Shown: in pieces, positions 1 to 64,000 of the stretch
How the letters are laid out: each line of letters starts with the position of its first letter
Position numbering within the stretch: position 1 is the first letter of the stretch
Origin: Halobacteriovorax sp. JY17
GTDB lineage: Bacteria; Bdellovibrionota; Bacteriovoracia; Bacteriovoracales; Bacteriovoracaceae
Direction: 5' to 3'
Assembly (NCBI RefSeq): GCF_002753895.1
Contig: NZ_NJER01000002.1
Span: forward strand, 553,989 to 617,988
DNA length: 64,000 bases
Notes under the pieces: model-generated
Told to the model about the DNA's origin: nothing
The model's input: the letters and a program-made list of their open reading frames with translations, nothing else
Database searches by the model: none
Position numbers and translations under genes: made by a program

Positions 1-122
1 GCACAAGGAATATTTATCCATCTTAAGAAAATTAACACAAAGTGTTAAGATTGTCAGACACTTTAACGAAAAGTTATTGAGAATTATATTGCGCGAAATA
101 TCTTTCATTTAAAGGATTAATT

Positions 123-3100
123 TTGAAGAATTTCTTATCACTATTTCTTTCTATCTGCGTTGCCTCCTGTGTGGGGACGGTAGATGACAAAAATTTAGAT
201 ACGACTAAGACAGCTATCTCCACAGAGAAGAAGCTAGATTTTAATGGTATTGTAGATGCTCAGGCAATTTCTGATTCTAGAGTTGCCGTATTCTTTAATG
301 CTGTTGCAGGTGACCCAGCTGATTTTTCTTACCAAATTGTTGTTAATAATTCTCAAAATCCAATTAATGTCAGAGGAGATAGTTTAGAAGTAAATTCAGC
401 AGGGCAATATACCTATATTGTAACAGATCTCTCTCCAGCAACTAAGTATGCATTCAATGTTAACGTAAGTGGTGCAGATGGTTCTAGTGGGGAAGGTTCA
501 CTAAATATTTATGCGACGACGTTTTCTAATAAGACGTGCGACTTTGAAGGGGTTTCTTCTGTTGATGTTCCTGCAGGTTCTGGAGGAAAAACATCCTTGG
601 TTGTACGCTGGGTCCCTGCGGTTACAAGATCTACAAGTGTGGTTTATAAGAATATTCAAGATCCTTATAAGTATGTCATTTATAAAATTGATGCTTATGG
701 AGGATCTGGAAATCTTTTTAATGACTCTTACAACAGTCCTGATAAAGAGGTTGTTGAAATTCCTGCAGGTGGAACAACAGAGTATCGTTTTCCTGGTCTC
801 GATTCTGGAAAGAAGTATTACTTTGGAGTTAGATGTCTTCATGAAGGATATAAATCAAATCCATCATTATTAGTTGAGAAGAACTTAAAAATTATTTCTC
901 AAACAACGAGGGATAATACAGCTATTTTTGATTGGCAACCAACAAGTGTGAATATTATTACTCCGAGTGGGAAAAATGGTGAGAAGAGTAGAATCTTTAC
1001 TTGGGAATCAGCGGCGGGTGATTTCTTTAATTATAGATTGTACTACCAAGGTTATACAACTGACCCTTCTCTTGTTCCTGATCCATTTACCGATGTAACT
1101 TTGGCCGACCCAGAATCAAAGATATATAGAACAATTAATGCTGAAGATGTTTCTTATGAATTGAATTTAACAGATGGAGATAAGTATAAGTATTATCATA
1201 TGAAGCTTATAGCATGTGCTACATCTCAGTGCTTAAGTGGTCAAAGAATTGGTATTGATTCGACTTATTTAATTACGAAGCAAATAATTCCTAAAATTGC
1301 TCCTTTTCAAGGGATCCAGAAAATAGAAAACCCAAAATCTGCTACGGCTGTTGATTCTATTTGGATTAAAGCTGAAGCGCCTGCGATGACGGAAGGACAT
1401 GCTCATAGGTTAAATCTTTATTGCTTAAAGGATGGTGCTGACAAGTCTACTAGGTTCTTAAAAAGAGCGGATGGAACTTTTGGAACTGGTGCTGACGATA
1501 GAGGAAGTTGTGCAGATCTTACAGTTGCTGGAACAGTTCCAGCAACAGAAGCTCAACTCTATGCCTTTACGGAGCTGGAGATTAGTGGAGCTAAAACGGA
1601 TGGAACAACTTATTGCTTAATGATGGTACCTGTTTTAGAAAATATAACACCAGCATATTACTATGAAGATATTGGTGGTGCCTCTATAAGATGTATTACA
1701 CCTGAAATTGTTACTCCAAAAATTTATGAGTTTGCAGGAAAAGATTCTTGTAGTCTCATTGGATCAAGTAGTTCTCAGTTGGATGTTAACTGGTCTCAGC
1801 CTGGGGGGGGGATTTATAGTGGATACTATGTTTACTATAAGGATGAAGAAGTAGGAACTAAGTTTAATTTTGCTGCAGCTCTTCAAGCACAAGAAGATGT
1901 AGACGATTCTGAATATTTTACACCAGTTGATATCGCAAACCGGACAACGTATACAAGTCGACTTTCTAATCTCATCCCAGGGCATTCTTATGAGATTGGA
2001 GTTCTGACATATGTTGATGTTGGTGGTGTAAAAAAGTTTTCAGAAGGAAACCTAAATACCTATTCTTGTACTGTTCCAATTCCTGAATACTCATTTCAAG
2101 AGTGGACAGGTGTAATGGCCCTCGGTCCTAAAACAAATGAGCTCTATCCAAAGAATATGAATGCATACTTTGTTCAAGAGTCATTAGATGCAATGAATAG
2201 ACCATTTGAAGTTTTAATGAAGGAGATAGGAACTCCTGCTGACTTTGATGAAGAAGCTGCCGATTCAACACCAACTTTTGGACTAGATAATGAATATGTA
2301 AAGACAGATCTCTACGGCAGTGCAAGTGAGTTCAATGGTACTTATGGTTCAACAACAAATTCTGAATTCATGAGTACTGCTTTAAAATATTCAAATACAG
2401 GGGTTATTAAATTCGCTTTTAAAGACGTCTTGATAAATATTGATGGAACAAGTGTAAATCTTTCCGATTATGCTATTAATACCATAGGACTTCCTGCTGC
2501 GAAGAAAGATAGAAAGTATGGTTATAAAATCTTAAGATCAGAAGATAATGGAACTTCTTGGGTTGATATTACGAAGGGGAATTTTGCATATCAGAATGCA
2601 ACGAATGAAGGACTTGTTGTCGCTTCAAATATTCCTAAGGTTAGGCCTCATGCGGGAGAGGATTTACCGGCTGGTAATGAATGGATTATTAACTTTACGG
2701 ACTATTCAGTAAAAGCTGAGAAATTATCATCGACTTATACTGAGAGAGCGAGAATCTATCAGTATAAAGTTGTTCCTATTTTTGATGGGAAAGAGTTAAC
2801 GATGGTATCATCTTCCAATAATCCTACTCATAATATTATTAAGATTACTCTTCCGCCGCCGAATATGGCACTTGTTCATAGATGGATGGCGAATAGAACT
2901 TGGTGTCGTGAGATCGGAAGAAATCCAAATACTGCTGAAGGTGTAAACTACTCTTGCTCTTATTCTGGGCTTGGCTCTCAGGGGGTAACTCTTCCATGGA
3001 GACTAGGACAGACTGTTATTGACTTGGGAGGAGATTTACTTGTTGATAGATTTGAGCTTGGTTGTGGATTTTCAAGAGGAGATACTACTCAAGATCAGTC

Positions 3101-5282
3101 TTTAAATAAGAGTTCGTTTTCAGGTTCTCAATTAGACTTTGAAGGATTGAATGATCTTACTAGTCCGAGTGAGTTTAAAGGTTGTTATTACGATGAAGGC
3201 AGTGCTGCCTCTGATAATAATTTAGCTTCTCAGTTTAGTCGAGAGAATGGTGGGCAAACAGGTTCGAGATATTCTCAAATGGTAAGAGGAGACTGTCTTG
3301 GTGACGGGAAGAATCTAGTTATTCCAAGAGAGTATTGTGATTCACCGATTAAATCTTTTGATGAAAACGTTTATTACCCAGGAAATGTTAATACGCCGGG
3401 AAGTTGTTCGACAGTTACTCATGCTGGAGATGGAGGAACAACCGCTTATAACTATGAAGAAAATAGTGTGCAGAGTCTATTTGCTTCAGTTTTCTATCAA
3501 CGTTCTAAATATTCTTCTAGGCACTATGGTTTAGTAAATCCTCATTATACAGCACCAGACAGTGCAAGACTTACCATAAATGGTGATGGGTTTATGAATA
3601 ACTGTATGATTAATCTCCCTTATATAAATGGATCTGGAAAGTATAGACCTAGATGGTTTGGTACTTCGGCCTTAATGTCGGGAGTTAGAAATTCAATCAC
3701 AGCTGTAAATAGTATTCTCTATAATAAAACGGTAGGTGAAGTTCTTGCGAATACAAATCTCTACAATTTATCTGATGTCGCCGCCCCTTCTCTTCCTGAG
3801 GGGATGAATTCAGATACTCCAATGGGAAGAGTCTTTTCAAGCAATGGGTCAGGGCTTCCTCCATTGGATGGAATGGATCAGGAGGATACTCATAACCTTT
3901 GCAGTACGTTTAATGTGGAAGTTGGGATAAAGGTTGGGAGTGACCCTTTTGCTTCCTTTGGGCAGAAAAAACCTAAGAGACTTTTAAGAAGAAAAGAATT
4001 TATTGCATCCTCTGCTTGGAGTGAATCCTTGGCCGCAAGAAATACTGCAAGTCCTTATAACGATGCGTCTAATGACGGTACAATTCTTCAAATTGAAGCT
4101 GAAGAATGCAATAGTAATTATAAAGGAGTCGATGCTGTTAGTGGTGGAGCTGACTATAATCAAATTGGAGAAGATATAAGGTCTAATTTTGGTTTTGTTG
4201 GAGCTACTTCGACTCGAGTACCACTTCTTACTGGAAGTGGTGTAAGTACGGGAGTAAATAGCAGTTCTGCAAAGTGTGTTAGTAAGTATGGAATTCAAGA
4301 TTTAGTTGGAAATGTTGTAGAAAGTGTAAGTGATCAACTCTTTTGTTTTACTGGTGAAAGAATAATGTTCAATAAGACAAGTGCTGGCTTAGGTTCAGGT
4401 GATGCAGAGTGGACAGAGTATCCAGGATCTAGTTTTATAGAAGAAAATGAGTTTAACTCTCTCTTTCAGACTCCTTTTCTCGATACGATAAATACTGGAA
4501 GGTGTTCAGTTAATGAAGAAGGTGCGTCGAGAGCTTATGATGCATTAATTCCTGGTTCAAGTATCATTAATTCTATATTTACTGAGATAGGTTCAACTAC
4601 AGTAAATCCTTTAGTTGTTCCAAAAGTAAAAAACTTTGATATTGAATCTCTTAATCAGGCAAGAAATGGAGATGGAAGCTTCTTAGACTTTGGAAATGAT
4701 AGACTAGGTCCTAATTTGTCTAATTCTAATAATTTAAGTTCCGGAGGATACTTTAGTCATCTGCTGGGGCTACCTCTCTCCTGCTCGGGGACAGCTTGTA
4801 ATGACTCTCTTGATAATGAAGTCATAAATATTGATGCAGCATTTGATACATCCGGAAGAACGCTCTCGTCAGTGAATGATGTTTCATTTGCAGATGGAAT
4901 GATTTACAAATTCTCTCTTGGGAATTCTAGATTTACTAATTCGGGTACATTAGATGTTAGTGTTGAGACTAGAACTTTTGACCCTGCGACTATGGAAGAT
5001 AATCAATCTTTTAATTATATTACAGACCTAGACTATAGTGGGGGAACTTGGACTGCAACAACTGCTGATGCAAAAGATAATGGAGGAGTTGTGGTGGCGA
5101 AGAGATCTCTTTTCTCAATTCCAAGAAGTGGAGCAGTACTCTCTATTCCTTCTGGCGGAAGCGTTTATGAGCAAAAAAGTGGTAGGTATACGGCAAATAT
5201 TAAAAGAGTTAGTGGAAATATTAAGAGAGTTCTAAGTTCTGGAATGGCCGGGAGATGCTCTATTTTAATCAATGAAAATTAA
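123..5282 (+). CDS. Giant lipoprotein with fibronectin-III-like repeats and FGE-like C-terminal region
   Basis: A 1719-aa protein starting at TTG, preceded by AAAGGA at a good distance; no nearby ATG is in frame. Residues 1-16 form a lipoprotein signal ending in lipobox VASC, so it is probably anchored in the outer membrane. Residues about 40-900 are a chain of beta-rich fibronectin-III-like modules (recurring patterns such as LSPATKYAFNVNV and LDSGKKYYFGVRC). The C-terminal half is cysteine-rich. It contains KRLLRRKEF (about residue 1284) and GIQDLVGNVVE (about 1390), resembling the RLPTEAEW and GNVWEW motifs of formylglycine-generating-enzyme (FGE/SUMF1) folds, but probably not catalytic. 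The start SCVGTVDDKN is nearly repeated in the lipoprotein at 11283, a paralogue. A run of nine G at 1803-1811 lies inside the gene. An adhesin or surface-complex role is inference. Confidence 0.85.
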   Translation: MKNFLSLFLSICVASCVGTVDDKNLDTTKTAISTEKKLDFNGIVDAQAISDSRVAVFFNAVAGDPADFSYQIVVNNSQNPINVRGDSLEVNSAGQYTYIVTDLSPATKYAFNVNVSGADGSSGEGSLNIYATTFSNKTCDFEGVSSVDVPAGSGGKTSLVVRWVPAVTRSTSVVYKNIQDPYKYVIYKIDAYGGSGNLFNDSYNSPDKEVVEIPAGGTTEYRFPGLDSGKKYYFGVRCLHEGYKSNPSLLVEKNLKIISQTTRDNTAIFDWQPTSVNIITPSGKNGEKSRIFTWESAAGDFFNYRLYYQGYTTDPSLVPDPFTDVTLADPESKIYRTINAEDVSYELNLTDGDKYKYYHMKLIACATSQCLSGQRIGIDSTYLITKQIIPKIAPFQGIQKIENPKSATAVDSIWIKAEAPAMTEGHAHRLNLYCLKDGADKSTRFLKRADGTFGTGADDRGSCADLTVAGTVPATEAQLYAFTELEISGAKTDGTTYCLMMVPVLENITPAYYYEDIGGASIRCITPEIVTPKIYEFAGKDSCSLIGSSSSQLDVNWSQPGGGIYSGYYVYYKDEEVGTKFNFAAALQAQEDVDDSEYFTPVDIANRTTYTSRLSNLIPGHSYEIGVLTYVDVGGVKKFSEGNLNTYSCTVPIPEYSFQEWTGVMALGPKTNELYPKNMNAYFVQESLDAMNRPFEVLMKEIGTPADFDEEAADSTPTFGLDNEYVKTDLYGSASEFNGTYGSTTNSEFMSTALKYSNTGVIKFAFKDVLINIDGTSVNLSDYAINTIGLPAAKKDRKYGYKILRSEDNGTSWVDITKGNFAYQNATNEGLVVASNIPKVRPHAGEDLPAGNEWIINFTDYSVKAEKLSSTYTERARIYQYKVVPIFDGKELTMVSSSNNPTHNIIKITLPPPNMALVHRWMANRTWCREIGRNPNTAEGVNYSCSYSGLGSQGVTLPWRLGQTVIDLGGDLLVDRFELGCGFSRGDTTQDQSLNKSSFSGSQLDFEGLNDLTSPSEFKGCYYDEGSAASDNNLASQFSRENGGQTGSRYSQMVRGDCLGDGKNLVIPREYCDSPIKSFDENVYYPGNVNTPGSCSTVTHAGDGGTTAYNYEENSVQSLFASVFYQRSKYSSRHYGLVNPHYTAPDSARLTINGDGFMNNCMINLPYINGSGKYRPRWFGTSALMSGVRNSITAVNSILYNKTVGEVLANTNLYNLSDVAAPSLPEGMNSDTPMGRVFSSNGSGLPPLDGMDQEDTHNLCSTFNVEVGIKVGSDPFASFGQKKPKRLLRRKEFIASSAWSESLAARNTASPYNDASNDGTILQIEAEECNSNYKGVDAVSGGADYNQIGEDIRSNFGFVGATSTRVPLLTGSGVSTGVNSSSAKCVSKYGIQDLVGNVVESVSDQLFCFTGERIMFNKTSAGLGSGDAEWTEYPGSSFIEENEFNSLFQTPFLDTINTGRCSVNEEGASRAYDALIPGSSIINSIFTEIGSTTVNPLVVPKVKNFDIESLNQARNGDGSFLDFGNDRLGPNLSNSNNLSSGGYFSHLLGLPLSCSGTACNDSLDNEVINIDAAFDTSGRTLSSVNDVSFADGMIYKFSLGNSRFTNSGTLDVSVETRTFDPATMEDNQSFNYITDLDYSGGTWTATTADAKDNGGVVVAKRSLFSIPRSGAVLSIPSGGSVYEQKSGRYTANIKRVSGNIKRVLSSGMAGRCSILINEN
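1803..1811 (+). repeat. Homopolymeric G9 tract inside the lipoprotein gene
   Basis: Nine consecutive G encode three glycines (about residues 561-563) of the 1719-aa lipoprotein. The genome is AT-rich and I noticed no other G run this long. Long G tracts in surface-protein genes are classic slippage sites for phase variation; a change of one base would truncate the protein here. Confidence 0.9.
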
Positions 5283-5320
5283 ATAAAAAATTAAATAAAG
5301 AATTAAATTGGACGTTAGTG

Positions 5321-8300
5321 ATGAAATTCTTAAATTTTAAAATTTTTAAAAAGCAAAGCTTTCTATTGCAGATTCTTTGCCTCTTTGTTTTGGTTTCCTG
5401 TAATGGAGCAGGTGAATCTGGCGATGGGGTGACTATTCGCACCGGTGAAATCTTTAATAAAGCGAAGGTTTCGGTTGATAAACCTCTTGAGATTGGAGAT
5501 ATTATCACCGGTAGTGAAGCTGTTAAATATCTTATTACAATTAGAAACGATTCAAATTTTGAGTACACAGATATTGGTGTTGATTTTAAAGTCAATGGAG
5601 ATGGCTTTAGTTATAGTAAAGACGAAGAAGGAGCCGATAATGGATTTCCTGGATACGGTGGAACATGTGGTAAGAAACTTTCTAGTAAATCAACCTGCTT
5701 AATTCGTTTAGAGTACTCTCCTCTTAGATCAGGTGAATTTGAATTTCCTTTCGTTGTAACATTCAAAAACCTTGTTGATGTTGAAAAGTATGACTTTAAA
5801 ATCACTGCCACAGCAGGACTTCCTGCAAACTTAGTTTTTGAATCAGGGACAACTGTAAATAGTCTTGGACCAACAGAGCAGACGGATTCAAGTGTGAGAT
5901 CAGCGCTCTTTATCGTAAAAAACACCGGTGGTTTAAGTGCTAAGAATATTAGTATTGAACTTATTGAGGATATTCCAAACTCAGAGAAGGGATACTCTCT
6001 AAATAATATAGACTGTCCTGATTACATGGGACCATCTGAGAGCTGTCAGGTTAGGGTAGACTTTTCTCCTAAAAATAATGGAGATAATGATGCTCCCGTT
6101 GACTATAGTTCAAATTTAAAGTTTAGCTATAACAATGAGCCCAATAGTGCACGAGTGGCATATCTAAATGCTTACTTCTCTGCCCTTTCAACTAAAATCC
6201 AGGGAGTGTTAACTGCTCCAGCGAGTATAAAGAATGTCTCATATTTAGATAAAGATGGTTATGCTGAAATTACTGTAGGTAAAACATTAACTAATACTTT
6301 CAAAGTGACCAATACAGGATATAAAAAAGCTCAAGTTAGAGAGATTCTGATTTATGATAAGGACGCTAATAACGACTACTCAGATGATTTATTGCTCGCA
6401 AGATGCCTGTTAGATTCGGGAACATTTAAATGCTTTAATCCTGACTTCTCTGGAGGACAAGTTGAAATATCTAAGACTGATGATAAATTTCCTTGGGAGA
6501 TATTAGATACGAACAACTGTCTTGGTGGAGAGATTGCTGGACCTCCTCCGGGGGCGACCCTTGGAGGGTCGTGTATTTTTGACTTAAAATTTCACCCATC
6601 TGTAATGACTTACTATGATAAAGAGTTAGTTAGTGGGAATATGGAATATAATAAAACAGTTTCAGCTGAGAATTTAAAACTTAAAACTAGTTATGAAAAT
6701 ATTAGACTTGAGTTTCTCTATGATAGTTACTGGAAGTCTTTTGTTTGTGATGATATGAGTACTTACTTAACACCTTCTAAAAGCCTTTCATGTGTAAATG
6801 ATAAAGACATGTTTAAGGTTTCAGCTGTAACTCAGTCTGCAGGACTTTTGGGGATTAAGAATAATGAGCTTGCTTATGGATTAGAAAAATTAACATTTTT
6901 TGAAACAGATAGAATAAACCCAATAGAAGTCGAAGATAATTATTATTTCTATGATATTGGAAGGAGAGCCTTAATTCTTGATGAAGACTACTTCACGAAA
7001 ATTTCTTTCTTAGTAGAAAATAAAGGCTCAACAGGACTTAGGGTTACTAAGGTTTATATGTATGATGAATCTAATAATGAAATAGCTCTCCTCGCTGACA
7101 ATTCTTATAATAATTTAGGAAGCTATTTTAAGAATGTAAAAACTTCCTGTAATAAAGACCTTGTCATGGCCTTAGGCGAAACTTGCCAGTTTTCTGCTGA
7201 TTTTGTTCCTCTCTATATAAATGAACCGGGATTTGATTATACAAGTTATTTCTATGATGACGGAAAAAACTATCGTTCTATTTTCTTTGAGTATGAGGAT
7301 GGAACTTGTATCGAAGATAAGGGCGATGGAGCAGGTTATGTAGACGATGCAAATCATGATTATTGTTCTGAGGAAAAGTCTGGCGTCAAGAGAACGAAGA
7401 GAAGTATAGAGTTTAGAGTAAAAGGAACTCTTATTCAAAAGGGAATGCTTGCTTTTTCTAAAGATGCCTCAGCTGTTAATGCAAACCTTATGCATTATGA
7501 CTTTGCTGAAGATGGGGTAAGAATCGGAAAGAATCCGAATCGTGTTGTCGTGGGGGATAGTACAAAATACCATGAAGTTAAAATAACAAATGTAGGAACA
7601 GGTCCTATTCCATATATTAAATTTAAGCAATTTAATCCTCTCTTTCCAAATGATGAAGAAACATATCTTCTAAAGCAAACCGACGAAAGGTTTCCTTATG
7701 AATTGGTAAGTATGCCTCCAGGTCCTAAGAAGGATTGCTTGACAATATTTGATAAGAGGAATTTTAGTGTCGAAACACTTGATGGAAGCAGTAACCCGAC
7801 ATCTTATTTATTTGATACCTTCTTGTATATGAAAGAAGGGGGAGCGATACCTGCAAGAAATCAAGGGGCTGATATAAGTTTAATTAGTGACATTCAAAAT
7901 CTTACTAATTCAACCCATCTTAATTCTGGAGAATCCTGTTATCTTAGAATTCATCTTTCGCAGAAGGAGGAGGCAAGAAGAGTTCAAATTGACCCTGATG
8001 CAACAGAGACTTTGCTTTTTAGGCTAGAGAAGGAAAAAGCTTCGGGTATTAATCCTGCCGTAAAGGCGTACGACTTAAAAGACTTCTCCCCTTGGGGCGT
8101 TGGGTGGGCACCCAGTGAACTTTCGTTTGAGTACTTTAATGGAGATTCATCTGCGCCTAATGATGAGCAAACAGTGGTGGGATTAGGGTCTTTAGAGACA
8201 ATTACTGGGCCAGAGGGAAATGATAACTATAAAGTGCATGTTAATTATACTTCAAAGGGTGAAATAAGACCTCTGAGCGTAGGGCCTTTTCAAAGTGCAG

Positions 8301-11233
8301 TTATGTATAGGCCAGACTACTATATTACAGAAGTTCCATATGACTCATCTTTCTTTAGTCCCGAGCCAGCCGATTATGAGAATTTGGCGCAACTTGATAA
8401 TAATGCTTTTGGGCTAGACTTTATAGATGAGCTCTTCATTTTCTTCCAATTTAATTCAGCATCTCCTCTTGATAGAGATTCAAATGTTATAAAAAGGTTT
8501 CCTAATATAAAGAATAAAGCTAAGTCATTAAAGCTTAGTAATCAGGATGGAGATGGAACTCCACATTTTGAGTACTATGTGCATTTTGGAACTTTTGAAG
8601 CAGGGAGTACTCATAGCGGGTTGAATCTAGCTCTTAGCTCTCGTGGTTTATTAACGGGTGTATCAATAGATTATGATAGTGATGCTGGAACTCTCGATGA
8701 TCCTAGTTGTGGAATTTCTGAAGTTTCGCCACTGAACAGTACTCTTAATGAGTTCACTTATACTCCGAATTTTTCTGCAGGAGATGTTTCTATTTGCGTA
8801 AGAGTCTTAAAGATTTCCTATGAAAATGGAGTGATTCTTCCAAATCTTTCAAAAGAAGTTGAAACTTACAAGGTTATGTTAGTGGCTGAATCAAGAAGAA
8901 ATAGTTCTGTCCCGAACACTGCATTTAAGTATAGGGATTATAATGCAGATGGAACAGAGATACTTCCTGAGTCTTGGGCTCCATTTACTGTAGGAATGAA
9001 TAATGATTCTTCTCTTGCTGCAGATTTGAATTTTGTTTCAATTGTAGAAACTGAAGAAGCTCCAGGGACAAAGGGTCTTTTTTACGCAAAGAAAAAAATA
9101 GAAATAGAAAATTTGGCGGGAAGTGCAGACTTAAGAAATATTAGAATTTATTTAAAAGATAAGATTGGGCCTGAGGATTATGGTGCATATGTTATGACAG
9201 ATTCTACTGTTGTAAATAATGGGCTAAAAATTGAAAATGGTAATAATTGTACAGGTGGTGGAGTTATTTTATCGGCTGGAGGGAAGTGTAGCTTTGATGT
9301 CACTTATAATCCGACAGGAGCTTCTGGAAGTACTGCGGACTTCTTCTTGGTAATAGCTTATGACCTATTTTCTGGAACAGAAAATGGTCTTCCTGTAACT
9401 CAAAGGGTTGAGAAAATTGTAAACTTAGAGCTAGCAGCAAATTTTCCTGCTCATGCAAGTGCTGTGGCCTCCGCGGATTATGAAGTTCAAACTGCTGCCA
9501 ATGGGGTAGACCAAACAATAAAGGTTGATTATGGTAATATTCAATTAACTTCTTTCGAAGCCACTAAAATCTCTTCTGCTAAAAGTATATTTATTAAAAA
9601 CACAAAGAGTTTAAATGCTTCATTATGCAGACAATGGCAAATTTATCAATATGATGATTTTAGTATTAATGCAGATGTTTCAGGTTATCTCCAAAATAAA
9701 AAGACTTTTGTTAATGGTATTTCAGAGTTATCAGCTCCAGGAGATTATTCTGTTGATACTAATAGAGGCTATATTTATACAAAAGATATTGTAGGAGGCG
9801 GAGATATTGTAGATATTAGTGTCACTTATAAAGACGAGCCGGCTCGGAATATAACCTTTATTACAGGTGAAAATAAGCATAATATCTCTTTCGATAATAC
9901 GAAGTGCCTTCCGGTTCTTTCTGATGATTATGCTATTATTCTTGATACAAGTAAGATGAGGATTGAAGCTCATAAATCTTGCTTGTATGGAAGTGCGACT
10001 CCAAATGAAACAAATATAACTTTAGGTTTTCCACAGAATTTTACTTGTGAGTTGCGAACCTACTATAAGGCTGATTTTAGAGATATTTATTTCTCTGAGA
10101 GAAATCAAAAATACGGTTATGAGATTCGTTCAAATATGGAAGGTCAGTGCGAAGCTATTCAGTACTTTTCCTATAATAGGGAAATAAAAAGTTCAAAGGA
10201 TATTGAAATATGCTCTAATGCATTTGTTTATCCCGAAGTTAATCTAACGGCTAATGGTGCAAATAATTGGATTAATATTGAGTCTGAAAATATTGGAGGA
10301 TCTTTAAAAATTAAATTAAAAGTGGAAGAAGCATCATATGATCCAGGTACTGTTTGGGGGCCAATTACAAGTTATGCTCTTTATATTAAGCCAAAGGCAA
10401 GTACTTTAGAAAAAATTTATAAGAATGAATTTCAAACAATTACGACAACTGAAATAAAAGATGCTAGTAATATCTCATACTTTAAAGTTTTAGAGCCAAC
10501 GTATGATACTCCTGGTTATTTAACCGCGGAAATCACAAGTCTTCCTGATGGTAGTCCGTTAATTCCTGGGTTCTATTATCAATTTAGAGTTTTTTCTATT
10601 CGAGAATTAAATGGAGTGAAGTATCTATCTGATATGGGTTATGATGTTATTGATATTTTAGTTCCACCATCTAGTACATTCTACGATTTTGCAAACAAGA
10701 GACTGGTAGATACCGAACCAGTAAAAGATATTTCCGGAAGTGTGTACGAAACGTATACTCGTTCAGATGCTATTGCTAAGTGTGCTTCAACTAAGTATAC
10801 ACTTACAAAAAATGGTCTACCTTCAGTTGTAAATAAGAAATTATTCACTTCATCAGAAATTAAACTTATAAAAGAAAATGCTGAATTAGCTAATGATTAT
10901 AATTATTGGGAGTTTGCTCACTGGTTGGGAGATAGTAAGAGAGATATTGAGACCATTTGGAACTCCCATACTTTAGACCCGTTTGACTCTAGTGTCTTTT
11001 CTTATTCTGGCTGTATTGGTCCATTTGATGGAATTTGTGGACAGAGATCATATTTACCGACAGATCCGACTCCTGAACCTGCCAATTTAATGTATAACCG
11101 TGCGTGTGGAGATGATTCTGAATGCAATAAGCTCTATTCAATATATGGTGCTATTGAGTTATTGAATCAAGATTTCTATACCTATGACGACTCGCTGGAG
11201 CTCAATGCAAGATGCTGGGCAACATTACCTTAG
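5321..11233 (+). CDS. Giant lipoprotein with ASH/HYDIN-like repeats
   Basis: A 1970-aa protein. ATG at 5321 is preferred over the adjacent GTG at 5318; the ribosome site is weak. A hydrophobic signal ends in lipobox LVSC. Several modules carry the ASPM-SPD2-HYDIN pattern, in which a cysteine precedes a beta strand ending in F(S/H)P or YNP (for example SESCQVRVDFSP and GKCSFDVTYNP). These immunoglobulin-like folds serve in protein-protein or matrix contacts. The last ~200 residues are cysteine-rich and resemble the end of the first lipoprotein in style (KLFTSSEIKLIKE, final RCWATLP). It lies 38 bp after the first lipoprotein gene, probably in the same transcript. An extracellular structural or host-contact role is inferred; I recognise no enzyme motif. 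Confidence 0.85.
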   Translation: MKFLNFKIFKKQSFLLQILCLFVLVSCNGAGESGDGVTIRTGEIFNKAKVSVDKPLEIGDIITGSEAVKYLITIRNDSNFEYTDIGVDFKVNGDGFSYSKDEEGADNGFPGYGGTCGKKLSSKSTCLIRLEYSPLRSGEFEFPFVVTFKNLVDVEKYDFKITATAGLPANLVFESGTTVNSLGPTEQTDSSVRSALFIVKNTGGLSAKNISIELIEDIPNSEKGYSLNNIDCPDYMGPSESCQVRVDFSPKNNGDNDAPVDYSSNLKFSYNNEPNSARVAYLNAYFSALSTKIQGVLTAPASIKNVSYLDKDGYAEITVGKTLTNTFKVTNTGYKKAQVREILIYDKDANNDYSDDLLLARCLLDSGTFKCFNPDFSGGQVEISKTDDKFPWEILDTNNCLGGEIAGPPPGATLGGSCIFDLKFHPSVMTYYDKELVSGNMEYNKTVSAENLKLKTSYENIRLEFLYDSYWKSFVCDDMSTYLTPSKSLSCVNDKDMFKVSAVTQSAGLLGIKNNELAYGLEKLTFFETDRINPIEVEDNYYFYDIGRRALILDEDYFTKISFLVENKGSTGLRVTKVYMYDESNNEIALLADNSYNNLGSYFKNVKTSCNKDLVMALGETCQFSADFVPLYINEPGFDYTSYFYDDGKNYRSIFFEYEDGTCIEDKGDGAGYVDDANHDYCSEEKSGVKRTKRSIEFRVKGTLIQKGMLAFSKDASAVNANLMHYDFAEDGVRIGKNPNRVVVGDSTKYHEVKITNVGTGPIPYIKFKQFNPLFPNDEETYLLKQTDERFPYELVSMPPGPKKDCLTIFDKRNFSVETLDGSSNPTSYLFDTFLYMKEGGAIPARNQGADISLISDIQNLTNSTHLNSGESCYLRIHLSQKEEARRVQIDPDATETLLFRLEKEKASGINPAVKAYDLKDFSPWGVGWAPSELSFEYFNGDSSAPNDEQTVVGLGSLETITGPEGNDNYKVHVNYTSKGEIRPLSVGPFQSAVMYRPDYYITEVPYDSSFFSPEPADYENLAQLDNNAFGLDFIDELFIFFQFNSASPLDRDSNVIKRFPNIKNKAKSLKLSNQDGDGTPHFEYYVHFGTFEAGSTHSGLNLALSSRGLLTGVSIDYDSDAGTLDDPSCGISEVSPLNSTLNEFTYTPNFSAGDVSICVRVLKISYENGVILPNLSKEVETYKVMLVAESRRNSSVPNTAFKYRDYNADGTEILPESWAPFTVGMNNDSSLAADLNFVSIVETEEAPGTKGLFYAKKKIEIENLAGSADLRNIRIYLKDKIGPEDYGAYVMTDSTVVNNGLKIENGNNCTGGGVILSAGGKCSFDVTYNPTGASGSTADFFLVIAYDLFSGTENGLPVTQRVEKIVNLELAANFPAHASAVASADYEVQTAANGVDQTIKVDYGNIQLTSFEATKISSAKSIFIKNTKSLNASLCRQWQIYQYDDFSINADVSGYLQNKKTFVNGISELSAPGDYSVDTNRGYIYTKDIVGGGDIVDISVTYKDEPARNITFITGENKHNISFDNTKCLPVLSDDYAIILDTSKMRIEAHKSCLYGSATPNETNITLGFPQNFTCELRTYYKADFRDIYFSERNQKYGYEIRSNMEGQCEAIQYFSYNREIKSSKDIEICSNAFVYPEVNLTANGANNWINIESENIGGSLKIKLKVEEASYDPGTVWGPITSYALYIKPKASTLEKIYKNEFQTITTTEIKDASNISYFKVLEPTYDTPGYLTAEITSLPDGSPLIPGFYYQFRVFSIRELNGVKYLSDMGYDVIDILVPPSSTFYDFANKRLVDTEPVKDISGSVYETYTRSDAIAKCASTKYTLTKNGLPSVVNKKLFTSSEIKLIKENAELANDYNYWEFAHWLGDSKRDIETIWNSHTLDPFDSSVFSYSGCIGPFDGICGQRSYLPTDPTPEPANLMYNRACGDDSECNKLYSIYGAIELLNQDFYTYDDSLELNARCWATLP

Positions 11234-11237
11234 GTGT

Positions 11238-11264
11238 TAATATTTGTAATCATTTTGCCGATAT
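11238..11264 (+). promoter_or_regulatory. Sigma-28 (FliA)-like promoter for the 640-aa lipoprotein
   Basis: TAATATTT at 11238-11245, exactly 11 nt, then GCCGATAT at 11257-11264. The FliA consensus is TAAAGTTT-N11-GCCGATAA, so 6 of 8 and 7 of 8 positions match with ideal spacing. Transcription would start near 11271, giving a leader of only about 12 nt with AAGGA just before the ATG at 11283. Confidence 0.6.
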
Positions 11265-11282
11265 GTAGTATGAAGGATTATT

Positions 11283-13205
11283 ATGAGAGTAGATGGATTT
11301 AAAAGAAATATAATTAAACTTAAGAGTATTTATATTCTCCTGTTCTTATTGGTACTAACATCTTGTGTTGGAACGGTTGAAGATAAGAATGAGAAGACAA
11401 CATTTTCAAGCGCGGGAAAAACATTAGAAATAAACTTCTCTGGTATTGAAGATGCTAAAGCAATTTCTCATGATAAGGCAGAGGTTTCTTTCTTTCCTGC
11501 ATCTGGAGGTAGTGGAGACTATACTTATCTTATCTACAGAGATGGTGTTGTTGCTCCAATTACATACCTCGACGAATCTTTGGAAACAAATTACAAAGGG
11601 CTTTATAAAGTTACTATTAATGGACTCAAAGCGGATACTAATTATAATTTTGAAGTTCAGGTTCTTGATAATGAAACAACAGCTAGAAGTTTATCTACAG
11701 AACTTAGGGCAACTACAACCTATACCAAGCAGTCTTGTGACTTCTATGGTATTGCCAATGTTAAACTACCTCCAGGGTTAGATTCAACTTCAAGTATTAT
11801 TGTAAATTGGCCAGAAGCTACAGTCGTAGGTACGCCAACAAAGCCATTTGATGGAGACCCTTATCAGTATGTTATCACGCTTCTTGACAGTGATTTACTT
11901 AGTGCAGATGATATGAATGATGTAAGTTTGAATGACTCAGATGGGCGCTTTCAATATTATCAACAAAGTGGGAATTCCAAGACTATTTATGGTCTTCAGC
12001 CAAATAAGAAATACTTTGTTCAAGTTCGATGTGAGCACGTAGGTTATACAAATAATAAAGGAGACCTTACCTATAAGGTCGAATCTAATACAAATATCTT
12101 AGATATTACAACTTCATCTGGGTCTGCAGGTGATCTTGTATTTGAAGATGGACTCTTTAACGTTAAATTAAATTCAGGTGATCTTGGGAAACAGAGTTTT
12201 ATTGCGAGCTGGAAGGCTGCTGCAGGAACGTTTGATCATTATCGTCTTTATTATAGAGCAGGGGCATTGACAACGGGAACGGTTCCGCCTTTGTGTGTAT
12301 ATGACGGTACAACAGGAACGTATTGTTCAAAAATAGCATTTGATCAAACGACAGCTGTTGTTAGTGGATTAGTGCAAGATGCAACTTATAATGTTCAATT
12401 ACTTGTTTGTGTTGATGCAAACTGTACCCCAGAAAATAAGAAATCAAGTTCTATAATACCTATTACAATGAAGCCATCTCTAGGTGTTTTTGGGGGAATT
12501 ACTGGAATTCTTCGAGGTCAAAACACTAATGAAGTTAATAAAATGAAATTTAAGTTTGATACTCCAGATTTTTCAACAGGAGTCATTGATGGCCTAATTG
12601 TAGAATGGGTAGATAATAGTGCTGGTAAGATATTAAATGACCCTGATATATTAAATAATACGGGGATTAGTGTTAATGAAGATATTGATTTAACAACTGA
12701 TACAGAAATTGAAATAGATGGCTTTAATCCATTTGCATCAAATGATTACTGTTTTAACTTATATCCATACATTTTAAATAATAGTGGTGTTCGTGAGTAT
12801 ACACCGGAAGGAAATCCGGATGTTACAAGCTATTGTATATCAACAGATCTAAATACAGGCGTTCATATTAAAATGCCTGATGATTTGGGGGCTACTTGTC
12901 TTCCAACATCTTCGTACTCTATAAGGGTCGATTTTTTATCACCACTTTCGGGTGTGTTCTCTCATTATGAAGTCTTCTGGAAGAAAGGGAATTTGGCTTC
13001 ATTTAATTTAAATGATGCCATTGCAGAAACTGCAGGATATTCTAGAATATTAGTTCCAAATACAGATTCATCAGTTGAGCTTGCACCACTTCTTTCAGGT
13101 CAAAATTACACGATTGGAGTTGTCGGTTACTATTTCGGAGCAGACGGTAATGTATATCGAACAGCGCTGAATAGTTCAACAGTTTCTGAATGCACGACAT
13201 ATTGA
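11283..13205 (+). CDS. Fibronectin-III-like lipoprotein, short paralogue of the first gene
   Basis: A 640-aa protein beginning at ATG with AAGGA upstream. The signal peptide ends in lipobox LTSC, followed by VGTVEDKN, almost identical to the first lipoprotein. Most of its length can be matched by eye to the N-terminal ~650 residues of that protein (INFSGIEDAKAISHDKAEVSFF against DFNGIVDAQAISDSRVAVFF; shared KQSCDF/KTCDF segment and FDHYRLYYRAG/FFNYRLYYQG). It therefore has the fibronectin-like half without the FGE-like half. It has its own sigma-28-like promoter, so it may be expressed with motility genes. Role unknown; probably an outer-membrane-anchored structural partner. Confidence 0.85.
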   Translation: MRVDGFKRNIIKLKSIYILLFLLVLTSCVGTVEDKNEKTTFSSAGKTLEINFSGIEDAKAISHDKAEVSFFPASGGSGDYTYLIYRDGVVAPITYLDESLETNYKGLYKVTINGLKADTNYNFEVQVLDNETTARSLSTELRATTTYTKQSCDFYGIANVKLPPGLDSTSSIIVNWPEATVVGTPTKPFDGDPYQYVITLLDSDLLSADDMNDVSLNDSDGRFQYYQQSGNSKTIYGLQPNKKYFVQVRCEHVGYTNNKGDLTYKVESNTNILDITTSSGSAGDLVFEDGLFNVKLNSGDLGKQSFIASWKAAAGTFDHYRLYYRAGALTTGTVPPLCVYDGTTGTYCSKIAFDQTTAVVSGLVQDATYNVQLLVCVDANCTPENKKSSSIIPITMKPSLGVFGGITGILRGQNTNEVNKMKFKFDTPDFSTGVIDGLIVEWVDNSAGKILNDPDILNNTGISVNEDIDLTTDTEIEIDGFNPFASNDYCFNLYPYILNNSGVREYTPEGNPDVTSYCISTDLNTGVHIKMPDDLGATCLPTSSYSIRVDFLSPLSGVFSHYEVFWKKGNLASFNLNDAIAETAGYSRILVPNTDSSVELAPLLSGQNYTIGVVGYYFGADGNVYRTALNSSTVSECTTY

Positions 13206-13213
13206 GAAATGTA

Positions 13214-13258
13214 GCCCGGAAAAGTAAAATTTCTTACCTTTGCTGTCTTTTCTTGGGC
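13214..13258 (+). terminator. Possible imperfect terminator hairpin after the lipoprotein genes
   Basis: GCCC (13214-13217) and AAAAG (13220-13224) can pair with CTTTT (13247-13251) and GGGC (13255-13258), with an unequal internal bulge and a long loop, followed by AAATTTTCC. It is weak, and would separate the lipoprotein block from the following operon. Confidence 0.25.
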
Positions 13259-13327
13259 AAATTTTCCTAATCTAATCATATTTGCCGACTACTAATAAAT
13301 TCCTATTTTAGATAGAATTTATTCAGC

Positions 13328-14677
13328 ATGGTATACGTTAAGAAAATAACCACATTCTTTCTTCTCTCTTTTTTCTGTCTTTCTCCAGTCTTTGCGCAGA
13401 AGTATGGGAAAATATTTCTCAATGAAGATGGAATACATTTACTTAATGGACAGGAGAGAAATTACGTCAAAAAAAGTGTTTATGAAGTGGTTTATTATAC
13501 AGGCGTCTTTGATTTAATAATCGGTAAGTATAAGAAGAGCTTAAGCAAGGAAGAGTCTTTCTCCATTGATATTAATATAAATGCAACTTCTAAGGATCAG
13601 CAATTTGCCAATGTGAAGCTTGGGCTTAGAGAGATGAAGACAAATAAGCCTATTAATATTGTTGAATCAAAAAAAGTTCCAAGAATTAAGCTTCAATATA
13701 CAGTACGAAAACTCCTCTTTAAGCTATTTTATGAAGAGAACTATGATGAAGAGAATGATCGGGTAATAAATAATAAGGTTATTCCTGTGACAAGTCAGAT
13801 CACTCATCCTTCTGAACCAGACTCGGTCAGTAAAGATCCTGAGCAAGAGACTAGTGAGGGATCACCTGTAGAGGGGATGGAGGAAGCAATTGTTGCTGAA
13901 GAAAGTGCTAATGATCCAATTGAAGAAGAGGAAGAGGATAAAGCTAAGAAGGTAAAGAAAGATAAAGATAAAGAAGTTAAGATATCAAAGTTTGATTCTC
14001 CAGATATTGATGTCACGGTAGAGCAGGAAGTAAAAATTTTTAAGCCTACATCTTTTGAAGTTCATTCTAAGTTTTATGTAAATTTGGGGCAAAGTACGGA
14101 TGCAACGGAGTCTTCCACAATTATTGAAACAAGAACAGATACCAAGCAATTGAGATTCGAAATTGGAAGTCGGTTTCAAATAGGTGACCGTAGCGACTAT
14201 TACGATATAGGGTTAAGTGTCGGACAATTATTGGGTGAAAATAAGTACCAGTTGAGTGCAGGATTTAAATTTCATCTTGAGTATGCTCTAAATCTTTATA
14301 AGAGAAATTTATATATTATTCCATCTATAGAGTACGAAACTCTTTCATTTGCCGATCTTAGTACAAAAGGGGATGGTATTGTACCATGGAATAATAAATT
14401 AATGTGGTTTGGTGCAAAAGGAAGAGTAAGTCTTTTCAATGATAGATTGGAAATTTCTGGTGGCTATGCAAAAAGTTTTATTGGTGATTCAGATCTTGGA
14501 AAAAAGAGTGAAACTTTTCCAATTGAAGGATCTAAAGTAATGGTTGGAGCGATGACCAAGGTTTACAAGAAATTAGGTATAGGTGCTGCTTATAATATCG
14601 TTAGCTTAACAAGTAGTGCTAGTAGTTCATTTAAAGCAGATTATGAATCTTTTCAAGTATTATTAACATATAGGTAA
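13328..14677 (+). CDS. Outer-membrane-type beta-barrel protein with charged linker; first gene of the FliF-FliG-like operon
   Basis: A 449-aa protein with a signal peptide ending near SPVFAQ. Residues 25-140 form a mixed alpha/beta periplasmic domain. Residues about 155-225 are a low-complexity linker rich in Glu, Ser and Lys. The last ~200 residues alternate polar and hydrophobic residues in strands separated by turns (FHLEYALNLYKRNLYIIPSIEY, GKGRVSLF-like strands) and end in QVLLTYR, typical of a small outer-membrane barrel. The ATG at 13328 lacks a strong ribosome site. It begins a run of six genes that touch or overlap, so it probably anchors the complex in the outer membrane. No named family is recognised. 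Confidence 0.8.
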   Translation: MVYVKKITTFFLLSFFCLSPVFAQKYGKIFLNEDGIHLLNGQERNYVKKSVYEVVYYTGVFDLIIGKYKKSLSKEESFSIDININATSKDQQFANVKLGLREMKTNKPINIVESKKVPRIKLQYTVRKLLFKLFYEENYDEENDRVINNKVIPVTSQITHPSEPDSVSKDPEQETSEGSPVEGMEEAIVAEESANDPIEEEEEDKAKKVKKDKDKEVKISKFDSPDIDVTVEQEVKIFKPTSFEVHSKFYVNLGQSTDATESSTIIETRTDTKQLRFEIGSRFQIGDRSDYYDIGLSVGQLLGENKYQLSAGFKFHLEYALNLYKRNLYIIPSIEYETLSFADLSTKGDGIVPWNNKLMWFGAKGRVSLFNDRLEISGGYAKSFIGDSDLGKKSETFPIEGSKVMVGAMTKVYKKLGIGAAYNIVSLTSSASSSFKADYESFQVLLTYR

Positions 14678-14680
14678 TTG

Positions 14681-15214
14681 ATGGAACTAAAAGAAAAATT
14701 TGAATTTATTGAACGAGTCGCAGATGTAAAAGTATGGGAAGAAAAAACTACTCATATTTTATATCTTGGAGAAAAGCCAAAACTTGTTGCAATGAAAGAG
14801 AAAGTTAATGATACATTCTTCGAAGTAAAGAAGTTTCTTAAGATGGTTTCAAAGTCTGAAGTTGAAATTGATTTTACTTGTTCACCTGTAGACTCAATAG
14901 ATGATTTGAATGAAATAACGGCAGATCTTTTTGAGCTAATGAAAAAGTGTACTAAATTAATGTCCATTGAAGGAATAAGTTATCTTGTAGAAGTGAATCT
15001 ATCTTATGATCTGGAACTCTTCATTTCTGGTGAAGTTAAAGAAGGATTAAAGAGCGTGAAGTCTTTACAGGAAAAGGTTCCTGTAAGCGATCGACTAAGA
15101 ACAACTCCAAGACTTTATGGAAAGAATGGAATGTGGAAGAATTTTGTTGTTAAATGTGAGTTAGAAAAATTTAAAATATCTGAAAAAACAAAAAGTAGAG
15201 GACTAGAGTTATGA
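14681..15214 (+). CDS. Small cytoplasmic protein of unknown function in the FliF-FliG-like operon
   Basis: A 177-aa protein without signal peptide or membrane segment. ATG at 14681 is chosen over the TTG at 14678, which sits directly after the previous stop. It is rich in Lys, Glu and Val and looks like mixed alpha/beta (CSPVDSIDDLNEITADLFELM is a clear amphipathic helix). Its stop overlaps the next start as ATGA, indicating translational coupling. I recognise no family. Being the only soluble cytoplasmic product in the operon, it could be an adaptor on the inner face of the complex. Confidence 0.75.
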   Translation: MELKEKFEFIERVADVKVWEEKTTHILYLGEKPKLVAMKEKVNDTFFEVKKFLKMVSKSEVEIDFTCSPVDSIDDLNEITADLFELMKKCTKLMSIEGISYLVEVNLSYDLELFISGEVKEGLKSVKSLQEKVPVSDRLRTTPRLYGKNGMWKNFVVKCELEKFKISEKTKSRGLEL

Positions 15215-16704
15215 TTATGATAAATAAAATCCTAAACAATTCATTGAAAACATTTATTGTTTTAGCTCTTATTCTTTCAAGTTCGTTAGCTGACGTGAAG
15301 ACTCAGAGGATAGATAAAGTTTTAAATAATACGATGACTATCTCGATGGAAAAGTTTTTATCACTAACAAATTATCTCGAAAGACATAATTATATTTATA
15401 GGCATGACGCTAGAGAAATTCTAGCCGTTTTTAATACGGTAGATCGGGTTGATATTGATCGCTTAAATGAGTTTGGAACAACGATTGATAGTCTTAGAGA
15501 GGAGATCAATAGGAATCCAAGAGTTAAAATTGATGTAAAGGAAAGAGTTGAAACGCAGGTTAATGAAATTCTGGCCATGATTCAGCTCGCCCTAAGTAAA
15601 AGGGATTCAATTTTTAATGTTGATAGGATTAATCAGCAAATTGCAGTCGCAGAGCGTAAGCTGGCAGATGCTAAAAAAGTTCGAGAATCTTCAGCTAAAG
15701 TGATTGTAAAAAAAGAAAAAGCAAGTGCTACTCTTCCAATTGGTCTTGGGGCTTTACTAATTATTTCATTTGCCATCTTTGTGTACGATCGCAGAAGATT
15801 GGGCGTAAAAATAAAAAGAATGAAAAAACAATTATCATTATCTTTTAAGAAAATTAAGAGTGTTGAAAAAGGAAATACTTTAAGTTCAAGTTTTGTGAAA
15901 GTTGTTGAAGCTTTAGATTGTCCCATATCAGTTGTAGTAGATTTAAAAGGAAATATACTAAGCTCAAGTAAATCATTTGAAAGAATGTTCTCTAGCTATT
16001 TTAATTTAAAGAGTGATAATTGGGATACTTTTTTTGAAAACAACTTCTATTTAAGTAAAAACAATGACAATAAACCAGGTAATTATAAGTTTAGAAAAAA
16101 TGGTTTTCTAAATATTAGTGTAACATCTCAACTTATCGCTTCTGAAGAAATCAGATTTTTAACTTTTTCTCTAATTGATTCTGAAGAGTTAATGGCGATA
16201 AAATCTTCTGATTTGTCTAGGTTAAATAATGGTGTTTCATCGGCAAATGAAGTATTTGAAAATGCACTAACTAAATTTTCTAAAGTACATCAACTAAATA
16301 ATATCGTAATAGATCAAAAATCTTTTGAAGGTGAGATTGCAACCTATTCTCATGTTGAAAATCTTCAAGAGATGTTCTATCGAATGCTTCAGTTTGCACA
16401 AGTTTTTGATTCTGAAATGAATAATGAGAGAAGAATTAACATGAAATTAGAGAGAGTCGAAAGTGTTCTAAAGCTCTCTGCCGTAGTTGAAAATACAGAA
16501 TTCAATTTAGATTCAAATAGCAGAATCAAAGATGGGATTAGAGAGCTTTCTAAGTTTGTATCGGAAGCTGATGGAGAATTTAGAGTCTATAAAGAAAGTA
16601 TTAGAGAAAAGACAAATGTTGTTTTTGAGTTAAACGTATATGATTCCGAAGTTGCTTTTGAAAATAGAATAACAACTGTGGTGGAAAATGAAAGTCTTAA
16701 TTAG
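15211..16704 (+). CDS. Bitopic membrane protein with periplasmic helices and cytoplasmic PAS-like domain
   Basis: A 497-aa protein. Residues 1-28 are a signal sequence or first membrane anchor. Residues 30-170 are helical and charged, with heptad-like stretches (probable coiled coil). Residues about 174-192 form a membrane segment (LPIGLGALLIISFAIFVYD) followed by a basic stop-transfer stretch. From about residue 225 a PAS-like fold appears (CPISVVVDLKGNILSSSKSF), then a long helical tail. There are no histidine-kinase or GGDEF motifs. It overlaps the previous gene by four bases and the next by 17. The layout suggests coupling of a cytoplasmic signal to the periplasmic machinery; this is inference. 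Confidence 0.8.
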   Translation: MIMINKILNNSLKTFIVLALILSSSLADVKTQRIDKVLNNTMTISMEKFLSLTNYLERHNYIYRHDAREILAVFNTVDRVDIDRLNEFGTTIDSLREEINRNPRVKIDVKERVETQVNEILAMIQLALSKRDSIFNVDRINQQIAVAERKLADAKKVRESSAKVIVKKEKASATLPIGLGALLIISFAIFVYDRRRLGVKIKRMKKQLSLSFKKIKSVEKGNTLSSSFVKVVEALDCPISVVVDLKGNILSSSKSFERMFSSYFNLKSDNWDTFFENNFYLSKNNDNKPGNYKFRKNGFLNISVTSQLIASEEIRFLTFSLIDSEELMAIKSSDLSRLNNGVSSANEVFENALTKFSKVHQLNNIVIDQKSFEGEIATYSHVENLQEMFYRMLQFAQVFDSEMNNERRINMKLERVESVLKLSAVVENTEFNLDSNSRIKDGIRELSKFVSEADGEFRVYKESIREKTNVVFELNVYDSEVAFENRITTVVENESLN

Positions 16705-17305
16705 TCTATTTCTTTTGATTATTTCGAGTAATTCTTTTGGGAAAGACTTTTCCGGAATTACATCCTATTCAATAGGGATGGTAAATATTGGAGTTACTGA
16801 GAATGAGAGTTCTTTAGAATCCACTGATGAGAATGTTACTCCTGGAGAGGAGAAGAAAAGTTCGGCTAAAGCAGTATCAGCAATAAGTTTTAACTTAAAT
16901 TATGAATTTAGCTTTAAACAGAAGAGATCTTACTTTGTAAAGGCAACAGTCCCTATGATGACTGCAGATGGTGCAGGTCTCTTTCTTGGAGGCGTAGGTT
17001 TTAATTGGTATTTAAATGATTTAGGGTCTATTTACAGAGCAAATATCGGCGGTAGTGAAATTGTTATGGTTCCAAAGTTTAGATACTGGTGGGGAGCTAA
17101 TGCTGGAGTGGGTTACTTATTATACAATACAGAGTCGGCTAAAAAAAGTGATATCATTTTTGATTTAGGTATTCATGGTGGGGCTGGTTATAACTTTGGT
17201 GAGAAGTGGGGAATGAAGGGGGAGGCTATTGTTGGTCGTGGGACTGGTGTAGCATCCACTACTATGAATATTAGAATGTTCTTCGGTGTGACTTATTTTA
17301 TTTAG
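16688..17305 (+). CDS. Small outer-membrane beta-barrel-like protein
   Basis: A 205-aa protein with a signal peptide (cleavage near SSNSFGKD). After a short acidic stretch (residues about 38-62) come glycine-rich alternating strands (SFNLNYEFSFKQ, GGVGFNWYLNDLG, MNIRMFFGVTYFI). The protein ends in hydrophobic/aromatic residues, as outer-membrane barrels do. Its size fits an 8-strand barrel of the OmpA/OmpW type. The start codon lies inside the end of the preceding gene, so the two are translationally coupled. It is probably the second outer-membrane component of the operon. No enzyme motif is seen. Confidence 0.75.
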   Translation: MKVLISLFLLIISSNSFGKDFSGITSYSIGMVNIGVTENESSLESTDENVTPGEEKKSSAKAVSAISFNLNYEFSFKQKRSYFVKATVPMMTADGAGLFLGGVGFNWYLNDLGSIYRANIGGSEIVMVPKFRYWWGANAGVGYLLYNTESAKKSDIIFDLGIHGGAGYNFGEKWGMKGEAIVGRGTGVASTTMNIRMFFGVTYFI

Positions 17306-17312
17306 AGGAAAT

Positions 17313-17915
17313 ATGAAAATTATCTACTTATTAATAATCTCTTTTCTTAGTGGGAATGTATTCGCTGGAAAGGTAAATTTAACTTCTACACCTGAAGGTG
17401 CTGAAATTTTTGTTATCAATCAGAAAGCAGGAAATAAAAGGGCCATAGGTAAGACTCCTTATGTTGCTGACTTTAATGCTTTTATGACAGAAGTGGGACC
17501 TAATGAATCAATTCAGGTAAGTATCTGGAAGCCTGGTTTTGAAGAATTTAATATTATTGTTCCTCCAATAACAGGATCAGATGTACGAATTAATGCAAAC
17601 CTGAGAGTCGAGAAGAATATTAAACTTACTACAGACTTTGATTTTCTTGTTTCAGACCTTTTTGATGCTTTAAGGATGACTAGATTGAAGGATTTTCAGT
17701 CCTCTAACGAAAAGCTTGATTTACTTATTAAAAAATTTCCTCACTTTAGTGTTGTTTACGAAATGAAAGGAATGAACTTTTATTTAAATAAAGATTTTAA
17801 AAGATCTTTGAACTTTTATAAAAAGGCTTTTTCTGTAAATCCAAAAAATAGAGAAGCTTATAGAATGATGACTTACTTAGAAAAGAAATTTAATATCAAA
17901 AGCCAGGGAATATAG
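17313..17915 (+). CDS. Periplasmic PEGA-domain plus TPR-like protein
   Basis: A 200-aa protein with a signal peptide ending at VFAG and a good AGAGGA ribosome site. Residues 20-95 fit a PEGA domain (VNLTSTPEGAEIFV, then IGKTPYVADF, then WKPGFEEFNI), a small beta fold common in surface and peptidoglycan-associated proteins. Residues about 110-195 form helical pairs with a TPR signature (FQSSNEKLDLLIKKFPH, then NKDFKRSLNFYKKAFSVNPK). It is a likely scaffold between outer- and inner-membrane parts of the complex. It follows the barrel gene by 7 bp and precedes the FliF-FliG-like gene by 1 bp. Confidence 0.8.
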   Translation: MKIIYLLIISFLSGNVFAGKVNLTSTPEGAEIFVINQKAGNKRAIGKTPYVADFNAFMTEVGPNESIQVSIWKPGFEEFNIIVPPITGSDVRINANLRVEKNIKLTTDFDFLVSDLFDALRMTRLKDFQSSNEKLDLLIKKFPHFSVVYEMKGMNFYLNKDFKRSLNFYKKAFSVNPKNREAYRMMTYLEKKFNIKSQGI

Positions 17916-17916
17916 C

Positions 17917-20061
17917 ATGTTTAAAAGACTTTTTGCTTTAACAGTAATCTTGATTTGCGGACTTAGTTTTGCTAATTCAAATGATTTGCAGCTAATGCCC
18001 AGCCTTGAATGGCAAAAACAAAATCTAGAAGAAAATATTCATTCTAAAATAGATCGTATTTTAAAAAGCGTAATCAAAAAAGATCAATATAATATTGATG
18101 TTGAAGTATTAACAAAGTCTCAATCTGAACCTCAATTCTATGACTCTCAAAAAAAGAATAAACCTCTTGGAGGCTTAAGTCGTTCTGGAGATATTACGAA
18201 ATCAGAGGCCATTGAAAAGAAGAAAGAAGAGGAAAATCCTGAGTTAGAGAAGGTTACCTCAAAAGCACAGATTAAATTTGACGATGTAAATCCAGCAGAA
18301 GAGTCGGAAGATATTGTGACTTTTTCCAAATTTGGTATTCAGGCGCCTTTAGTCGATGATTTTAAAGATTTTCAGCCTGATGGAAAAATTGTTCTTACAA
18401 TGCAGAGCTCTGATGATGGTTCTAGAATAAAAAAATTAAAAGAAGAATTTCAAAGAAAAGAAGATGATTTCAAGCATAAGTTAAGAGAGATCCAGTCTGC
18501 AAATAATATATCTCCAGTAGAACAAATGTGGAAATACAATAATAGTGTTGATGTATTTAAAAATCTAAAGGCAGTTAATATAACAATCAGGCTTAGTACT
18601 GCACTTAGCTTAGAAGTAAAGCAAGCTGTTAAAAACTATGTAAACTCTATAAGATTTAATCTAGGAAAAGTAATTCCAGTGATTAAGTTCGAAAATGCTC
18701 TCTTAGGTGCTGACACAAATATTCCTACTCGAGAAGACAAGATTAAAGAAATACTTAATTACTTTGGTAAATTTAGTACTTTAATTGGAGTTTTAGTTGG
18801 AATGATACTACTTGGATTCATTGGTAAGAGTCTTATTAATAAGTTCTTTGAATTGAGTGCGGCACAAAGCAATGCTCAAACGGTAAAGCTTGAAGGACAG
18901 CAGGATCATAATAAAGATGATGACGATTCAAGTGAACCAGGGGCTCCTGTTATTGGAGGTGAAGCTGGTGGTGCAGGAGATTTGACTGGTGAATATTGTG
19001 GGGTTGAAAGATTTAAATCTTATTCAAAAACCTCAGCCAAGGATGCAGCTCTTTTAGTGAAAGGATGGTTACAGCTAAATACGAAACAGTCACAGTCTGC
19101 TCTGAGAGCTCTTGTCCAACAATTAGAAAATGTTGATTTGTCTGAAGTGTTTTCCATGTTAACAGATCGAGAAAGAAATGAGTGGAAAGACTTATTGAAT
19201 AAGCCATTAAGTACTGCAGAACTAGCTTCAGCTAATAAATATATTTCAAATGAAGTTGTACAGAGAATAATTATTCCTAATGTTATTACGGACCCTGAAA
19301 CATATGACTTAATTATTAGAATTAGACCTGAGCAGGTATCAGAACTAATTGAGAAAAAACCAGAGATTAGTAGTGTATTGTTAAACGTTTTAAATACAAC
19401 ATTCTTAAATAAAGTCTTGAGTCACTGCGATGAAGAAAAGAGAGGGAAGATCGTTGACTCCGCCTTTGAAGTCAGAGAGCAAGATATTATCAACTCTCAG
19501 GATAAGTTAAAGGAAGTATTACAAGAGTATGTACAGACATTTGATAAAATACCTTTCATTGATAAGGTTATTACTATCTTGCCAGATGCAAGTCTTGATA
19601 TAGAATTGTCCCTTTATGAGAAGCTGCATAAGAATACTTCCGTAAAAAGAATTAAAGAAGTTGGTATGCTTTCTTTCCCCTCTTTTTTAATAGAGAGATT
19701 TGACGAAAAGAATTTAAAGGCAATATTAAGCGAGTATGATCTTGAGAAGAAAGTGAAGATGCTTTTAACAGCAGATGAAGATATTAAGAAGAAGTTCATG
19801 GATATTTATGCTCCGAGTGGATCAAAAGCAAACGATTTATTGAGTCTCGAATTTGAAAACTACGAGAAAGATGAAAGAGAGCTTGAGAAACTTATGAATG
19901 ATAAAGATGCTCATTGGAAGTCTTTCGTTGACTATGTAAGAAAGAGAATAGTGAAAGATAAAGAATTATTAAACGCAGCAGAAGAAGCTATTGACACGTG
20001 GACTCATTCACTGGGTGGGGATTCTAGTTACGATAATGTTGAAGAGCTTAAAGTTGCTTAG
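17917..20061 (+). CDS. FliF C-terminal half fused to a FliG-like domain (flagellar MS-ring/C-ring-like fusion)
   Basis: A 714-aa protein. Residues 1-20 are a signal peptide. KIDRILKSVIKKDQYNIDVE (about 44-63) matches the FliF periplasmic ring region (pattern iqslLepvlGpgnvrvrV). NITIRLSTALSLEVKQAVKN (about 221-240) resembles the ring-building motif of FliF/YscJ. Residues 285-305 are a membrane helix. A charged linker follows, then AKDAALLVKGWL (about 374-385), which resembles the FliF C-terminal FliG-binding tail (VALVIRQWM in Salmonella). Residues 390-690 are helical with a FliG-C-like segment (FLIERFDEKNLKAILSEYDL, pattern F.DLLLLDDRSIQRVLREVD). It therefore looks like FliF without its first membrane helix, joined to FliG. 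No FliM, MotA or export gene is nearby. Family assignment by pattern is fairly firm; function is unknown. Confidence 0.75.
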   Translation: MFKRLFALTVILICGLSFANSNDLQLMPSLEWQKQNLEENIHSKIDRILKSVIKKDQYNIDVEVLTKSQSEPQFYDSQKKNKPLGGLSRSGDITKSEAIEKKKEEENPELEKVTSKAQIKFDDVNPAEESEDIVTFSKFGIQAPLVDDFKDFQPDGKIVLTMQSSDDGSRIKKLKEEFQRKEDDFKHKLREIQSANNISPVEQMWKYNNSVDVFKNLKAVNITIRLSTALSLEVKQAVKNYVNSIRFNLGKVIPVIKFENALLGADTNIPTREDKIKEILNYFGKFSTLIGVLVGMILLGFIGKSLINKFFELSAAQSNAQTVKLEGQQDHNKDDDDSSEPGAPVIGGEAGGAGDLTGEYCGVERFKSYSKTSAKDAALLVKGWLQLNTKQSQSALRALVQQLENVDLSEVFSMLTDRERNEWKDLLNKPLSTAELASANKYISNEVVQRIIIPNVITDPETYDLIIRIRPEQVSELIEKKPEISSVLLNVLNTTFLNKVLSHCDEEKRGKIVDSAFEVREQDIINSQDKLKEVLQEYVQTFDKIPFIDKVITILPDASLDIELSLYEKLHKNTSVKRIKEVGMLSFPSFLIERFDEKNLKAILSEYDLEKKVKMLLTADEDIKKKFMDIYAPSGSKANDLLSLEFENYEKDERELEKLMNDKDAHWKSFVDYVRKRIVKDKELLNAAEEAIDTWTHSLGGDSSYDNVEELKVA

Positions 20062-20078
20062 TTTTTAAATTTAATAAA

Positions 20079-22640
20079 CTATCTATATGGCAAGAGGAAC
20101 TCAAAAGTAGTTCCTTTTCCATTTTGGGAGAATAGATTAACTTTTCCACCTAGCTCTTCAGCTCTCTTTTTAACATCTGAAAGTCCTACTCCACGTCCTG
20201 ATATTTCAGTTACAACCTCGGCTGTACTTAGTTCCATATCGAATATGTGATAGATTATTTCCTCGTCAGATTCAGATAGAGAAGCTTCATCGTAGCCAAT
20301 ACTTTTCATTTTCTCTCTTACTTTGCTAGGGTTTATTCCTCCTCCATCATCTTTAACGGAAAACTTAATAAGAGATTTCTCTTCTTCTTTTAGGTATTCA
20401 AAGTTAATACTTACTCTACCCCCGCGAGGCTTTCCTAGGCTTTCTCGTAAGTCAGGAACTTCAATTCCATGGTCAATACCATTTCTAAAAAGATGCACGC
20501 AAGAAGAAAAAAAGTATTCATAGAATTCTTTGTCTACGAGTAATTCACTTCCTTGAATCTCTACTTCGCGAATCTCTTTGCCTAAATCTATCGCGAGAGT
20601 TTTCATCATTGGTATATAAGAATTAATATAGGACTTGATTGGTGTTTTTTGAAAGAGTGCTTTGAATTGTCTTGATATGCTTTTAAAACCTTTAGAGGCC
20701 AATGTTTTTTCGAAGTGTTCTACCGCAGCAAGGCTAAGTTCAATCGACTCGATCTCTTCTTTATCTGATTGTGTAAGAGAGTTAAGCTTATCAATATCTG
20801 AGTCAATTATTGTATTAAATTCTTTAAATTGTTCAATGAGATCTTCAGTTACTATCTCATTATTTCCCGCAAAGGTTTCGTAGTTATGAATGCTATCTGT
20901 TAATTTTGTCATTTTGAAAAGTGAGAAGCCACCCTTTAGAGAATGAAGTAGCATAAGAAGATCATCTTTAGATTCTTTTTCTTCCCAGTTCTTATTAGAG
21001 CTAGTCTCTATATCATGAAATTTTTCTTTGAAGAATTTAACAAGATTGTTAAATTCTTTTCTATTCGATAAAACACTTGATAGAAATTTAATATAATCGT
21101 TTTGTTCCTTTACTTTTTCATTAGCAAGAAATTCTTTCGTTTTATCTGTGGCAACAAGTACAACATTTGACACTTTTTCTTGGGAATCTCTCATTGGGTA
21201 ATAGTTAAGAGTAATATGCTTAAAGCCCTCTTGAGTTGGTTGTTGTTCTGTAGGAATAAATTTGGGGCCAAGTTCTATTAAGCTCTTGAATGGAATAGGT
21301 TCTAAAAAGAGATTTTTAACCCATTCATCAAAAAGGTTTTTATCTTCTGGGTTTATAAGGTCTTTAACTCTTTCTCCTTTTGGCGACTTTTTAAAAAACT
21401 CTTCACATGGCTTGGTAAAAGTATCTTGACACTTTCCAAGCTCATTGAAAACGAGAAGGCCCTGATCTAAACTATTTATCATCGTGTTGATAAAGTCGTT
21501 GGCACTATTTAAATCAGCGGTTCTTTCATTGACCTTATCTTCTAGTGTCCTATTGTACTCTTGAAGTTGGTTGTTATATTCAATAATTTTATCGCCCATC
21601 TCATTAAAGGAGTTCGCAAGTTGTCTAAATTCGTCTTTTGAGTTAATTTCAATCTTTGTCTCGTAATTTCCTTCTGAGATCTTTTGAATACCTTCGAGTA
21701 GGGTACTTAAAGGGTTGGTTATTGATTTTGACAGGAAGAGAGATAGAATATTAAAAAATCCAATTAAGATAATAGCATAGGATAGGGTCTTCATTGCGAG
21801 AGTCGTGGTAACACTATAGGCTTGTTTGTTGTTGATTTCACTCACGATATAAAAGTTGGGAAAACTCTTTAATTGCTTATAGGCAATCATGTAATCGCCA
21901 TTTTTCTTTTCTTCTTCTTTGAGACCTAGTTTCTTGGCCCCTTCACTAAGAGTTTGTATTTGTGTGAAAAACTTTAGGTAGAAGCTCATCTCTTGATCTT
22001 CAAATAAGTAAGGAATATTCTTATAAACAATATCCCCGGAAGTCCTTATTAAGGCATTTTCATATCCTTTCTTGGAAAAAATTTCTTCAAAAATAGAATC
22101 TAGAACATAAGTGTAAACTAGTGTCTTGTGATGCTCTTTATGAAAAATTGCAATATTAAAAAATGGCATCTTTCCTTTAACAAAAGATATATCTGTAACG
22201 ATTTTACTTTTAGTAGACTTAAACGAAAGACTCATAAGTTCATTCTCGTCTTGACTTAAGAAATCTCTATTCTTTCTATACTTTTCTTCATGAGAGTTAT
22301 TCTTGTATATTTCTTTGTATTGATCCCCTACAAGTTCTCTTACTTTGTAAAGATCTTTGTCTAGGCTTAAGGTGTGTTCTATCTCTTCCCTAGTTAGGCT
22401 CTCCGTCATATTTTGAGTTTGAGAATTTAATAATTTAGATTCAAAAAATCTTTCGAGTAATTGATTACTTGTTTTAACGTTGGAGAATACTGCATCATAT
22501 AAGTAAGCTTTCTTATCTTCAAAGACCATATTTGTAGATATGGATAATAGAATGATGACAATTAATAAGCTGACAATTGTTTGTAACGCAACAATTTTGG
22601 TTCTCAAGGGAAGGTTTACTTCTTTCAATATTTTTTTCAC
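20079..22640 (-). CDS. Membrane CheA-like histidine kinase (sensor-HAMP-PAS-HPt-HATPase)
   Basis: An 853-aa protein. A membrane helix at about 15-35 and another at about 285-303 enclose a ~250-residue extracytoplasmic sensor domain of Cache-like size. A HAMP domain follows (NPLSTLLEGIQKISEGNYET), a coiled coil (350-385), then a PAS-like domain (385-500). An HPt module has its phosphorylatable His near residue 566 (LLHSLKGGFSLF). A CheA-type P4 ATPase ends the protein (FRNGIDHGIE, KDDGGGI, GRGVGLSDVKK, GKGTTFEFLLP). It lacks the CheW-binding P5 domain and an H-box HisKA domain. It runs convergently to the FliF-FliG-like operon, 17 bp away. The likely phosphate acceptors are the CheY at 25331 or the response regulator at 37801. 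Confidence 0.9.
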   Translation of the reverse strand: MKKILKEVNLPLRTKIVALQTIVSLLIVIILLSISTNMVFEDKKAYLYDAVFSNVKTSNQLLERFFESKLLNSQTQNMTESLTREEIEHTLSLDKDLYKVRELVGDQYKEIYKNNSHEEKYRKNRDFLSQDENELMSLSFKSTKSKIVTDISFVKGKMPFFNIAIFHKEHHKTLVYTYVLDSIFEEIFSKKGYENALIRTSGDIVYKNIPYLFEDQEMSFYLKFFTQIQTLSEGAKKLGLKEEEKKNGDYMIAYKQLKSFPNFYIVSEINNKQAYSVTTTLAMKTLSYAIILIGFFNILSLFLSKSITNPLSTLLEGIQKISEGNYETKIEINSKDEFRQLANSFNEMGDKIIEYNNQLQEYNRTLEDKVNERTADLNSANDFINTMINSLDQGLLVFNELGKCQDTFTKPCEEFFKKSPKGERVKDLINPEDKNLFDEWVKNLFLEPIPFKSLIELGPKFIPTEQQPTQEGFKHITLNYYPMRDSQEKVSNVVLVATDKTKEFLANEKVKEQNDYIKFLSSVLSNRKEFNNLVKFFKEKFHDIETSSNKNWEEKESKDDLLMLLHSLKGGFSLFKMTKLTDSIHNYETFAGNNEIVTEDLIEQFKEFNTIIDSDIDKLNSLTQSDKEEIESIELSLAAVEHFEKTLASKGFKSISRQFKALFQKTPIKSYINSYIPMMKTLAIDLGKEIREVEIQGSELLVDKEFYEYFFSSCVHLFRNGIDHGIEVPDLRESLGKPRGGRVSINFEYLKEEEKSLIKFSVKDDGGGINPSKVREKMKSIGYDEASLSESDEEIIYHIFDMELSTAEVVTEISGRGVGLSDVKKRAEELGGKVNLFSQNGKGTTFEFLLPYR

Positions 22641-22711
22641 AAAAATCTCAATGTTTGCTTATAGAGTCTTAAAATGATCTATGCTATCATTATAGTTAAC
22701 ATTAAGATTTT

Positions 22712-23485
22712 ATGTTGGTAAAAATGAAGAAACAAGAAAAGTTAGTTCTCTATATTTCAATTTTCTGTGTCGTCTTGGGAATCTTGGTAAGTATTATACT
22801 CTCAGAACTTGATTTGACGGGAAATGAAGATAATTTAAATTATATCGGTACTACCGTTGAAACAAATGGTGAGGTAAAGATACGATATGGAGAATCTATC
22901 AATTGGAAGACTCTGGGGGCAAATGATAATATTTACTCTAAGTCTTATCTCTTTACTGGAGACGGAGCTACTGGGAAATTTGTTTTCTTAGATGGTTCGA
23001 TAATTAAACTTGATCCCAATTCACTTATTTACTTAGACTTTATGTTTGATATTAAAGATATCAATAAGAATAAAAATTTAAAAAATTCTTTGAAAATTGA
23101 CTTTGTTGACGGTGAAATTAGCTTTGACTTAAAAGAAGAATCATCGGTAAAGAAAATTGCCATGAACGATACAACTATTTCTATTAATAAGAAAGAAACA
23201 ATGATTAAGCTTCAAAACGACAAGAAAACTCAGGAAATGCAAGTTTCTGTTTTTGAAGGAGATGTATCCTTAAATAAGAGAAATAAAGAATTTCAAATTA
23301 AATCAGGTGAGAAATTAAAGATATCGGAAAGTAAAGATATGGATAGGGAAGAGATTTCATCTGAGGTGATAGACTCTATGAGAGAGTCTGCTGAGAGATT
23401 AAATGAAGATGGAGCACCTATTGAGTATAAGAGAAGAACAATTACAAAGTTCTTGAAAGAGTTCTTTCATTTTATTGTTGATTAA
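22712..23485 (+). CDS. FecR-domain single-pass membrane protein
   Basis: A 257-aa protein (alternative ATG at 22724 would give MKKQEK). Residues about 12-30 are a single membrane segment. The rest resembles a FecR domain: GEVKIRYGESINWKTLGAND, then GDGATGKFVFLDGSIIKLDP, then FEGDVSLNKRNKEFQIKSGE. FecR domains act in signal transduction or as scaffolds in envelope complexes. The gene is divergent from the CheA-like kinase across 71 bp, so the two may share regulation. Stop codons of this gene and of the next one on the opposite strand are 3 bp apart. Confidence 0.8.
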   Translation: MLVKMKKQEKLVLYISIFCVVLGILVSIILSELDLTGNEDNLNYIGTTVETNGEVKIRYGESINWKTLGANDNIYSKSYLFTGDGATGKFVFLDGSIIKLDPNSLIYLDFMFDIKDINKNKNLKNSLKIDFVDGEISFDLKEESSVKKIAMNDTTISINKKETMIKLQNDKKTQEMQVSVFEGDVSLNKRNKEFQIKSGEKLKISESKDMDREEISSEVIDSMRESAERLNEDGAPIEYKRRTITKFLKEFFHFIVD

Positions 23486-23488
23486 TTT

Positions 23489-25285
23489 CTAGTTGTTATC
23501 GTCTTTACTGGAGAAAGAGTCTGGAAAGTACTCTTTCTTTAGCGCCATTATTTCCTTGGCATAAAGAGCAGAATTAGATTGTGTATCAAGATTGGCAACA
23601 CTATTGACAAATCTTCTTAGTCTCGCCTTATTATGCTCCTTCATTTGAAATATAATTCCTCTAGAGCAATTTTTTAATTCATTCTCTGCGCTATCTATAA
23701 TATGCGGAACAACTACTATGTAAATAGTAAAGGGATGAGTGATTTTAAAACAAGTTCCTAGTGACGGCTGCCTACTTCCTCTGAAAATGATTTCATGTTC
23801 AGTTATTGAGATGAGCTCTGAAGAAGTTTCTATAAAGAATGTATCTTGTATATTTAAAGACTCTGGAAAAACCTTATAATTATAGAAGTCGTCATCGACG
23901 AATTCGTCAAAAATAACAGGATGGGCTTTTTGCACCTTCTTCTTCATTCGATTAGATTTATTCGTTTCTGACTCAATCATCTTCTTTTCAAATAGATTTC
24001 GAACCTTTTCGATAAAGTCTAAATTAATCTTCTCCCCAACAGAGATGAGGAAGTGGTATTCAAGCTTATGTTGATATTCAACGACATCAGCGATAGGGTT
24101 ATTAAAAATCAAAAAGTATGGAAGATAGTTCCTATAGTTAATGAAAGATGCAATGGCCCTTTTTATATCTTCTACAGTATTAACATCGTCGCATTGAAGA
24201 ACAATTAGAGAAGGCTTGAATTTATCAATATCTTTCTCAATTTCTACAGCATCAGCTTTTAAGTAAATTCTTTTAGCATTGGTTTCATCAATTTGAAAAA
24301 TATCGTTAGCAATTGAAAGCTTAGAATCGTAGACGAGAATAGTCTGTTGTATACCTAGTACTTTTGAACTATTTTGATGGACCCAGTTGGTAATAAATGT
24401 TTTAGCTAAGTTGATAATTTCTGTCGGGGGAACGCGGTAGTAGTCCTCTTCCTCCACTTCTTTAATAACTTCCTTTTTTTCTGTATTACCTGTGGTTGCA
24501 ATAACAATTGAGCTTGTTTTAATTTGCTCTTCCCATGTATTAATTAAGTCAGGGGGAAGTTTGGCATCACTACTTTTTTCTTTTAAGTTGAGTATGATAC
24601 TATCTTTTTCTGATTTCTTTATAGGAGCATTGGCATAGTCAAATTCCATTTTATAACTGTAACTAAATTGAGCACTCGTTCCGTCTGTAATTCCTGTTGA
24701 GATCTTATACTTATGAGAAAGAAAAACATCTTTGTGAATAGGGAAGTCAAGTTTGATCACTCCCGTTGCTAGTTCCGCATTAGTCTCAATTTTTGCATGG
24801 TCTCTTGCTAGGTAAGTAATCTTTGCAAGATTCTTAAGAGGAAGTGATTCTGTATATATGGCCTTGGCCACATTAGACTTTTCCACTAAATCTGAGGCTG
24901 TCATACTTACTATAAAATTAAATACATCACTATGATCAATTCCCTTGTAGAAGAATATTATTTCACCTGTAAGGCTATCTGATTCATTAATTTTATAGTT
25001 ATGTCCAGCGTTTAGAAGAGAAATATAATTTGTATGTCTATTTTCTCCAATAATACCTAGGTGGCGAACAACTTTTTTTTCAATTTCTTTTGTTTCATCA
25101 TCGGTAAATATAACTATCTGTGGTGATTGTTTTCGAATATATTCAGAAAGAGAGAATGTAGTAAAATTATTGTAGTCAATGAAGTCTATTACTAAAGATT
25201 TCTTACCTTGAAAAAAAGAGGTAAGCTCTTTTTCTAAAGAGGAAGTAAAATTTAATCTCTGGCCTACAAACAAAAATTTATACAT
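23489..25285 (-). CDS. Duplicated receiver-like/PilZ-like protein, probable signalling adaptor
   Basis: A 598-aa soluble protein. Residues 1-130 and about 310-430 both look like receiver folds without full acidic pockets (YKFLFVGQ with PQIVIFTDDE; QQTILVYDSK with PSLIVLQCDD). Each is followed by a beta-rich stretch of PilZ type (KNLAKITYLARDHAKIETNA; SELISITEHEIIFRGSRQPS). The arrangement would be REC-PilZ-REC-PilZ, apparently an internal duplication. The arginines expected for c-di-GMP binding (RxxxR) are not clearly present. It is divergent from the cheY gene across a short AT-rich gap. Receiver and PilZ calls are inference from pattern only. Confidence 0.6.
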   Translation of the reverse strand: MYKFLFVGQRLNFTSSLEKELTSFFQGKKSLVIDFIDYNNFTTFSLSEYIRKQSPQIVIFTDDETKEIEKKVVRHLGIIGENRHTNYISLLNAGHNYKINESDSLTGEIIFFYKGIDHSDVFNFIVSMTASDLVEKSNVAKAIYTESLPLKNLAKITYLARDHAKIETNAELATGVIKLDFPIHKDVFLSHKYKISTGITDGTSAQFSYSYKMEFDYANAPIKKSEKDSIILNLKEKSSDAKLPPDLINTWEEQIKTSSIVIATTGNTEKKEVIKEVEEEDYYRVPPTEIINLAKTFITNWVHQNSSKVLGIQQTILVYDSKLSIANDIFQIDETNAKRIYLKADAVEIEKDIDKFKPSLIVLQCDDVNTVEDIKRAIASFINYRNYLPYFLIFNNPIADVVEYQHKLEYHFLISVGEKINLDFIEKVRNLFEKKMIESETNKSNRMKKKVQKAHPVIFDEFVDDDFYNYKVFPESLNIQDTFFIETSSELISITEHEIIFRGSRQPSLGTCFKITHPFTIYIVVVPHIIDSAENELKNCSRGIIFQMKEHNKARLRRFVNSVANLDTQSNSALYAKEIMALKKEYFPDSFSSKDDNN

Positions 25286-25330
25286 AATATATTAAGATAA
25301 CATATATTTTTAAAAAATAGGGTGGAAAAT

Positions 25331-25735
25331 ATGGATGGAAGTACTCGCTTTTTAGTTGTAGATGACTATTCTAATATAAGAAATATGCTCAAGCTTCAAA
25401 TTGGTGAATTTGGTTTTTCTAGTCCGGTCCAAGAAGCAGAAGATGTAGATAAGGGAATTGCAAAGCTCGAAGAATTACATGGTACTTCTGAGCAGATTCA
25501 GTTTATTGTGTCAGATTGGAATATGCCTAATAAGACAGGTTTGGATTTCCTTAATTTTGTGCGATCAAGTGATAAGTTTAAAGATTTACCATTTCTCATA
25601 TTAACTACAGAGAGCGAACAGGCTAAGGTGATGAGTGCTATTTCTGCTGGAGTCTCTAATTTTCTTTTAAAGCCTTGGGAGCAAGAAGAGCTAAGCGAAA
25701 AGATCAAGCAATGTTGGGATAAGCATCATAAGTAG
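25331..25735 (+). CDS. CheY-like single-domain response regulator
   Basis: A 134-aa receiver domain. ATG at 25331 is chosen because AGGGTGG precedes it at the right distance; GTG at 25322 lacks such a site. The full pocket is present: acidic pair VVDDY, phospho-acceptor Asp in SDWNMPNKTGLDFL, Thr in LTTESE and Lys in LLKPW. SDWNMP is the signature of flagellar CheY proteins. With the CheA-like kinase three genes away and a FliG-like protein beyond, it could control that complex. Alternatively it serves the ordinary flagellar switch encoded elsewhere. Confidence 0.92.
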   Translation: MDGSTRFLVVDDYSNIRNMLKLQIGEFGFSSPVQEAEDVDKGIAKLEELHGTSEQIQFIVSDWNMPNKTGLDFLNFVRSSDKFKDLPFLILTTESEQAKVMSAISAGVSNFLLKPWEQEELSEKIKQCWDKHHK

Positions 25736-25743
25736 ATTTTCTG

Positions 25744-26382
25744 TTATTCAGGCGACCAAAGAAGTAGAAATCCATAAGTTCTAATCCACTTATAAACTTC
25801 TTTGGCTATTATTTTTATATTTCTCAAACTACTGAAGTCCGTTTCGACACTATAAAAATAAATCTTATAATCATCTGACTCTTCCATTAATTTATTAAAA
25901 ATTAACTTTATTCTCATCACATGGTAGTCGTGAGAGATGACGATAATCTTCTTATTTCCCTTTCTTTCACGCAGATGTCTTAGAGTTGATAGAACGTTCT
26001 CGACTGTATTTCTAGCTAGGTAATCAATTGTTAGAAGATTAGGATCAAAGTCCTGTCCTAGATGAAGAGGCTTAAGAAGGCTATCCACAGAATTCTTAGA
26101 GTAGACTCCTGTGATGAAAATATTTGATTGTTTATACTTTTTTGCGAGTTTTACTGCGAGGGGAATTCTTCCTGAGTCTCCAGTAAAGACAACGATCAGA
26201 TCAGGGGATCGATTGTAGAAAGTTTGAAGAGTCTCTTGGCTCAGGTTCCTGGCCAAGAGTATAAAGATAAGTGATGTTATAGCGTAGAGAATAATTGAAA
26301 CGAGTGAGATGAAGCTGATATTTTGTAAATACCTTAAAATCTTCGTCCTCTTCGTTTCAAATATATATCTCTTTTTAAACAT
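25744..26382 (-). CDS. ElyC/SanA/YdcF (DUF218) family membrane protein
   Basis: A 212-aa protein with one N-terminal membrane segment (about 22-45). The DUF218 fold follows: DLIVVFTGDSGRIPLAVKLA, then ARNTVENVLSTLRHL and KKIIVISHDYHVMRIKLIF. E. coli relatives ElyC and SanA act in envelope maintenance and lipid-carrier metabolism; the biochemical reaction is not settled. It is the last gene of a maeB-ridA-ydcF-like operon, starting 1 bp after the ridA stop. Confidence 0.85.
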   Translation of the reverse strand: MFKKRYIFETKRTKILRYLQNISFISLVSIILYAITSLIFILLARNLSQETLQTFYNRSPDLIVVFTGDSGRIPLAVKLAKKYKQSNIFITGVYSKNSVDSLLKPLHLGQDFDPNLLTIDYLARNTVENVLSTLRHLRERKGNKKIIVISHDYHVMRIKLIFNKLMEESDDYKIYFYSVETDFSSLRNIKIIAKEVYKWIRTYGFLLLWSPE

Positions 26383-26383
26383 C

Positions 26384-26767
26384 TTATCTCGCTGCTATGA
26401 CTTCTATTTCTACAACGGCACCTTTTGGAAGGTTTGGAACTTCAACACAGCTTCTTGCTGGGTAAGGCTCCGCAAAGTAGTTAACATAGGCTTCATTAAC
26501 TAAATTAAACTTCCCTAAGTCAGTAAGAAAGATACTTGTCTTAATAATATGAGTTCTATCGATTCCACGAGACTCTAGGAGACCGTCAATATTCTTCATT
26601 ACTTGGTCTAGCTGAGCTTGAAAGCCTTCTTGAAGTACCGAAGTCTTTGGGTCAATACCAATTTGTCCTGAGAAGTAGAACACACCATTGTGCTCAACTC
26701 CTTGAGAGTAAGTACCAACAGCTGCAGGAGCAAGTTCTGTATTTATTATATCTTTTATGAACGCCAT
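26384..26767 (-). CDS. ridA: RidA family enamine/imine deaminase
   Basis: A 127-aa protein of standard family length. It contains the conserved GTYSQGV, FSGQIGIDP, IIKTSIFLTDLGKFNLVNEAY and PARSCVEVPNLPKGAVVEIE blocks, including the active-site arginine (ARSCVEV). It hydrolyses reactive 2-aminoacrylate and related enamines produced by PLP enzymes. The gene starts 3 bp after maeB on the same strand. Confidence 0.95.
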   Translation of the reverse strand: MAFIKDIINTELAPAAVGTYSQGVEHNGVFYFSGQIGIDPKTSVLQEGFQAQLDQVMKNIDGLLESRGIDRTHIIKTSIFLTDLGKFNLVNEAYVNYFAEPYPARSCVEVPNLPKGAVVEIEVIAAR

Positions 26768-26770
26768 TTC

Positions 26771-29071
26771 TTAATCCTTATTTTCTTCTTCTGCGAGTAG
26801 AGCAGTAATATTGGACATATTTACAATTTCAGATACTGAAGCCGTTCTTTGAATAATATTAACAGTGTCGTTCATACTAACAAGAATTGGACCAATAGCA
26901 TCTGCTTCACTTAGTTGCTGAAGAAGTTTGTAACTTATATTTGCAGAGTTGAGGTCTGGGAAAATTAATATATCCGCAGGTCCTTTCATATCTGAAAAGC
27001 TAAAGAGCTTCTCTCTAATATAAGCGTTCACTGCAACATCCGCCTGCATTTCACCTTCAACATTAAGAGAAGGGTATCTTTCATGGCAAAGTTTTACAGC
27101 TTTCTTCATTTTCTTAGCACCAGGATGAGTATTTGATCCAAAGTTTGAATAACTTACAAAAGCAATATTTGGATCTCTATTCATTAGTTGCTTAAAGAGC
27201 TTAGCAGTTGATTTTGCGATATCACATAGATCTTCTGGACTTGGGTCAACCTGTGCTGTTGTGTCGGCTAAGAATAGAATTCTATTCTTAAAGATTAAAA
27301 TATAAACACCAGCAGCTTTCGTTGAAGCCTGTGTTCCTACAACATTAATAATTGGTTTAAAGCACTCAGGGTAGCTAAGAGTTGGACCAGATAACATTGT
27401 ATCGGCCATTCCTTTTCTCACCATCATCGCTCCAAAGTAATTCTCCTGTGCCATCTTATCTTCTGCGTGATAAATACTGACTCCATTTCTCTGTCTCATT
27501 GAGCAGTACTCTCTGTAGAACTCTTTAAATCTTTCGTGCTTTGTAGGTTGAATAATTTCTAGATCTTTTAGAGATGATAAACCAAGTTTTTCCATTCTAC
27601 TTAAAATAACTTCTTTCTTACCAAGTAGGATCGGCTCTATTCTTCCTTCGTCTTGAAGAAGTTTTACAGCTTCTAGGATTCTAGAGTTTGAACCTTCAGC
27701 AAAGACAACTCTTGTTTTCTTTCCTTTTTTCTCTACAACAGAACTTAGTCTATCTCTAAGAGACTTTAGGAACCTAGCGGAACTTCCAAGTCTTTCTTCA
27801 AGTTGCTTTGCATATTCATTTAAATCTTTTATTTGATGTTTCGCTACACCTGAGTCCATCGCTGCTTTGGCAACAGCTGGGGAAACTCTTGTAAGAACTC
27901 TTGTATCAAATGGTTTTGGAATTAAATACTCACGTCCAAACTTAAAGCTTTGTCCTGCGTAGGCCATCTTAACTTCTTCAGGAACTTCTTCTTTAGCAAG
28001 ACTTGCTAAGGCCTTCACTGCTGCAAGTTTCATTTCATCATTTATTTTAGTAGCTCTAACATCAAGAGCTCCTCTGAAAATAAATGGGAAACCTAGAACG
28101 TTATTAACTTGGTTAGGAAAGTCAGATCTTCCTGTCGCCATGATAACATCGCTTCTAACTTCGTGAGCTTCGTGAGGATAAATTTCCGGTTCAGGGTTTG
28201 CCATAGCAAAAATGATAGGATCTTTTGCCATTGTTCTAACCATGTCTCCTGAGAGAACACCTCTGGCAGAACAACCAATAAAGGCATCAGCACCATCAAG
28301 TGCGTCTGCTAAAGTTCTACAGTCTGTTTCAACTGCAAATTCTTCTTTGTAGACATTCATTCCATCTGGACGACCTTTATAGATAACACCTTTAGAGTCA
28401 CACATCAGGAGATTTTCATTCTTTACACCAAGGTTAAAGAATAGTTTGGCACAGGCCATTGCTGCAGCACCTGCTCCGCTAAAAACGACTTTAACTTGAT
28501 CCATTTTCTTTTCTGCAATTTCTATCGCATTGATAAACCCGGCAGAAGCAATAATCGCAGTTCCATGTTGGTCATCGTGGAAAACTGGAATATTCATTTT
28601 TTCAATTAATTGTTTTTCAATTTCAAAACATTCAGGTGCTTTAATATCTTCTAAGTTGATACCACCGAAAGTAGGTTCAAGTGATTGAACCACACGGACC
28701 ATTCCCTCAACAGTGTTCTCGTTTACTTCGATATCGAAAACATCAACATCGGCAAACCTCTTAAAGAGAACGCCTTTTCCTTCCATTACTGGCTTACTTG
28801 CAAGGGCCCCAATATCACCAAGGCCAAGAACTGCGGTTCCGTTTGAAATAACACCGACAAGATTCCCTTTGCTTGTATACTTAAATGCATCTTCTGGATT
28901 CTTCGCAATTTCGAGACAAGGTGCCGCTACTCCTGGAGTGTAGGCCAGTGAAAGGTCCTCAGCTGTGAGGCAGGCCTTAGTTGGAACTACTTCGATTTTT
29001 CCTGGTCTTTCACCATTATGGTAGGCTAGTGCCTGTTTATTTCTTTCTTCATTTGTTGGTTTCGTGCTCAT
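26771..29071 (-). CDS. maeB: NADP-dependent malic enzyme with C-terminal phosphotransacetylase-like domain (MaeB type)
   Basis: A 766-aa protein, the usual length of the hybrid form. The N-terminal ~430 residues are malic enzyme ([33 protein letters not shown], dinucleotide-binding [14 protein letters not shown]). The rest is a phosphotransacetylase-like regulatory domain ([49 protein letters not shown]). It decarboxylates malate to pyruvate with NADP reduction. In the family the C-terminal domain senses acetyl-CoA rather than acting as a transacetylase. Confidence 0.96.
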
Positions 29072-29155
29072 CGAAACATCCTTTTTTTATTCTTGATTTA
29101 AAGTGTACAAGAATAATTCAAAGATATTGAAATGGCACGAAATCAGAGCGTTTTT

Positions 29156-30601
29156 CTATCCTTTGCGCGGTGAAGTAAGTGCCTTATTTTTTGAGGTAAA
29201 ATAGAAAAATAATAGCATTGAAGCGGTTGTAAAAACCCCGATATATAGCTCGTCAACATTTTGCCAGAAGCCTGGGGGAGAAGCGTTGCGCCAATATGAA
29301 GTTGTAACAACCCCAGATAAGCAAGTTATGACAAATTGCTTGTCCCCAATTCGTCCTGGAAAAATGTAACCAAATACTACCGGAAAGAGTAAGCATGCTG
29401 CGGAAAGGCTACCAAGGGTTTTCCAAACAGTTTTTATATCTCCATTGAATACTTGGGACATGATAACGGCTAAGATTCCAACAACTAAAATACCTAAGTG
29501 GTGAATCATTGGGTTAGATCTAAATCTTTTGGGAGCAAGGTCGTAGGCAAGAGTTGTTCCTGCTAGAAATAAGTAAGAGTCGATAGTTGAGAGAATCGTT
29601 GCAAGGACTCCTGCAAGCATTAGCCCGCGAAGGCCATTGGGAAGAATTTGAGCAGCATAGAGTAGGTAAGCGTGAGAAGAGTCAGCTTCTGGTATAACAG
29701 CTTTAGCGTACATCGCTCCAAAGGTTGTACAAATATCAAAACAAAACCAAATGAAAGTCGAGATAAGAATTCCCTTCTTTGCAGTTTTTGAAGAGTTTGC
29801 GGCAAAGCATCTTTGATAGAAGTTTGGGTCGACGAGAGTGGAGAGCGCGATAAACCCCCAAACAAAGGTTGTTCCAATTCCAACAGTTCCTGTTAAAGAA
29901 AAGTAACTTGCAGGTAGATTTGATTTTAGAAATCCTAGTCCTCCAAAGGTCGTAACACTTAGAATGAGAACAAGTAGAACGGCAGAGCACATGACAAAGA
30001 ATTGAACTAAATCCGAAAATACAACTGCTCTAAATCCTCCCCACATAGAATAGAGAAGAACAAAGCTAACTCCTATCGCTGTGTTAATCCAGAGCTCTCC
30101 TCCAAATAGCATTTTAGAAAAAATACCAAGGCTAATAGCATAGGCAATAGGAAGAACATTAAAGAAGTTGAAGATAGCGCTTAGTTTTGCAGAATTTGGC
30201 CCAAACATTTTCCCAATAAGATCAGGGAGAGTGACGGCTTCTTTATCTTTTATTTTATCAATAATGAAGAAGGCAAATATAATATAGGCAATATACCAAA
30301 AAGCTCCTTGGGTAACGAAGTTAAAAATGCCTTGGTTAAAAGCAATCTCTGTTACTCCAAATATTCCTCCGTACCAAGTTGCCACTAATGTTGCTATAAA
30401 GAGTGGAAGAGTGAGCTGTCTTCCCATGAGAAGGAGGTCTAGATAAGTCGTCTCATTATCACTCTTAGTGTAGGATTTTTCTCTTTTCTTCATTCCCCAG
30501 ATCACGCTGAATATTGTAATGATGATGACAATTGTAAAAATCATCCAGTCAAGAGTTGTGATTGTGTCAATTAAACTAAGGTTAGGATTTAAGCTCTTCA
30601 T
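29156..30601 (-). CDS. Sodium/solute symporter (SSS family), probable thiamine or precursor transporter
   Basis: A 481-aa protein with about 12-13 hydrophobic segments and SSS family features (ATWYGGIFGVTEIAF, GGFRAVVFSDLVQFFVM, DPNFYQRCFAA, GVLATILSTIDSYLF). The mRNA leader carries a TPP riboswitch, so the substrate is probably thiamine or a thiamine precursor. SSS transporters under THI elements have been called ThiV. The ribosome site AAGGAG lies in the 3' edge of the riboswitch, suggesting translational control. Confidence 0.85.
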   Translation of the reverse strand: MKSLNPNLSLIDTITTLDWMIFTIVIIITIFSVIWGMKKREKSYTKSDNETTYLDLLLMGRQLTLPLFIATLVATWYGGIFGVTEIAFNQGIFNFVTQGAFWYIAYIIFAFFIIDKIKDKEAVTLPDLIGKMFGPNSAKLSAIFNFFNVLPIAYAISLGIFSKMLFGGELWINTAIGVSFVLLYSMWGGFRAVVFSDLVQFFVMCSAVLLVLILSVTTFGGLGFLKSNLPASYFSLTGTVGIGTTFVWGFIALSTLVDPNFYQRCFAANSSKTAKKGILISTFIWFCFDICTTFGAMYAKAVIPEADSSHAYLLYAAQILPNGLRGLMLAGVLATILSTIDSYLFLAGTTLAYDLAPKRFRSNPMIHHLGILVVGILAVIMSQVFNGDIKTVWKTLGSLSAACLLFPVVFGYIFPGRIGDKQFVITCLSGVVTTSYWRNASPPGFWQNVDELYIGVFTTASMLLFFYFTSKNKALTSPRKG

Positions 30602-30603
30602 TG

Positions 30604-30683
30604 GTCTCCTTACGGCAGCATTACCTGCATCAAGTTAAAGGGTCGAGTTTTAAACTCCTCTCAGCCGAAGCTCCCCTGATTAT
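30604..30683 (-). ncRNA. TPP riboswitch (THI element) upstream of the SSS symporter
   Basis: Read on the minus strand, all conserved THI blocks appear in order: CAGGGGAGC, CGGCTGAGA, ACCCTTTAACTTGATGCAGG, TAATGCTGCCGTAAGGAGA. These match the P2/J3-2 (CUGAGA) and P4/P5 (ACCU-GAU, GGAUAAUGC) parts of the aptamer. TAAGG of the ribosome site can pair with an upstream CCTTA, a plausible P1/anti-SD helix. It directly precedes the symporter start at 30601. Confidence 0.92.
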
Positions 30684-30693
30684 TTAAGGTTTA

Positions 30694-30722
30694 TTGTCGT
30701 GAATAATCATTTTTATTATACT
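30694..30722 (+). promoter_or_regulatory. Sigma-70 promoter for oxyR, overlapping a minus-strand -10
   Basis: TTGTCG (30694-30699), 17 nt, TATACT (30717-30722). On the minus strand TATAAT (30720-30715) overlaps this -10 almost fully and could serve the riboswitch transcript, though no good minus-strand -35 is seen. The two transcripts could therefore compete for polymerase. Confidence 0.55.
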
Positions 30723-30751
30723 AGTATTACTTATGTAATGGGAGAATAAAT

Positions 30752-31696
30752 ATGACTTTAACTCAACTTGAGTATGTAGTTGCTGTAAATAAACATAGAC
30801 ACTTTAAAAAAGCAGCAACTGAATGCAACGTAACTCAACCAACATTAAGTATGCAGCTACAGAAGCTTGAAGATGAACTTGGTGTAATTCTCTTTGATAG
30901 ATCTAAGTCACCTATTCTTCCTACTGCGCAGGGTGAGAAAGTTATTAAACAGGCCCAAGTCGTTATAAAAGAATATAATAGAATTTTTCATATACTTGAA
31001 AACTCTCAAGGGGAAGTTTCTGGAAAGTTTAGACTTGCAGTAATTCCAACTCTGGCTCCTTATATTATTCCTTTATTTGCAAAGAAGTTTGCAGACAAGT
31101 ATCCGCGAGTTGAACTTGTTATTGAAGAATTCAAAACGGAAGAAATTATAGAACTTCTCGATAAAGAAGAGATTGATGCTGCTATTTTGGTAACACCTCT
31201 TCAAGAGCCTGCTCTTATAGAGCGAGTTCTCTTTTATGAACCGTTCTTCTTATTTACTTCTCCTGATCAAGAACTCTATAAGAAGAAGAAAGTGAGAGAG
31301 TCTGATCTTTCAAGGAATAGTCTTTGGCTTTTAAATGAGGGACATTGCTTAAGAACACAAGTTTTAAAAGTTTGTACTATGAATTTAGAAGTTAGTAGCT
31401 ATAAGAATCTAAGATTTGAATCGGGAAGTCTCGAAACATTGAAGAACTTAGTTGTTCAAAGTTCTGGTTATACACTCCTTCCTTATCTTGCAACACTTGA
31501 TCTAAGTGCACCAAGGAAGAAAATGATAAGAGAGTTTTACAAGCCAGCTCCAACTAGAGAAGTTTCAATAGTATATGGAAGAACTTTTTTGAAAGAGAGA
31601 ATTATAGATGCTCTTGAGGAAACAATTGTTTCTGTTCTCCCTAAAGATATTCGTTCTCTAAAGGATGGAGATCTCTCAATCGTCGATCTTTATTAG
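30752..31696 (+). CDS. oxyR: OxyR, peroxide-sensing LysR-type regulator
   Basis: A 314-aa protein. N-terminal winged helix (TLTQLEYVVAVNKHRHFKKA, VTQPTLSMQLQKLEDELG) and a LysR effector domain. The segment NEGHCLRTQVLKVC carries two cysteines nine residues apart in the same context as the redox pair C199/C208 of E. coli OxyR (EDGHCLRDQAMGFC). This supports a real peroxide sensor that activates antioxidant genes; none of those lie next to it here. GGGAG precedes the ATG. Divergent from the riboswitch-controlled symporter. Confidence 0.93.
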   Translation: MTLTQLEYVVAVNKHRHFKKAATECNVTQPTLSMQLQKLEDELGVILFDRSKSPILPTAQGEKVIKQAQVVIKEYNRIFHILENSQGEVSGKFRLAVIPTLAPYIIPLFAKKFADKYPRVELVIEEFKTEEIIELLDKEEIDAAILVTPLQEPALIERVLFYEPFFLFTSPDQELYKKKKVRESDLSRNSLWLLNEGHCLRTQVLKVCTMNLEVSSYKNLRFESGSLETLKNLVVQSSGYTLLPYLATLDLSAPRKKMIREFYKPAPTREVSIVYGRTFLKERIIDALEETIVSVLPKDIRSLKDGDLSIVDLY

Positions 31697-31883
31697 TTTC
31701 TTGGTGTCAAACTGACTTGAGGTTTTCTAACATACTAGAAAATGGTTAAGTTAAGAGGCAAAAACTTGAAAGAAGTTGTTAGGAAAAAAAAGGGGTCATC
31801 TTAAAATCATCTGGGTATATTCTTTCCAACTTTTTCAGAATCTAATTCTGAAAATTTCATACTTAGGAAAGGGAGTCCTTATT

Positions 31884-33377
31884 ATGATGATCACCTCGTT
31901 ACAAAGTCTAAAAAAGCAGTCAGTACTACTAATCTTAATCTCAATTTTCTTTATTTCGTGTGGTAAAAAAGATGCAACAAGTGCAGGAGTCGCACAATTA
32001 GTTGATTCGCAAATTATTGTTGGAAGCCTTGATTGGAAAGAGATTTCGGACTTATCCGAAAGTAATTTAATTAGAAAGGCATCCTCTCCAATAGCTGATG
32101 TTACTCTTCCTGCTATGCAGTCGAGATGTACAGGTTTTCTAATTTCGGAAGATGTTCTGATGACTAATGAGCATTGTATTCCTTCAGCATCCGATGCTGA
32201 AGGTGTAACAGCGAGTTTTAGACATTTAAAGGGAGTAAGTGAGGGAGCATGGGAAAAGTATGACTGTAGTACGTTTCTAATGAATAATTCTCAACACGAC
32301 TTCGCTCTTTTAAAGTGTGCAGGAAAGCCCGGACGAAAGTTTGGATTTGTTAAACTAGATTCTAGTGTCAAGAGAAGCGGAGCCTCTATTTATATTGTTC
32401 AGCAAAATTGTGATTATTACTCAAGCAGAAGCTGTGACTGGAGTAAGAAGTACTCGAAGGGAACAATTACTGACGTTCTAGATGAGTATACTCATAGTGC
32501 AGATACTCTTGGAGGATCTTCTGGGTCTCCAATGTTTGATGCAAGTTCTCATAAAGTTGTAGGGCTACATCATGCTGGATATGGAAATGATGGAATGGGA
32601 AGAGGCTATGAGAACTACGCTGTTAAGATGAGTGAAATTGTCCCTGTTATCGAATCTCGCTTTCCAGACCTACTCGTCGGTGGCGATTCTTCTGATACGC
32701 CAAGTAGTTCTCAAGATGATAATGGTACTTTGTCTAAGGCCTTCAAGTTAAGTGGAAAGAATCAAAGTATTACAGGGCTAGAGGTTTCTAGTGGAAGTGA
32801 CCTCGATTACTATTCTATTAAAGCGGATGATGGCTCAGAAGTTACTGTGAGGGTTATATTTGATCATTCAGATGGAGATTTAGATATTTTTCAAGTTAGT
32901 CGTTCGGGTTCTGTGATAAAGAAAGTAGAGTCTTCAACAGATAATGAAGAATTCTCTTTTGTATCTAATGGTGAAGAAGTTTTCTTTGTAGTCTTTGGAT
33001 ATAAGGGAGCAGTTAATGATTATTCAATGTCTGTTACATCTATATCGAATGAAGAAGAAGAGAATAATACTTTTGATTCAGCTCAAGTGATTTCTTTTTC
33101 TGGAGAAAAAGATTTTTCTCTAGAGAAGAATGATACAGATTTCTTTAAGTTTGATCTTTCAAAAACAACGACTGTTCTAATCAAGGCGAGTTTTTCGCAT
33201 GGGAAAGGAGATCTTGATATGAAGGTATTTGATAAGGATAGAAAGGTTATTGCTAGCTCTTTAAGTACAAAGAATATCGAGGAAGTGTCTAAGACTCTTT
33301 CAAAGGGAACTTACTATATCCAAGTCTATGGTTACAAAGGTGTAGGAAATTCTTATAAATTAAGCGTACAGAAATAA
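31884..33377 (+). CDS. Secreted trypsin/V8-like serine protease lipoprotein with two PPC-like domains
   Basis: A 497-aa protein. ATG at 31884 is preferred over an upstream in-frame start because GGGAG precedes it and it begins directly at a lipoprotein signal (lipobox FISC). Catalytic residues are visible: His in LMTNEHCIP, Asp in HDFALLKC, Ser in TLGGSSGSPMFD. The C-terminal ~200 residues contain two pre-peptidase C-terminal (PPC)-type beta domains (DLDYYSIKADDG then DLDIFQVSRSG; DTDFFKFDLSKT then DLDMKVFDKDRK). These domains are common on exported proteases. It probably digests extracellular or prey protein; the substrate is unknown. Confidence 0.9.
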   Translation: MMITSLQSLKKQSVLLILISIFFISCGKKDATSAGVAQLVDSQIIVGSLDWKEISDLSESNLIRKASSPIADVTLPAMQSRCTGFLISEDVLMTNEHCIPSASDAEGVTASFRHLKGVSEGAWEKYDCSTFLMNNSQHDFALLKCAGKPGRKFGFVKLDSSVKRSGASIYIVQQNCDYYSSRSCDWSKKYSKGTITDVLDEYTHSADTLGGSSGSPMFDASSHKVVGLHHAGYGNDGMGRGYENYAVKMSEIVPVIESRFPDLLVGGDSSDTPSSSQDDNGTLSKAFKLSGKNQSITGLEVSSGSDLDYYSIKADDGSEVTVRVIFDHSDGDLDIFQVSRSGSVIKKVESSTDNEEFSFVSNGEEVFFVVFGYKGAVNDYSMSVTSISNEEEENNTFDSAQVISFSGEKDFSLEKNDTDFFKFDLSKTTTVLIKASFSHGKGDLDMKVFDKDRKVIASSLSTKNIEEVSKTLSKGTYYIQVYGYKGVGNSYKLSVQK

Positions 33378-33381
33378 GAAG

Positions 33382-33409
33382 AAAAGGGTCGTATTAATCG
33401 ACCCTTTTT
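33382..33409. terminator. Bidirectional terminator between protease and YheT-like genes
   Basis: AAAAGGGTCG and CGACCCTTTT form a perfect 10-bp stem around TATTAAT, followed by T on the plus strand and preceded by A. The stop codon of the minus-strand gene (33394-33396) sits in the hairpin loop, so the minus-strand terminator overlaps its coding end. Confidence 0.85.
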
Positions 33410-34380
33410 AATTCATCATCTAAGAGAAAGGCCTGTGCTCTTTGTTCTGACCAAAGGGCTCCTTTTCGAAAAGATTCTAAAAAACCAACATGGCCACCAG
33501 AGTGAGGTATTTCCAAATAGAAATTCTTGTTCAGTTTTGCTTCGTGAGTGGGGTAGCAATCATCGCCTAGAAAAGGATCGTTCTTCGCATTTACCATAAG
33601 TGTTGGGATGACAATATGTTGAATTTTATTTTTGCAACTTCCCTTCTCATAGTAATCGTTAGCATCTTTAAAACCATGAAGAGGAGCGGTGAAGCGATTA
33701 TCAAAATCTTGAAACGTTTTAATTTTTCTAAGATCTCTAATATCAACTTTATTTAGACCAATCTTATGGTGCTTTTCTAAAATTTTATTTCTCATCGTAC
33801 TTAAGAAATTTTCAAGATACATTTTATTAATTGGGCGAGAGAGTTCTTTTATTGAGGACTTTAGATCACATGGAGCAGAGAAGACAGCAGCTTTCTTTAT
33901 TCGTGGATCGATGTCTCTTCCTTTATCTCCAAGATAATTTGTCGTAAGTGCTGCCCCTAAGCTAAAACCTAGGAGAAAAACTTCTTGATATTCTTTACTG
34001 GCCAAGGCGTATTCTATAACAAGGTCGAGGTCAGAGATTGTGGTAGCATGGTAGAATTTCTCTGTCCAATTGAGCTCTCCTGAGCAACTCCTCATATTCC
34101 AAGAAATAACATCGATACCAATATTATTAAAATGCTTCGTCATGCCTCTGATGTATTGAGTGTCCGATGAACCTTCTAGTCCATGCGAGAGAATAAGTAG
34201 TTTATTAGAGCCTACATCGCTAATATCAACATCGATAAAGTCATTGTCGACTGTAAAAAGTCTCTTTCTTGAAAAGATGACATCTCTAACTTTTCTAAAG
34301 AAGTATGGGTACAAGGTTTGAATATGACCATTCTTTAAAAGCTTAGTTGGCTTATGACTTGATTCTGAAATTATAGGCAT
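33394..34380 (-). CDS. YheT-like alpha/beta hydrolase
   Basis: A 328-aa protein with the family N-terminal motif NGHIQTLYP. The hydrolase core follows: oxyanion region LILSHGLEGSS, nucleophile elbow LGFSLGAAL, acid in NAKNDPFLGDD and catalytic His in PHSGGHVGFLE. The E. coli YheT/ABHD1-3 family is thought to act as esterases or lipases, with unsettled natural substrates. It lies downstream of a MraY-like gene with a 76-bp gap. Confidence 0.9.
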   Translation of the reverse strand: MPIISESSHKPTKLLKNGHIQTLYPYFFRKVRDVIFSRKRLFTVDNDFIDVDISDVGSNKLLILSHGLEGSSDTQYIRGMTKHFNNIGIDVISWNMRSCSGELNWTEKFYHATTISDLDLVIEYALASKEYQEVFLLGFSLGAALTTNYLGDKGRDIDPRIKKAAVFSAPCDLKSSIKELSRPINKMYLENFLSTMRNKILEKHHKIGLNKVDIRDLRKIKTFQDFDNRFTAPLHGFKDANDYYEKGSCKNKIQHIVIPTLMVNAKNDPFLGDDCYPTHEAKLNKNFYLEIPHSGGHVGFLESFRKGALWSEQRAQAFLLDDELKRVD

Positions 34381-34456
34381 TTCTAGAGCGCTCCGTAGGA
34401 TTATCCTTTAGATTATACCTTAACTTATTCAAATTGGATTAAAATTAGAAGGATTT

Positions 34457-35629
34457 CTACTCATTCTTTGAGTCGACATCAAAGTTTTCTACTAGAGAGC
34501 TCTTGATGAGAGACTGTGCGCTTTCTTTTTCTGGAATATTTCCAAAGTGACTTTTATTATTTGAAATATTTAAGCACCTCTTTGCTTGAAGGAGATAGGA
34601 GATACAGAGCAAGAGGAGACATGTTAAAAAGGAGATAATGTACTTTCCTTCGTCTGTTGTGAAAGTGATGATGAAGTATGAACAAGAAAGTATCGCAAAG
34701 TACATAAGAGAGATTTGAGTCGCATACCTTGTACTTAGTGAAGATTTTTCCTTAGAAAGAAAGTGCTTAAAGATATCCTCATTTTGAGTATCTTTGTAGC
34801 TTCTTGAAAATAACTTTTTTGCAATATTAAAGAAGACTTCTCCCATAGGTATAGAGAGAGGAATTAAGACAATGCAAAGAGCGTTCATATGACTCACAGA
34901 GCTCGTTAAATTTAAATAGAGCTGAGTAGATAAAAAGAGATAACTTACAGCTAGTACATTAGGACCAATCTCTCCTAGGAGAATATTCTTTTTAAACTTA
35001 CTAAATATCCAGTAACAAAGAATAGGTATCCATATCAAAGCTGAAATATAGCTTAGATGATATAGGTTGAAGTGATAAGAGATTAGAGAATAGTAGAGCA
35101 GTATGATTGTTGAGGTCTTAACACTCATTGTTTTAACAGTATCTATTATATGTGACCCGTTAATTGCTCCGAGTCCCCAAACGAGAGAGAGTAGTGAATA
35201 GAGCAGAAGGCTTTCTATTGGAAAAGCAAAGTATAGAAAGAGGCCGTAAGTTAGAATCGCAAAAACTTGGCTAGAGAGCTTTGCTTTGATTGAGAGTTCA
35301 AATTTATCATCTAGATAACCTTGAATTGTTAAGATAAAAACTCCAAGTATGTAACCAAGGGCAGAGAATTTATCACTGGTATTAACTATATCGCTTGAAT
35401 AGATATTGTGCATAACTATTATATTTGAAAATGCCATTCCAAGCCCACCGAGAAGTATAGTCTTCTTTTCAGAGTCTCTTGATGGAATATGAATTAAATC
35501 TTTTATTAAAGGGCTTTTAACTGAGCTAGAAATATAGACTAAGAATAAGAAGGCAAAGTTTAGTATCAGAACTAAAAATAAGAAGCCTGTATTTCCTAAA
35601 ATGAATTGATTCAGCTCTATACTTGTCAT
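34457..35629 (-). CDS. MraY/WecA-like membrane glycosyl-1-phosphate transferase, divergent
   Basis: A 390-aa polytopic protein (about ten membrane segments). ATG at 35629 is preferred, with AGGATAGAG upstream; an in-frame TTG lies at 35671. It keeps the family motif GYLDDKFEL, but the usual NxxNxxDG block reads INGSHIIDTVKT and the MGDSGS-like block reads GEIGPNVL. The family attaches sugar-phosphates to polyprenyl phosphate for cell-wall or O-antigen synthesis. The altered motifs make the exact substrate, and even activity, uncertain. No sugar-pathway genes are beside it. Confidence 0.75.
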   Translation of the reverse strand: MTSIELNQFILGNTGFLFLVLILNFAFLFLVYISSSVKSPLIKDLIHIPSRDSEKKTILLGGLGMAFSNIIVMHNIYSSDIVNTSDKFSALGYILGVFILTIQGYLDDKFELSIKAKLSSQVFAILTYGLFLYFAFPIESLLLYSLLSLVWGLGAINGSHIIDTVKTMSVKTSTIILLYYSLISYHFNLYHLSYISALIWIPILCYWIFSKFKKNILLGEIGPNVLAVSYLFLSTQLYLNLTSSVSHMNALCIVLIPLSIPMGEVFFNIAKKLFSRSYKDTQNEDIFKHFLSKEKSSLSTRYATQISLMYFAILSCSYFIITFTTDEGKYIISFLTCLLLLCISYLLQAKRCLNISNNKSHFGNIPEKESAQSLIKSSLVENFDVDSKNE

Positions 35630-35814
35630 CTCTATCCTAGAATAAGAGTAGGTTAAGAAAGTTAAGATCAATAAATTAACTTTATTAACTTTCCCTGTAT
35701 ATCAATAAGTTATACCATGTATTCGTACTGGGATCCACTATTTATAAGGAGAGTTAGGGATAAGTGATGAAGAGGCTACTTAACTCTTTGAATTTAGAAT
35801 TAGCTTTTCTGGGA

Positions 35815-35842
35815 TAAAAAAAGGCCCTTCGAAAAGGGCCTA
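35815..35842 (-). terminator. Terminator of the peptide ABC gene
   Basis: Minus strand: GGCCCTT, loop TTCG, AAGGGCC, then six T. It is a compact stem with a strong U tract, located 17 bp after the stop at 35859. Confidence 0.9.
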
Positions 35843-35858
35843 TTATTTGATTGGTTTA

Positions 35859-37583
35859 TTACTCTTGTAAAAGCTCTTTAGGGACGCCTTTTGGGATCGC
35901 GCTGAGCAGTTTTTGAGTGTATGGATCTTTAGGATTTTTGTAGATTTCGTCAGAGGACGCATACTCAACAATTTGGCCTTTATTCATTACACAGATCTCA
36001 TCAGAGATGTATTTAACAACAGAGAGGTCGTGAGAAATGAAAATATAAGTCAAATCAAACTCGTCCTGAAGGTCCTGTAGTAGATTTAGAACCTGAGCTT
36101 GTACCGAAACGTCTAGAGCAGAAACTGATTCATCACAAATGATGAATTCAGGCTTTAGCCCAAGTGCTCTTGCGATACAGATTCTTTGTCTTTGACCACC
36201 AGAGAACTCATGAGGGTATCTATTTAAGTGATCGCCCTTTAGTCCTACCTTCTCTAGTAAATCAGCAGCAACTTGGTATCTTTCTTTCTTAGAGTTACCA
36301 ATATTATGAATAACCATTGGCTCTGTAATGATATCTCCAATCGTCATTCTTGGATTAAGAGAAGAGTAAGGATCTTGGAAGATGATCTGCATCTTTCTTC
36401 TAAGCAGTCTCATTTCTTCTGGTGAAATCTTAGTGATATCCTGACCGTGATAGAGAACTTCTCCACCTGTCGGTTCGATTAGTCTTAAAATAGCTCTTCC
36501 TAATGTTGTTTTTCCACAACCAGATTCACCAACAAGACCAAGAGTTCTACCTTTTCTCACTTTAATATTAATATCATCTACGGCTTTGAATTGATCAACA
36601 GTTCTTCCAAAAAGTCCGCCCTTGATAGGGAAGTATTTCTTAAAGTTTTTAATTTCAAGAATTACTGGATTTTCTTCTTCGCTGATTGGTCTCGCCACTT
36701 TAATTTCTTTCTTAAGAGGCTCTAGGTCAGCTTCATTAGTAGCAACTCCACCCACAAAGTCTTCAACAGTGAGAAGTCTTTTTGTATTTTCAACGAGAGA
36801 AGGTCTACAGGCAAGCAGCCCTTTAGTATATGGATGCTGTGGGTTTTCAAACAGTTTCTTTGTCGTATTCTTTTCAACAAGGTCACCACGGAACATAACA
36901 GCTACTTCGTCAGCGATATCTGCGATTACTGCAAGGTCGTGCGTAATAAAGAGCATCGACATTCCATGCTTTCTTTGAAGATCAAACATGAGCTCGAGAA
37001 CTTGCTTTTGAATTGTTACATCAAGAGCTGTCGTAGGTTCATCACAAATAAGTAATTCTGGTTCACAGGCCATGGCCATGGCAATCATGACTCTTTGTTT
37101 TTGACCACCAGACATTTGGTGAGGATATTTATTTACTGACTCTGATGGTGAAGGAATTCCAACTTCATCTAAGAGTTCAATGGTTCTCTTTCTTGCTTCT
37201 TTCTTGGACTTCCCTTGGTGAAGTACTAGAACTTCATCAATTTGATTCCCAACAGTGTAAACAGGATTTAGAGAAGTCATCGGTTCTTGAAAAATCATTC
37301 CGATTTTATTTCCACGAATTTTTCTCATTTGATCTTGGCTCATTTTAGTGAGGTCTTGACCGTGAAAGAGTATTTCGCCTTCTGAAATTCTACCTGGAGG
37401 ATTAGGAATAAGACCCATGATTGCAAGAGAGGTTACAGACTTCCCTGAACCTGACTCACCAACGAGTCCTACAGTCTTTCCTTTTGGGATATCTAAACTG
37501 AGGCTTTTTACAGCGCGAATTGTTTCGTCCTCAGATTTAAATTCAATAGTTAAATTTTTAATACTTAAAATGTTTTCTGACAT
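35859..37583 (-). CDS. Double-ATPase ABC protein of the oligopeptide/nickel type (DppD-DppF fusion, YejF/GsiA-like)
   Basis: A 574-aa protein with two complete ABC ATPase domains. First: Walker A GESGSGKS, signature MSGGQKQR, Walker [14 protein letters not shown]-loop THD. Second: [31 protein letters not shown]. Oligopeptide-type tails ([26 protein letters not shown]) follow each domain. It energises uptake of peptides, but the permeases and binding protein are not adjacent. Walker B of the second domain reads CDESVSALD, common in this family. Confidence 0.95.
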
Positions 37584-37639
37584 AGATCTACCGGTTTCGT
37601 TAATATAATCAGTAAATTAAGTTTTTATATTAAAGAGAG

Positions 37640-37769
37640 GCAATAGACAACCGTTCTTCTTTTTGCTACGTGTCTATAGGCGGTCTATCTCATTGAAATA
37701 AGGCAATTTGTAAGTGAGCATAGAAAAAGATTTTATAGAAAATTAAAGTTTGTGCTCATTGTCTATTGC
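37640..37769. repeat. Separated inverted repeat upstream of the response regulator
   Basis: GCAATAGACAA (37640-37650) and its exact complement TTGTCTATTGC (37759-37769) flank 108 bp. GTCTAT also occurs at 37672 and 37683 between the arms. The 217-bp gap between the ABC gene and the response regulator otherwise shows nothing I can name. The repeats could be operator half-sites or ends of a lost element. Confidence 0.45.
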
Positions 37770-37800
37770 ATCTGGTGATACAATTTTTCTTGAGGTTAAT

Positions 37801-38160
37801 ATGAAAAGTATCTTAATTGTTGATGATGAAGTTCAAATTTGTGAAATGATGGCCGATCTACTTGAGTCTAGGGGTTACTCGATTCAAATGGCTCATAGCG
37901 GTAATGAGGGAGTAAAGCTTTTTCAGCAGTCGTCATTCGATTTAATTGTGAGTGATGTTCGTATGCCTGATGGCGATGGTTTTGAGTTGGCGAGACAGAT
38001 AGGTGAAATAGATGAAAATTTTAAGAAAATAATTTTTGTCACAGGCTATCTTGATGTGGAAACAACACCGATTCCAGGCAATGTGAAAAAATATTTTAAA
38101 AAACCTGTTCGTTTTAAAGAGTTGATAAGTTTTATAGAAGAGCTTTTAGACGAAGATTAG
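37801..38160 (+). CDS. Single-domain response regulator
   Basis: A 119-aa receiver. ATG at 37801 with GAGGT upstream is preferred to the upstream in-frame start at 37750, which would add 17 non-conserved residues. Pocket residues: VDDE, phospho-Asp in LIVSDVRMPDGDGFEL, Thr in FVTGYLD, Lys in FKKPVRFKEL. The SDVRMP style is that of NtrC/sporulation-type receivers rather than CheY. No output domain. It is an orphan; partner kinase unknown. Confidence 0.92.
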   Translation: MKSILIVDDEVQICEMMADLLESRGYSIQMAHSGNEGVKLFQQSSFDLIVSDVRMPDGDGFELARQIGEIDENFKKIIFVTGYLDVETTPIPGNVKKYFKKPVRFKELISFIEELLDED

Positions 38161-38161
38161 T

Positions 38162-38190
38162 CCCCAAGGGAGAAATTCCCTCGGGGTATC
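38162..38190 (+). terminator. Terminator hairpin after the response regulator
   Basis: CCCC-A-AGGGA pairs with TCCCT-C-GGGG around a short GAAAT loop, directly after the stop codon, followed by a weak T-rich stretch (TATCTTTG). Confidence 0.6.
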
Positions 38191-38198
38191 TTTGTAAA

Positions 38199-38438
38199 TT
38201 AAATGTCAGAATCAGAGTCAGCAGAATTAATTACTGAAGTATCTTCTTCTTCTTCGATTGTAGTAGTTGTAGAAGGTGCTTCTTCTTCATCGCTGATATA
38301 AGCTGGCGAAGAAGTCGTGCTTGTATCTTCTATTGTAGAAGTCTCTGAATCATCAGCGAACGTTGGTAAGCTTACGAACATTGCAAGTAGGCTTAGGATC
38401 ATAAAGATTGTAACTGAATTCTTTCTTTGGTTTTTCAT
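38199..38438 (-). CDS. Small acidic secreted protein, unknown
   Basis: A 79-aa protein with an AAGGAG ribosome site 5 nt before ATG and a clear signal peptide (cleavage near PTFADD). The mature ~50 residues are almost only Asp, Glu, Ser and Thr, disordered and strongly acidic. It follows the small cysteine-containing secreted protein by 13 bp and should be co-transcribed. No family recognised. Confidence 0.75.
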   Translation of the reverse strand: MKNQRKNSVTIFMILSLLAMFVSLPTFADDSETSTIEDTSTTSSPAYISDEEEAPSTTTTIEEEEDTSVINSADSDSDI

Positions 38439-38451
38439 AAAATCTCCTTAA

Positions 38452-38676
38452 TTATTTCTTTCTCATTTTTCTTGGAACAGATTGGCAAATTTTTACTTTC
38501 TTTGACTCTGTCAGTTTGTCTTTCTTTGCGATCTTTAGACAGAATCCTTCTCTCTTGTGCCCAGAGACATCGCTACATGAAATCTCAAGATGTTTCTTGG
38601 GATTGCATTTTGCCTTGGCAAAAGTGTTTGTTGATACTGCTATCATTAGAATAATAGTTGCAAGAATCGTCTTCAT
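38452..38676 (-). CDS. Small basic secreted protein with four cysteines, unknown
   Basis: A 74-aa protein with GGAGAG upstream of its ATG and a signal peptide (cleavage near TNTFAKA). The mature part is ~54 residues, strongly basic (many Lys), with four cysteines (CNPKKHLEISC, GFCLKIA, KICQSVP), suggesting two disulphides. It is first in a two-gene unit with the acidic protein; the opposite charges suggest they could bind each other. No family recognised. Confidence 0.75.
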   Translation of the reverse strand: MKTILATIILMIAVSTNTFAKAKCNPKKHLEISCSDVSGHKREGFCLKIAKKDKLTESKKVKICQSVPRKMRKK

Positions 38677-38783
38677 TTATCTCTCCATCGTCATAGACTG
38701 GTCTAATTATCGTGTAGTTCAAAAAATAATAAAAATCGTTTTAATTGCTGAAATAATTAGTTTAAAGTTAATTGAGGTCAATT

Positions 38784-39650
38784 ATGGAAAGATTAAATTT
38801 TAACCACTTATACTACTTCTATATTGTGGCAAAAGAGGGCTCAATAAAGGCAGCTTCAGAGAAGCTCTTCGTGTCTCAGCCGACAATTAGTGATCAGATA
38901 AAACTGCTTGAGGACTATTTTGATTGCCAGCTGTTTGAGAGAAGAAATAGAAGTCTATTTCTATCAACGGAAGGAGAGTTTGCCCTTAATTATGCTGAGG
39001 GGATCTTCTCTCAAGGTAGAGAGTTGACTAGGCGACTTCGTAATCAGATACAGATTCCTAAAAAGTCTATTGATATTGGTGTGACACACTTCATGTCGCA
39101 TCACTTTCTTTATGAAACAATTCTACCTCTCTTTAATCAAGAGGAGATTGTTGTCAACGTGAAAGAGGGACAAAAGCATTTGCTATTAGCAGACTTAGAA
39201 GAAGAAAATTTGGATATGGTTTTCACTGATGGGCAAGACTTAACATCAAGTTCTATGAGTTCTTATCGGATAGGGGTCAATAAGACTTATGTCGTGGCCC
39301 ATAAGAAATATCAAAAGTACAAGAAAGGCTTTCCCGAATCTTTGGCAAAACTTCCTTTTTTTAACTATACAAAAAACTCTTACTTAAAATATGAAATAGA
39401 GTTATTCTTTTCAAAAAATTCCATTACTCCAAAAGTTATTGGAGAAGGGGATGATAGAGACTTAATGGAGATGGTTACGGTTCAAGGACTTGCTTTTACG
39501 ATTGTTCCTGAAGCCGCAAAACAGAAGTTTTGTACCAACAAAAATTTGATTGTTCTGGGAGAGATTGCAGAGCTTCAAACCTCTGTTTGGGGAATTATCA
39601 AAAAGAATTATACTGGATATGGGTACCAGTTATTGAAAAATAAGCTTTAG
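38784..39650 (+). CDS. NhaR-like LysR-type regulator
   Basis: A 288-aa protein. ATG at 38784 is preferred over TTG at 38772, since GAGG lies just upstream. The N-terminus LNFNHLYYFYIVAKEGSIKAA with VSQPTISDQIKLLED matches NhaR (NYNHLYYFWMVYKEGS). NhaR controls sodium/proton antiporter and biofilm genes in E. coli. Here it heads a run of six close genes and may regulate them. It is divergent from the small secreted proteins. Confidence 0.88.
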   Translation: MERLNFNHLYYFYIVAKEGSIKAASEKLFVSQPTISDQIKLLEDYFDCQLFERRNRSLFLSTEGEFALNYAEGIFSQGRELTRRLRNQIQIPKKSIDIGVTHFMSHHFLYETILPLFNQEEIVVNVKEGQKHLLLADLEEENLDMVFTDGQDLTSSSMSSYRIGVNKTYVVAHKKYQKYKKGFPESLAKLPFFNYTKNSYLKYEIELFFSKNSITPKVIGEGDDRDLMEMVTVQGLAFTIVPEAAKQKFCTNKNLIVLGEIAELQTSVWGIIKKNYTGYGYQLLKNKL

Positions 39651-39665
39651 TGGTTTGGAGTTATA

Positions 39666-41090
39666 ATGAAAAATGAAATAGAAGTATTTAAGCCAGATGG
39701 ATTTGAGGTAGAAAAGCACTTTTATCCAAAATCATTAAATTCACATTTACATTCAATGGTTGGGCATTTCTTTACTTTAAATCATTCCCGTATTGTAAAT
39801 CGTTACGTTCATCTAAATCCTCAAGTTTGCCCTGAAGCCTTAGATAAATTGTTAAAGTATCAATCGAGTAATTTTCACTGGGGTGGAGCCGATTTATTCT
39901 ATGTTGCAACTGAAACTGGAAATAGGAAAATGGTTGTTCTAGAGACAAATTCATGTCCATCGGGACAAAAGTCCATGCCTGCTGCATCTGAGTCAGACGA
40001 GTACCGAGGGTATAAGTCTCTAATTGAAAATTCTTTTATTCCTCTCTTGAAAAAGAGAAGGCTTCCGACAGGAAAGATTGCTGTTATTTATGATAAAAAC
40101 CATATGGAAACATCTGGCTATGCGGCAACCATCGCAGATTTAACAGGGGAAGAAGTTCTATTAGTGTCTCATTATAACGGAAGTGATTCCCTAATTAGTT
40201 TTAATGATGGGGTCATGCATGTTCTTCACGAGGGCAAGCAGGTTCCTATTAAAGCGGCTTTTAGATATGTGACACAAAAGCCTTGGAATAGAATTCCTAT
40301 AGAAACAAAGACTCTGATCTATAACCCAACGCTTATTTGCTTATCAGGAGGAAGAAATAAGCTTTTGGCAAATAAGGCCTATGAACTTTTTAATTCAGAG
40401 ATTGCTGAGTCTGGCTTGAAGATTCTTATGCCTGAAACGATTAAAGATGTTTCTAGATTAGAAATTCCTCTTTGGGTGAAAAAGTTTGGTGGTAAGGCCG
40501 TTATTAAAAACCCTTATTCAAATGCAGGGCAAGGTGTTTACACAATAACTTCTGAATATGAACTAGATGAATTTATGAAGCTAGATCATGATTATGATCA
40601 ATTCATTGTTCAGAGCTTAATTGGTCACTATAACTGGAGTTCTACAACTCAATCAGGAAAGTACTTTCATATTGGAACAATTCCAAATAAGAAAGGAAAG
40701 ACATTCATTGCAGATCTTCGGGTCTTAGTTTACTCAACACCAAAAGGCTTCTATCCGTGTGCCATTTATGCTCGTAGGGCGAAGAGCCCTCTGGAATCAA
40801 GTATAGAGGGAAATAGTTGGGAAGTTCTAGGAACAAATCTTTCTGAAAAATTAGGTGATAATAAATGGTCTTCTGATACTTCAAGGCTACTTCTTATGGA
40901 TAGAAAAGATTTTAACACCTTAGGTATTGGAACAGATGATCTTATTGAGGCTTATATACAAACAGTGCTTACAATTATTGCAATAGATAAAATGTCTCTT
41001 AATCTTGTTAATAAGAAGGGCAACTTTAGAAAGAAGTTATTTAGGTCTCTTGATAATGATAAATCCCTTATGAATGAGATTATGATTTAG
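39666..41090 (+). CDS. ATP-grasp fold ligase, substrate unknown
   Basis: A 474-aa soluble protein. The C-terminal half has ATP-grasp features: VIKNPYSNAGQGVYTI (nucleotide-binding loop) and IADLRVLVYSTPKGFYPCAIYARRAK (metal-binding region resembling RimK). The N-terminal half contains VVLETNSCPSGQKSMP. ATP-grasp enzymes join an acid to an amine or thiol using ATP. It sits 15 bp after the regulator and 8 bp before an aspartoacylase-like hydrolase. A paired ligase and deacylase suggests making and breaking an acyl-amino-acid or small peptide. Confidence 0.75.
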   Translation: MKNEIEVFKPDGFEVEKHFYPKSLNSHLHSMVGHFFTLNHSRIVNRYVHLNPQVCPEALDKLLKYQSSNFHWGGADLFYVATETGNRKMVVLETNSCPSGQKSMPAASESDEYRGYKSLIENSFIPLLKKRRLPTGKIAVIYDKNHMETSGYAATIADLTGEEVLLVSHYNGSDSLISFNDGVMHVLHEGKQVPIKAAFRYVTQKPWNRIPIETKTLIYNPTLICLSGGRNKLLANKAYELFNSEIAESGLKILMPETIKDVSRLEIPLWVKKFGGKAVIKNPYSNAGQGVYTITSEYELDEFMKLDHDYDQFIVQSLIGHYNWSSTTQSGKYFHIGTIPNKKGKTFIADLRVLVYSTPKGFYPCAIYARRAKSPLESSIEGNSWEVLGTNLSEKLGDNKWSSDTSRLLLMDRKDFNTLGIGTDDLIEAYIQTVLTIIAIDKMSLNLVNKKGNFRKKLFRSLDNDKSLMNEIMI

Positions 41091-41098
41091 AGGAAAAT

Positions 41099-42121
41099 AT
41101 GGAAAAAATTTTAACAGTAAAAACGAAAGAAGATTTAAAAATAGCCTCATTGAAAAGAGGGCAAGTTCATAGATTGCAAATTCACGTTGCAGATAATTCA
41201 TTAGGAGTTCCTTGGAAGGTACCTATTGTGATTATTCGTGGAATGGAAAAAGGGGCAACTCTAGGAGTTACCGCTGCTCTACACGGAGATGAGTTAAATG
41301 GAATATCGACAATCTTTAAATTGATAGAGAATGTTAATCCTAAGAAACTCAAGGGAACTCTAGTTCTTGTGCCTATATGTAATACTCCAGGATATCTTCT
41401 TAATCAGAGACAATTTTCTGACAATGTAGATCTTAACCGGATTATGCCAGGTCAGCCAGAGGGAAGCCCGAGTAAAATTTATGCCCACCATTTTATCAAT
41501 AAAATTGTTTCTAAATTTGATTACTTATTAGATCTGCATACTGCAAGTCATGGACGTGTTAATAGTCTCTATATAAGAGCAGATATTGAAGATGAGGAGT
41601 GTCAACGTTTAGCTTATCTACAAAATCCTCAAATCATTGTAAAAAAATATGATGAAGAGGGAACTCTTAGAAGCTGGGCAAATAAGAACGGTATTCCAGC
41701 AATTACTATTGAAATTGGAAACCCTAACGCCTTTCAACACACTCTGATTGATGAGACTTTGGAAGGAATTCTAAATACAATGAAATTTCTTAAAATGGTT
41801 GAAGGGGAGGTTCAGGACTTAGTCACTAATGCAGTTGTCTGTGATGAGTCTTACTGGATCAATTCTACCAAGGGAGGAGTTGTAGATGTTCTTCCAGGGC
41901 TAACGGATACAGTGAAGAAGGGACAATTAATTGCTATCGTCTATGATGTATTTGGACAAATAAAAGAAGAGATCGTTGCTGATCGTGCAGGAATTGTTAT
42001 CGGTAAGAATACAAGGCCAAATTGCGATGCAGGTACTAGGCTTGTGCATTTAGGAATTGGATTTATTGATCCATTACCAGAAGAGATCCCAGGCCACGAC
42101 GAGTATGAAGAGCATGCATAG
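41099..42121 (+). CDS. Succinylglutamate desuccinylase/aspartoacylase family zinc hydrolase
   Basis: A 340-aa protein of the M14-like family. Zinc ligands are visible as HGDE (ALHGDELNGIS) and the later His in LLDLHTASHG; the active Glu is in ITIEIGNP. A C-terminal beta domain (residues about 240-330) is normal for this family. It removes acyl groups from amino acids or glutamate-like substrates. It is coupled to the ATP-grasp gene upstream, and its stop overlaps the modA start (TAGTG). Confidence 0.88.
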   Translation: MEKILTVKTKEDLKIASLKRGQVHRLQIHVADNSLGVPWKVPIVIIRGMEKGATLGVTAALHGDELNGISTIFKLIENVNPKKLKGTLVLVPICNTPGYLLNQRQFSDNVDLNRIMPGQPEGSPSKIYAHHFINKIVSKFDYLLDLHTASHGRVNSLYIRADIEDEECQRLAYLQNPQIIVKKYDEEGTLRSWANKNGIPAITIEIGNPNAFQHTLIDETLEGILNTMKFLKMVEGEVQDLVTNAVVCDESYWINSTKGGVVDVLPGLTDTVKKGQLIAIVYDVFGQIKEEIVADRAGIVIGKNTRPNCDAGTRLVHLGIGFIDPLPEEIPGHDEYEEHA

Positions 42122-42876
42122 TGAAGCTCTTCTTTTTCTCGTTAATATTTCTTAGTCAAATATCAGTCACTGCAAAAGTTCCAACTATTGCAGTGGCCAC
42201 TAACTTTAATCATGCGATGAACTCTATCGTCGAAAAGTTCGAAAGAAAATATAAGAAGAAAATTCAAGTGAGTTATGGATCAACTGGAAGTCTTTATTCT
42301 CAGATAATATTGGGGGCTCCTTTTGATGCTTTCTTTTCTGCTGATACAAAGACTATTGATCTTCTAATTAAAGAAGATATTGGAATTAAGGAAACAAAGA
42401 TCTCTTATGCTTTGGGCTCACTTGTTTTTCTCTGTGAAAAGTGTCCAAGGCCCTTTGATTGGCGAGAGATTATAACTAAGAGTGATTCAAAAATAGCTAT
42501 AGCAAATCCAAAGCTTGCTCCTTATGGGCAAGCCGCGAATGAGGTAGTAGAGAGTTTAGGGGACTCTAGTAGTGTTAGAGAGAGATTTGTTTTCGGTTCA
42601 AGTATTGGACAAGCATTTCAATTCATAAGAACTGGAAATATTCCTTTTGGTTTTGTTGCAAAGTCTTTAGTTATTGCTGATCATCTGGATAAGTCTAAGT
42701 ATCAAGAAGTTTCAATGAAATTATACACTCCTATAGAGCAGGGAGCCGTTATTTTAAAGAAAACGAAACTTCTTAATGAAGTAGAACTCTTCTTTTCATT
42801 TTTAAAATCAAAAGAAGTAAGAGAAATTATTTTAAATAATGGATACTTATTAAAAGAGATTGCTGATGCCAAGTAG
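42121..42876 (+). CDS. modA: Molybdate ABC transporter periplasmic binding protein
   Basis: A 251-aa protein starting with GTG overlapping the previous stop. Signal peptide to about residue 18, then the ModA pattern: VATNFNHAMNSIVEKFE, YGSTGSLYSQIILGAPFDAFFSAD, NPKLAPYGQAANEVVESLG, IPFGFVAKS. It binds molybdate or tungstate in the periplasm for ModBC. No molybdoenzyme gene is in the window. Confidence 0.93.
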   Translation: MKLFFFSLIFLSQISVTAKVPTIAVATNFNHAMNSIVEKFERKYKKKIQVSYGSTGSLYSQIILGAPFDAFFSADTKTIDLLIKEDIGIKETKISYALGSLVFLCEKCPRPFDWREIITKSDSKIAIANPKLAPYGQAANEVVESLGDSSSVRERFVFGSSIGQAFQFIRTGNIPFGFVAKSLVIADHLDKSKYQEVSMKLYTPIEQGAVILKKTKLLNEVELFFSFLKSKEVREIILNNGYLLKEIADAK

Positions 42877-43540
42877 TGAATCAATTATTCTCACTTTAAA
42901 AGTTGCTCTTTGTACAACTTTTCTTCTTCTTCTCATTTCAACTCCACTTGCTTGGTGGGTTATTGGACTTAAGAAGAAATACCGAATTCTTATCGAATCC
43001 CTCTTGGCGCTGCCTTTAATACTCCCTCCAACTGTTCTAGGCTTTTACTTACTAATCATTCTAAATCCAAATGGAATGATTGCGACTTTTTTTAAAGCAT
43101 TAGGACATTCAGGACAATTAACTTTTAATTTTACAGGTCTTGTTATCGGTTCAGTGATTTACTCTCTACCATTCACTGTGCAACCTTTAATTAATTCCTT
43201 TTCAAAAGTCCCTAAGATTTATCTTGATTCAGCAAGATTAATGGGGGCGAGTGGACTTGATCGCTTTAGAAGTATAGTAATTCCTTTAAGCAAGAGTGGC
43301 TTTGTTCTTGGGGGAATTTTGAGCTTTGCTCATACCATTGGTGAGTTTGGCGTGGTGATGATGATTGGAGGGAATATCCCAGGAGTAACTAGAGTTGTCT
43401 CTATTGATATTTTTAATCATGTGGAGGCCCTTGAGTTTAAAGAGGCACATCAGCTCTCTTTGATTATGCTGCTCTTTTCTTTAATTATCTTAATTGTTAT
43501 TTATTCAATCAATTCTTCAAAGAGAGTTACTAATGATTGA
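42866..43540 (+). CDS. modB: Molybdate ABC transporter permease
   Basis: A 224-aa protein with about five to six membrane segments. ATG at 42866 lies inside the end of modA; the in-frame TTG at 42860 is less likely. Family motifs: LPLILPPTVLGFYLLIIL, YSLPFTVQPLINSF and the EAA loop ARLMGASGLDRFRSIVIPLS. It forms the channel for molybdate. Its stop overlaps modC. Confidence 0.95.
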   Translation: MPSSESIILTLKVALCTTFLLLLISTPLAWWVIGLKKKYRILIESLLALPLILPPTVLGFYLLIILNPNGMIATFFKALGHSGQLTFNFTGLVIGSVIYSLPFTVQPLINSFSKVPKIYLDSARLMGASGLDRFRSIVIPLSKSGFVLGGILSFAHTIGEFGVVMMIGGNIPGVTRVVSIDIFNHVEALEFKEAHQLSLIMLLFSLIILIVIYSINSSKRVTND

Positions 43541-44489
43541 AGGTAACTTTACTGTAAATTATCCCGGATTTAGTTTATCAACTGGTAATTTCAAAATTAG
43601 AGAAAATGAAATCACTATAATTTACGGTGACTCGGGAAGTGGGAAATCAACATTTCTAAATTGCATTGCTGGAATTGAAAAAGGCTATAGTGGTGAGATA
43701 AGTTTGAAAGAAGAGTCTGTAATAGGTTACGTCTTTCAGAGAAGCTCTCTCTTTCCTCATCTCAATGTTAGAGAGAATTTAGAATATTCCTATCGAAGAT
43801 GTATTGAGCCTCAATATAGTTTTGAAGAAATTGTGAATCTCCTAAGTATGAGAGAATTACTTGATAAAGACATTGAGGATCTTTCGGGGGGAGAAATTCA
43901 AAGAGTCTCAATTGGAAGGTCTATTCTCTCTTCTCCTGATATTCTTTTAATGGATGAGCCTTTGAGCGCTCTTCACTCAGACGCGAAGTCTGAAATTATT
44001 CAATTGATTCTCAGTATTAGAAAGAGAATTAAAATTCCTATTTTAATTGTAACTCATTCTAGGAGTGAGTTAGTTTCACTTTGTGATAGCGCAATCTATA
44101 TTAAGAGAAATTCTCCAATAGAGCAGTTAAGTAGAGAAGAGGTCCTCTTAAGAATTGATAGTAGAGGACCTATTAATTTTATCCCTAATGAAATGGTGAA
44201 AAAATTTAATCTAAAAATAGCACTTAATAGCTTTGAAGGTTTAATCATTCACTCTGCAAATATTCTAGTAATGAAAGCTAACTTCGAAGGCCCTATTTTT
44301 TCAAATCATTTAAGATGTTTTCTTTCTAGTGTTAGTGATTTTGATGAGTCGTTTGTTATTTTGGAATTAGAATATTTTGAAAACAATTTTCTCTATTCAA
44401 AATTAAGCAAAGAAAATTTTAAATCACTCTCTATCTCAATAGGAGAGGGGCTTGTGGCGCTTTTTGGCCCCGAATCACATATCGTTTAA
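43533..44489 (+). CDS. modC: Molybdate ABC transporter ATPase
   Basis: A 318-aa protein. ATG at 43533 overlaps modB by eight bases and has AGAGAG upstream. Walker A GDSGSGKS, Q-loop YVFQRSSLFPHLNVREN, signature LSGGEIQR, Walker B ILLMDEPLSALHS, H-loop VTHSRSE. The C-terminal ~110 residues stand where ModC has its molybdate-binding (TOBE/Mop) domain, but are poorly conserved. It powers ModAB transport. Confidence 0.94.
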   Translation: MIEGNFTVNYPGFSLSTGNFKIRENEITIIYGDSGSGKSTFLNCIAGIEKGYSGEISLKEESVIGYVFQRSSLFPHLNVRENLEYSYRRCIEPQYSFEEIVNLLSMRELLDKDIEDLSGGEIQRVSIGRSILSSPDILLMDEPLSALHSDAKSEIIQLILSIRKRIKIPILIVTHSRSELVSLCDSAIYIKRNSPIEQLSREEVLLRIDSRGPINFIPNEMVKKFNLKIALNSFEGLIIHSANILVMKANFEGPIFSNHLRCFLSSVSDFDESFVILELEYFENNFLYSKLSKENFKSLSISIGEGLVALFGPESHIV

Positions 44490-44756
44490 GTCGGACTTTG
44501 CGCACTGCTCGTTTAAAGTTGACAAAAACTTGATCACTTTTGACACTGATTTTCCAAGACGACTCCAGATTTTCTTACATTGTCGTACCGGGCCGAGGCC
44601 CTTTGTTAGTCTTATGTAAGAGACTTTCTTACTCTGATTATCATATGCTTTATGTGAGGATAAGCAGGAAGCTTAGACTCTTACACACACAACTCAACTG
44701 ACAGGAAGTTTATTGAGTAAATGACCATTAGGGTCACTACCTTCAAGGAGGGAGAT
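44490..44756 (+). promoter_or_regulatory. Long upstream region before a small unknown gene
   Basis: 267 bp without a gene. It holds GGGC-CGAG-GCCC (44590-44601), possibly a weak stop for the mod operon; two TTGACA boxes (44519 and 44540) with no good -10 at 17 nt; and TGACC/GGTCA around ATTAG (44722-44736), 15 nt before the ribosome site. Base composition is less AT-rich than the surroundings. A regulatory 5' leader is possible but I match no known RNA family. Confidence 0.35.
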
Positions 44757-45104
44757 ATGTACATGGCAATCGCTGTAGAAAACTCACACCATCCTGCTAA
44801 CCAGTCCAACTATCGCGTTTGGCACTTGGAACTCGACAGCAACGGAAGTGTTGTCTCAATTGGCGCTATGACGCGAGAAGAGCTTGTGAAGGATTTATTC
44901 CAGAATTACAGGAATAAGGGAGAGTCGAATTGGAGGGCGTTCCTTCAAGACCGAGAAGACTCCACCGTGATCGAGTTGTATGACTTTATTTCAAAGAACC
45001 CGAATGAGAACACTCATTTTGGTAACTTACCAACCTTATCGGAGTTTCAGAAAACTCTAGAGCAGCTACAGCTTAGAATGGAGCTTCAACCCATAGCAGC
45101 TTAA
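44757..45104 (+). CDS. Small soluble protein with very strong ribosome site, unknown
   Basis: A 115-aa protein. ATG at 44757 is chosen because AAGGAGGGAG sits just before it; the upstream in-frame start at 44721 has nothing. No signal peptide. The first half is beta-like (NYRVWHLELDSNGSVVSIG), the second helical (REELVKDLFQNYRN, LSEFQKTLEQLQLRMEL). Codons are less AT-biased than in neighbours (many C-ending codons), which fits high expression. A strong terminator follows. Stand-alone transcription unit; no family recognised. Confidence 0.8.
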   Translation: MYMAIAVENSHHPANQSNYRVWHLELDSNGSVVSIGAMTREELVKDLFQNYRNKGESNWRAFLQDREDSTVIELYDFISKNPNENTHFGNLPTLSEFQKTLEQLQLRMELQPIAA

Positions 45105-45146
45105 ACAAAATTCTGGTTTTAACACTTATTAGCCCGCCCAGGCAAA

Positions 45147-45174
45147 AAAAGGGGCCTTTGGGCCCCTTTTTCCT
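45147..45174 (+). terminator. Strong rho-independent terminator
   Basis: GGGGCC (45151-45156), loop TTTG, GGCCCC (45161-45166), then TTTTT. A-rich sequence upstream makes it work in both directions. Confidence 0.93.
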
Positions 45175-45245
45175 TTTAGGACTTTCGAAAACTTTCTATA
45201 ATCCAGTTGTCGTAAACTTTCTAACTCAGACCCTCGGGAGGGATC

Positions 45246-46193
45246 ATGAAACCATTTATTGTAGTAGCTGACGGCTTTGATAAAAATCTATTTGAAGACC
45301 TAAAGAATACAACTGGATTTGATGTACATCCATCATCAAAAATTACTCAAGATGAACTAAAGGAATTACTGCCAAAGATTAATGGATTAGTAATTAGATC
45401 TGCGACAACTGTAACAAAAGAATACTTAGCACTTGCCCCAAATTTAAAATACGTTATTAGAGCGGGAGCTGGGACTGATAATATTGATAAAGCTTCATGC
45501 CAAGAAGTAGGAGTGAAAGTTTCAAATACTCCAGGTGCCAATAATAATTCAGCTGCTGAACATGCAGTTGCACTTATGATGACAGTTCTAAGAAAGACTG
45601 CTTGGGCACATCAAACAATGAGTAATGGTGGTTGGGATAAGTCTAAATTTACTGGAAATGAATTAGCGAATAAGAAAGTTGGAATTTTAGGATTTGGGCA
45701 AATCGGACAAATCGTAGCAAAGAGAATAGGTGGTTTTGAACCAGAAGTAGAGTTCTTTGATCCATTTCAAGAAGGAAGCGACCTCTCATACGTTTCTAAA
45801 TGTGATGATTTAAAAAAGCTTTTCAGCGAAAGCGATATTATTACAATTCACACTCCTTTGATGGACGCGACAAGAGGAATTGTAAATAAAGAGCTTCTTT
45901 CATTAATGAAGCCTAATGCAATTCTAATTAATGCTGCTAGAGGTGGAATTGTTAATGAAGATGACCTTTACGAGACTTTGAAGGCCGGTAAAATTAGGGG
46001 AGCTGGTTTTGATGTTTTTGCAACTGAACCTCTTGAAGAAGATTCTAAACTTAGAACTTTAGATAATTTAGTTATGACTCCACACCTTGGAGCTTCAACA
46101 GATGAAGCTCAATTTAGAGTTGGAGAAATGGCCGTTCATCAACTTAAAGAATTTTTCTTAAATGAAAACCTATTAAATGAGGTCAGAGTATAA
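45246..46193 (+). CDS. serA: D-3-phosphoglycerate dehydrogenase-like 2-hydroxyacid dehydrogenase
   Basis: A 315-aa protein with GGGAGGG upstream. It has the NAD-binding core of the family (KVGILGFGQIGQIVAKRI), catalytic Arg in LINAARGGIVNEDDL, Glu in FATEPLEED and His in MTPHLGAST. It lacks the regulatory ACT domain of long SerA. The first step of serine synthesis is the most likely role, but another 2-hydroxyacid cannot be excluded. A TATAAT at 45197 may be its -10. The stop overlaps purA (TAATG). Confidence 0.85.
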   Translation: MKPFIVVADGFDKNLFEDLKNTTGFDVHPSSKITQDELKELLPKINGLVIRSATTVTKEYLALAPNLKYVIRAGAGTDNIDKASCQEVGVKVSNTPGANNNSAAEHAVALMMTVLRKTAWAHQTMSNGGWDKSKFTGNELANKKVGILGFGQIGQIVAKRIGGFEPEVEFFDPFQEGSDLSYVSKCDDLKKLFSESDIITIHTPLMDATRGIVNKELLSLMKPNAILINAARGGIVNEDDLYETLKAGKIRGAGFDVFATEPLEEDSKLRTLDNLVMTPHLGASTDEAQFRVGEMAVHQLKEFFLNENLLNEVRV

Positions 46194-47464
46194 TGAAATC
46201 TCTAGCTATTATTGGTTCTCAGTGGGGCGATGAAGGTAAGGGGAAGATTACAGATCTTCTAAGCCAAAAGTGTGATGTTGTTGTTCGCTTTCAAGGTGGT
46301 AACAACGCTGGCCACACAATCATCGTTAAAGATAAGAAGATTGTTCTTCACTTAATTCCTTCGGGGATTTTACATGATCATTGCGTTTCTGTAGTAGGCC
46401 ACGGAGTTGTTTTTGATCCTGAAGCATTTAAGACAGAGCTTGAAAATGTTACGAGCAATGGAATTACTGTAAATAGTAAGAAACTTAAGATTTCTGGTAA
46501 TGCTAGTGTCATCACTATGTATAATAGGTTGATCGATGCGCAGAGAGAGTCTAAAGGGCCATTAAAGATTGGAACAACTGGAAAAGGAATCGGCCCTGCT
46601 TACGAAGATAAGATTTCTAGAAAAGGAATTAAATTAAAAGATCTCTTAGATAGAGACCTTTTGATAGATAAATTAAAAGCAAATCTTATCGAAAAAGAGT
46701 TTCTTCTAAAAAACCTCTATCAAGTTGAGTATCCAAGTGTTGAAGAAGAAGCTTCAAGGCTCTTTGAACTTGGGAAAATGATTGAACCATTTATTTGCGA
46801 TACATTTAGTTTCTTAGATCACGCAGTTAAAGAAAATAAGAATATTCTCTTTGAAGGTGCTCAAGGAATTCTCTTAGATATTGATTACGGCTCTTATCCA
46901 TTTGTGACTTCTTCAAGCACAAGTTATGGTGGGATCTTCACTGGTGCAGGGATGCCTTCTGGAAAAGTTGATGAAGTCTTAGGGATTACAAAGGCCTATA
47001 CAACAAGAGTTGGAGAGGGACCTTTTCCTACAGAGCTCTTCTCTGATGTTGGAGAATTTATCCAGCAAAAAGGTGGAGAGTTCGGGGCAACAACTGGAAG
47101 AAAGAGAAGATGTGGTTGGTTAGACCTTCCTCTTCTTAAGTACGCAGTAAAATGTTCAAGCCTAACAAGTATTGCGCTTACTAAAGTCGATGTACTAAGT
47201 GGAATGGATGAGCTTAAAGTGTGTAAGTCATATAAGTATAATGGTGAAGAAATTGATTGCGCTTATCCTGGGATTGATCTTTCAAAAGTTGAGCCAATCT
47301 TTACTGATATCGCTCCATTTGATGATGATTTCAAAGGGGAGCTCTCTGATAATTTAAAGTCATATATTGAAATGATTGAAAAGGAATTAGGAATACCTGT
47401 TTCTATTTTGGCATTTGGACCAGAGAGAAGTGAAATTGTATTTAGAAAAGAATTTTTTAATTAA
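46193..47464 (+). CDS. purA: Adenylosuccinate synthetase
   Basis: A 423-aa protein of standard length. Signature blocks: GSQWGDEGKGKITDLL (GTP-binding loop with catalytic Asp), GGNNAGHTI (His), IGTTGKGIGPAYEDK, FEGAQGILLDIDYGSYPFVTSS, TTGRKRRCGWLD, LTKVDVLSG. It joins IMP and aspartate using GTP in AMP synthesis. It is translationally coupled to the serA-like gene. Confidence 0.98.
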   Translation: MKSLAIIGSQWGDEGKGKITDLLSQKCDVVVRFQGGNNAGHTIIVKDKKIVLHLIPSGILHDHCVSVVGHGVVFDPEAFKTELENVTSNGITVNSKKLKISGNASVITMYNRLIDAQRESKGPLKIGTTGKGIGPAYEDKISRKGIKLKDLLDRDLLIDKLKANLIEKEFLLKNLYQVEYPSVEEEASRLFELGKMIEPFICDTFSFLDHAVKENKNILFEGAQGILLDIDYGSYPFVTSSSTSYGGIFTGAGMPSGKVDEVLGITKAYTTRVGEGPFPTELFSDVGEFIQQKGGEFGATTGRKRRCGWLDLPLLKYAVKCSSLTSIALTKVDVLSGMDELKVCKSYKYNGEEIDCAYPGIDLSKVEPIFTDIAPFDDDFKGELSDNLKSYIEMIEKELGIPVSILAFGPERSEIVFRKEFFN

Positions 47465-47469
47465 TAAAA

Positions 47470-47500
47470 AGAGGGAGTGGGTCTAGTCACTCCCTCTCTT
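47470..47500. terminator. Bidirectional terminator after purA
   Basis: GAGGGAGTG and CACTCCCTC pair around GGTCTAGT. AAAAA precedes and CTTTT follows, so it can stop purA on the plus strand and the small secreted-protein gene on the minus strand. Confidence 0.88.
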
Positions 47501-47535
47501 TTCCAAGGAAGGAAGAAAAAGGAATGCTCCTTTTA

Positions 47536-47736
47536 TTAAATTTTTTCTCTATGAATCTCTAATATTTTTTCTTGAAATAAATCTAGAGAATTAACTCTTT
47601 TAGAATCCTCTTTATTAACCTGTAGTTCTTGTGAACATTCATCTATTACAGATACTGAATCATCAGCTTTAGATGAGAAACTAGCGGCGCTAATTAGTAA
47701 GAAAAATAATAGAGCAAGATGTCGTTTGTAAGGCAT
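47536..47736 (-). CDS. Small secreted protein, unknown
   Basis: A 66-aa protein with AGGAG eight bases before ATG and a signal peptide (cleavage near SFSSKADD). The mature ~40 residues are charged and include one cysteine (VIDECSQELQ). The gene lies between terminator and mtaB as its own unit. No family recognised. Confidence 0.6.
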   Translation of the reverse strand: MPYKRHLALLFFLLISAASFSSKADDSVSVIDECSQELQVNKEDSKRVNSLDLFQEKILEIHREKI

Positions 47737-47819
47737 AATCGATCTCCTGTTATACTTACAAGATTAATTATGCCTACGTTGAAATGTCTTTGTGTCAGTT
47801 GAATGTAAAGTAATGGTGA

Positions 47820-49121
47820 TTATTGGATTAGTTCTGCGAATACTTTACCGTCTTTGTATTCTTTTAAGTACACATTGCGAATCTGATTCTTTAACTCAAG
47901 TTCTGTTTGAACATAGACTTTTACATAGTTTGTTGTGTAGCCAGTGTAAAGTCCATCTCTAGTTCTTCTTTCAAATAGAACTTCACTCTGTGAACCAATT
48001 TGATCTTCAGAAAATAATGAGAGCTTGGCTTCTCCTAAGTGTAGAAGTGATTTAACTCTCTCTTTCTTAGTGGCATTATGAATATGATTATCTAATTTAG
48101 AAGCAGTTGTTCCCTTTCTCTTTGAGTATGGAAAAACATGAAAGTGAGTAATAGGCAGCTCTTTAACTAGATTGTAAGTATTTTCAAATTGCTCTTTAGT
48201 CTCACCAGGAAAACCACAAATTAGATCAGCTCCAATTCCCGCATTTGGAAAAGCTGTAATGATTTTATTAATCACTTTCTTATAGTCAGCAACAGTGTAC
48301 TTTCTTCTCATATTCTTGAGGATTTCATCATCACCTGATTGAAGAGGAATGTGAAAGTGATCTTTAAATTTTGGAGAGCTCTTAAATACTTCTAGGAGTT
48401 CGTCAGTAATTGTATTGGGCTCAACGCTTGATAGTCTCAGTCTTTCAAGTCCATCTAGGTCTAGGAGCGCGCGAACCATATCTGTTAATTTTTCGCCCGA
48501 TGAAGTTTCATACTCACCGATATTTACGCCCGTTAGAACAATTTCTTTAAATCCGTTTGCAAGTAGCTCTCTTGCATTCTCTAATGCTCCATCAATACTA
48601 ATGGCCTTAGATCTTCCTCTTGCAAATGGAATAATACAAAATGAACAAACGTAATTACATCCATCTTGTATTTTTAGGAATGCTCTCGTGTGAGAGTCGG
48701 AAGTTGTGGTCGCTGCTCCATAGAAGTCTGTTGTTTTGTCTACGTGAATAGCTGTTGTCTCTTCTTCGTTTAGGTAATCGAAGACTTTATATTTTTCAGA
48801 TGTTCCAAGAACGAGGTCAACACCTTGCATATTTGCAATAGTCTCAGGCTCCATCTGAGCGTAGCAACCGGCCACGACAATTTTGCCTTCTGGAGATGAT
48901 TTATGAGCCTTTCTAATAAGGTTTCTACATGTAGAGTCAGCAGCATCAGTTACTGTACAAGTGTTGATGAACATAACATCAGCTTTCTCACCAAATTCAA
49001 CAATCTCATAACCACGATCGGTAAAGCCCTTGGCCACAGAGCCAGTTTCTGAGAAATTAAGCCTACAACCTAGTGTATGTAGGGCAACTTTTTTTGTTGG
49101 ATTATTTTCAGTATTTTCCAC
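47820..49121 (-). CDS. mtaB: tRNA threonylcarbamoyladenosine methylthiotransferase
   Basis: A 433-aa radical-SAM protein. N-terminal domain with three cluster cysteines (LGCRLNFSE, INTCTVT, VVAGCYAQ), then the radical-SAM CxxxCxxC motif (GCNYVCSFCIIP), and a C-terminal TRAM-like region. The TLGCRLN start and CIIPFARGRS motif point to MtaB (YqeV type), which converts t6A37 to ms2t6A in ANN-decoding tRNAs, rather than MiaB or RimO. Confidence 0.93.
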   Translation of the reverse strand: MENTENNPTKKVALHTLGCRLNFSETGSVAKGFTDRGYEIVEFGEKADVMFINTCTVTDAADSTCRNLIRKAHKSSPEGKIVVAGCYAQMEPETIANMQGVDLVLGTSEKYKVFDYLNEEETTAIHVDKTTDFYGAATTTSDSHTRAFLKIQDGCNYVCSFCIIPFARGRSKAISIDGALENARELLANGFKEIVLTGVNIGEYETSSGEKLTDMVRALLDLDGLERLRLSSVEPNTITDELLEVFKSSPKFKDHFHIPLQSGDDEILKNMRRKYTVADYKKVINKIITAFPNAGIGADLICGFPGETKEQFENTYNLVKELPITHFHVFPYSKRKGTTASKLDNHIHNATKKERVKSLLHLGEAKLSLFSEDQIGSQSEVLFERRTRDGLYTGYTTNYVKVYVQTELELKNQIRNVYLKEYKDGKVFAELIQ

Positions 49122-49232
49122 TTCTTAAACCTATTTTCAATTATTCCTGCACAACATAGTTAATGACGCGCTTTCAGACAAGTAGCAAAGTATATTTTTT
49201 ATATTATTTACTCAATTTATCCAACTTTTTGT

Positions 49233-49261
49233 TTGACAGAAAAGCAGATAATCTTTATTCT
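49233..49261 (+). promoter_or_regulatory. Sigma-70 promoter of the first tRNA unit
   Basis: TTGACA (49233-49238), 17 nt, TATTCT (49256-49261). The start would fall near 49268, about 20 nt before tRNA-Lys. Confidence 0.75.
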
Positions 49262-49288
49262 CATTTTCACGTTCAAAGATGAATTTAT

Positions 49289-49365
49289 GGTCTCGTAGCT
49301 CAGTTGGTTAGAGCATCTCCCTTTTAAGGAGAATGTCCTGTGTTCGAGTCACAGCGAGATCACCA
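49289..49365 (+). tRNA. tRNA-Lys (UUU), copy 1
   Basis: Cloverleaf readable: acceptor GGTCTCG with CGAGATC (one G-T pair), D arm GCTCAGTTGGTTAGAGC, anticodon loop CTTTTAA with anticodon TTT, T arm TGTGTTCGAGTCACA, discriminator A and encoded CCA. Identical to the copy at 53319. Confidence 0.97.
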
Positions 49366-49381
49366 TTTTTACTTTTAATGT

Positions 49382-49459
49382 GCTCCCATCGTCTAGCCTG
49401 GTCTAGGACACCGCCTTTTCACGGCGGTAACAGGGGTTCGAATCCCCTTGGGAGTACCA
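49382..49459 (+). tRNA. tRNA-Glu (UUC), copy 1
   Basis: Acceptor GCTCCCA with TGGGAGT (G-T at position 1), anticodon stem CCGCC/GGCGG around a loop with TTC, T arm AGGGGTTCGAATCCCCT, encoded CCA. Close to E. coli tRNA-Glu. It lies 16 nt after tRNA-Lys and is identical to the copy at 53412. Confidence 0.97.
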
Positions 49460-49470
49460 TTAAAAAGCAA

Positions 49471-49501
49471 AAAAAGCCCAGAACTAAGTCTGGGCTTTTT
49501 T
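49471..49501 (+). terminator. Terminator of tRNA unit 1
   Basis: GCCCAGA-ACTAA-GTCTGGGC hairpin (49476-49495) with six T after it and seven A before it. The sequence is the exact reverse complement of the hairpin ending tRNA unit 2. Confidence 0.92.
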
Positions 49502-49580
49502 GTGTCCAGTTAATATGACTCTCTCTAGTAATTCCAGTTGTTTAGGTTGTCTTGACCTCTTTATACAAATTAATTTTAAT

Positions 49581-49607
49581 TAATACTATCGCGTGGAAAG
49601 CCGATAA
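49581..49607 (+). promoter_or_regulatory. Sigma-28 (FliA)-like promoter of the hybrid kinase
   Basis: TAATACTA (49581-49588), 11 nt, perfect GCCGATAA (49600-49607). The -35 matches the consensus at 4 of 8 positions (TAA and one T). The start site would fall about 2 nt before the ATG at 49616, giving a nearly leaderless mRNA. Confidence 0.55.
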
Positions 49608-49615
49608 ATAGACAT

Positions 49616-51964
49616 ATGAAAAATATATTAAGCAGTCTAAATATTGAGCTCTTCGAGGCCCTAGAGATAGGTCTTGCGATTAATGATTTAGATGGGAACC
49701 TCTTATATGTAAACAAGGCTTACTCAAACCTTATTGGGTACACACAGGCCGAGGTTGCAGAGCTTAGTTATTGGGAAATTACTCCAAAGAAATATACTTC
49801 AATGGAAGAGAAGCAACTAGAACTACTTGAGAGTCAAAAGGCCTACGGTCCATATGATAAAGAGTATATTCACAAAAATGGTTCCTTGATCCCTGTTAGA
49901 CTTAATGGAAAGGTTATAGAGATAGCTGGTAAGAGCTATATTTGGTCGACAGTTGAAGATGTTAGCTTTTCAAAATCAAAAGAAATTTCTGCCAACCTAG
50001 AGAGCACTGCGGATCTAATAGAGAAGGCCGTGACCGAGATTTTTATTTTAGATTTCGCGAATTTTAAATTTTTATATGTGAATGAAGCTGCCCGTGAAAA
50101 TATAGGCTACTTAATGAGTGAACTTACTTCGCTTACTCTTGAGGATGTAGGGCATGAGTTAAGAGGTGAGAAGTTTTCTCAATCAATTGCTACATTGAAG
50201 ACTCATGAAGTAGATCAGTTAGAAATTGAATCAAAGATAGTAAGAAAAGATGGCACAAAATACGACTCTGTCATTAAGCTTAAAATTGCTAGTTATCAAG
50301 GAAAGCCATGCTACGTAGCTTATATCAACGATGTAACAACGATTAAGTCTATTGAGAGGAAGAGAAATGAGGCGCTAGTAGAACTTGATAAATCTTTACA
50401 GTTTCAAAAAGTAATTCAGCAAGGTGCTGCTTATGCCATTATTGCAACTACGGTAGATGGTATTATTAATAGCTTTAATCCAGCAGCAGAAAGACTGCTA
50501 GGGTATAAGCAAGAAGACCTTATAGGCAAAGAGACTCCAGCCCTGTTTCATGACTTAGAGGAAGTGGTTGAGAGAAGTGAGAAATATGGAAAGATTATCA
50601 ATGAATCGATAGAACCAGGATTTAAAACTTTCAAATGTCTTACTGATGCGAGAATTCCGAATGAAGATGAATGGACCTATATTAACAAAAGTGGAAAAAG
50701 AATTCCTGTCTTACTCTCTATAACAGCTTTGAAGGATAGTAAGAGTGTCACAACAGGCTACCTAGGTATTGCAAAGGACATAACAGAGAGAAAACTTAAA
50801 GAGGTTGCACTCCAAAATGCGATAGAAGAAGCAGAGAGAGCTCTAGAGATAAAGAGTGAATTCTTGGCAAATATGTCTCATGAGGTGAGAACTCCAATGA
50901 ATGGTATTCTTGGCATGACCTCTCTTTTAATGAATGATGTGAAAGATAAAGAAGTTCTTGAGGGCCTAGAAATAATTAATAAGAGTGCCTTATCTTTATT
51001 GGGGATTATAAATGATATATTAGATCTATCTAAGATAGAGTCAGGTAAGTTTAAAATTAATCCTATTCACTTTAGTTTCAAAAATTTAATTTCTGATAGA
51101 ATCAAAGTAAATAAGGCTGCATTAAGTGGAAAGTCTATAAAGCTAGAGTCTAGCTACAATAGAGATGTTCCTGATGAGATTTATGCAGATGAACTAAGGT
51201 TAGAGCAGGTTATCAACAACCTATTAAGTAATGCAATTAAATTTACCTTCTCTGGAGAGATCAGGATTACTGTCGACATTGAGAAAGGGACTGATAGCAA
51301 GAACTATATTATTTGCTCTGTTGAGGATTCAGGCATTGGTATATCAAAGGATCAACAAGAAAATATATTTGATAGTTTCACACAGGCTGATAGTACGACC
51401 ACTAGAAGGTTTGGTGGGACTGGACTTGGACTCGCAATAACAAGAAACTTAGTAGAATTGATGGGTGGAAGTATATGGTTAGAGAGCACAGAAGGCGAGG
51501 GTTCCCTATTTACTTTTAAAGTACCAGTAGAGGTATCTAGCCAAGCTAAGATTAGAAAAAACGAAACTAAAGGGCTTCCTTATGAGGCGACTCCAATAAA
51601 GACTCTAGTAGTAGAGGATAATCTCGTAAATCAGAAAGTAGTTTGTAGACTCTTGAGTAAGCTGGGAATTACTGCTGAGGTTGCCGCTAATGGCCAGGAG
51701 TGTTTAGAGGCATTAAGGAAGCAGAAGTTCGACTTAGTTTTAATGGATTGTCATATGCCAGTTCTTGATGGTTTTGAAGCTACAAGGGCAATTCTTAAAG
51801 AGTACAAAGAAGATCGTCCATATATTATTGCTGTAACAGCAAGTGCTATGTCTGAGGATGTTGCAAGGTGTCATGAGGTTGGAATGGATAGCTTTGTTTC
51901 TAAGCCTGTTTCAATCAACTCTATCAGAGAAGCTCTTGTAAAGTTCAAGAAAAGCTTGAAGTAG
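49616..51964 (+). CDS. Hybrid histidine kinase with three PAS domains and a C-terminal receiver
   Basis: A 782-aa cytoplasmic protein without membrane segments. PAS domains at about 8-120 ([20 protein letters not shown]), 130-245 ([15 protein letters not shown]) and 260-390 ([17 protein letters not shown]). HisKA with the His in [12 protein letters not shown] (about 423), HATPase motifs [28 protein letters not shown] receiver at about 660-780 has Asp in [13 protein letters not shown] and Lys in SKPVS. It would autophosphorylate and pass phosphate to its own receiver; an HPt partner is needed downstream. No standard ribosome site lies before the ATG, which fits the sigma-28-driven leaderless start. 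Confidence 0.94.
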
Positions 51965-52014
51965 ACCGTTCTTATTTCTCTTTATTATCGTTTACAAATA
52001 ACTCATTCAATGAA

Positions 52015-52030
52015 AAACACTATAGTGTTT
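52015..52030. promoter_or_regulatory. Perfect 16-bp palindrome upstream of the cation efflux gene
   Basis: AAACACTATAGTGTTT is a perfect palindrome 19 nt before the ATG at 52050. TATAGT in its centre could be the -10 box. This is a typical place for a repressor site, for example of a metal-responsive regulator; the regulator is not in the window. Confidence 0.55.
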
Positions 52031-52049
52031 AAACTTGAATGGAGAGAAA

Positions 52050-52679
52050 ATGAAGAGTTGTTGCGAAAGTAAGAGTACGGAGTTAGATCAGCTTAGAGAG
52101 AAGCAGAAGAATGTTCTAATTATTGTACTTATTATTAATTTTTCAATGTTCTTAGTTGAATTCTTTTATGGACTACTCTCAAATTCTACAGCACTACTAT
52201 CTGACTCGTTAGATATGCTTGGAGACGCCACAGTTTACGCCTTTAGCCTTTATGTAATTAATAAGAGTGTGAAGTGGAAGGCAAAAGCGGCGATCTTAAA
52301 AGGGGTAATAATCACTCTATTTGGTCTTTATGTATTTGGTGAAGCTCTTTATAAGGCAATGTCAGATGTATTACCTGCGGCAAAGACTATGGGGGCCGTT
52401 GGACTACTTGCACTAACAGCTAATGCAAGTTGCCTATTTCTTCTCCTAAGACATCGAGAAGATGACATTAATATGAAGTCTACTTGGATTTGTTCAAGGA
52501 ATGACATTATTGCTAATGTAGGAATACTTCTAGCGGCAGGTCTCGTTTACCTACTAGAGAGCAAATGGCCTGATATTATAATTGGGATGATCATTGCTGG
52601 AGTATTTTTAAGGTCTGCCTTTGCTATCTTAGGAGAGTCTCTTAGAATCTTTAAGAACGCCCCAGAAAATCCACAATAA
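52050..52679 (+). CDS. Cation diffusion facilitator-like transporter (short)
   Basis: A 209-aa protein with about six membrane segments. ATG at 52050 with GGAGAG upstream is preferred over TTG at 52035. The CDF signature appears as LLSNSTALLSDSLDMLGDAT (metal-binding Asp pair) and SRNDIIANVGILLAAG in the fifth helix. It begins with a cysteine pair (KSCCESKS). It lacks the usual C-terminal cytoplasmic domain. It probably exports zinc or another divalent metal. Its end overlaps the convergent gene by 29 bp. Confidence 0.88.
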   Translation: MKSCCESKSTELDQLREKQKNVLIIVLIINFSMFLVEFFYGLLSNSTALLSDSLDMLGDATVYAFSLYVINKSVKWKAKAAILKGVIITLFGLYVFGEALYKAMSDVLPAAKTMGAVGLLALTANASCLFLLLRHREDDINMKSTWICSRNDIIANVGILLAAGLVYLLESKWPDIIIGMIIAGVFLRSAFAILGESLRIFKNAPENPQ

Positions 52680-53211
52680 AGTCATAGAATAAGCAGTACA
52701 GGGCAACCGGGACCGGTAGTCCAAGTACTGTGCCTAGAAAATAGTCTTTAAATTTTACTCTAGACATTGATAATGTGTAGTTTAGGGCCGGATTGGTCTG
52801 CATTAATACTCTTAGAATGAATATCGTTCTGATTGGGTGAGCTTCAAGCTGTCTAAGAGCTTTATTCGCATACTTATTCTTAAGCTCATTTAAGAGACCT
52901 TTCCCAAAGAAGCTAATGAGAAAAAAACTCGAGCAACAAGCTGTAATTGCACCAGTTAGGATGAGAATATATGCAATATGTGTTGGAAATACTAGAATAG
53001 GGGCGCTTATTATAATCCAGCCTGGGATGTAGAATAGATTTGCGACACAGAAGAGGGCGATAAAAATTAGTGATGAAAGAAGTAGATTCCCTTCTAGTAA
53101 AAGGGTTAACTTCTGTGTTGTTGCAAAATCTGCGAGTCCAAATTGCTTTGCCAAGAAAATAATGGCACAGATAGATAGGATTAATATAATTAATTTCTTA
53201 TTTGCTTTCAT
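52651..53211 (-). CDS. TVP38/TMEM64 (DedA-like, VTT-domain) membrane protein
   Basis: A 186-aa protein with about four to five membrane segments. The VTT domain is recognised from IPGWIIISAPILVF, then GKGLLNELKNKY, FILRVLMQTNPALNYTLSMSRVKFKDY and GLPVPVALYC. Relatives are lipid scramblases or undecaprenyl-phosphate/phospholipid flippases. The C-termini of this gene and the CDF gene overlap on opposite strands. Confidence 0.88.
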   Translation of the reverse strand: MKANKKLIILILSICAIIFLAKQFGLADFATTQKLTLLLEGNLLLSSLIFIALFCVANLFYIPGWIIISAPILVFPTHIAYILILTGAITACCSSFFLISFFGKGLLNELKNKYANKALRQLEAHPIRTIFILRVLMQTNPALNYTLSMSRVKFKDYFLGTVLGLPVPVALYCLFYDFIVDFLGRS

Positions 53212-53270
53212 TAATTCATTGTAGTGACCAACAGATAATATTGTAAAAGAGTTTCTCTTAATATATCCAA

Positions 53271-53299
53271 TTGACTTTCTTGAGCTAAAAAATTATAAA
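53271..53299 (+). promoter_or_regulatory. Sigma-70 promoter of the second tRNA unit
   Basis: TTGACT (53271-53276), 17 nt, TATAAA (53294-53299), about 20 nt before tRNA-Lys copy 2. The sequence is unrelated to that of unit 1 although position and spacing are alike. Confidence 0.7.
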
Positions 53300-53318
53300 T
53301 GCCATTCGAAATAATTAT

Positions 53319-53395
53319 GGTCTCGTAGCTCAGTTGGTTAGAGCATCTCCCTTTTAAGGAGAATGTCCTGTGTTCGAGTCACAGCGAGATCACCA
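53319..53395 (+). tRNA. tRNA-Lys (UUU), copy 2
   Basis: Identical to the copy at 49289, including encoded CCA and anticodon TTT. Confidence 0.97.
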
Positions 53396-53411
53396 TTTTT
53401 ATTTTTAATGT

Positions 53412-53489
53412 GCTCCCATCGTCTAGCCTGGTCTAGGACACCGCCTTTTCACGGCGGTAACAGGGGTTCGAATCCCCTTGGGAGTACCA
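53412..53489 (+). tRNA. tRNA-Glu (UUC), copy 2
   Basis: Identical to the copy at 49382, including encoded CCA and anticodon TTC. Confidence 0.97.
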
Positions 53490-53500
53490 TTAAAAAGTAA

Positions 53501-53531
53501 AAAAAGCCCAGACTTAGTTCTGGGCTTTTTT
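53501..53531. terminator. Bidirectional terminator: tRNA unit 2 and phenolic-lipid operon
   Basis: GCCCAGAC-TTAGT-TCTGGGC hairpin (53506-53525) with T on one side and A on the other. On the minus strand it follows the FAD monooxygenase stop by about 10 bp, so it should end both transcripts. Confidence 0.9.
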
Positions 53532-53535
53532 GTGT

Positions 53536-54612
53536 CTACTTTAACAAAGCAAGGTTGAGATCATTTAACTTTAAAATATAATTAAAAAGATATTTATTTC
53601 TTTTAGCGAAAAAGAATATTATTTTCCTTGTAAATGGAGACTTACTCATCAAAAGGGCTAAATGAGTCCAGATCCAGTAATTCATATAGAGAAAATTTAT
53701 TTTAAGTTTTTCTTTGATTCCGAAGTTGTCAAAATTATCAGTAATAATATTACTCGCTTTGATACCGAGTGATATACCTTCTCCTGTAATTCCGTCTAGG
53801 AAATGATAGGCGTCTCCTAGAAAGAAAAGGTTCTTATGACTTATTGAAGAGCTAACTTCGTCAAATGGTCCATATCCCTTAAAGTCATTTAGAGATTTCT
53901 CTTCAATAAGCTTTTCTCTCAGTAATGGGAAGTGAGAAAGCAGTTTACTCTTTAAGTTGGCTCCCGATTCAATGGAGTCTTTAAACCAAAGGAAGGCCAC
54001 TTCTATTGTCTTATTTGAAATAGGGGTGACGTAGGCCTCTATAGAGTCGCTCCAATAAACTTGTACGCTATTTGACCATGGAGCAATATCATAATGAATA
54101 CGTGCGCCAATTCTCGAGGGAATTATTCTCTTCTTAGAATGTCCCGTGTTCTTTCGCGTCCAAGAGTTAAGTCCATCGCAAGCAAAGATAAAGTCAAATT
54201 CTAATATATTAGGACCTATTGTTAATGTGTAACTGTCTTCTTTCTCATTAATGCTATCAATCTTTGTTTCTGGACATAAAGTGATATGTGGGTTTTGGGA
54301 AGCTATGTTGAAAAGTTGCTCTGAGAGCTCAGTTCTCTTTGTTCCAACGGCCGGGCCATGTAGGTTACCACGAAGTATAGAGTTTCTTTCAATATACTCA
54401 ATTGAGTTGAGGGTGAAGCTGTTGAAAGGAGTGAAAGTCATTCCAATATTTATAAGGTTATCCACTCCACTTGGCATAATTCCTTGACCGCAGACTTTAT
54501 CGATCGGCCATGACCTCTTCTCAAAGAGAGTCACTTTGTGTCCTCTCTTTGCGAGTTTTATTGCTGTATAAAGGCCTATGGGACCTCCGCCAATTATTGC
54601 TAAGTTTTTCAT
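53536..54612 (-). CDS. FAD-dependent monooxygenase/reductase of the phenolic-lipid cluster
   Basis: A 358-aa protein with an N-terminal Rossmann FAD site (AIIGGGPIGLYTAIKLAKRG), the FEKRSWPIDKVCGQGIMPSG region and the second FAD motif FFLGDAYHFLDGITGEGISLG. Family: PHBH/geranylgeranyl-reductase type. Last gene of the five-gene operon. By analogy to SrsC of Streptomyces griseus it could hydroxylate an alkylresorcinol-type ring toward a hydroquinone or quinone; this is inference from context. Confidence 0.85.
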   Translation of the reverse strand: MKNLAIIGGGPIGLYTAIKLAKRGHKVTLFEKRSWPIDKVCGQGIMPSGVDNLINIGMTFTPFNSFTLNSIEYIERNSILRGNLHGPAVGTKRTELSEQLFNIASQNPHITLCPETKIDSINEKEDSYTLTIGPNILEFDFIFACDGLNSWTRKNTGHSKKRIIPSRIGARIHYDIAPWSNSVQVYWSDSIEAYVTPISNKTIEVAFLWFKDSIESGANLKSKLLSHFPLLREKLIEEKSLNDFKGYGPFDEVSSSISHKNLFFLGDAYHFLDGITGEGISLGIKASNIITDNFDNFGIKEKLKINFLYMNYWIWTHLALLMSKSPFTRKIIFFFAKRNKYLFNYILKLNDLNLALLK

Positions 54613-54623
54613 AACTCTTAATT

Positions 54624-55172
54624 TTATATGTTGAAGATTGTGGAATACTTATTATATTTTTTTAAGTTTCTCTCTTCTAGTCGTATTCTAAAAAAGAGTA
54701 TAACAAAGTTTAAAAATGAGAAAATAGTTGAAACTTCAAATAGAGATGCCATTAGGGGAAGACTTAGTAGTTCTAAGGTAACTCCTAGGTAGTTTGGATG
54801 TCGAAACCATTTGAAGATACCACTTCTAACGGCTGGAGCCTCTGGAAGAATGACAACTCTAGTTGACCATCTCTTTCCAAGGGTTCCGATTGCTGTAATT
54901 CTTAAAGCTTGTCCCATTAGAAAAACTATAAGGGAGGGCCAAAAAATATAAGAACTAAATTGTATATTTTTATAAAAAGAAAAATAAGCAAGGCAGATAA
55001 GCCAAATCGTATGTAGAAGAACCATGAAAATATAATTTCTTTCTTTTATAATCATTCCGCCTTTTGAAAGAATGAACTTCTCATTACTTCTAGAGAGAAA
55101 TAGCTCCGCTATTCTTTGCAAAATAGTAAAGACTATAATGATTCTAAAAATTAAAAGATAATTTATTTCCAC
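54624..55172 (-). CDS. Isoprenylcysteine methyltransferase-like membrane methyltransferase
   Basis: A 182-aa protein with four to five membrane segments and the ICMT signature: GKRWSTRVVILPEAPAVRSG, then FRHPNYLGVTLELLSLPL and EERNLKKY. SAM-dependent enzymes of this kind next to type III polyketide synthases (SrsB type) methylate the phenolic lipid. It overlaps the synthase gene by 10 bp and precedes the monooxygenase by 11 bp. Confidence 0.87.
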   Translation of the reverse strand: MEINYLLIFRIIIVFTILQRIAELFLSRSNEKFILSKGGMIIKERNYIFMVLLHTIWLICLAYFSFYKNIQFSSYIFWPSLIVFLMGQALRITAIGTLGKRWSTRVVILPEAPAVRSGIFKWFRHPNYLGVTLELLSLPLMASLFEVSTIFSFLNFVILFFRIRLEERNLKKYNKYSTIFNI

Positions 55173-56230
55173 TTTAATAATCCTAGCTCTGCACTAAATG
55201 CCGGCCCCATAGCGACACTTATGATATTTTTACCTGAAAGCTCAGGTGTTTGGGCATCCATATTTCTTTTGAAAATATCTAAGACTGAGACGGAGCTCAT
55301 ATTTCCATTTTTTGCTAAACTATCCCAACTATGCTTCAAGCCTTTTTCCGGAAGGTCCAAAACTTTCTCAAGTGCGAGAAGAACTTTCGGTCCTCCAGGA
55401 TGAGCGAAGAAAGAATCAATCTTACTGAGGTCTAAATTGTTTTCAGATAAGAATTCATTAAGAGGGCCTGGAAGAGATTTTTCAGTTAGGTCTGGAACAC
55501 TTTTACTTAGGACAATATTTAGACCTTTCTCACCGACTTTCCAACCCATTACATCTTGTGTATCTGGAAAGAAAATACTTCTAGAAGATTTCCATTCAAT
55601 AGGGGCTACTCTAGACAGTGGATGATTGTCGCCGACCATTAGTACAGAAGCTGCACCATCTCCAAATAAACCTATAGAAATTAAATTTGCAACGCTTATG
55701 TCACTCATTTGAACGGTTAATGAGCACAGCTCTACTGAAGAGAAAATAACGGCTTCATCTGGATACGCCTTTAAATAATCGGCAACTCTATTTATGCCTG
55801 CAACGCCGGCCATACAGCCTAGCCCCATAAGAGGAACTCTCTTTGTTTTAGGGGAGAAAGGAAGTTTGTTCATTACTCTTGATTCGATACTTGGGATCGC
55901 GAACCCTGTAACAGTATTACTCCAGAGAGAGCTTATATCCTTTGCCTCTAGGTTGTTGTTTTTTAATATTTTTGAAATGGCTTCTGTTGATAAGTCGACT
56001 GCCTTTTCAATGAAGAGGCTATTTTTCTCGTCAAAGCTACCTAGTTGAAAATACTTCTCTAGGGGAACAGCGAGGTGTCTACCTTCTACTAACACATTTG
56101 AGTGAATTGTTTCTATTCTTGATGTATTTCGAATTTTTCCCTCAAGAGCTTCTGTAATACTTTTGATTAATTCCTTTTGAGAGTAGTAATTCTCAGGGAA
56201 ACTGGTTTGAATGTCTACGATATATGGCAT
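55163..56230 (-). CDS. Type III polyketide synthase (chalcone/alkylresorcinol synthase-like)
   Basis: A 355-aa protein of normal family length. The catalytic triad is visible: Cys in MGLGCMAGVAG, His in FFAHPGGPKVLLALE, Asn in KNGNMSSVSVLDIF. The final GPAFSAELGLLKW also fits. It should extend a fatty-acyl starter with malonyl-CoA units and cyclise it to an alkylresorcinol or alkylpyrone. Neighbouring methyltransferase, FAD enzyme and YceI support a modified phenolic lipid. Confidence 0.93.
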   Translation of the reverse strand: MPYIVDIQTSFPENYYSQKELIKSITEALEGKIRNTSRIETIHSNVLVEGRHLAVPLEKYFQLGSFDEKNSLFIEKAVDLSTEAISKILKNNNLEAKDISSLWSNTVTGFAIPSIESRVMNKLPFSPKTKRVPLMGLGCMAGVAGINRVADYLKAYPDEAVIFSSVELCSLTVQMSDISVANLISIGLFGDGAASVLMVGDNHPLSRVAPIEWKSSRSIFFPDTQDVMGWKVGEKGLNIVLSKSVPDLTEKSLPGPLNEFLSENNLDLSKIDSFFAHPGGPKVLLALEKVLDLPEKGLKHSWDSLAKNGNMSSVSVLDIFKRNMDAQTPELSGKNIISVAMGPAFSAELGLLKWK

Positions 56231-56240
56231 ACTTCCTCTC

Positions 56241-56834
56241 TTATTTTATGGATTCATTTATTAAAATATTTATTTTAATTTCGTCTGATAATTTAGCTAT
56301 AAATATACTAGGGTCTGGAATTCCCATTTCTTTCAAACTCCATGTCGAACTCCCTTTAATTTGATATGTATCATTTGAGGCTCGAGTTGTAGAAAGTTCA
56401 ATTTGAAACTTCTTTTCTTTTCCTCTTATCTTAACAGTTCCATTATAAGATCTTTTTCTTGAATCCTTTAGAAAGAGGGGGCCTCCAACTGAGATTTCTA
56501 CTTTAGGAAACTTACTTACATCCATACATAGATTGTGGAGCTTTTCGTCTCTGCTTCCGCCGTCAGTATCCATTGAGCTTGCTTTGAAATTAATTTTCAT
56601 ATTTCTTAGTATTAAATTTTTACTATCAAACTCTGACTGATATGAAAAAGTCTTAACATAGCCATCGACATCGGAAGAAAACATTCCAGCCTTGGTACTA
56701 ACAACAATAAATTGTAGTCTTGATTTTTTTTCTTTTGCCTCGTGAAAAGTTTTAGAAGAAACTTCTCCTTGAAAATTTTCAGCAAATATATTTGTCGAAA
56801 GTAAAATGTATAGAATTAAGATGGTATTTTTCAT
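56241..56834 (-). CDS. YceI-like secreted lipid-binding protein
   Basis: A 197-aa protein with a signal peptide (cleavage near NIFAEN). The mature part has the YceI lipocalin pattern: MDTDGGSRDEKLHNLCMDVSKFPKVEI, then YNGTVKIRGKEKKFQIEL. YceI proteins bind polyisoprenoid or quinone-like lipids in the periplasm. It could carry the product of the adjacent polyketide synthase. It lies 2 bp after the first gene of the operon and 10 bp before the synthase. Confidence 0.85.
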   Translation of the reverse strand: MKNTILILYILLSTNIFAENFQGEVSSKTFHEAKEKKSRLQFIVVSTKAGMFSSDVDGYVKTFSYQSEFDSKNLILRNMKINFKASSMDTDGGSRDEKLHNLCMDVSKFPKVEISVGGPLFLKDSRKRSYNGTVKIRGKEKKFQIELSTTRASNDTYQIKGSSTWSLKEMGIPDPSIFIAKLSDEIKINILINESIK

Positions 56835-56836
56835 TT

Positions 56837-57595
56837 TTAAACACTCCAGATTTTCTTTGATATGAAATTATCCAGCTTTTTGGGAAATAAAGGAAATGCT
56901 GGTACTTTTTTTGAATATTCCCTATATACGTTACTTTTGCTCAGTCTCATTTCTTTGAATGTCGCACCTATGAAGATATAGGCACTCCAAAATAGAGATA
57001 AATAGAGCCTATCCTCGCTCATATTTGGTGTGAACCAAATCATTCCGAGAAATGCGACATAAATAGGATGGCGACAAATTTTATAAGGGCCATGTTGAAC
57101 AAGCGCTCCCTTAAGTCTCTTTTTTCTCACGGCCTTCCACCACTCCTCGATACCACTCTGTTTGAAAAGCCCTATGGAGCTCATTGTCCAAAACATAAAG
57201 AGCCAGCTTAGTGTGTAGAAGACGAGTATAATAGTACTTGATAATCCTGTAGAAATAATGAGATTAGTCCCGATACTAGTCCAAAATTCATCTAAAAGTA
57301 TTATGGCAATGCATGAGTGCAGTGAGTAAATTGTGGAATATAGCTTCCCTGGAATGTACGATAAGAGTTTTCTTTTGATGTTTGAGTTTAATAGTAGACT
57401 GTGTGGGATACTAAAAAAGCAAAGAAGTGTGGTATTTATGGTCCATGGGTAAGGTACTGAGTTTGCGTCATATCTACCTGTACTGTCTAATAAGAAGAAC
57501 CAAAGTCTAATAATCGCATAATGGAAAAGAACGATATTGATTATACCAATAGTTATAAATACATACCTTTTCTCTAAAAACTGTTTTACTTCCAC
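56837..57595 (-). CDS. Membrane methyltransferase of the ICMT/MddA (NnrU-like) type
   Basis: A 252-aa protein with GTG start after GAGGG. About six membrane segments. The C-terminal signature VQHGPYKICRHPIYVAFLGM with EMRLSKSNVYREYSKKVPAF is that of SAM-dependent membrane methyltransferases (ICMT, MddA). First gene of the five-gene minus-strand operon, so the cluster has two different membrane methyltransferases. Substrate unknown. Confidence 0.8.
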   Translation of the reverse strand: MEVKQFLEKRYVFITIGIINIVLFHYAIIRLWFFLLDSTGRYDANSVPYPWTINTTLLCFFSIPHSLLLNSNIKRKLLSYIPGKLYSTIYSLHSCIAIILLDEFWTSIGTNLIISTGLSSTIILVFYTLSWLFMFWTMSSIGLFKQSGIEEWWKAVRKKRLKGALVQHGPYKICRHPIYVAFLGMIWFTPNMSEDRLYLSLFWSAYIFIGATFKEMRLSKSNVYREYSKKVPAFPLFPKKLDNFISKKIWSV

Positions 57596-57688
57596 AATTG
57601 TCCCTCTACTTTTTATTATTTTAGTGAACTTTTCTTTCCGTTGATATAGGGAACATTACCTATTAGAATATATTTACGGTCACTTAGG

Positions 57689-57699
57689 CTATGACATAG
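57689..57699. promoter_or_regulatory. Short inverted repeat in the divergent promoter region
   Basis: CTATG-A-CATAG lies 12 bp before the regulator start (57712) in the 116-bp gap between the two divergent operons. It could be the regulator's own binding site. No convincing -35/-10 pair stands out on either strand. Confidence 0.35.
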
Positions 57700-57711
57700 G
57701 TTAGTTTTATT

Positions 57712-58221
57712 ATGAAAAAAGAACGTTTATTCAATGGAATATTATTGTTTTCTGTAGGGGTAATGACCACCTTAGATATCTATAAAGATCATGAAGAAGG
57801 GGCATCTCTAGGACATTTAGCTATTGAGGTTGTGACCGTTCTTCTGTCTCTGAGTGCATTGGCGTATATCTTAAGAGAATTTATCAAAGAAAAAAGGCAT
57901 AATGAGAAGCTTGAAGGTGAGAAGGAGCTACTTCGAGAAATTACTGAGAGCTTTAAACAAAAGTCAGAAGTTTTCATTGAAGGGTTGAGTATACAAATTG
58001 ATAGAACATTTAATATATGGAAGTTTTCAGATGCGGAACGGGATATTGCCCTCTTTCTTTTAAAAGGTTTATCTCCGAAAAGAATTGCTGAGATTCGTGG
58101 AAGTAGTGAGAAAACTGTTCGTCACCAAATAGCTTCAATTTATAAAAAGGCTGGTCTTAATGGAAGAGAGGAACTGACGGCTTATTTCTTAGAAGATCTA
58201 TTGGCACCGGCGTCTCTATGA
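57712..58221 (+). CDS. Membrane-anchored LuxR-type transcription regulator
   Basis: A 169-aa protein. Two hydrophobic segments (about 7-22 and 35-55), then a charged coiled-coil helix (56-90) and a C-terminal LuxR/FixJ helix-turn-helix (FSDAERDIALFLLKGLSPKR, then RGSSEKTVRHQIASIYKKAG). A DNA-binding domain tethered to the membrane suggests sensing of a membrane lipid or envelope state. It is divergent from the polyketide operon and overlaps the exporter gene (ATGA). Confidence 0.85.
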   Translation: MKKERLFNGILLFSVGVMTTLDIYKDHEEGASLGHLAIEVVTVLLSLSALAYILREFIKEKRHNEKLEGEKELLREITESFKQKSEVFIEGLSIQIDRTFNIWKFSDAERDIALFLLKGLSPKRIAEIRGSSEKTVRHQIASIYKKAGLNGREELTAYFLEDLLAPASL

Positions 58222-60254
58222 TTTTGAATAAGAACTTATCAAGAGTAATCACTTTATCACTAATCGTTTTAGGTTTTTTGGGAATCATTTATTCGAATGA
58301 TTTAGTTCAAAATAATAAAGAAACAGTATTTCTAACAGAGCAGGGAGTTTTGAGCTACCTTGACTTTAAAGATAAGTTTAATGAAAAAAGTTTTGTTATT
58401 TTAAAAAAAGACTTTAAAAATATTGTGAGCCCAAATCAAAAAGAGGAATTTAAAAAAAAGTCTAAAACTTTAATTGAAGGCTGTGCAGGGGAGTGCGAAG
58501 TTATAACAGAAGAAGAGCTCCCTTCTAATTTTTCAGATATAATAAGAATTGAGGGGGAGCACTATCTAGGTCTTATCATAATTTCTGAGCAAGTTCATAT
58601 TCAAGATATTTTAGCGAAAGTTGAGTCTGACCGTTATTGGGGAAAGATAAACCAAAACCTACATTTAGTAGGTGTTCCATATACAAATAAGCTCTTAAAC
58701 AAATATTCTAAGAGTATTAAAGAGAAGCTCTTTCCTGCTCTATTTGCAGGAGTATTTATCATACTACTTATTCTCACAAAAAGTGTTAAAAGAGCATTGT
58801 TCTTATTTTTTCCATGTCTTCTTGCCGCTTCTATTAGTTTATCAATAACTAAGTTTTTATTTAATGAATCAAATTTAGTCATTTCAATTATACCTCTATT
58901 AATGTTTGTAATTAACTTTTCATTAGTGTTCCATATTTATTACACAAGTGTTGAGATGAAGAGTGTTTACCGTGGAGTCTTATTGAAGAAAAAACCAATT
59001 CTTTTAATGGTTTTAACGACATTTGTAGGGTTTCTTTCTCTCTATTTTTCACACTTAAGAGCGATTAGTGTCTTTGGACTTTTATCTTCAGGACTAATTC
59101 TGAGTTCATCTATTATGACTATTCTTTGGGTTTTGACTGCGTCGAATAGCTTTAATATTTTATCTGAAGAAGATGTGCCAGTCTTGGTTGAAAAAAACTT
59201 CTTAGGAAAGATATTAAGTGGTTTTCTTTCAATTAAAAAAGTTGTGATCTTATCTATCACTGGTCTTGTTTTGGGTAGTATTAGCTTTAAAGGAATTAGG
59301 GTTCTAACAGACGCAACAGAGTACTTCCCAAAGAGTTCCTTTATTAAAGAGAGTATTCTAGAAGTTTCAACTCAAATTTTAGGACCTCCTGTCTTAGATA
59401 TTGTTTTAAAATTTAAAAATGATCTAACAATTAGTGAGTTAAAAGAGATAGAGAAGCTTGAAAATAAACTATTAAGCCGAATGAGAGAGCGAAACCCTCA
59501 CTATAATCTACTATCCGCAAATTTACTAACGAGAAAGGCCAATGAGGTCTATACAGGAGAGAGTCGATTGCCAGATTACAGGCTCTCTTATTTAACAGTT
59601 TTTTCAAGAGTTCCTAACTCTCTTCGTGAAGGCTTTCCTCTGGAGAATGATTATCGGATTAATATATTAGCGCCTCCTATGAATGTTCATGATTATGAAG
59701 ACCTACTAAAAGATGTACAAGTCGTTTTTAAAGATTATGATAAATCTTTTAATGGCCTATACTATCATTTAATGATTGCTCAAAAGGAGATGATCTATAC
59801 TCTCTTCAAGAGCTTTTCTATAAGTTTAGTTGTAATAGCCTTTATCGCATTTATAGCATTTCGAAAGGTGAAGGTTTTCTTTATTTTTCTTTTTGTAAAT
59901 ATAATCCCTGTCTTTATTTCATTTGTTTTCTTGAAGATCTTTGGTCTCTCTTTTAATATTGCAACAGTTATGACATATAGTATTTCATTGGGGCTTATTG
60001 TCGATAGCTCATTTCATATTATCGATGCGTTAGACAAAAAACATTTAACTGATAATTTTTTCTATAATACGATTGTTAAACCTGTGAGCGGCTCAAGTTT
60101 AATTTTAACCTTTTGTTTTTTGTTCTTCATAATGAATGATTTCCTTCCTATAAGAGAATTTGGAATATGCTTATCCATAATAATCTTTTTAGGAATGATA
60201 TTTGATTTAAAGGTTCTACCAACACTCTACTTAAAGAATCGAGACCTACTATGA
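58218..60254 (+). CDS. RND/MMPL superfamily exporter (HAE3/hopanoid-transporter type)
   Basis: A 678-aa protein with the duplicated RND layout: one membrane segment near 10-28, a periplasmic domain (~30-165), five to six membrane segments (170-355), a second periplasmic domain (~360-530) and five more segments. Family hints: LFGLLSSGLILSSS and the mirrored MTYSISLGLIVDSSFHIIDAL with conserved Asp. Such MMPL-type proteins move lipids or hydrophobic compounds across the inner membrane. The likely cargo is the phenolic lipid made by the divergent operon (inference). It overlaps the genes on both sides by four bases. Confidence 0.88.
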   Translation: MILNKNLSRVITLSLIVLGFLGIIYSNDLVQNNKETVFLTEQGVLSYLDFKDKFNEKSFVILKKDFKNIVSPNQKEEFKKKSKTLIEGCAGECEVITEEELPSNFSDIIRIEGEHYLGLIIISEQVHIQDILAKVESDRYWGKINQNLHLVGVPYTNKLLNKYSKSIKEKLFPALFAGVFIILLILTKSVKRALFLFFPCLLAASISLSITKFLFNESNLVISIIPLLMFVINFSLVFHIYYTSVEMKSVYRGVLLKKKPILLMVLTTFVGFLSLYFSHLRAISVFGLLSSGLILSSSIMTILWVLTASNSFNILSEEDVPVLVEKNFLGKILSGFLSIKKVVILSITGLVLGSISFKGIRVLTDATEYFPKSSFIKESILEVSTQILGPPVLDIVLKFKNDLTISELKEIEKLENKLLSRMRERNPHYNLLSANLLTRKANEVYTGESRLPDYRLSYLTVFSRVPNSLREGFPLENDYRINILAPPMNVHDYEDLLKDVQVVFKDYDKSFNGLYYHLMIAQKEMIYTLFKSFSISLVVIAFIAFIAFRKVKVFFIFLFVNIIPVFISFVFLKIFGLSFNIATVMTYSISLGLIVDSSFHIIDALDKKHLTDNFFYNTIVKPVSGSSLILTFCFLFFIMNDFLPIREFGICLSIIIFLGMIFDLKVLPTLYLKNRDLL

Positions 60255-60862
60255 AATTTTCTGTTTTTATTTTCAGCTTATTATTATCGGGGAATATTAT
60301 CAGCAAAGAACTAGAGTTTAATCTGGAAAATGATATTTATTCCAACTCTTTAATTAAATTTATTCCTCACCATGGTAGTGGACCTTATGGCAGTTATTTA
60401 ACTATGCAGGTGAACTATGAAGTAGTTTCAAAACTTTGGAAAGACTTGGAGAAGAAGATCGGAAAGAAGCTTAAAAATAGAGGAGAGGCCCATGTCACAG
60501 TAATCACTCCTATAGAGTACAATGAGGTCTTGAAAAATAAAATATCTATTAATGAAATTGATAAAATCGCATTAGATTATAAGATACAGTCTTCGTCTTT
60601 TAGAGTTGAATGTCTTGGAAAATTTGGAAAAAATATTTCAGGTAAGTTGGAGGAGACTTTTTTTCTAGTGATATCTTCAGAAGATATTTTAAAAATAAGA
60701 AAAAAAATTGCAGAGAGATTCTACACTCTCGGTGGAGATAAAAGTAAGTTTAGGGCAACTCATTTTTTTCCACATATAACTGTCGGCTTTTCAAAAAGAG
60801 ACCTACATGAGAGTGATGGAGCAATTAAAGATAGGCGCTCATGTTTTGCTAGTATTATTTAG
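60251..60862 (+). CDS. Secreted 2H-phosphoesterase-like protein
   Basis: A 203-aa protein with a signal peptide (cleavage near NIISKE). Two HxTx motifs are present about 90 residues apart: EAHVTVITP and FFPHITVGF, the hallmark of the 2H (LigT-like) phosphoesterase fold. Most members act on cyclic phosphates of RNA inside the cell; an exported one is unusual. Coupled by ATGA overlap to the exporter. Substrate unknown. Confidence 0.75.
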   Translation: MKFSVFIFSLLLSGNIISKELEFNLENDIYSNSLIKFIPHHGSGPYGSYLTMQVNYEVVSKLWKDLEKKIGKKLKNRGEAHVTVITPIEYNEVLKNKISINEIDKIALDYKIQSSSFRVECLGKFGKNISGKLEETFFLVISSEDILKIRKKIAERFYTLGGDKSKFRATHFFPHITVGFSKRDLHESDGAIKDRRSCFASII

Positions 60863-60878
60863 TAACTTTTAAGTAAAA

Positions 60879-60935
60879 CCCTATTTTCTAGGCAAGCTTC
60901 TGAAAGTGTAAGGTGTTGATAATACCAAAATAGGG
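60879..60935 (+). repeat. Inverted repeat after the exporter operon
   Basis: CCCTATTTT (60879-60887) and AAAATAGGG (60927-60935) could pair across a 39-nt loop; CTAGGCAA follows each arm as a direct repeat. It may act as a terminator (ATTTTTT follows). The rest of the gap to 61079 shows nothing I can name. Confidence 0.35.
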
Positions 60936-61079
60936 CTAGGCAATAAATTTTTTCTTAGAGAATTTTATAAGTAAGGGTAAAATACCGGGAGTACTCGGTA
61001 GGCAGTGGAAAGTGAACCAAACCCTCGATCTAGAAATAGCTTGAAGCATTCATAAAATCTAAATCTTTTTTGTAAGAAC

Positions 61080-61607
61080 TTATTTACATCTAGAGTTAGA
61101 TAAAGAGCTGCGTAACATTTTACTAAATGGATTAGTATAAAAAACATTTTCAGTTAGGACTTTAATTTGGAAAGTTTCGTTTTTACATATGATATAGTAT
61201 GAAACTTCAATATTTTGAGTTGAATCTTTTTTTGTGTATATGTATCCCGCTGAGAAAATTGTTGTTTGAGTTTTATTTTTAAAGCTATCGAACTCTAGAT
61301 AAGAGTCAATTTTAAATCCTCGTTTTTTTGCCCAATTCTTTCTTCCAATTTTATATTTATCATAATTCTTTTGTAGTAACATTGGATTTAAGTCAAGACT
61401 CTTTAGCCCTGTTGGCGTAATTGATATTGAAGTTTTTTTTGAACGTTGTTCTTTTTTTATTAAAACGTATGGTAAGCCTAAGAAGTTCTTATATGTTTTA
61501 AATTGGTTCGAAAAACTAATATTCAAAGCTCCTTCTTTCCCTTTGAAGTTTGCAGCAAAAACACTTGAGTAAGTTATGAGAAGGAGAGTGCCAATTATTT
61601 TCATCAT
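61080..61607 (-). CDS. Secreted protein of unknown function
   Basis: A 175-aa protein with a signal peptide (cleavage near VFAANF). The mature protein is beta-rich and basic (KTSISITPTGLKSLDLNP, TIFSAGYIYTKKD, VSYYIICKNETFQIKVLT), with two cysteines, one of them the penultimate residue. A second ATG follows the first directly. No family recognised. It is divergent from the large secreted protein that follows. Confidence 0.65.
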   Translation of the reverse strand: MMKIIGTLLLITYSSVFAANFKGKEGALNISFSNQFKTYKNFLGLPYVLIKKEQRSKKTSISITPTGLKSLDLNPMLLQKNYDKYKIGRKNWAKKRGFKIDSYLEFDSFKNKTQTTIFSAGYIYTKKDSTQNIEVSYYIICKNETFQIKVLTENVFYTNPFSKMLRSSLSNSRCK

Positions 61608-61663
61608 TCAATTCTATCAAATATCATAATCTTTTCAAGCTAACTTGCTTAAATTACGTAAAA

Positions 61664-61691
61664 TCAAGTTGTTATGAGTTATAGCCGACAA
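61664..61691 (+). promoter_or_regulatory. Sigma-28 (FliA)-like promoter of the large secreted protein
   Basis: TCAAGTTG (61664-61671), 12 nt, GCCGACAA (61684-61691). Matches to TAAAGTTT and GCCGATAA are 6 of 8 and 7 of 8; spacing is one base over ideal. The start would fall near 61698, 24 nt before the ATG at 61722. Confidence 0.5.
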
Positions 61692-61721
61692 GTATCATGT
61701 GATAATAGTTTATGGGGTTTT

Positions 61722-64000
61722 ATGTTTGAGAGAAAAGCTAAGCAGTTGATATTAATAGTTTGTTTATTTACTGCTTCTTATGAGGTCATTGGTGAGTCGT
61801 TCTCTTTGCCAAAATACAAATTTTCAGAATTGACGAAAATTCAAAAGTCCCAAGTCATTCAAGCAATCAAGCAGTTTCATAAAGATATTTCCATTGTTGA
61901 TAAGAAAAAAATTGTTAAATCTGACTTTATAAATCTCAACTTGAACTTTGTCTTTATTTCTACTGCCTATGCTTCTGATGGGCAAACAAATTGTTTGTAT
62001 GGAGGGTGGGGAAGTAACTTAGGCAGTAATAGTTACTGCATCCGTCCAATGGATAACCCTAATTCTTCTTATAATAAGGGAAGTTGTTCTAATAATCAGC
62101 TACATTGTAACCCTGCTCTATTTGGAAAAAACATTTGTGTGGATTTTAGTACAAGATCAGCTCGAATTAATGCTTATGGAAACTGTAATAAGAAATTTAA
62201 AGAAGAAGGAAGAAATATAGAAGATATAATTGGGGAAATGTCTGACCATGAGTTTTATAAAGCGATTGGAACAGTTGAGAATGTCTGTCGTAATGAAGAC
62301 CTTAGGCAATCTAAAACTGTGATGTGTAAATCAATCTTAAAAAAGTTCGAAACATACGTTCCTAGCGTTAGACCGAAGAGTCAACCAAAAGCATTAGAGG
62401 CATTAAGGTCGAATGATTCTGACGAATTAGCTAATTCTTTGGAGGATATTACTAATGAAATTGAGCAAGATCAAAGTCAGCTTAATGAAAAATGTTCAGA
62501 CGAACCAATAAAATTAGAAAATGAAGCATTTTGTGAAAATGTAGCAAAGAGGATTCTTGAGGCAGAGAATCTCGCATCTAGGGTTGTAGAAGAGATAGAA
62601 ATTCAACTACAAAATGAAAATATAAGCTGTGGAGGTGTAAATACACAACCTGACTTTGGACGACCTCGTAGTCTTAGTGAAGATGTAAATAATGCTTTAA
62701 TAGCTCAGTGTACAAAAGAAGACATAGATGCAAGAAAAAAATCTTGTGGAAAAGAAATTGCTTGCAGCATTACATCGACATTAATGGGTCCTGTAGTGGC
62801 AGGGTATTTGACATTAACAGGAAGTAATTCAAATAGTAATGAGAGGAAATGTTTATCTTCTGAAAATGATTGTTTAACAAATGTATTAACATCGTTGGTC
62901 GATTATTTAATTTCATCTGTTAAAGCAGTATGGGATTTATTGGGAATGGGTGTCGATTGGATTACAGAAAAGGGAGGAGGATTTTGGGGATGGGTCACAA
63001 ATGCAGAAGATGAAACTTCAAAAACTCAGGAAGTAATTCAAAACTTAAGTGACCAAGATATCAAAGAGATTGAAAAAGACTCTGAGGGATGGTTTAAAAA
63101 GACACTGAAAGGTGTTACCACAATGTTAAATGAGTGGATAAAGACAGAAGTTTTTTGTGAGAAGTGGTCAGGTGCTCCAAACTTTAGTACTTGTGAGCAG
63201 CCTATGAAAGGGTGGGGATGCCTTGGCTGTGGGACAATGATAAATGGCATGTGTCGAATGGTTGGCCCTGCAATTGGATTAATTGCAGAAACAGTTTTAA
63301 CTGGTGGAGCACTTGCACTTATTTCTAAAGGTTCTAAAGGAGTTAGAGCAGGAATTGTTGCAATGAAATCATCACCAAAATATATGACCACAATGAATAA
63401 AGTTAAAAGTACTGGGTTTGCTCAAAAATATTCAAAAGCAAAAGATGCAGTAATTACTTCTTCAAGGCTTCCTAAAGGACAACCATTAAAATATACAAGA
63501 GAAGTATTGGAAAAAGTAGTTCAAATATCAAAAGATAAGTTTACAAAAATTAAAGATTCAGGAGTTGTTTCTAAGGCAAAAGATATTTTAAGGAAGCTAT
63601 CTGATACGAAACTAACTAAAGCGATAAAAGAAGTTGATAACATTGACACAAAGGCGTTTGAAGCAGGGTATAATACAGTCGATCAAGGTCTTCAATCGTC
63701 AGTGAAAAATATTGGCAGAGTTTCGAAGTCGAGTAAGATTACGACTTCAAATAATACATCTCTACCCAGTCAGAGTAATAAAAGTAAAGAAACAAATACT
63801 GCTGGTAAGACTAATAAACAAGCTAAGATGATAGAAAATGCAAGAGACAAATTTGTAAATCCAAAGCCTAAAACAGAAAGGCAGCAACTTGAAAATGAGC
63901 TCAGAGAGGCTAGAGAAAAAGCATTAAAGGCTAAGAGTGGAGACAGTACACCAACAAGTAAAGAGCTTGAAGAAGGCCTAGAAAATGCAAGAGACAAATT
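61722..64000 (+). CDS. Large secreted protein, cut by the window edge
   Basis: An open frame of at least 759 codons from ATG 61722 to the last base. Signal peptide to about residue 24 (LILIVCLFTASYEVIG). Residues about 85-205 are cysteine-rich (CLYGGWGS, CSNNQLHCNPALFGKNIC). The middle has hydrophobic stretches (MVGPAIGLIAETVLTGGALALI) among helical Lys/Ser/Glu-rich segments, as in pre-toxin regions of large exported toxins. The end starts a repeat: ENARDKF occurs twice, 49 residues apart, around LENELREAREKALK. The functional end lies outside the window. An effector or toxin role is inference. Confidence 0.85.
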   Translation, partial: MFERKAKQLILIVCLFTASYEVIGESFSLPKYKFSELTKIQKSQVIQAIKQFHKDISIVDKKKIVKSDFINLNLNFVFISTAYASDGQTNCLYGGWGSNLGSNSYCIRPMDNPNSSYNKGSCSNNQLHCNPALFGKNICVDFSTRSARINAYGNCNKKFKEEGRNIEDIIGEMSDHEFYKAIGTVENVCRNEDLRQSKTVMCKSILKKFETYVPSVRPKSQPKALEALRSNDSDELANSLEDITNEIEQDQSQLNEKCSDEPIKLENEAFCENVAKRILEAENLASRVVEEIEIQLQNENISCGGVNTQPDFGRPRSLSEDVNNALIAQCTKEDIDARKKSCGKEIACSITSTLMGPVVAGYLTLTGSNSNSNERKCLSSENDCLTNVLTSLVDYLISSVKAVWDLLGMGVDWITEKGGGFWGWVTNAEDETSKTQEVIQNLSDQDIKEIEKDSEGWFKKTLKGVTTMLNEWIKTEVFCEKWSGAPNFSTCEQPMKGWGCLGCGTMINGMCRMVGPAIGLIAETVLTGGALALISKGSKGVRAGIVAMKSSPKYMTTMNKVKSTGFAQKYSKAKDAVITSSRLPKGQPLKYTREVLEKVVQISKDKFTKIKDSGVVSKAKDILRKLSDTKLTKAIKEVDNIDTKAFEAGYNTVDQGLQSSVKNIGRVSKSSKITTSNNTSLPSQSNKSKETNTAGKTNKQAKMIENARDKFVNPKPKTERQQLENELREAREKALKAKSGDSTPTSKELEEGLENARDK
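63834..64000 (+). repeat. Start of a 147-bp (49-aa) repeat at the window edge
   Basis: The same 20 bases (GAAAATGCAAGAGACAAATT) occur at 63834-63853 and 63981-64000, in the same reading frame. The second copy runs out of the window, so more units probably follow. Confidence 0.75.

Follow-up and report, generated by a model that had tools for sequence, protein, structure and literature searches.

A FliF-FliG-like fusion protein with its own MotAB pair as the putative core of a non-flagellar rotary motor in Bdellovibrionota

Halobacteriovorax sp. JY17 encodes a 714-residue protein, H, whose single chain runs from a FliF-like ring-building domain (RBM3) through a membrane helix to a FliG-like region, and H with the adjacent MotA and MotB probably constitutes a stand-alone rotary motor without a flagellum. 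A MotAB-driven rotor tied to the outer membrane is the likely arrangement, for which gliding would be one candidate function. The gene lies in a window of 64,000 nucleotides, the whole stretch of DNA analysed here, and because the MotAB pair sits just outside it, what appears in the window as a ring is likely a motor. The sequence-only reading had proposed a flagellar-ring-derived machine built on a FliF-FliG-like fusion and joined to outer-membrane parts; profile searches and the predicted structure of H bear out this core proposal. The source bacterium is likely predatory because its relatives include B. bacteriovorus (G142), Bdellovibrio sp. ZAP7 (G152) and Halobacteriovorax sp. GB3 (G003).

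The operon and the fusion protein H

Six ORFs on the forward strand, at 13328–14677, 14678–15214, 15211–16704, 16688–17305, 17313–17915 and 17917–20061, encode products of 449, 178, 497, 205, 200 and 714 aa (C, D, E, F, G and H, in this order). They abut, overlap by 4 or 17 bases or leave gaps of 1–7 bases, and their coordinates confirm the six touching or overlapping genes read earlier at 13328–20061; the true start of the 178-aa ORF is unsure because it is listed with a TTG start. On the same strand lie the genes of a 1719-aa B-type protein (123–5282; fn3, 6.7e-17), of the 1971-aa large lipoprotein-like protein A with a HYDIN-like Ig domain (5318–11233; Pfam, 2.9e-6) and of a 640-aa B-type lipoprotein-like protein with fn3 repeats (11283–13205; fn3, 2.9e-20), all three assigned also by synteny and the latter two being conserved neighbours. 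The first of them directly follows the divergent motAB pair; motA is on the opposite strand, and its start precedes the first base of the window by 171 bases. A histidine-kinase-like gene and a FecR-type gene adjoin the operon.

H (17917–20061, forward strand), identified as a likely rotor subunit by profiles, hhalign and predicted fold, begins with a signal-peptide-like helix (residues 1–20, 17917–17976; hydropathy at 1–19, and an AF2 helix at 3–20). This helix, which may be an uncleaved anchor, stands where the earlier reading put a signal peptide in place of the first helix of FliF. The two halves of an RBM3-like domain (residues 25–66, 17989–18114, and 217–264, 18565–18708, the latter from the predicted fold) enclose an insertion (residues 67–216, 18115–18564; pLDDT below 50 at 78–167). 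FliF likewise has an insertion in RBM3, the two parts of the split domain being given as 252–273 and 378–443 in the available text of PMC6079021. A membrane helix at about residues 284–308 (18766–18840; AF2 and hydropathy) is followed by a stretch like the C-terminal tail of FliF (residues 363–388, 19003–19080), so that H has the layout of the FliF family: RBM3 with an internal insertion, a membrane helix and a cytoplasmic tail. The tail-like stretch read earlier coincides with the place where hhalign aligns H weakly with FliF 523–554 (E 0.027). A helical array resembling FliG N-M-C occupies residues 389–694 (19081–19998). In the stator-facing helix of FliG, R281 and D289 are the hhalign counterparts of K637–E645 (19825–19851) in this array. 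Structure prediction of the 714-aa protein alone gave FliG and the FliF RBM3 ring as the closest folds; the folds of OsmC and MamM also resemble the N-terminal part of H.

The profile of the long H relatives (55 members of at least 560 aa) matched 1 of 22 FliF and 6 of 21 FliG proteins at i-E 0.01 and none of the 258 controls, the FliF match being colinear (FliF_L319, 235–554). The window-type profile A1 alone (37 members) matched 0/22 FliF, 3/21 FliG and 0/258 controls at the same threshold, and hhalign for the window protein against FliG gave E 3.5e-5; the A6 profile gave E 0.13 against FliF. The 55-member profile was a repeat, run because an earlier 60-member one held five short ORFs, namely three FliG-sized split forms (355–356 aa) and two others. 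FliG exceeded the Pfam cut-off in none of the four short members scanned, and a 453-aa member came just under it (FliG_C, 1.6e-4). The fifth, a 541-aa ORF, is a truncated copy of another profile member. Controlled profiles, hhalign and fold together uphold the earlier assignment of H as a FliF-like region, one membrane helix, a FliF-like tail and a FliG-like C-terminus.

Pfam on the window protein alone yields a sub-threshold MgtE_N match (E 0.0071) and one chance-level match, and single-sequence annotation therefore overlooks H; a solved-structure sequence search with H alone returned no match. Among the window-type members, MgtE_N matches outnumber those of FliG (16/37 vs 1/37 at E 0.01). 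Bdellovibrio members scanned singly carry FliG_N, FliG_M and FliG_C over the cut-off, among them the B. bacteriovorus relative (P0032), whereas the window protein was matched via hhalign and fold instead of Pfam. A pure MgtE_N or armadillo likeness was rejected on the grounds of these Bdellovibrio domains and the controlled profile matches. An assembly artefact was likewise rejected as the source of the fusion since 37 long members, drawn from separate loci, can be aligned over their full length; the fusion here lies on an 861-kb contig, and the Bdellovibrio members lie on single-contig genomes.

The stator pair and the operon partners

MotA next to the module matches MotA_ExbB (3.4e-16), and MotB carries MotB_plug (1.9e-13) and OmpA (2.6e-12), which is the domain composition of MotB in flagellar-type (FIT) stators. 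A MotB with a plug and an OmpA-type domain is described as the flagellar kind in the available text of a 2025 stator study (PMC12505986), to which the module loci would form an apparent exception. The module subclass of MotA occurs in 43/43 genomes with H and in 3/86 without, at a line of 200 bits that was set after the gap between the genomes' best matches (210 vs 149 bits) had been seen. G070, one of the three genomes without H above the line, has a partial H. Of 58 H loci, 50 have MotA no more than 20 kb away, and at 37 the distance is 3 kb or less, in a tally that includes three split forms and some MotA-bearing stretches fetched on purpose (Fisher P 4e-31, a value that ignores kinship). 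In the MotA tree, 17 flagellar MotAs group with MotA3 of HD100 in one clade (98/99), and all 28 module MotAs fall outside it.

Some contact charges are retained. FliG K264 and D288 (E. coli numbering) are not kept in the H family. The place of FliG R281 holds K in 30 of the 37 window-type members and K or R in 32 of 33 Bdellovibrio-type ones, and that of D289 is acidic (E/D) throughout (37/37 and 33/33); the place of MotA R90 is basic in 27 of 28 module MotAs. E. coli residue numbers other than K264 are those given in the available text of PMC12505986.

The order MotA-MotB-G-H-F recurs across the phylum; the HD100-like genome was absent from the A1 results of the phylum search, and it took the Bdellovibrio-type profile to find it. 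At 55/58 loci a homologue of G, the secreted PEGA/TPR-like protein encoded directly before H, lies no more than 1 kb from H; for the small outer-membrane barrel-like F the count is 48/58 within 3 kb. The larger barrel-like outer-membrane protein C is represented by 31 ORFs in 29 of 41 sources, including the window. Both barrel assignments made earlier gained Pfam barrel matches that fall below the cut-off (C, E 0.0039; F, 0.03), as do the PEGA (0.013) and TPR (0.0064) matches of G, while the Bdellovibrio homologue of G (L358) has TPR_2 at 4.7e-9. E, found in near relatives only, counts 13 ORFs in 12/41 sources including the window in a search iterated from E 1e-3, a stricter start returning E itself only. 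Its bitopic nature agrees with a membrane helix at about 171–193 by hydropathy, but the label PAS finds no Pfam family behind it; no Pfam family was found for K or L either. D has sub-threshold Pfam matches only and no homologue found by sequence, and a similar-sized ORF fills the same slot in near relatives.

Alternative roles of the module

The locus lies outside any flagellar cluster, as read earlier: flagellar FliF and FliG of the same genome are encoded on contig C3, and the FlhA gene lies about 44 kb beyond the window end. A merely divergent flagellar gene was rejected as an identity of H, since this genome encodes a separate FliF and FliG at other sites. No significant flagellar family was found in the 30 window ORFs scanned, the remaining ones being mostly smaller, nor did the H locus yield genes for export, rod, hook or filament; a genome search with PF01514 returned flagellar FliF and one sub-threshold site, both on C3, and no YscJ_FliF (RBM1-RBM2) at H.

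It is improbable, in our judgement, that the module merely serves the ordinary flagellum as an accessory, with H as a second rotor or basal scaffold and the extra MotAB feeding the same flagellum. This would fit the FliF match in 42 of 43 genomes with H and the description of all MotAB pairs of B. bacteriovorus as flagellar stators (available text of PMC11323537 and PMC12827227). However, H goes undetected in 86 of the 129 genomes of the order, FliF being present in 121, module MotAs fall outside the flagellar clade, and it is barrel-like and lipoprotein-like proteins, not rod or ring genes, that recur beside the module. G067, with two modules, has module-type MotAs only, a weak FliF match and no FlhA match. 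Neomarinimicrobiota possess an unfused version, MotA-MotB-(FliF-like)-FliG as separate adjacent genes, and of four such genomes three gave no FlhA match and one did (MAGs of completeness not given, one of 1.1 Mb). By eye, the FliF-like protein there ends in a FliF-tail-like stretch, and FliG is the next gene.

In the motor that we favour, the signal peptide is predicted to direct H to export and the membrane helix to anchor it; by homology, the RBM3 domains are predicted to form a periplasmic ring as in the S-ring of FliF and the FliG parts a cytoplasmic ring. MotA5B2 stators, tethered to peptidoglycan through the OmpA-type domain of MotB, would push the FliG ring during ion flow, an action we propose from the homology of the stator and rotor parts and from some of the contact charges. 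Rotation or force would pass through G to the barrel-like F and C and might also reach the large Ig/fn3 proteins, a path suggested by the constant gene linkage. As its output the motor would exert force at the cell surface, most likely as gliding or prey-surface movement, which is the least certain step. In B. bacteriovorus such a motor would contain the second MotAB pair, at present read as a flagellar stator, which would then be reassigned; its genes are presumably Bd3021/Bd3020, by their position in genome G139, which we take to be HD100. The H homologue of HD100 has 577 aa (L358:7421–9154).

H and MotAB could instead form a ring-and-channel complex without continuous rotation, either to sense load or surface contact or to energise secretion or outer-membrane transport, which we regard as unlikely. 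The related ExbBD and TolQR perform other tasks (available text of PMC12505986), histidine-kinase-like and FecR-type genes stand beside the operon, and two of the FliG charges, K264 and D288, are lost; on the other hand, the R281/D289 charges of the FliG-like region are kept, MotB has a plug and an OmpA anchor, and H pairs nearly exclusively with a MotA subclass of its own, all of which point to torque. Convergence of KH-like and armadillo-like folds, which would make H an unrelated envelope protein, is strongly disfavoured: the excess of MgtE_N matches and the OsmC and MamM folds would suit it, but the colinear FliF match and the FliG matches with zero control matches, the FliG domains of the Bdellovibrio members and the linkage to MotAB all argue against it.

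Relation to known motors and to gliding

We found no prior description of an H/MotAB module in print; the earlier reading likewise knew of no described system of this composition. The bacterial flagellar motor shares with it the RBM3-like fold, the FliF-like tail, the FliG N-M-C-like array, MotA, and MotB with plug and OmpA; unlike that motor, the module has its FliF-like and FliG-like parts fused, lacks RBM1-RBM2 and the first FliF helix, and has barrel-like and lipoprotein-like partners. The injectisome inner ring (SctJ type) is also among the closest known systems. Laboratory FliF-FliG fusions of Salmonella, likewise single polypeptides, assemble rings but consist of full-frame, complete proteins (available text of PMC6079021), whereas H is natural, truncated on its FliF side and encoded at a non-flagellar locus. 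The Agl-Glt machinery of Myxococcus resembles the proposed motor in its ion-driven MotA/TolQ-family motor, trans-envelope complex and surface adhesin, although the available text of PMC13104615 contains neither FliF nor FliG and describes no such ring; AglRS is grouped with the non-flagellar GIT stators in that of PMC12505986, in contrast to the plug and OmpA of the module MotB. GldLM of type IX secretion gliding is a 5:2 rotary motor driving cell-surface movement as well, yet it is described as resembling, not homologous to, MotAB (available text of PMC13104615).

The machinery of Bdellovibrio gliding is called unidentified, and its motor a major open challenge, in the available text of the same 2026 review (PMC13104615). 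The module offers a concrete candidate for this motor and names genes present in B. bacteriovorus. A bolder and more doubtful possibility is that a minimal motor of MotAB and an RBM3-FliG ring, lacking export apparatus and filament and coupled directly to the outer membrane, operates in Bdellovibrionota and also, separately, in Neomarinimicrobiota, and that it provides the gliding or prey-surface motor still missing for predatory bacteria. Its rotor may be a sister of the flagellum or older than it because the module stators branch outside the flagellar MotAs, and if FliF, FliG and MotAB parts form a machine without type III export, this would bear directly on the evolutionary assembly of the flagellar motor. 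The protein beside MotAB at L289, the one of five that was scanned, gave no Pfam match; these proteins of 550–630 aa, at L289, L296, L307, L323 and L279, have a similar layout, and none was counted as H.

The FliF-FliG-like protein and its operon

The six-gene operon claimed in the sequence-only reading is present as six same-strand ORFs, C to H, at 13328-20061. Its description of C and F as barrel-like and of G as PEGA/TPR-like stands as a likeness, but Pfam matches for the window proteins are only sub-threshold; the Bdellovibrio homologue of G matched TPR_2 at 4.7e-9. E is bitopic as had been stated, but Pfam gave no family match for the supposed PAS-like protein, and D had sub-threshold Pfam matches only. 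The stretch 5' of C (123-13205) holds three large genes for lipoprotein-like products with fn3 or Ig-like domains (Pfam).

H, the 714-aa FliF-FliG-like fusion, is encoded in 43 of 129 genomes of the order Bacteriovoracales and is almost without annotation as a single sequence. For the check with FliF and FliG profiles that had been proposed, our main test set a profile of 55 members (each at least 560 aa) against 22 FliFs, 21 FliGs and 258 reversed or shuffled controls. This profile matched FliF_L319 colinearly over a single stretch (model 34-325, FliF 235-554, i-E 6.3e-6) and FliF_L256 at 0.037, both already known as matches prior to the test, as well as six of the 21 FliGs (best 2.9e-6) and none of the 258 controls. 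An earlier 60-member profile matched two FliFs (1.5e-6 and 3.1e-3) and five FliGs. Among the same FliFs and FliGs, the window type alone (profile A1, 37 members) reached three FliGs, the A6 profile from other families of the phylum 19 of 21, and the Bdellovibrio-type profile all 21 (best 2.3e-23), each with no FliF. By hhalign, the window type aligned with FliG (E 3.5e-5), and its positions 364-397 aligned with the tail of FliF (E 0.027). The Bdellovibrio type aligned with FliG across some 280 columns (E 2.4e-15) and with FliF profile positions 235-433, namely RBM3 with its insertion (E 7.2e-5). Full-length profile matches link the three types (E 4.9e-20 and 5.4e-22). Across 368 genomes of the phylum Bdellovibrionota, A1 had matches in 84 at E 1e-5. 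Some of these matches are flagellar FliGs (about 340-353 aa); this holds at least for G120, where the ORF also matched FliG_C, and for G341, where it adjoins a FliF gene. Because A1 reaches flagellar FliGs, kinship between H and FliG is shown.

Three more FliG_C proteins are encoded in the window's own genome outside the window (C1:1207331-1207645, C2:231018-231338 and C1:1298778-1299092; L142, L143, L144). Two of these ORFs are short (about 145 aa) and hold little beyond the domain; the third has about 370 aa. Comparable proteins occur in relatives.

The motor pair and its probable separateness from the flagellum

The genome encodes a 260-aa MotA and a 237-aa MotB (domains MotA_ExbB, MotB_plug and OmpA) on the minus strand beside the window. 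MotA starts 171 bases ahead of window base 1, and the pair is separated from H by the fn3/Ig genes and by C to G. The same order, MotB-MotA diverging from the Ig/fn3 genes and C to H, recurs in Halobacteriovorax sp. GB3 (G003), G045, G047, G030 and G119, and also in G002, whose MotA lies at a contig end. With this MotA as query, matches above 200 bits occurred in 43 of 43 genomes with H and in three of 86 without, one of which carries a partial H; all remaining MotA matches in the 129 genomes were below 150 bits. Separated from motB by a single gene, and also outside the window, lies a 521-aa protein with repeated 'LDxLxxL'-like stretches (L132:4201-5766, minus strand); it has no Pfam family, and similar proteins occur near module genes in several genomes.

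In the MotA tree, one clade (98/99) comprises 17 flagellar MotAs, including that of the window's genome and MotA1 of B. bacteriovorus HD100, plus HD100 MotA3, and all 28 MotAs of the module (H, G, F and their own MotA-MotB) fall outside it. The Neomarinimicrobiota stators are sister to this clade; the tree's root and its long TolQ branches are uncertain. HD100 MotA3 (L361:7480-8346) has a very long branch of 4.02 changes per column, so its position is uncertain too. G067, 94% complete, carries two modules; its MotA matches are all of the module type, its FliF match is weak, and FlhA was not found in it. FlhA was matched in one of four Neomarinimicrobiota genomes (MAGs) and not in the other three.

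FliG and MotA contact each other through R90/D288-D289 and E98/R281 in E. coli numbering, according to PMC12505986. FliG R281 corresponds to K637 in H (K in 30 of 37 window-type members) and D289 to E645 (acidic in 37 of 37), and the Bdellovibrio type keeps these places in 32 and 33 of 33; K264 and D288 lack a counterpart kept in the H types. Of 28 module MotAs, 27 carry a basic residue at the R90 place and 6 an acidic one at the E98 place, including E in the window genome's MotA, and the loop is 1 or 2 residues shorter. Given the partly kept charges, the non-conservation of K264 and D288 and the shorter loop, the H-MotA interface appears, by sequence, to be related to the flagellar one but altered.

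Distribution, split and unfused forms

The proposed gene-order check revealed G, H, F, MotA and MotB contiguous in nine genomes of other families (G322, G323, G310, G242, G210, G193, G233, G251, G337). Of 58 H loci, three of them of split form, 55 have a G homologue within 1 kb and 48 have F within 3 kb; MotA is no more than 20 kb away in 50 of them and no more than 3 kb away in 37. The split variant encodes only the FliG-like half of H (355-356 aa; L110:5794-6861, L121:6419-7486, L237:5156-6226); these genes adjoin MotAB and the 'LDxL' protein, and Pfam gave no FliG match. Near the G023 module lies a second H-like protein of 453 aa (L109:12473-13834, minus strand; FliG_C E 1.6e-4, just below cut-off).

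Bdellovibrio has two module types, both present in G152. The HD100-like genome G139 (chromosome 3,782,950 bp) encodes MotA and MotB at 2.913-2.920 Mb, together with a protein of 205 aa, a lipoprotein-like homologue of G and an H homologue of 577 aa; the similar genome G145 has F and a 325-aa gene between G and H, a slot at which the ORF caller retained an opposite-strand ORF in G139. The 577-aa protein matched FliG_C (4.6e-10), FliG_M (1.4e-7) and FliG_N (2.1e-5), all above the Pfam cut-off, and such proteins bear the public database title 'FliG C-terminal domain-containing protein [Bdellovibrio bacteriovorus]'. At E <1e-100 the Bdellovibrio type is present in 12 of the 66 genomes of that family; two more matches, both weak, are to ORFs of 340 aa and 349 aa. 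By position, we take the stator pair of the HD100 module to be MotAB2 (Bd3021/Bd3020). MotAB2 is one of three B. bacteriovorus pairs described as flagellar stators in PMC11323537.

In Candidatus Neomarinimicrobiota MAGs (L284, L285, L290), a gene for a G-like protein (447-457 aa) is followed by MotA and MotB, then by an H-like protein of 623-629 aa and a FliG (309-310 aa), and L306 has a shorter form with an H-like protein of 433 aa. The 629-aa protein of L284 has a signal-like start, an RBM3-like region, a membrane helix and a tail that by eye is FliF-like; it matched YscJ_FliF_C at 1.1e-4, just below cut-off, while its relatives P0119 (7.1e-8) and P0126 (1.6e-9) are above it. The 309-aa protein next to it carries FliG_N, FliG_M and FliG_C. 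This separate-gene order is the arrangement expected if H is a fusion of two neighbours, or if the genes were split from a fusion. Another possible module, in L289, L296, L323, L307 and L279, comprises a G homologue, MotA, MotB and a 550-630-aa protein of similar layout, followed in the first three by an F homologue; the single 550-630-aa protein scanned had no Pfam match.

Proposed function

These parts are best read as a ring of RBM3-FliG subunits driven by MotAB, with its periplasmic face tied to G and to outer-membrane barrels. Gliding is the leading candidate role for its surface end, because gliding in B. bacteriovorus proceeds without flagella or pili and a 2026 review (PMC13104615) calls its machinery unidentified. 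Competing with gliding are the upregulation of an aglQ gene, bd1480, on surfaces (PMC9140294), the single motAB pair of H. marinus SJ (PMC11323537) and the 86 of 129 genomes of the order in which H was undetected; hence the module cannot be required by every member of the group.

No description of such a system was found in the open-licence literature on FliG/FliF/MotA, gliding and these taxa. All motor parts of the module come from known families, yet we know of no machine of such composition, and by the defining tests it does not qualify as a flagellum.

Further genes accompany the operon. A histidine-kinase-like protein (20079-22640, minus strand) and a FecR protein (22712-23485) lie 3' of H, and a FecR-like gene, called by eye, lies 5' of G in a Bdellovibrio locus (L244:6834-7607). 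Elsewhere in the window, a tRNA-Lys(ttt)-tRNA-Glu(ttc) pair occurs in two copies about 4 kb apart (49289-49459 and 53319-53489).
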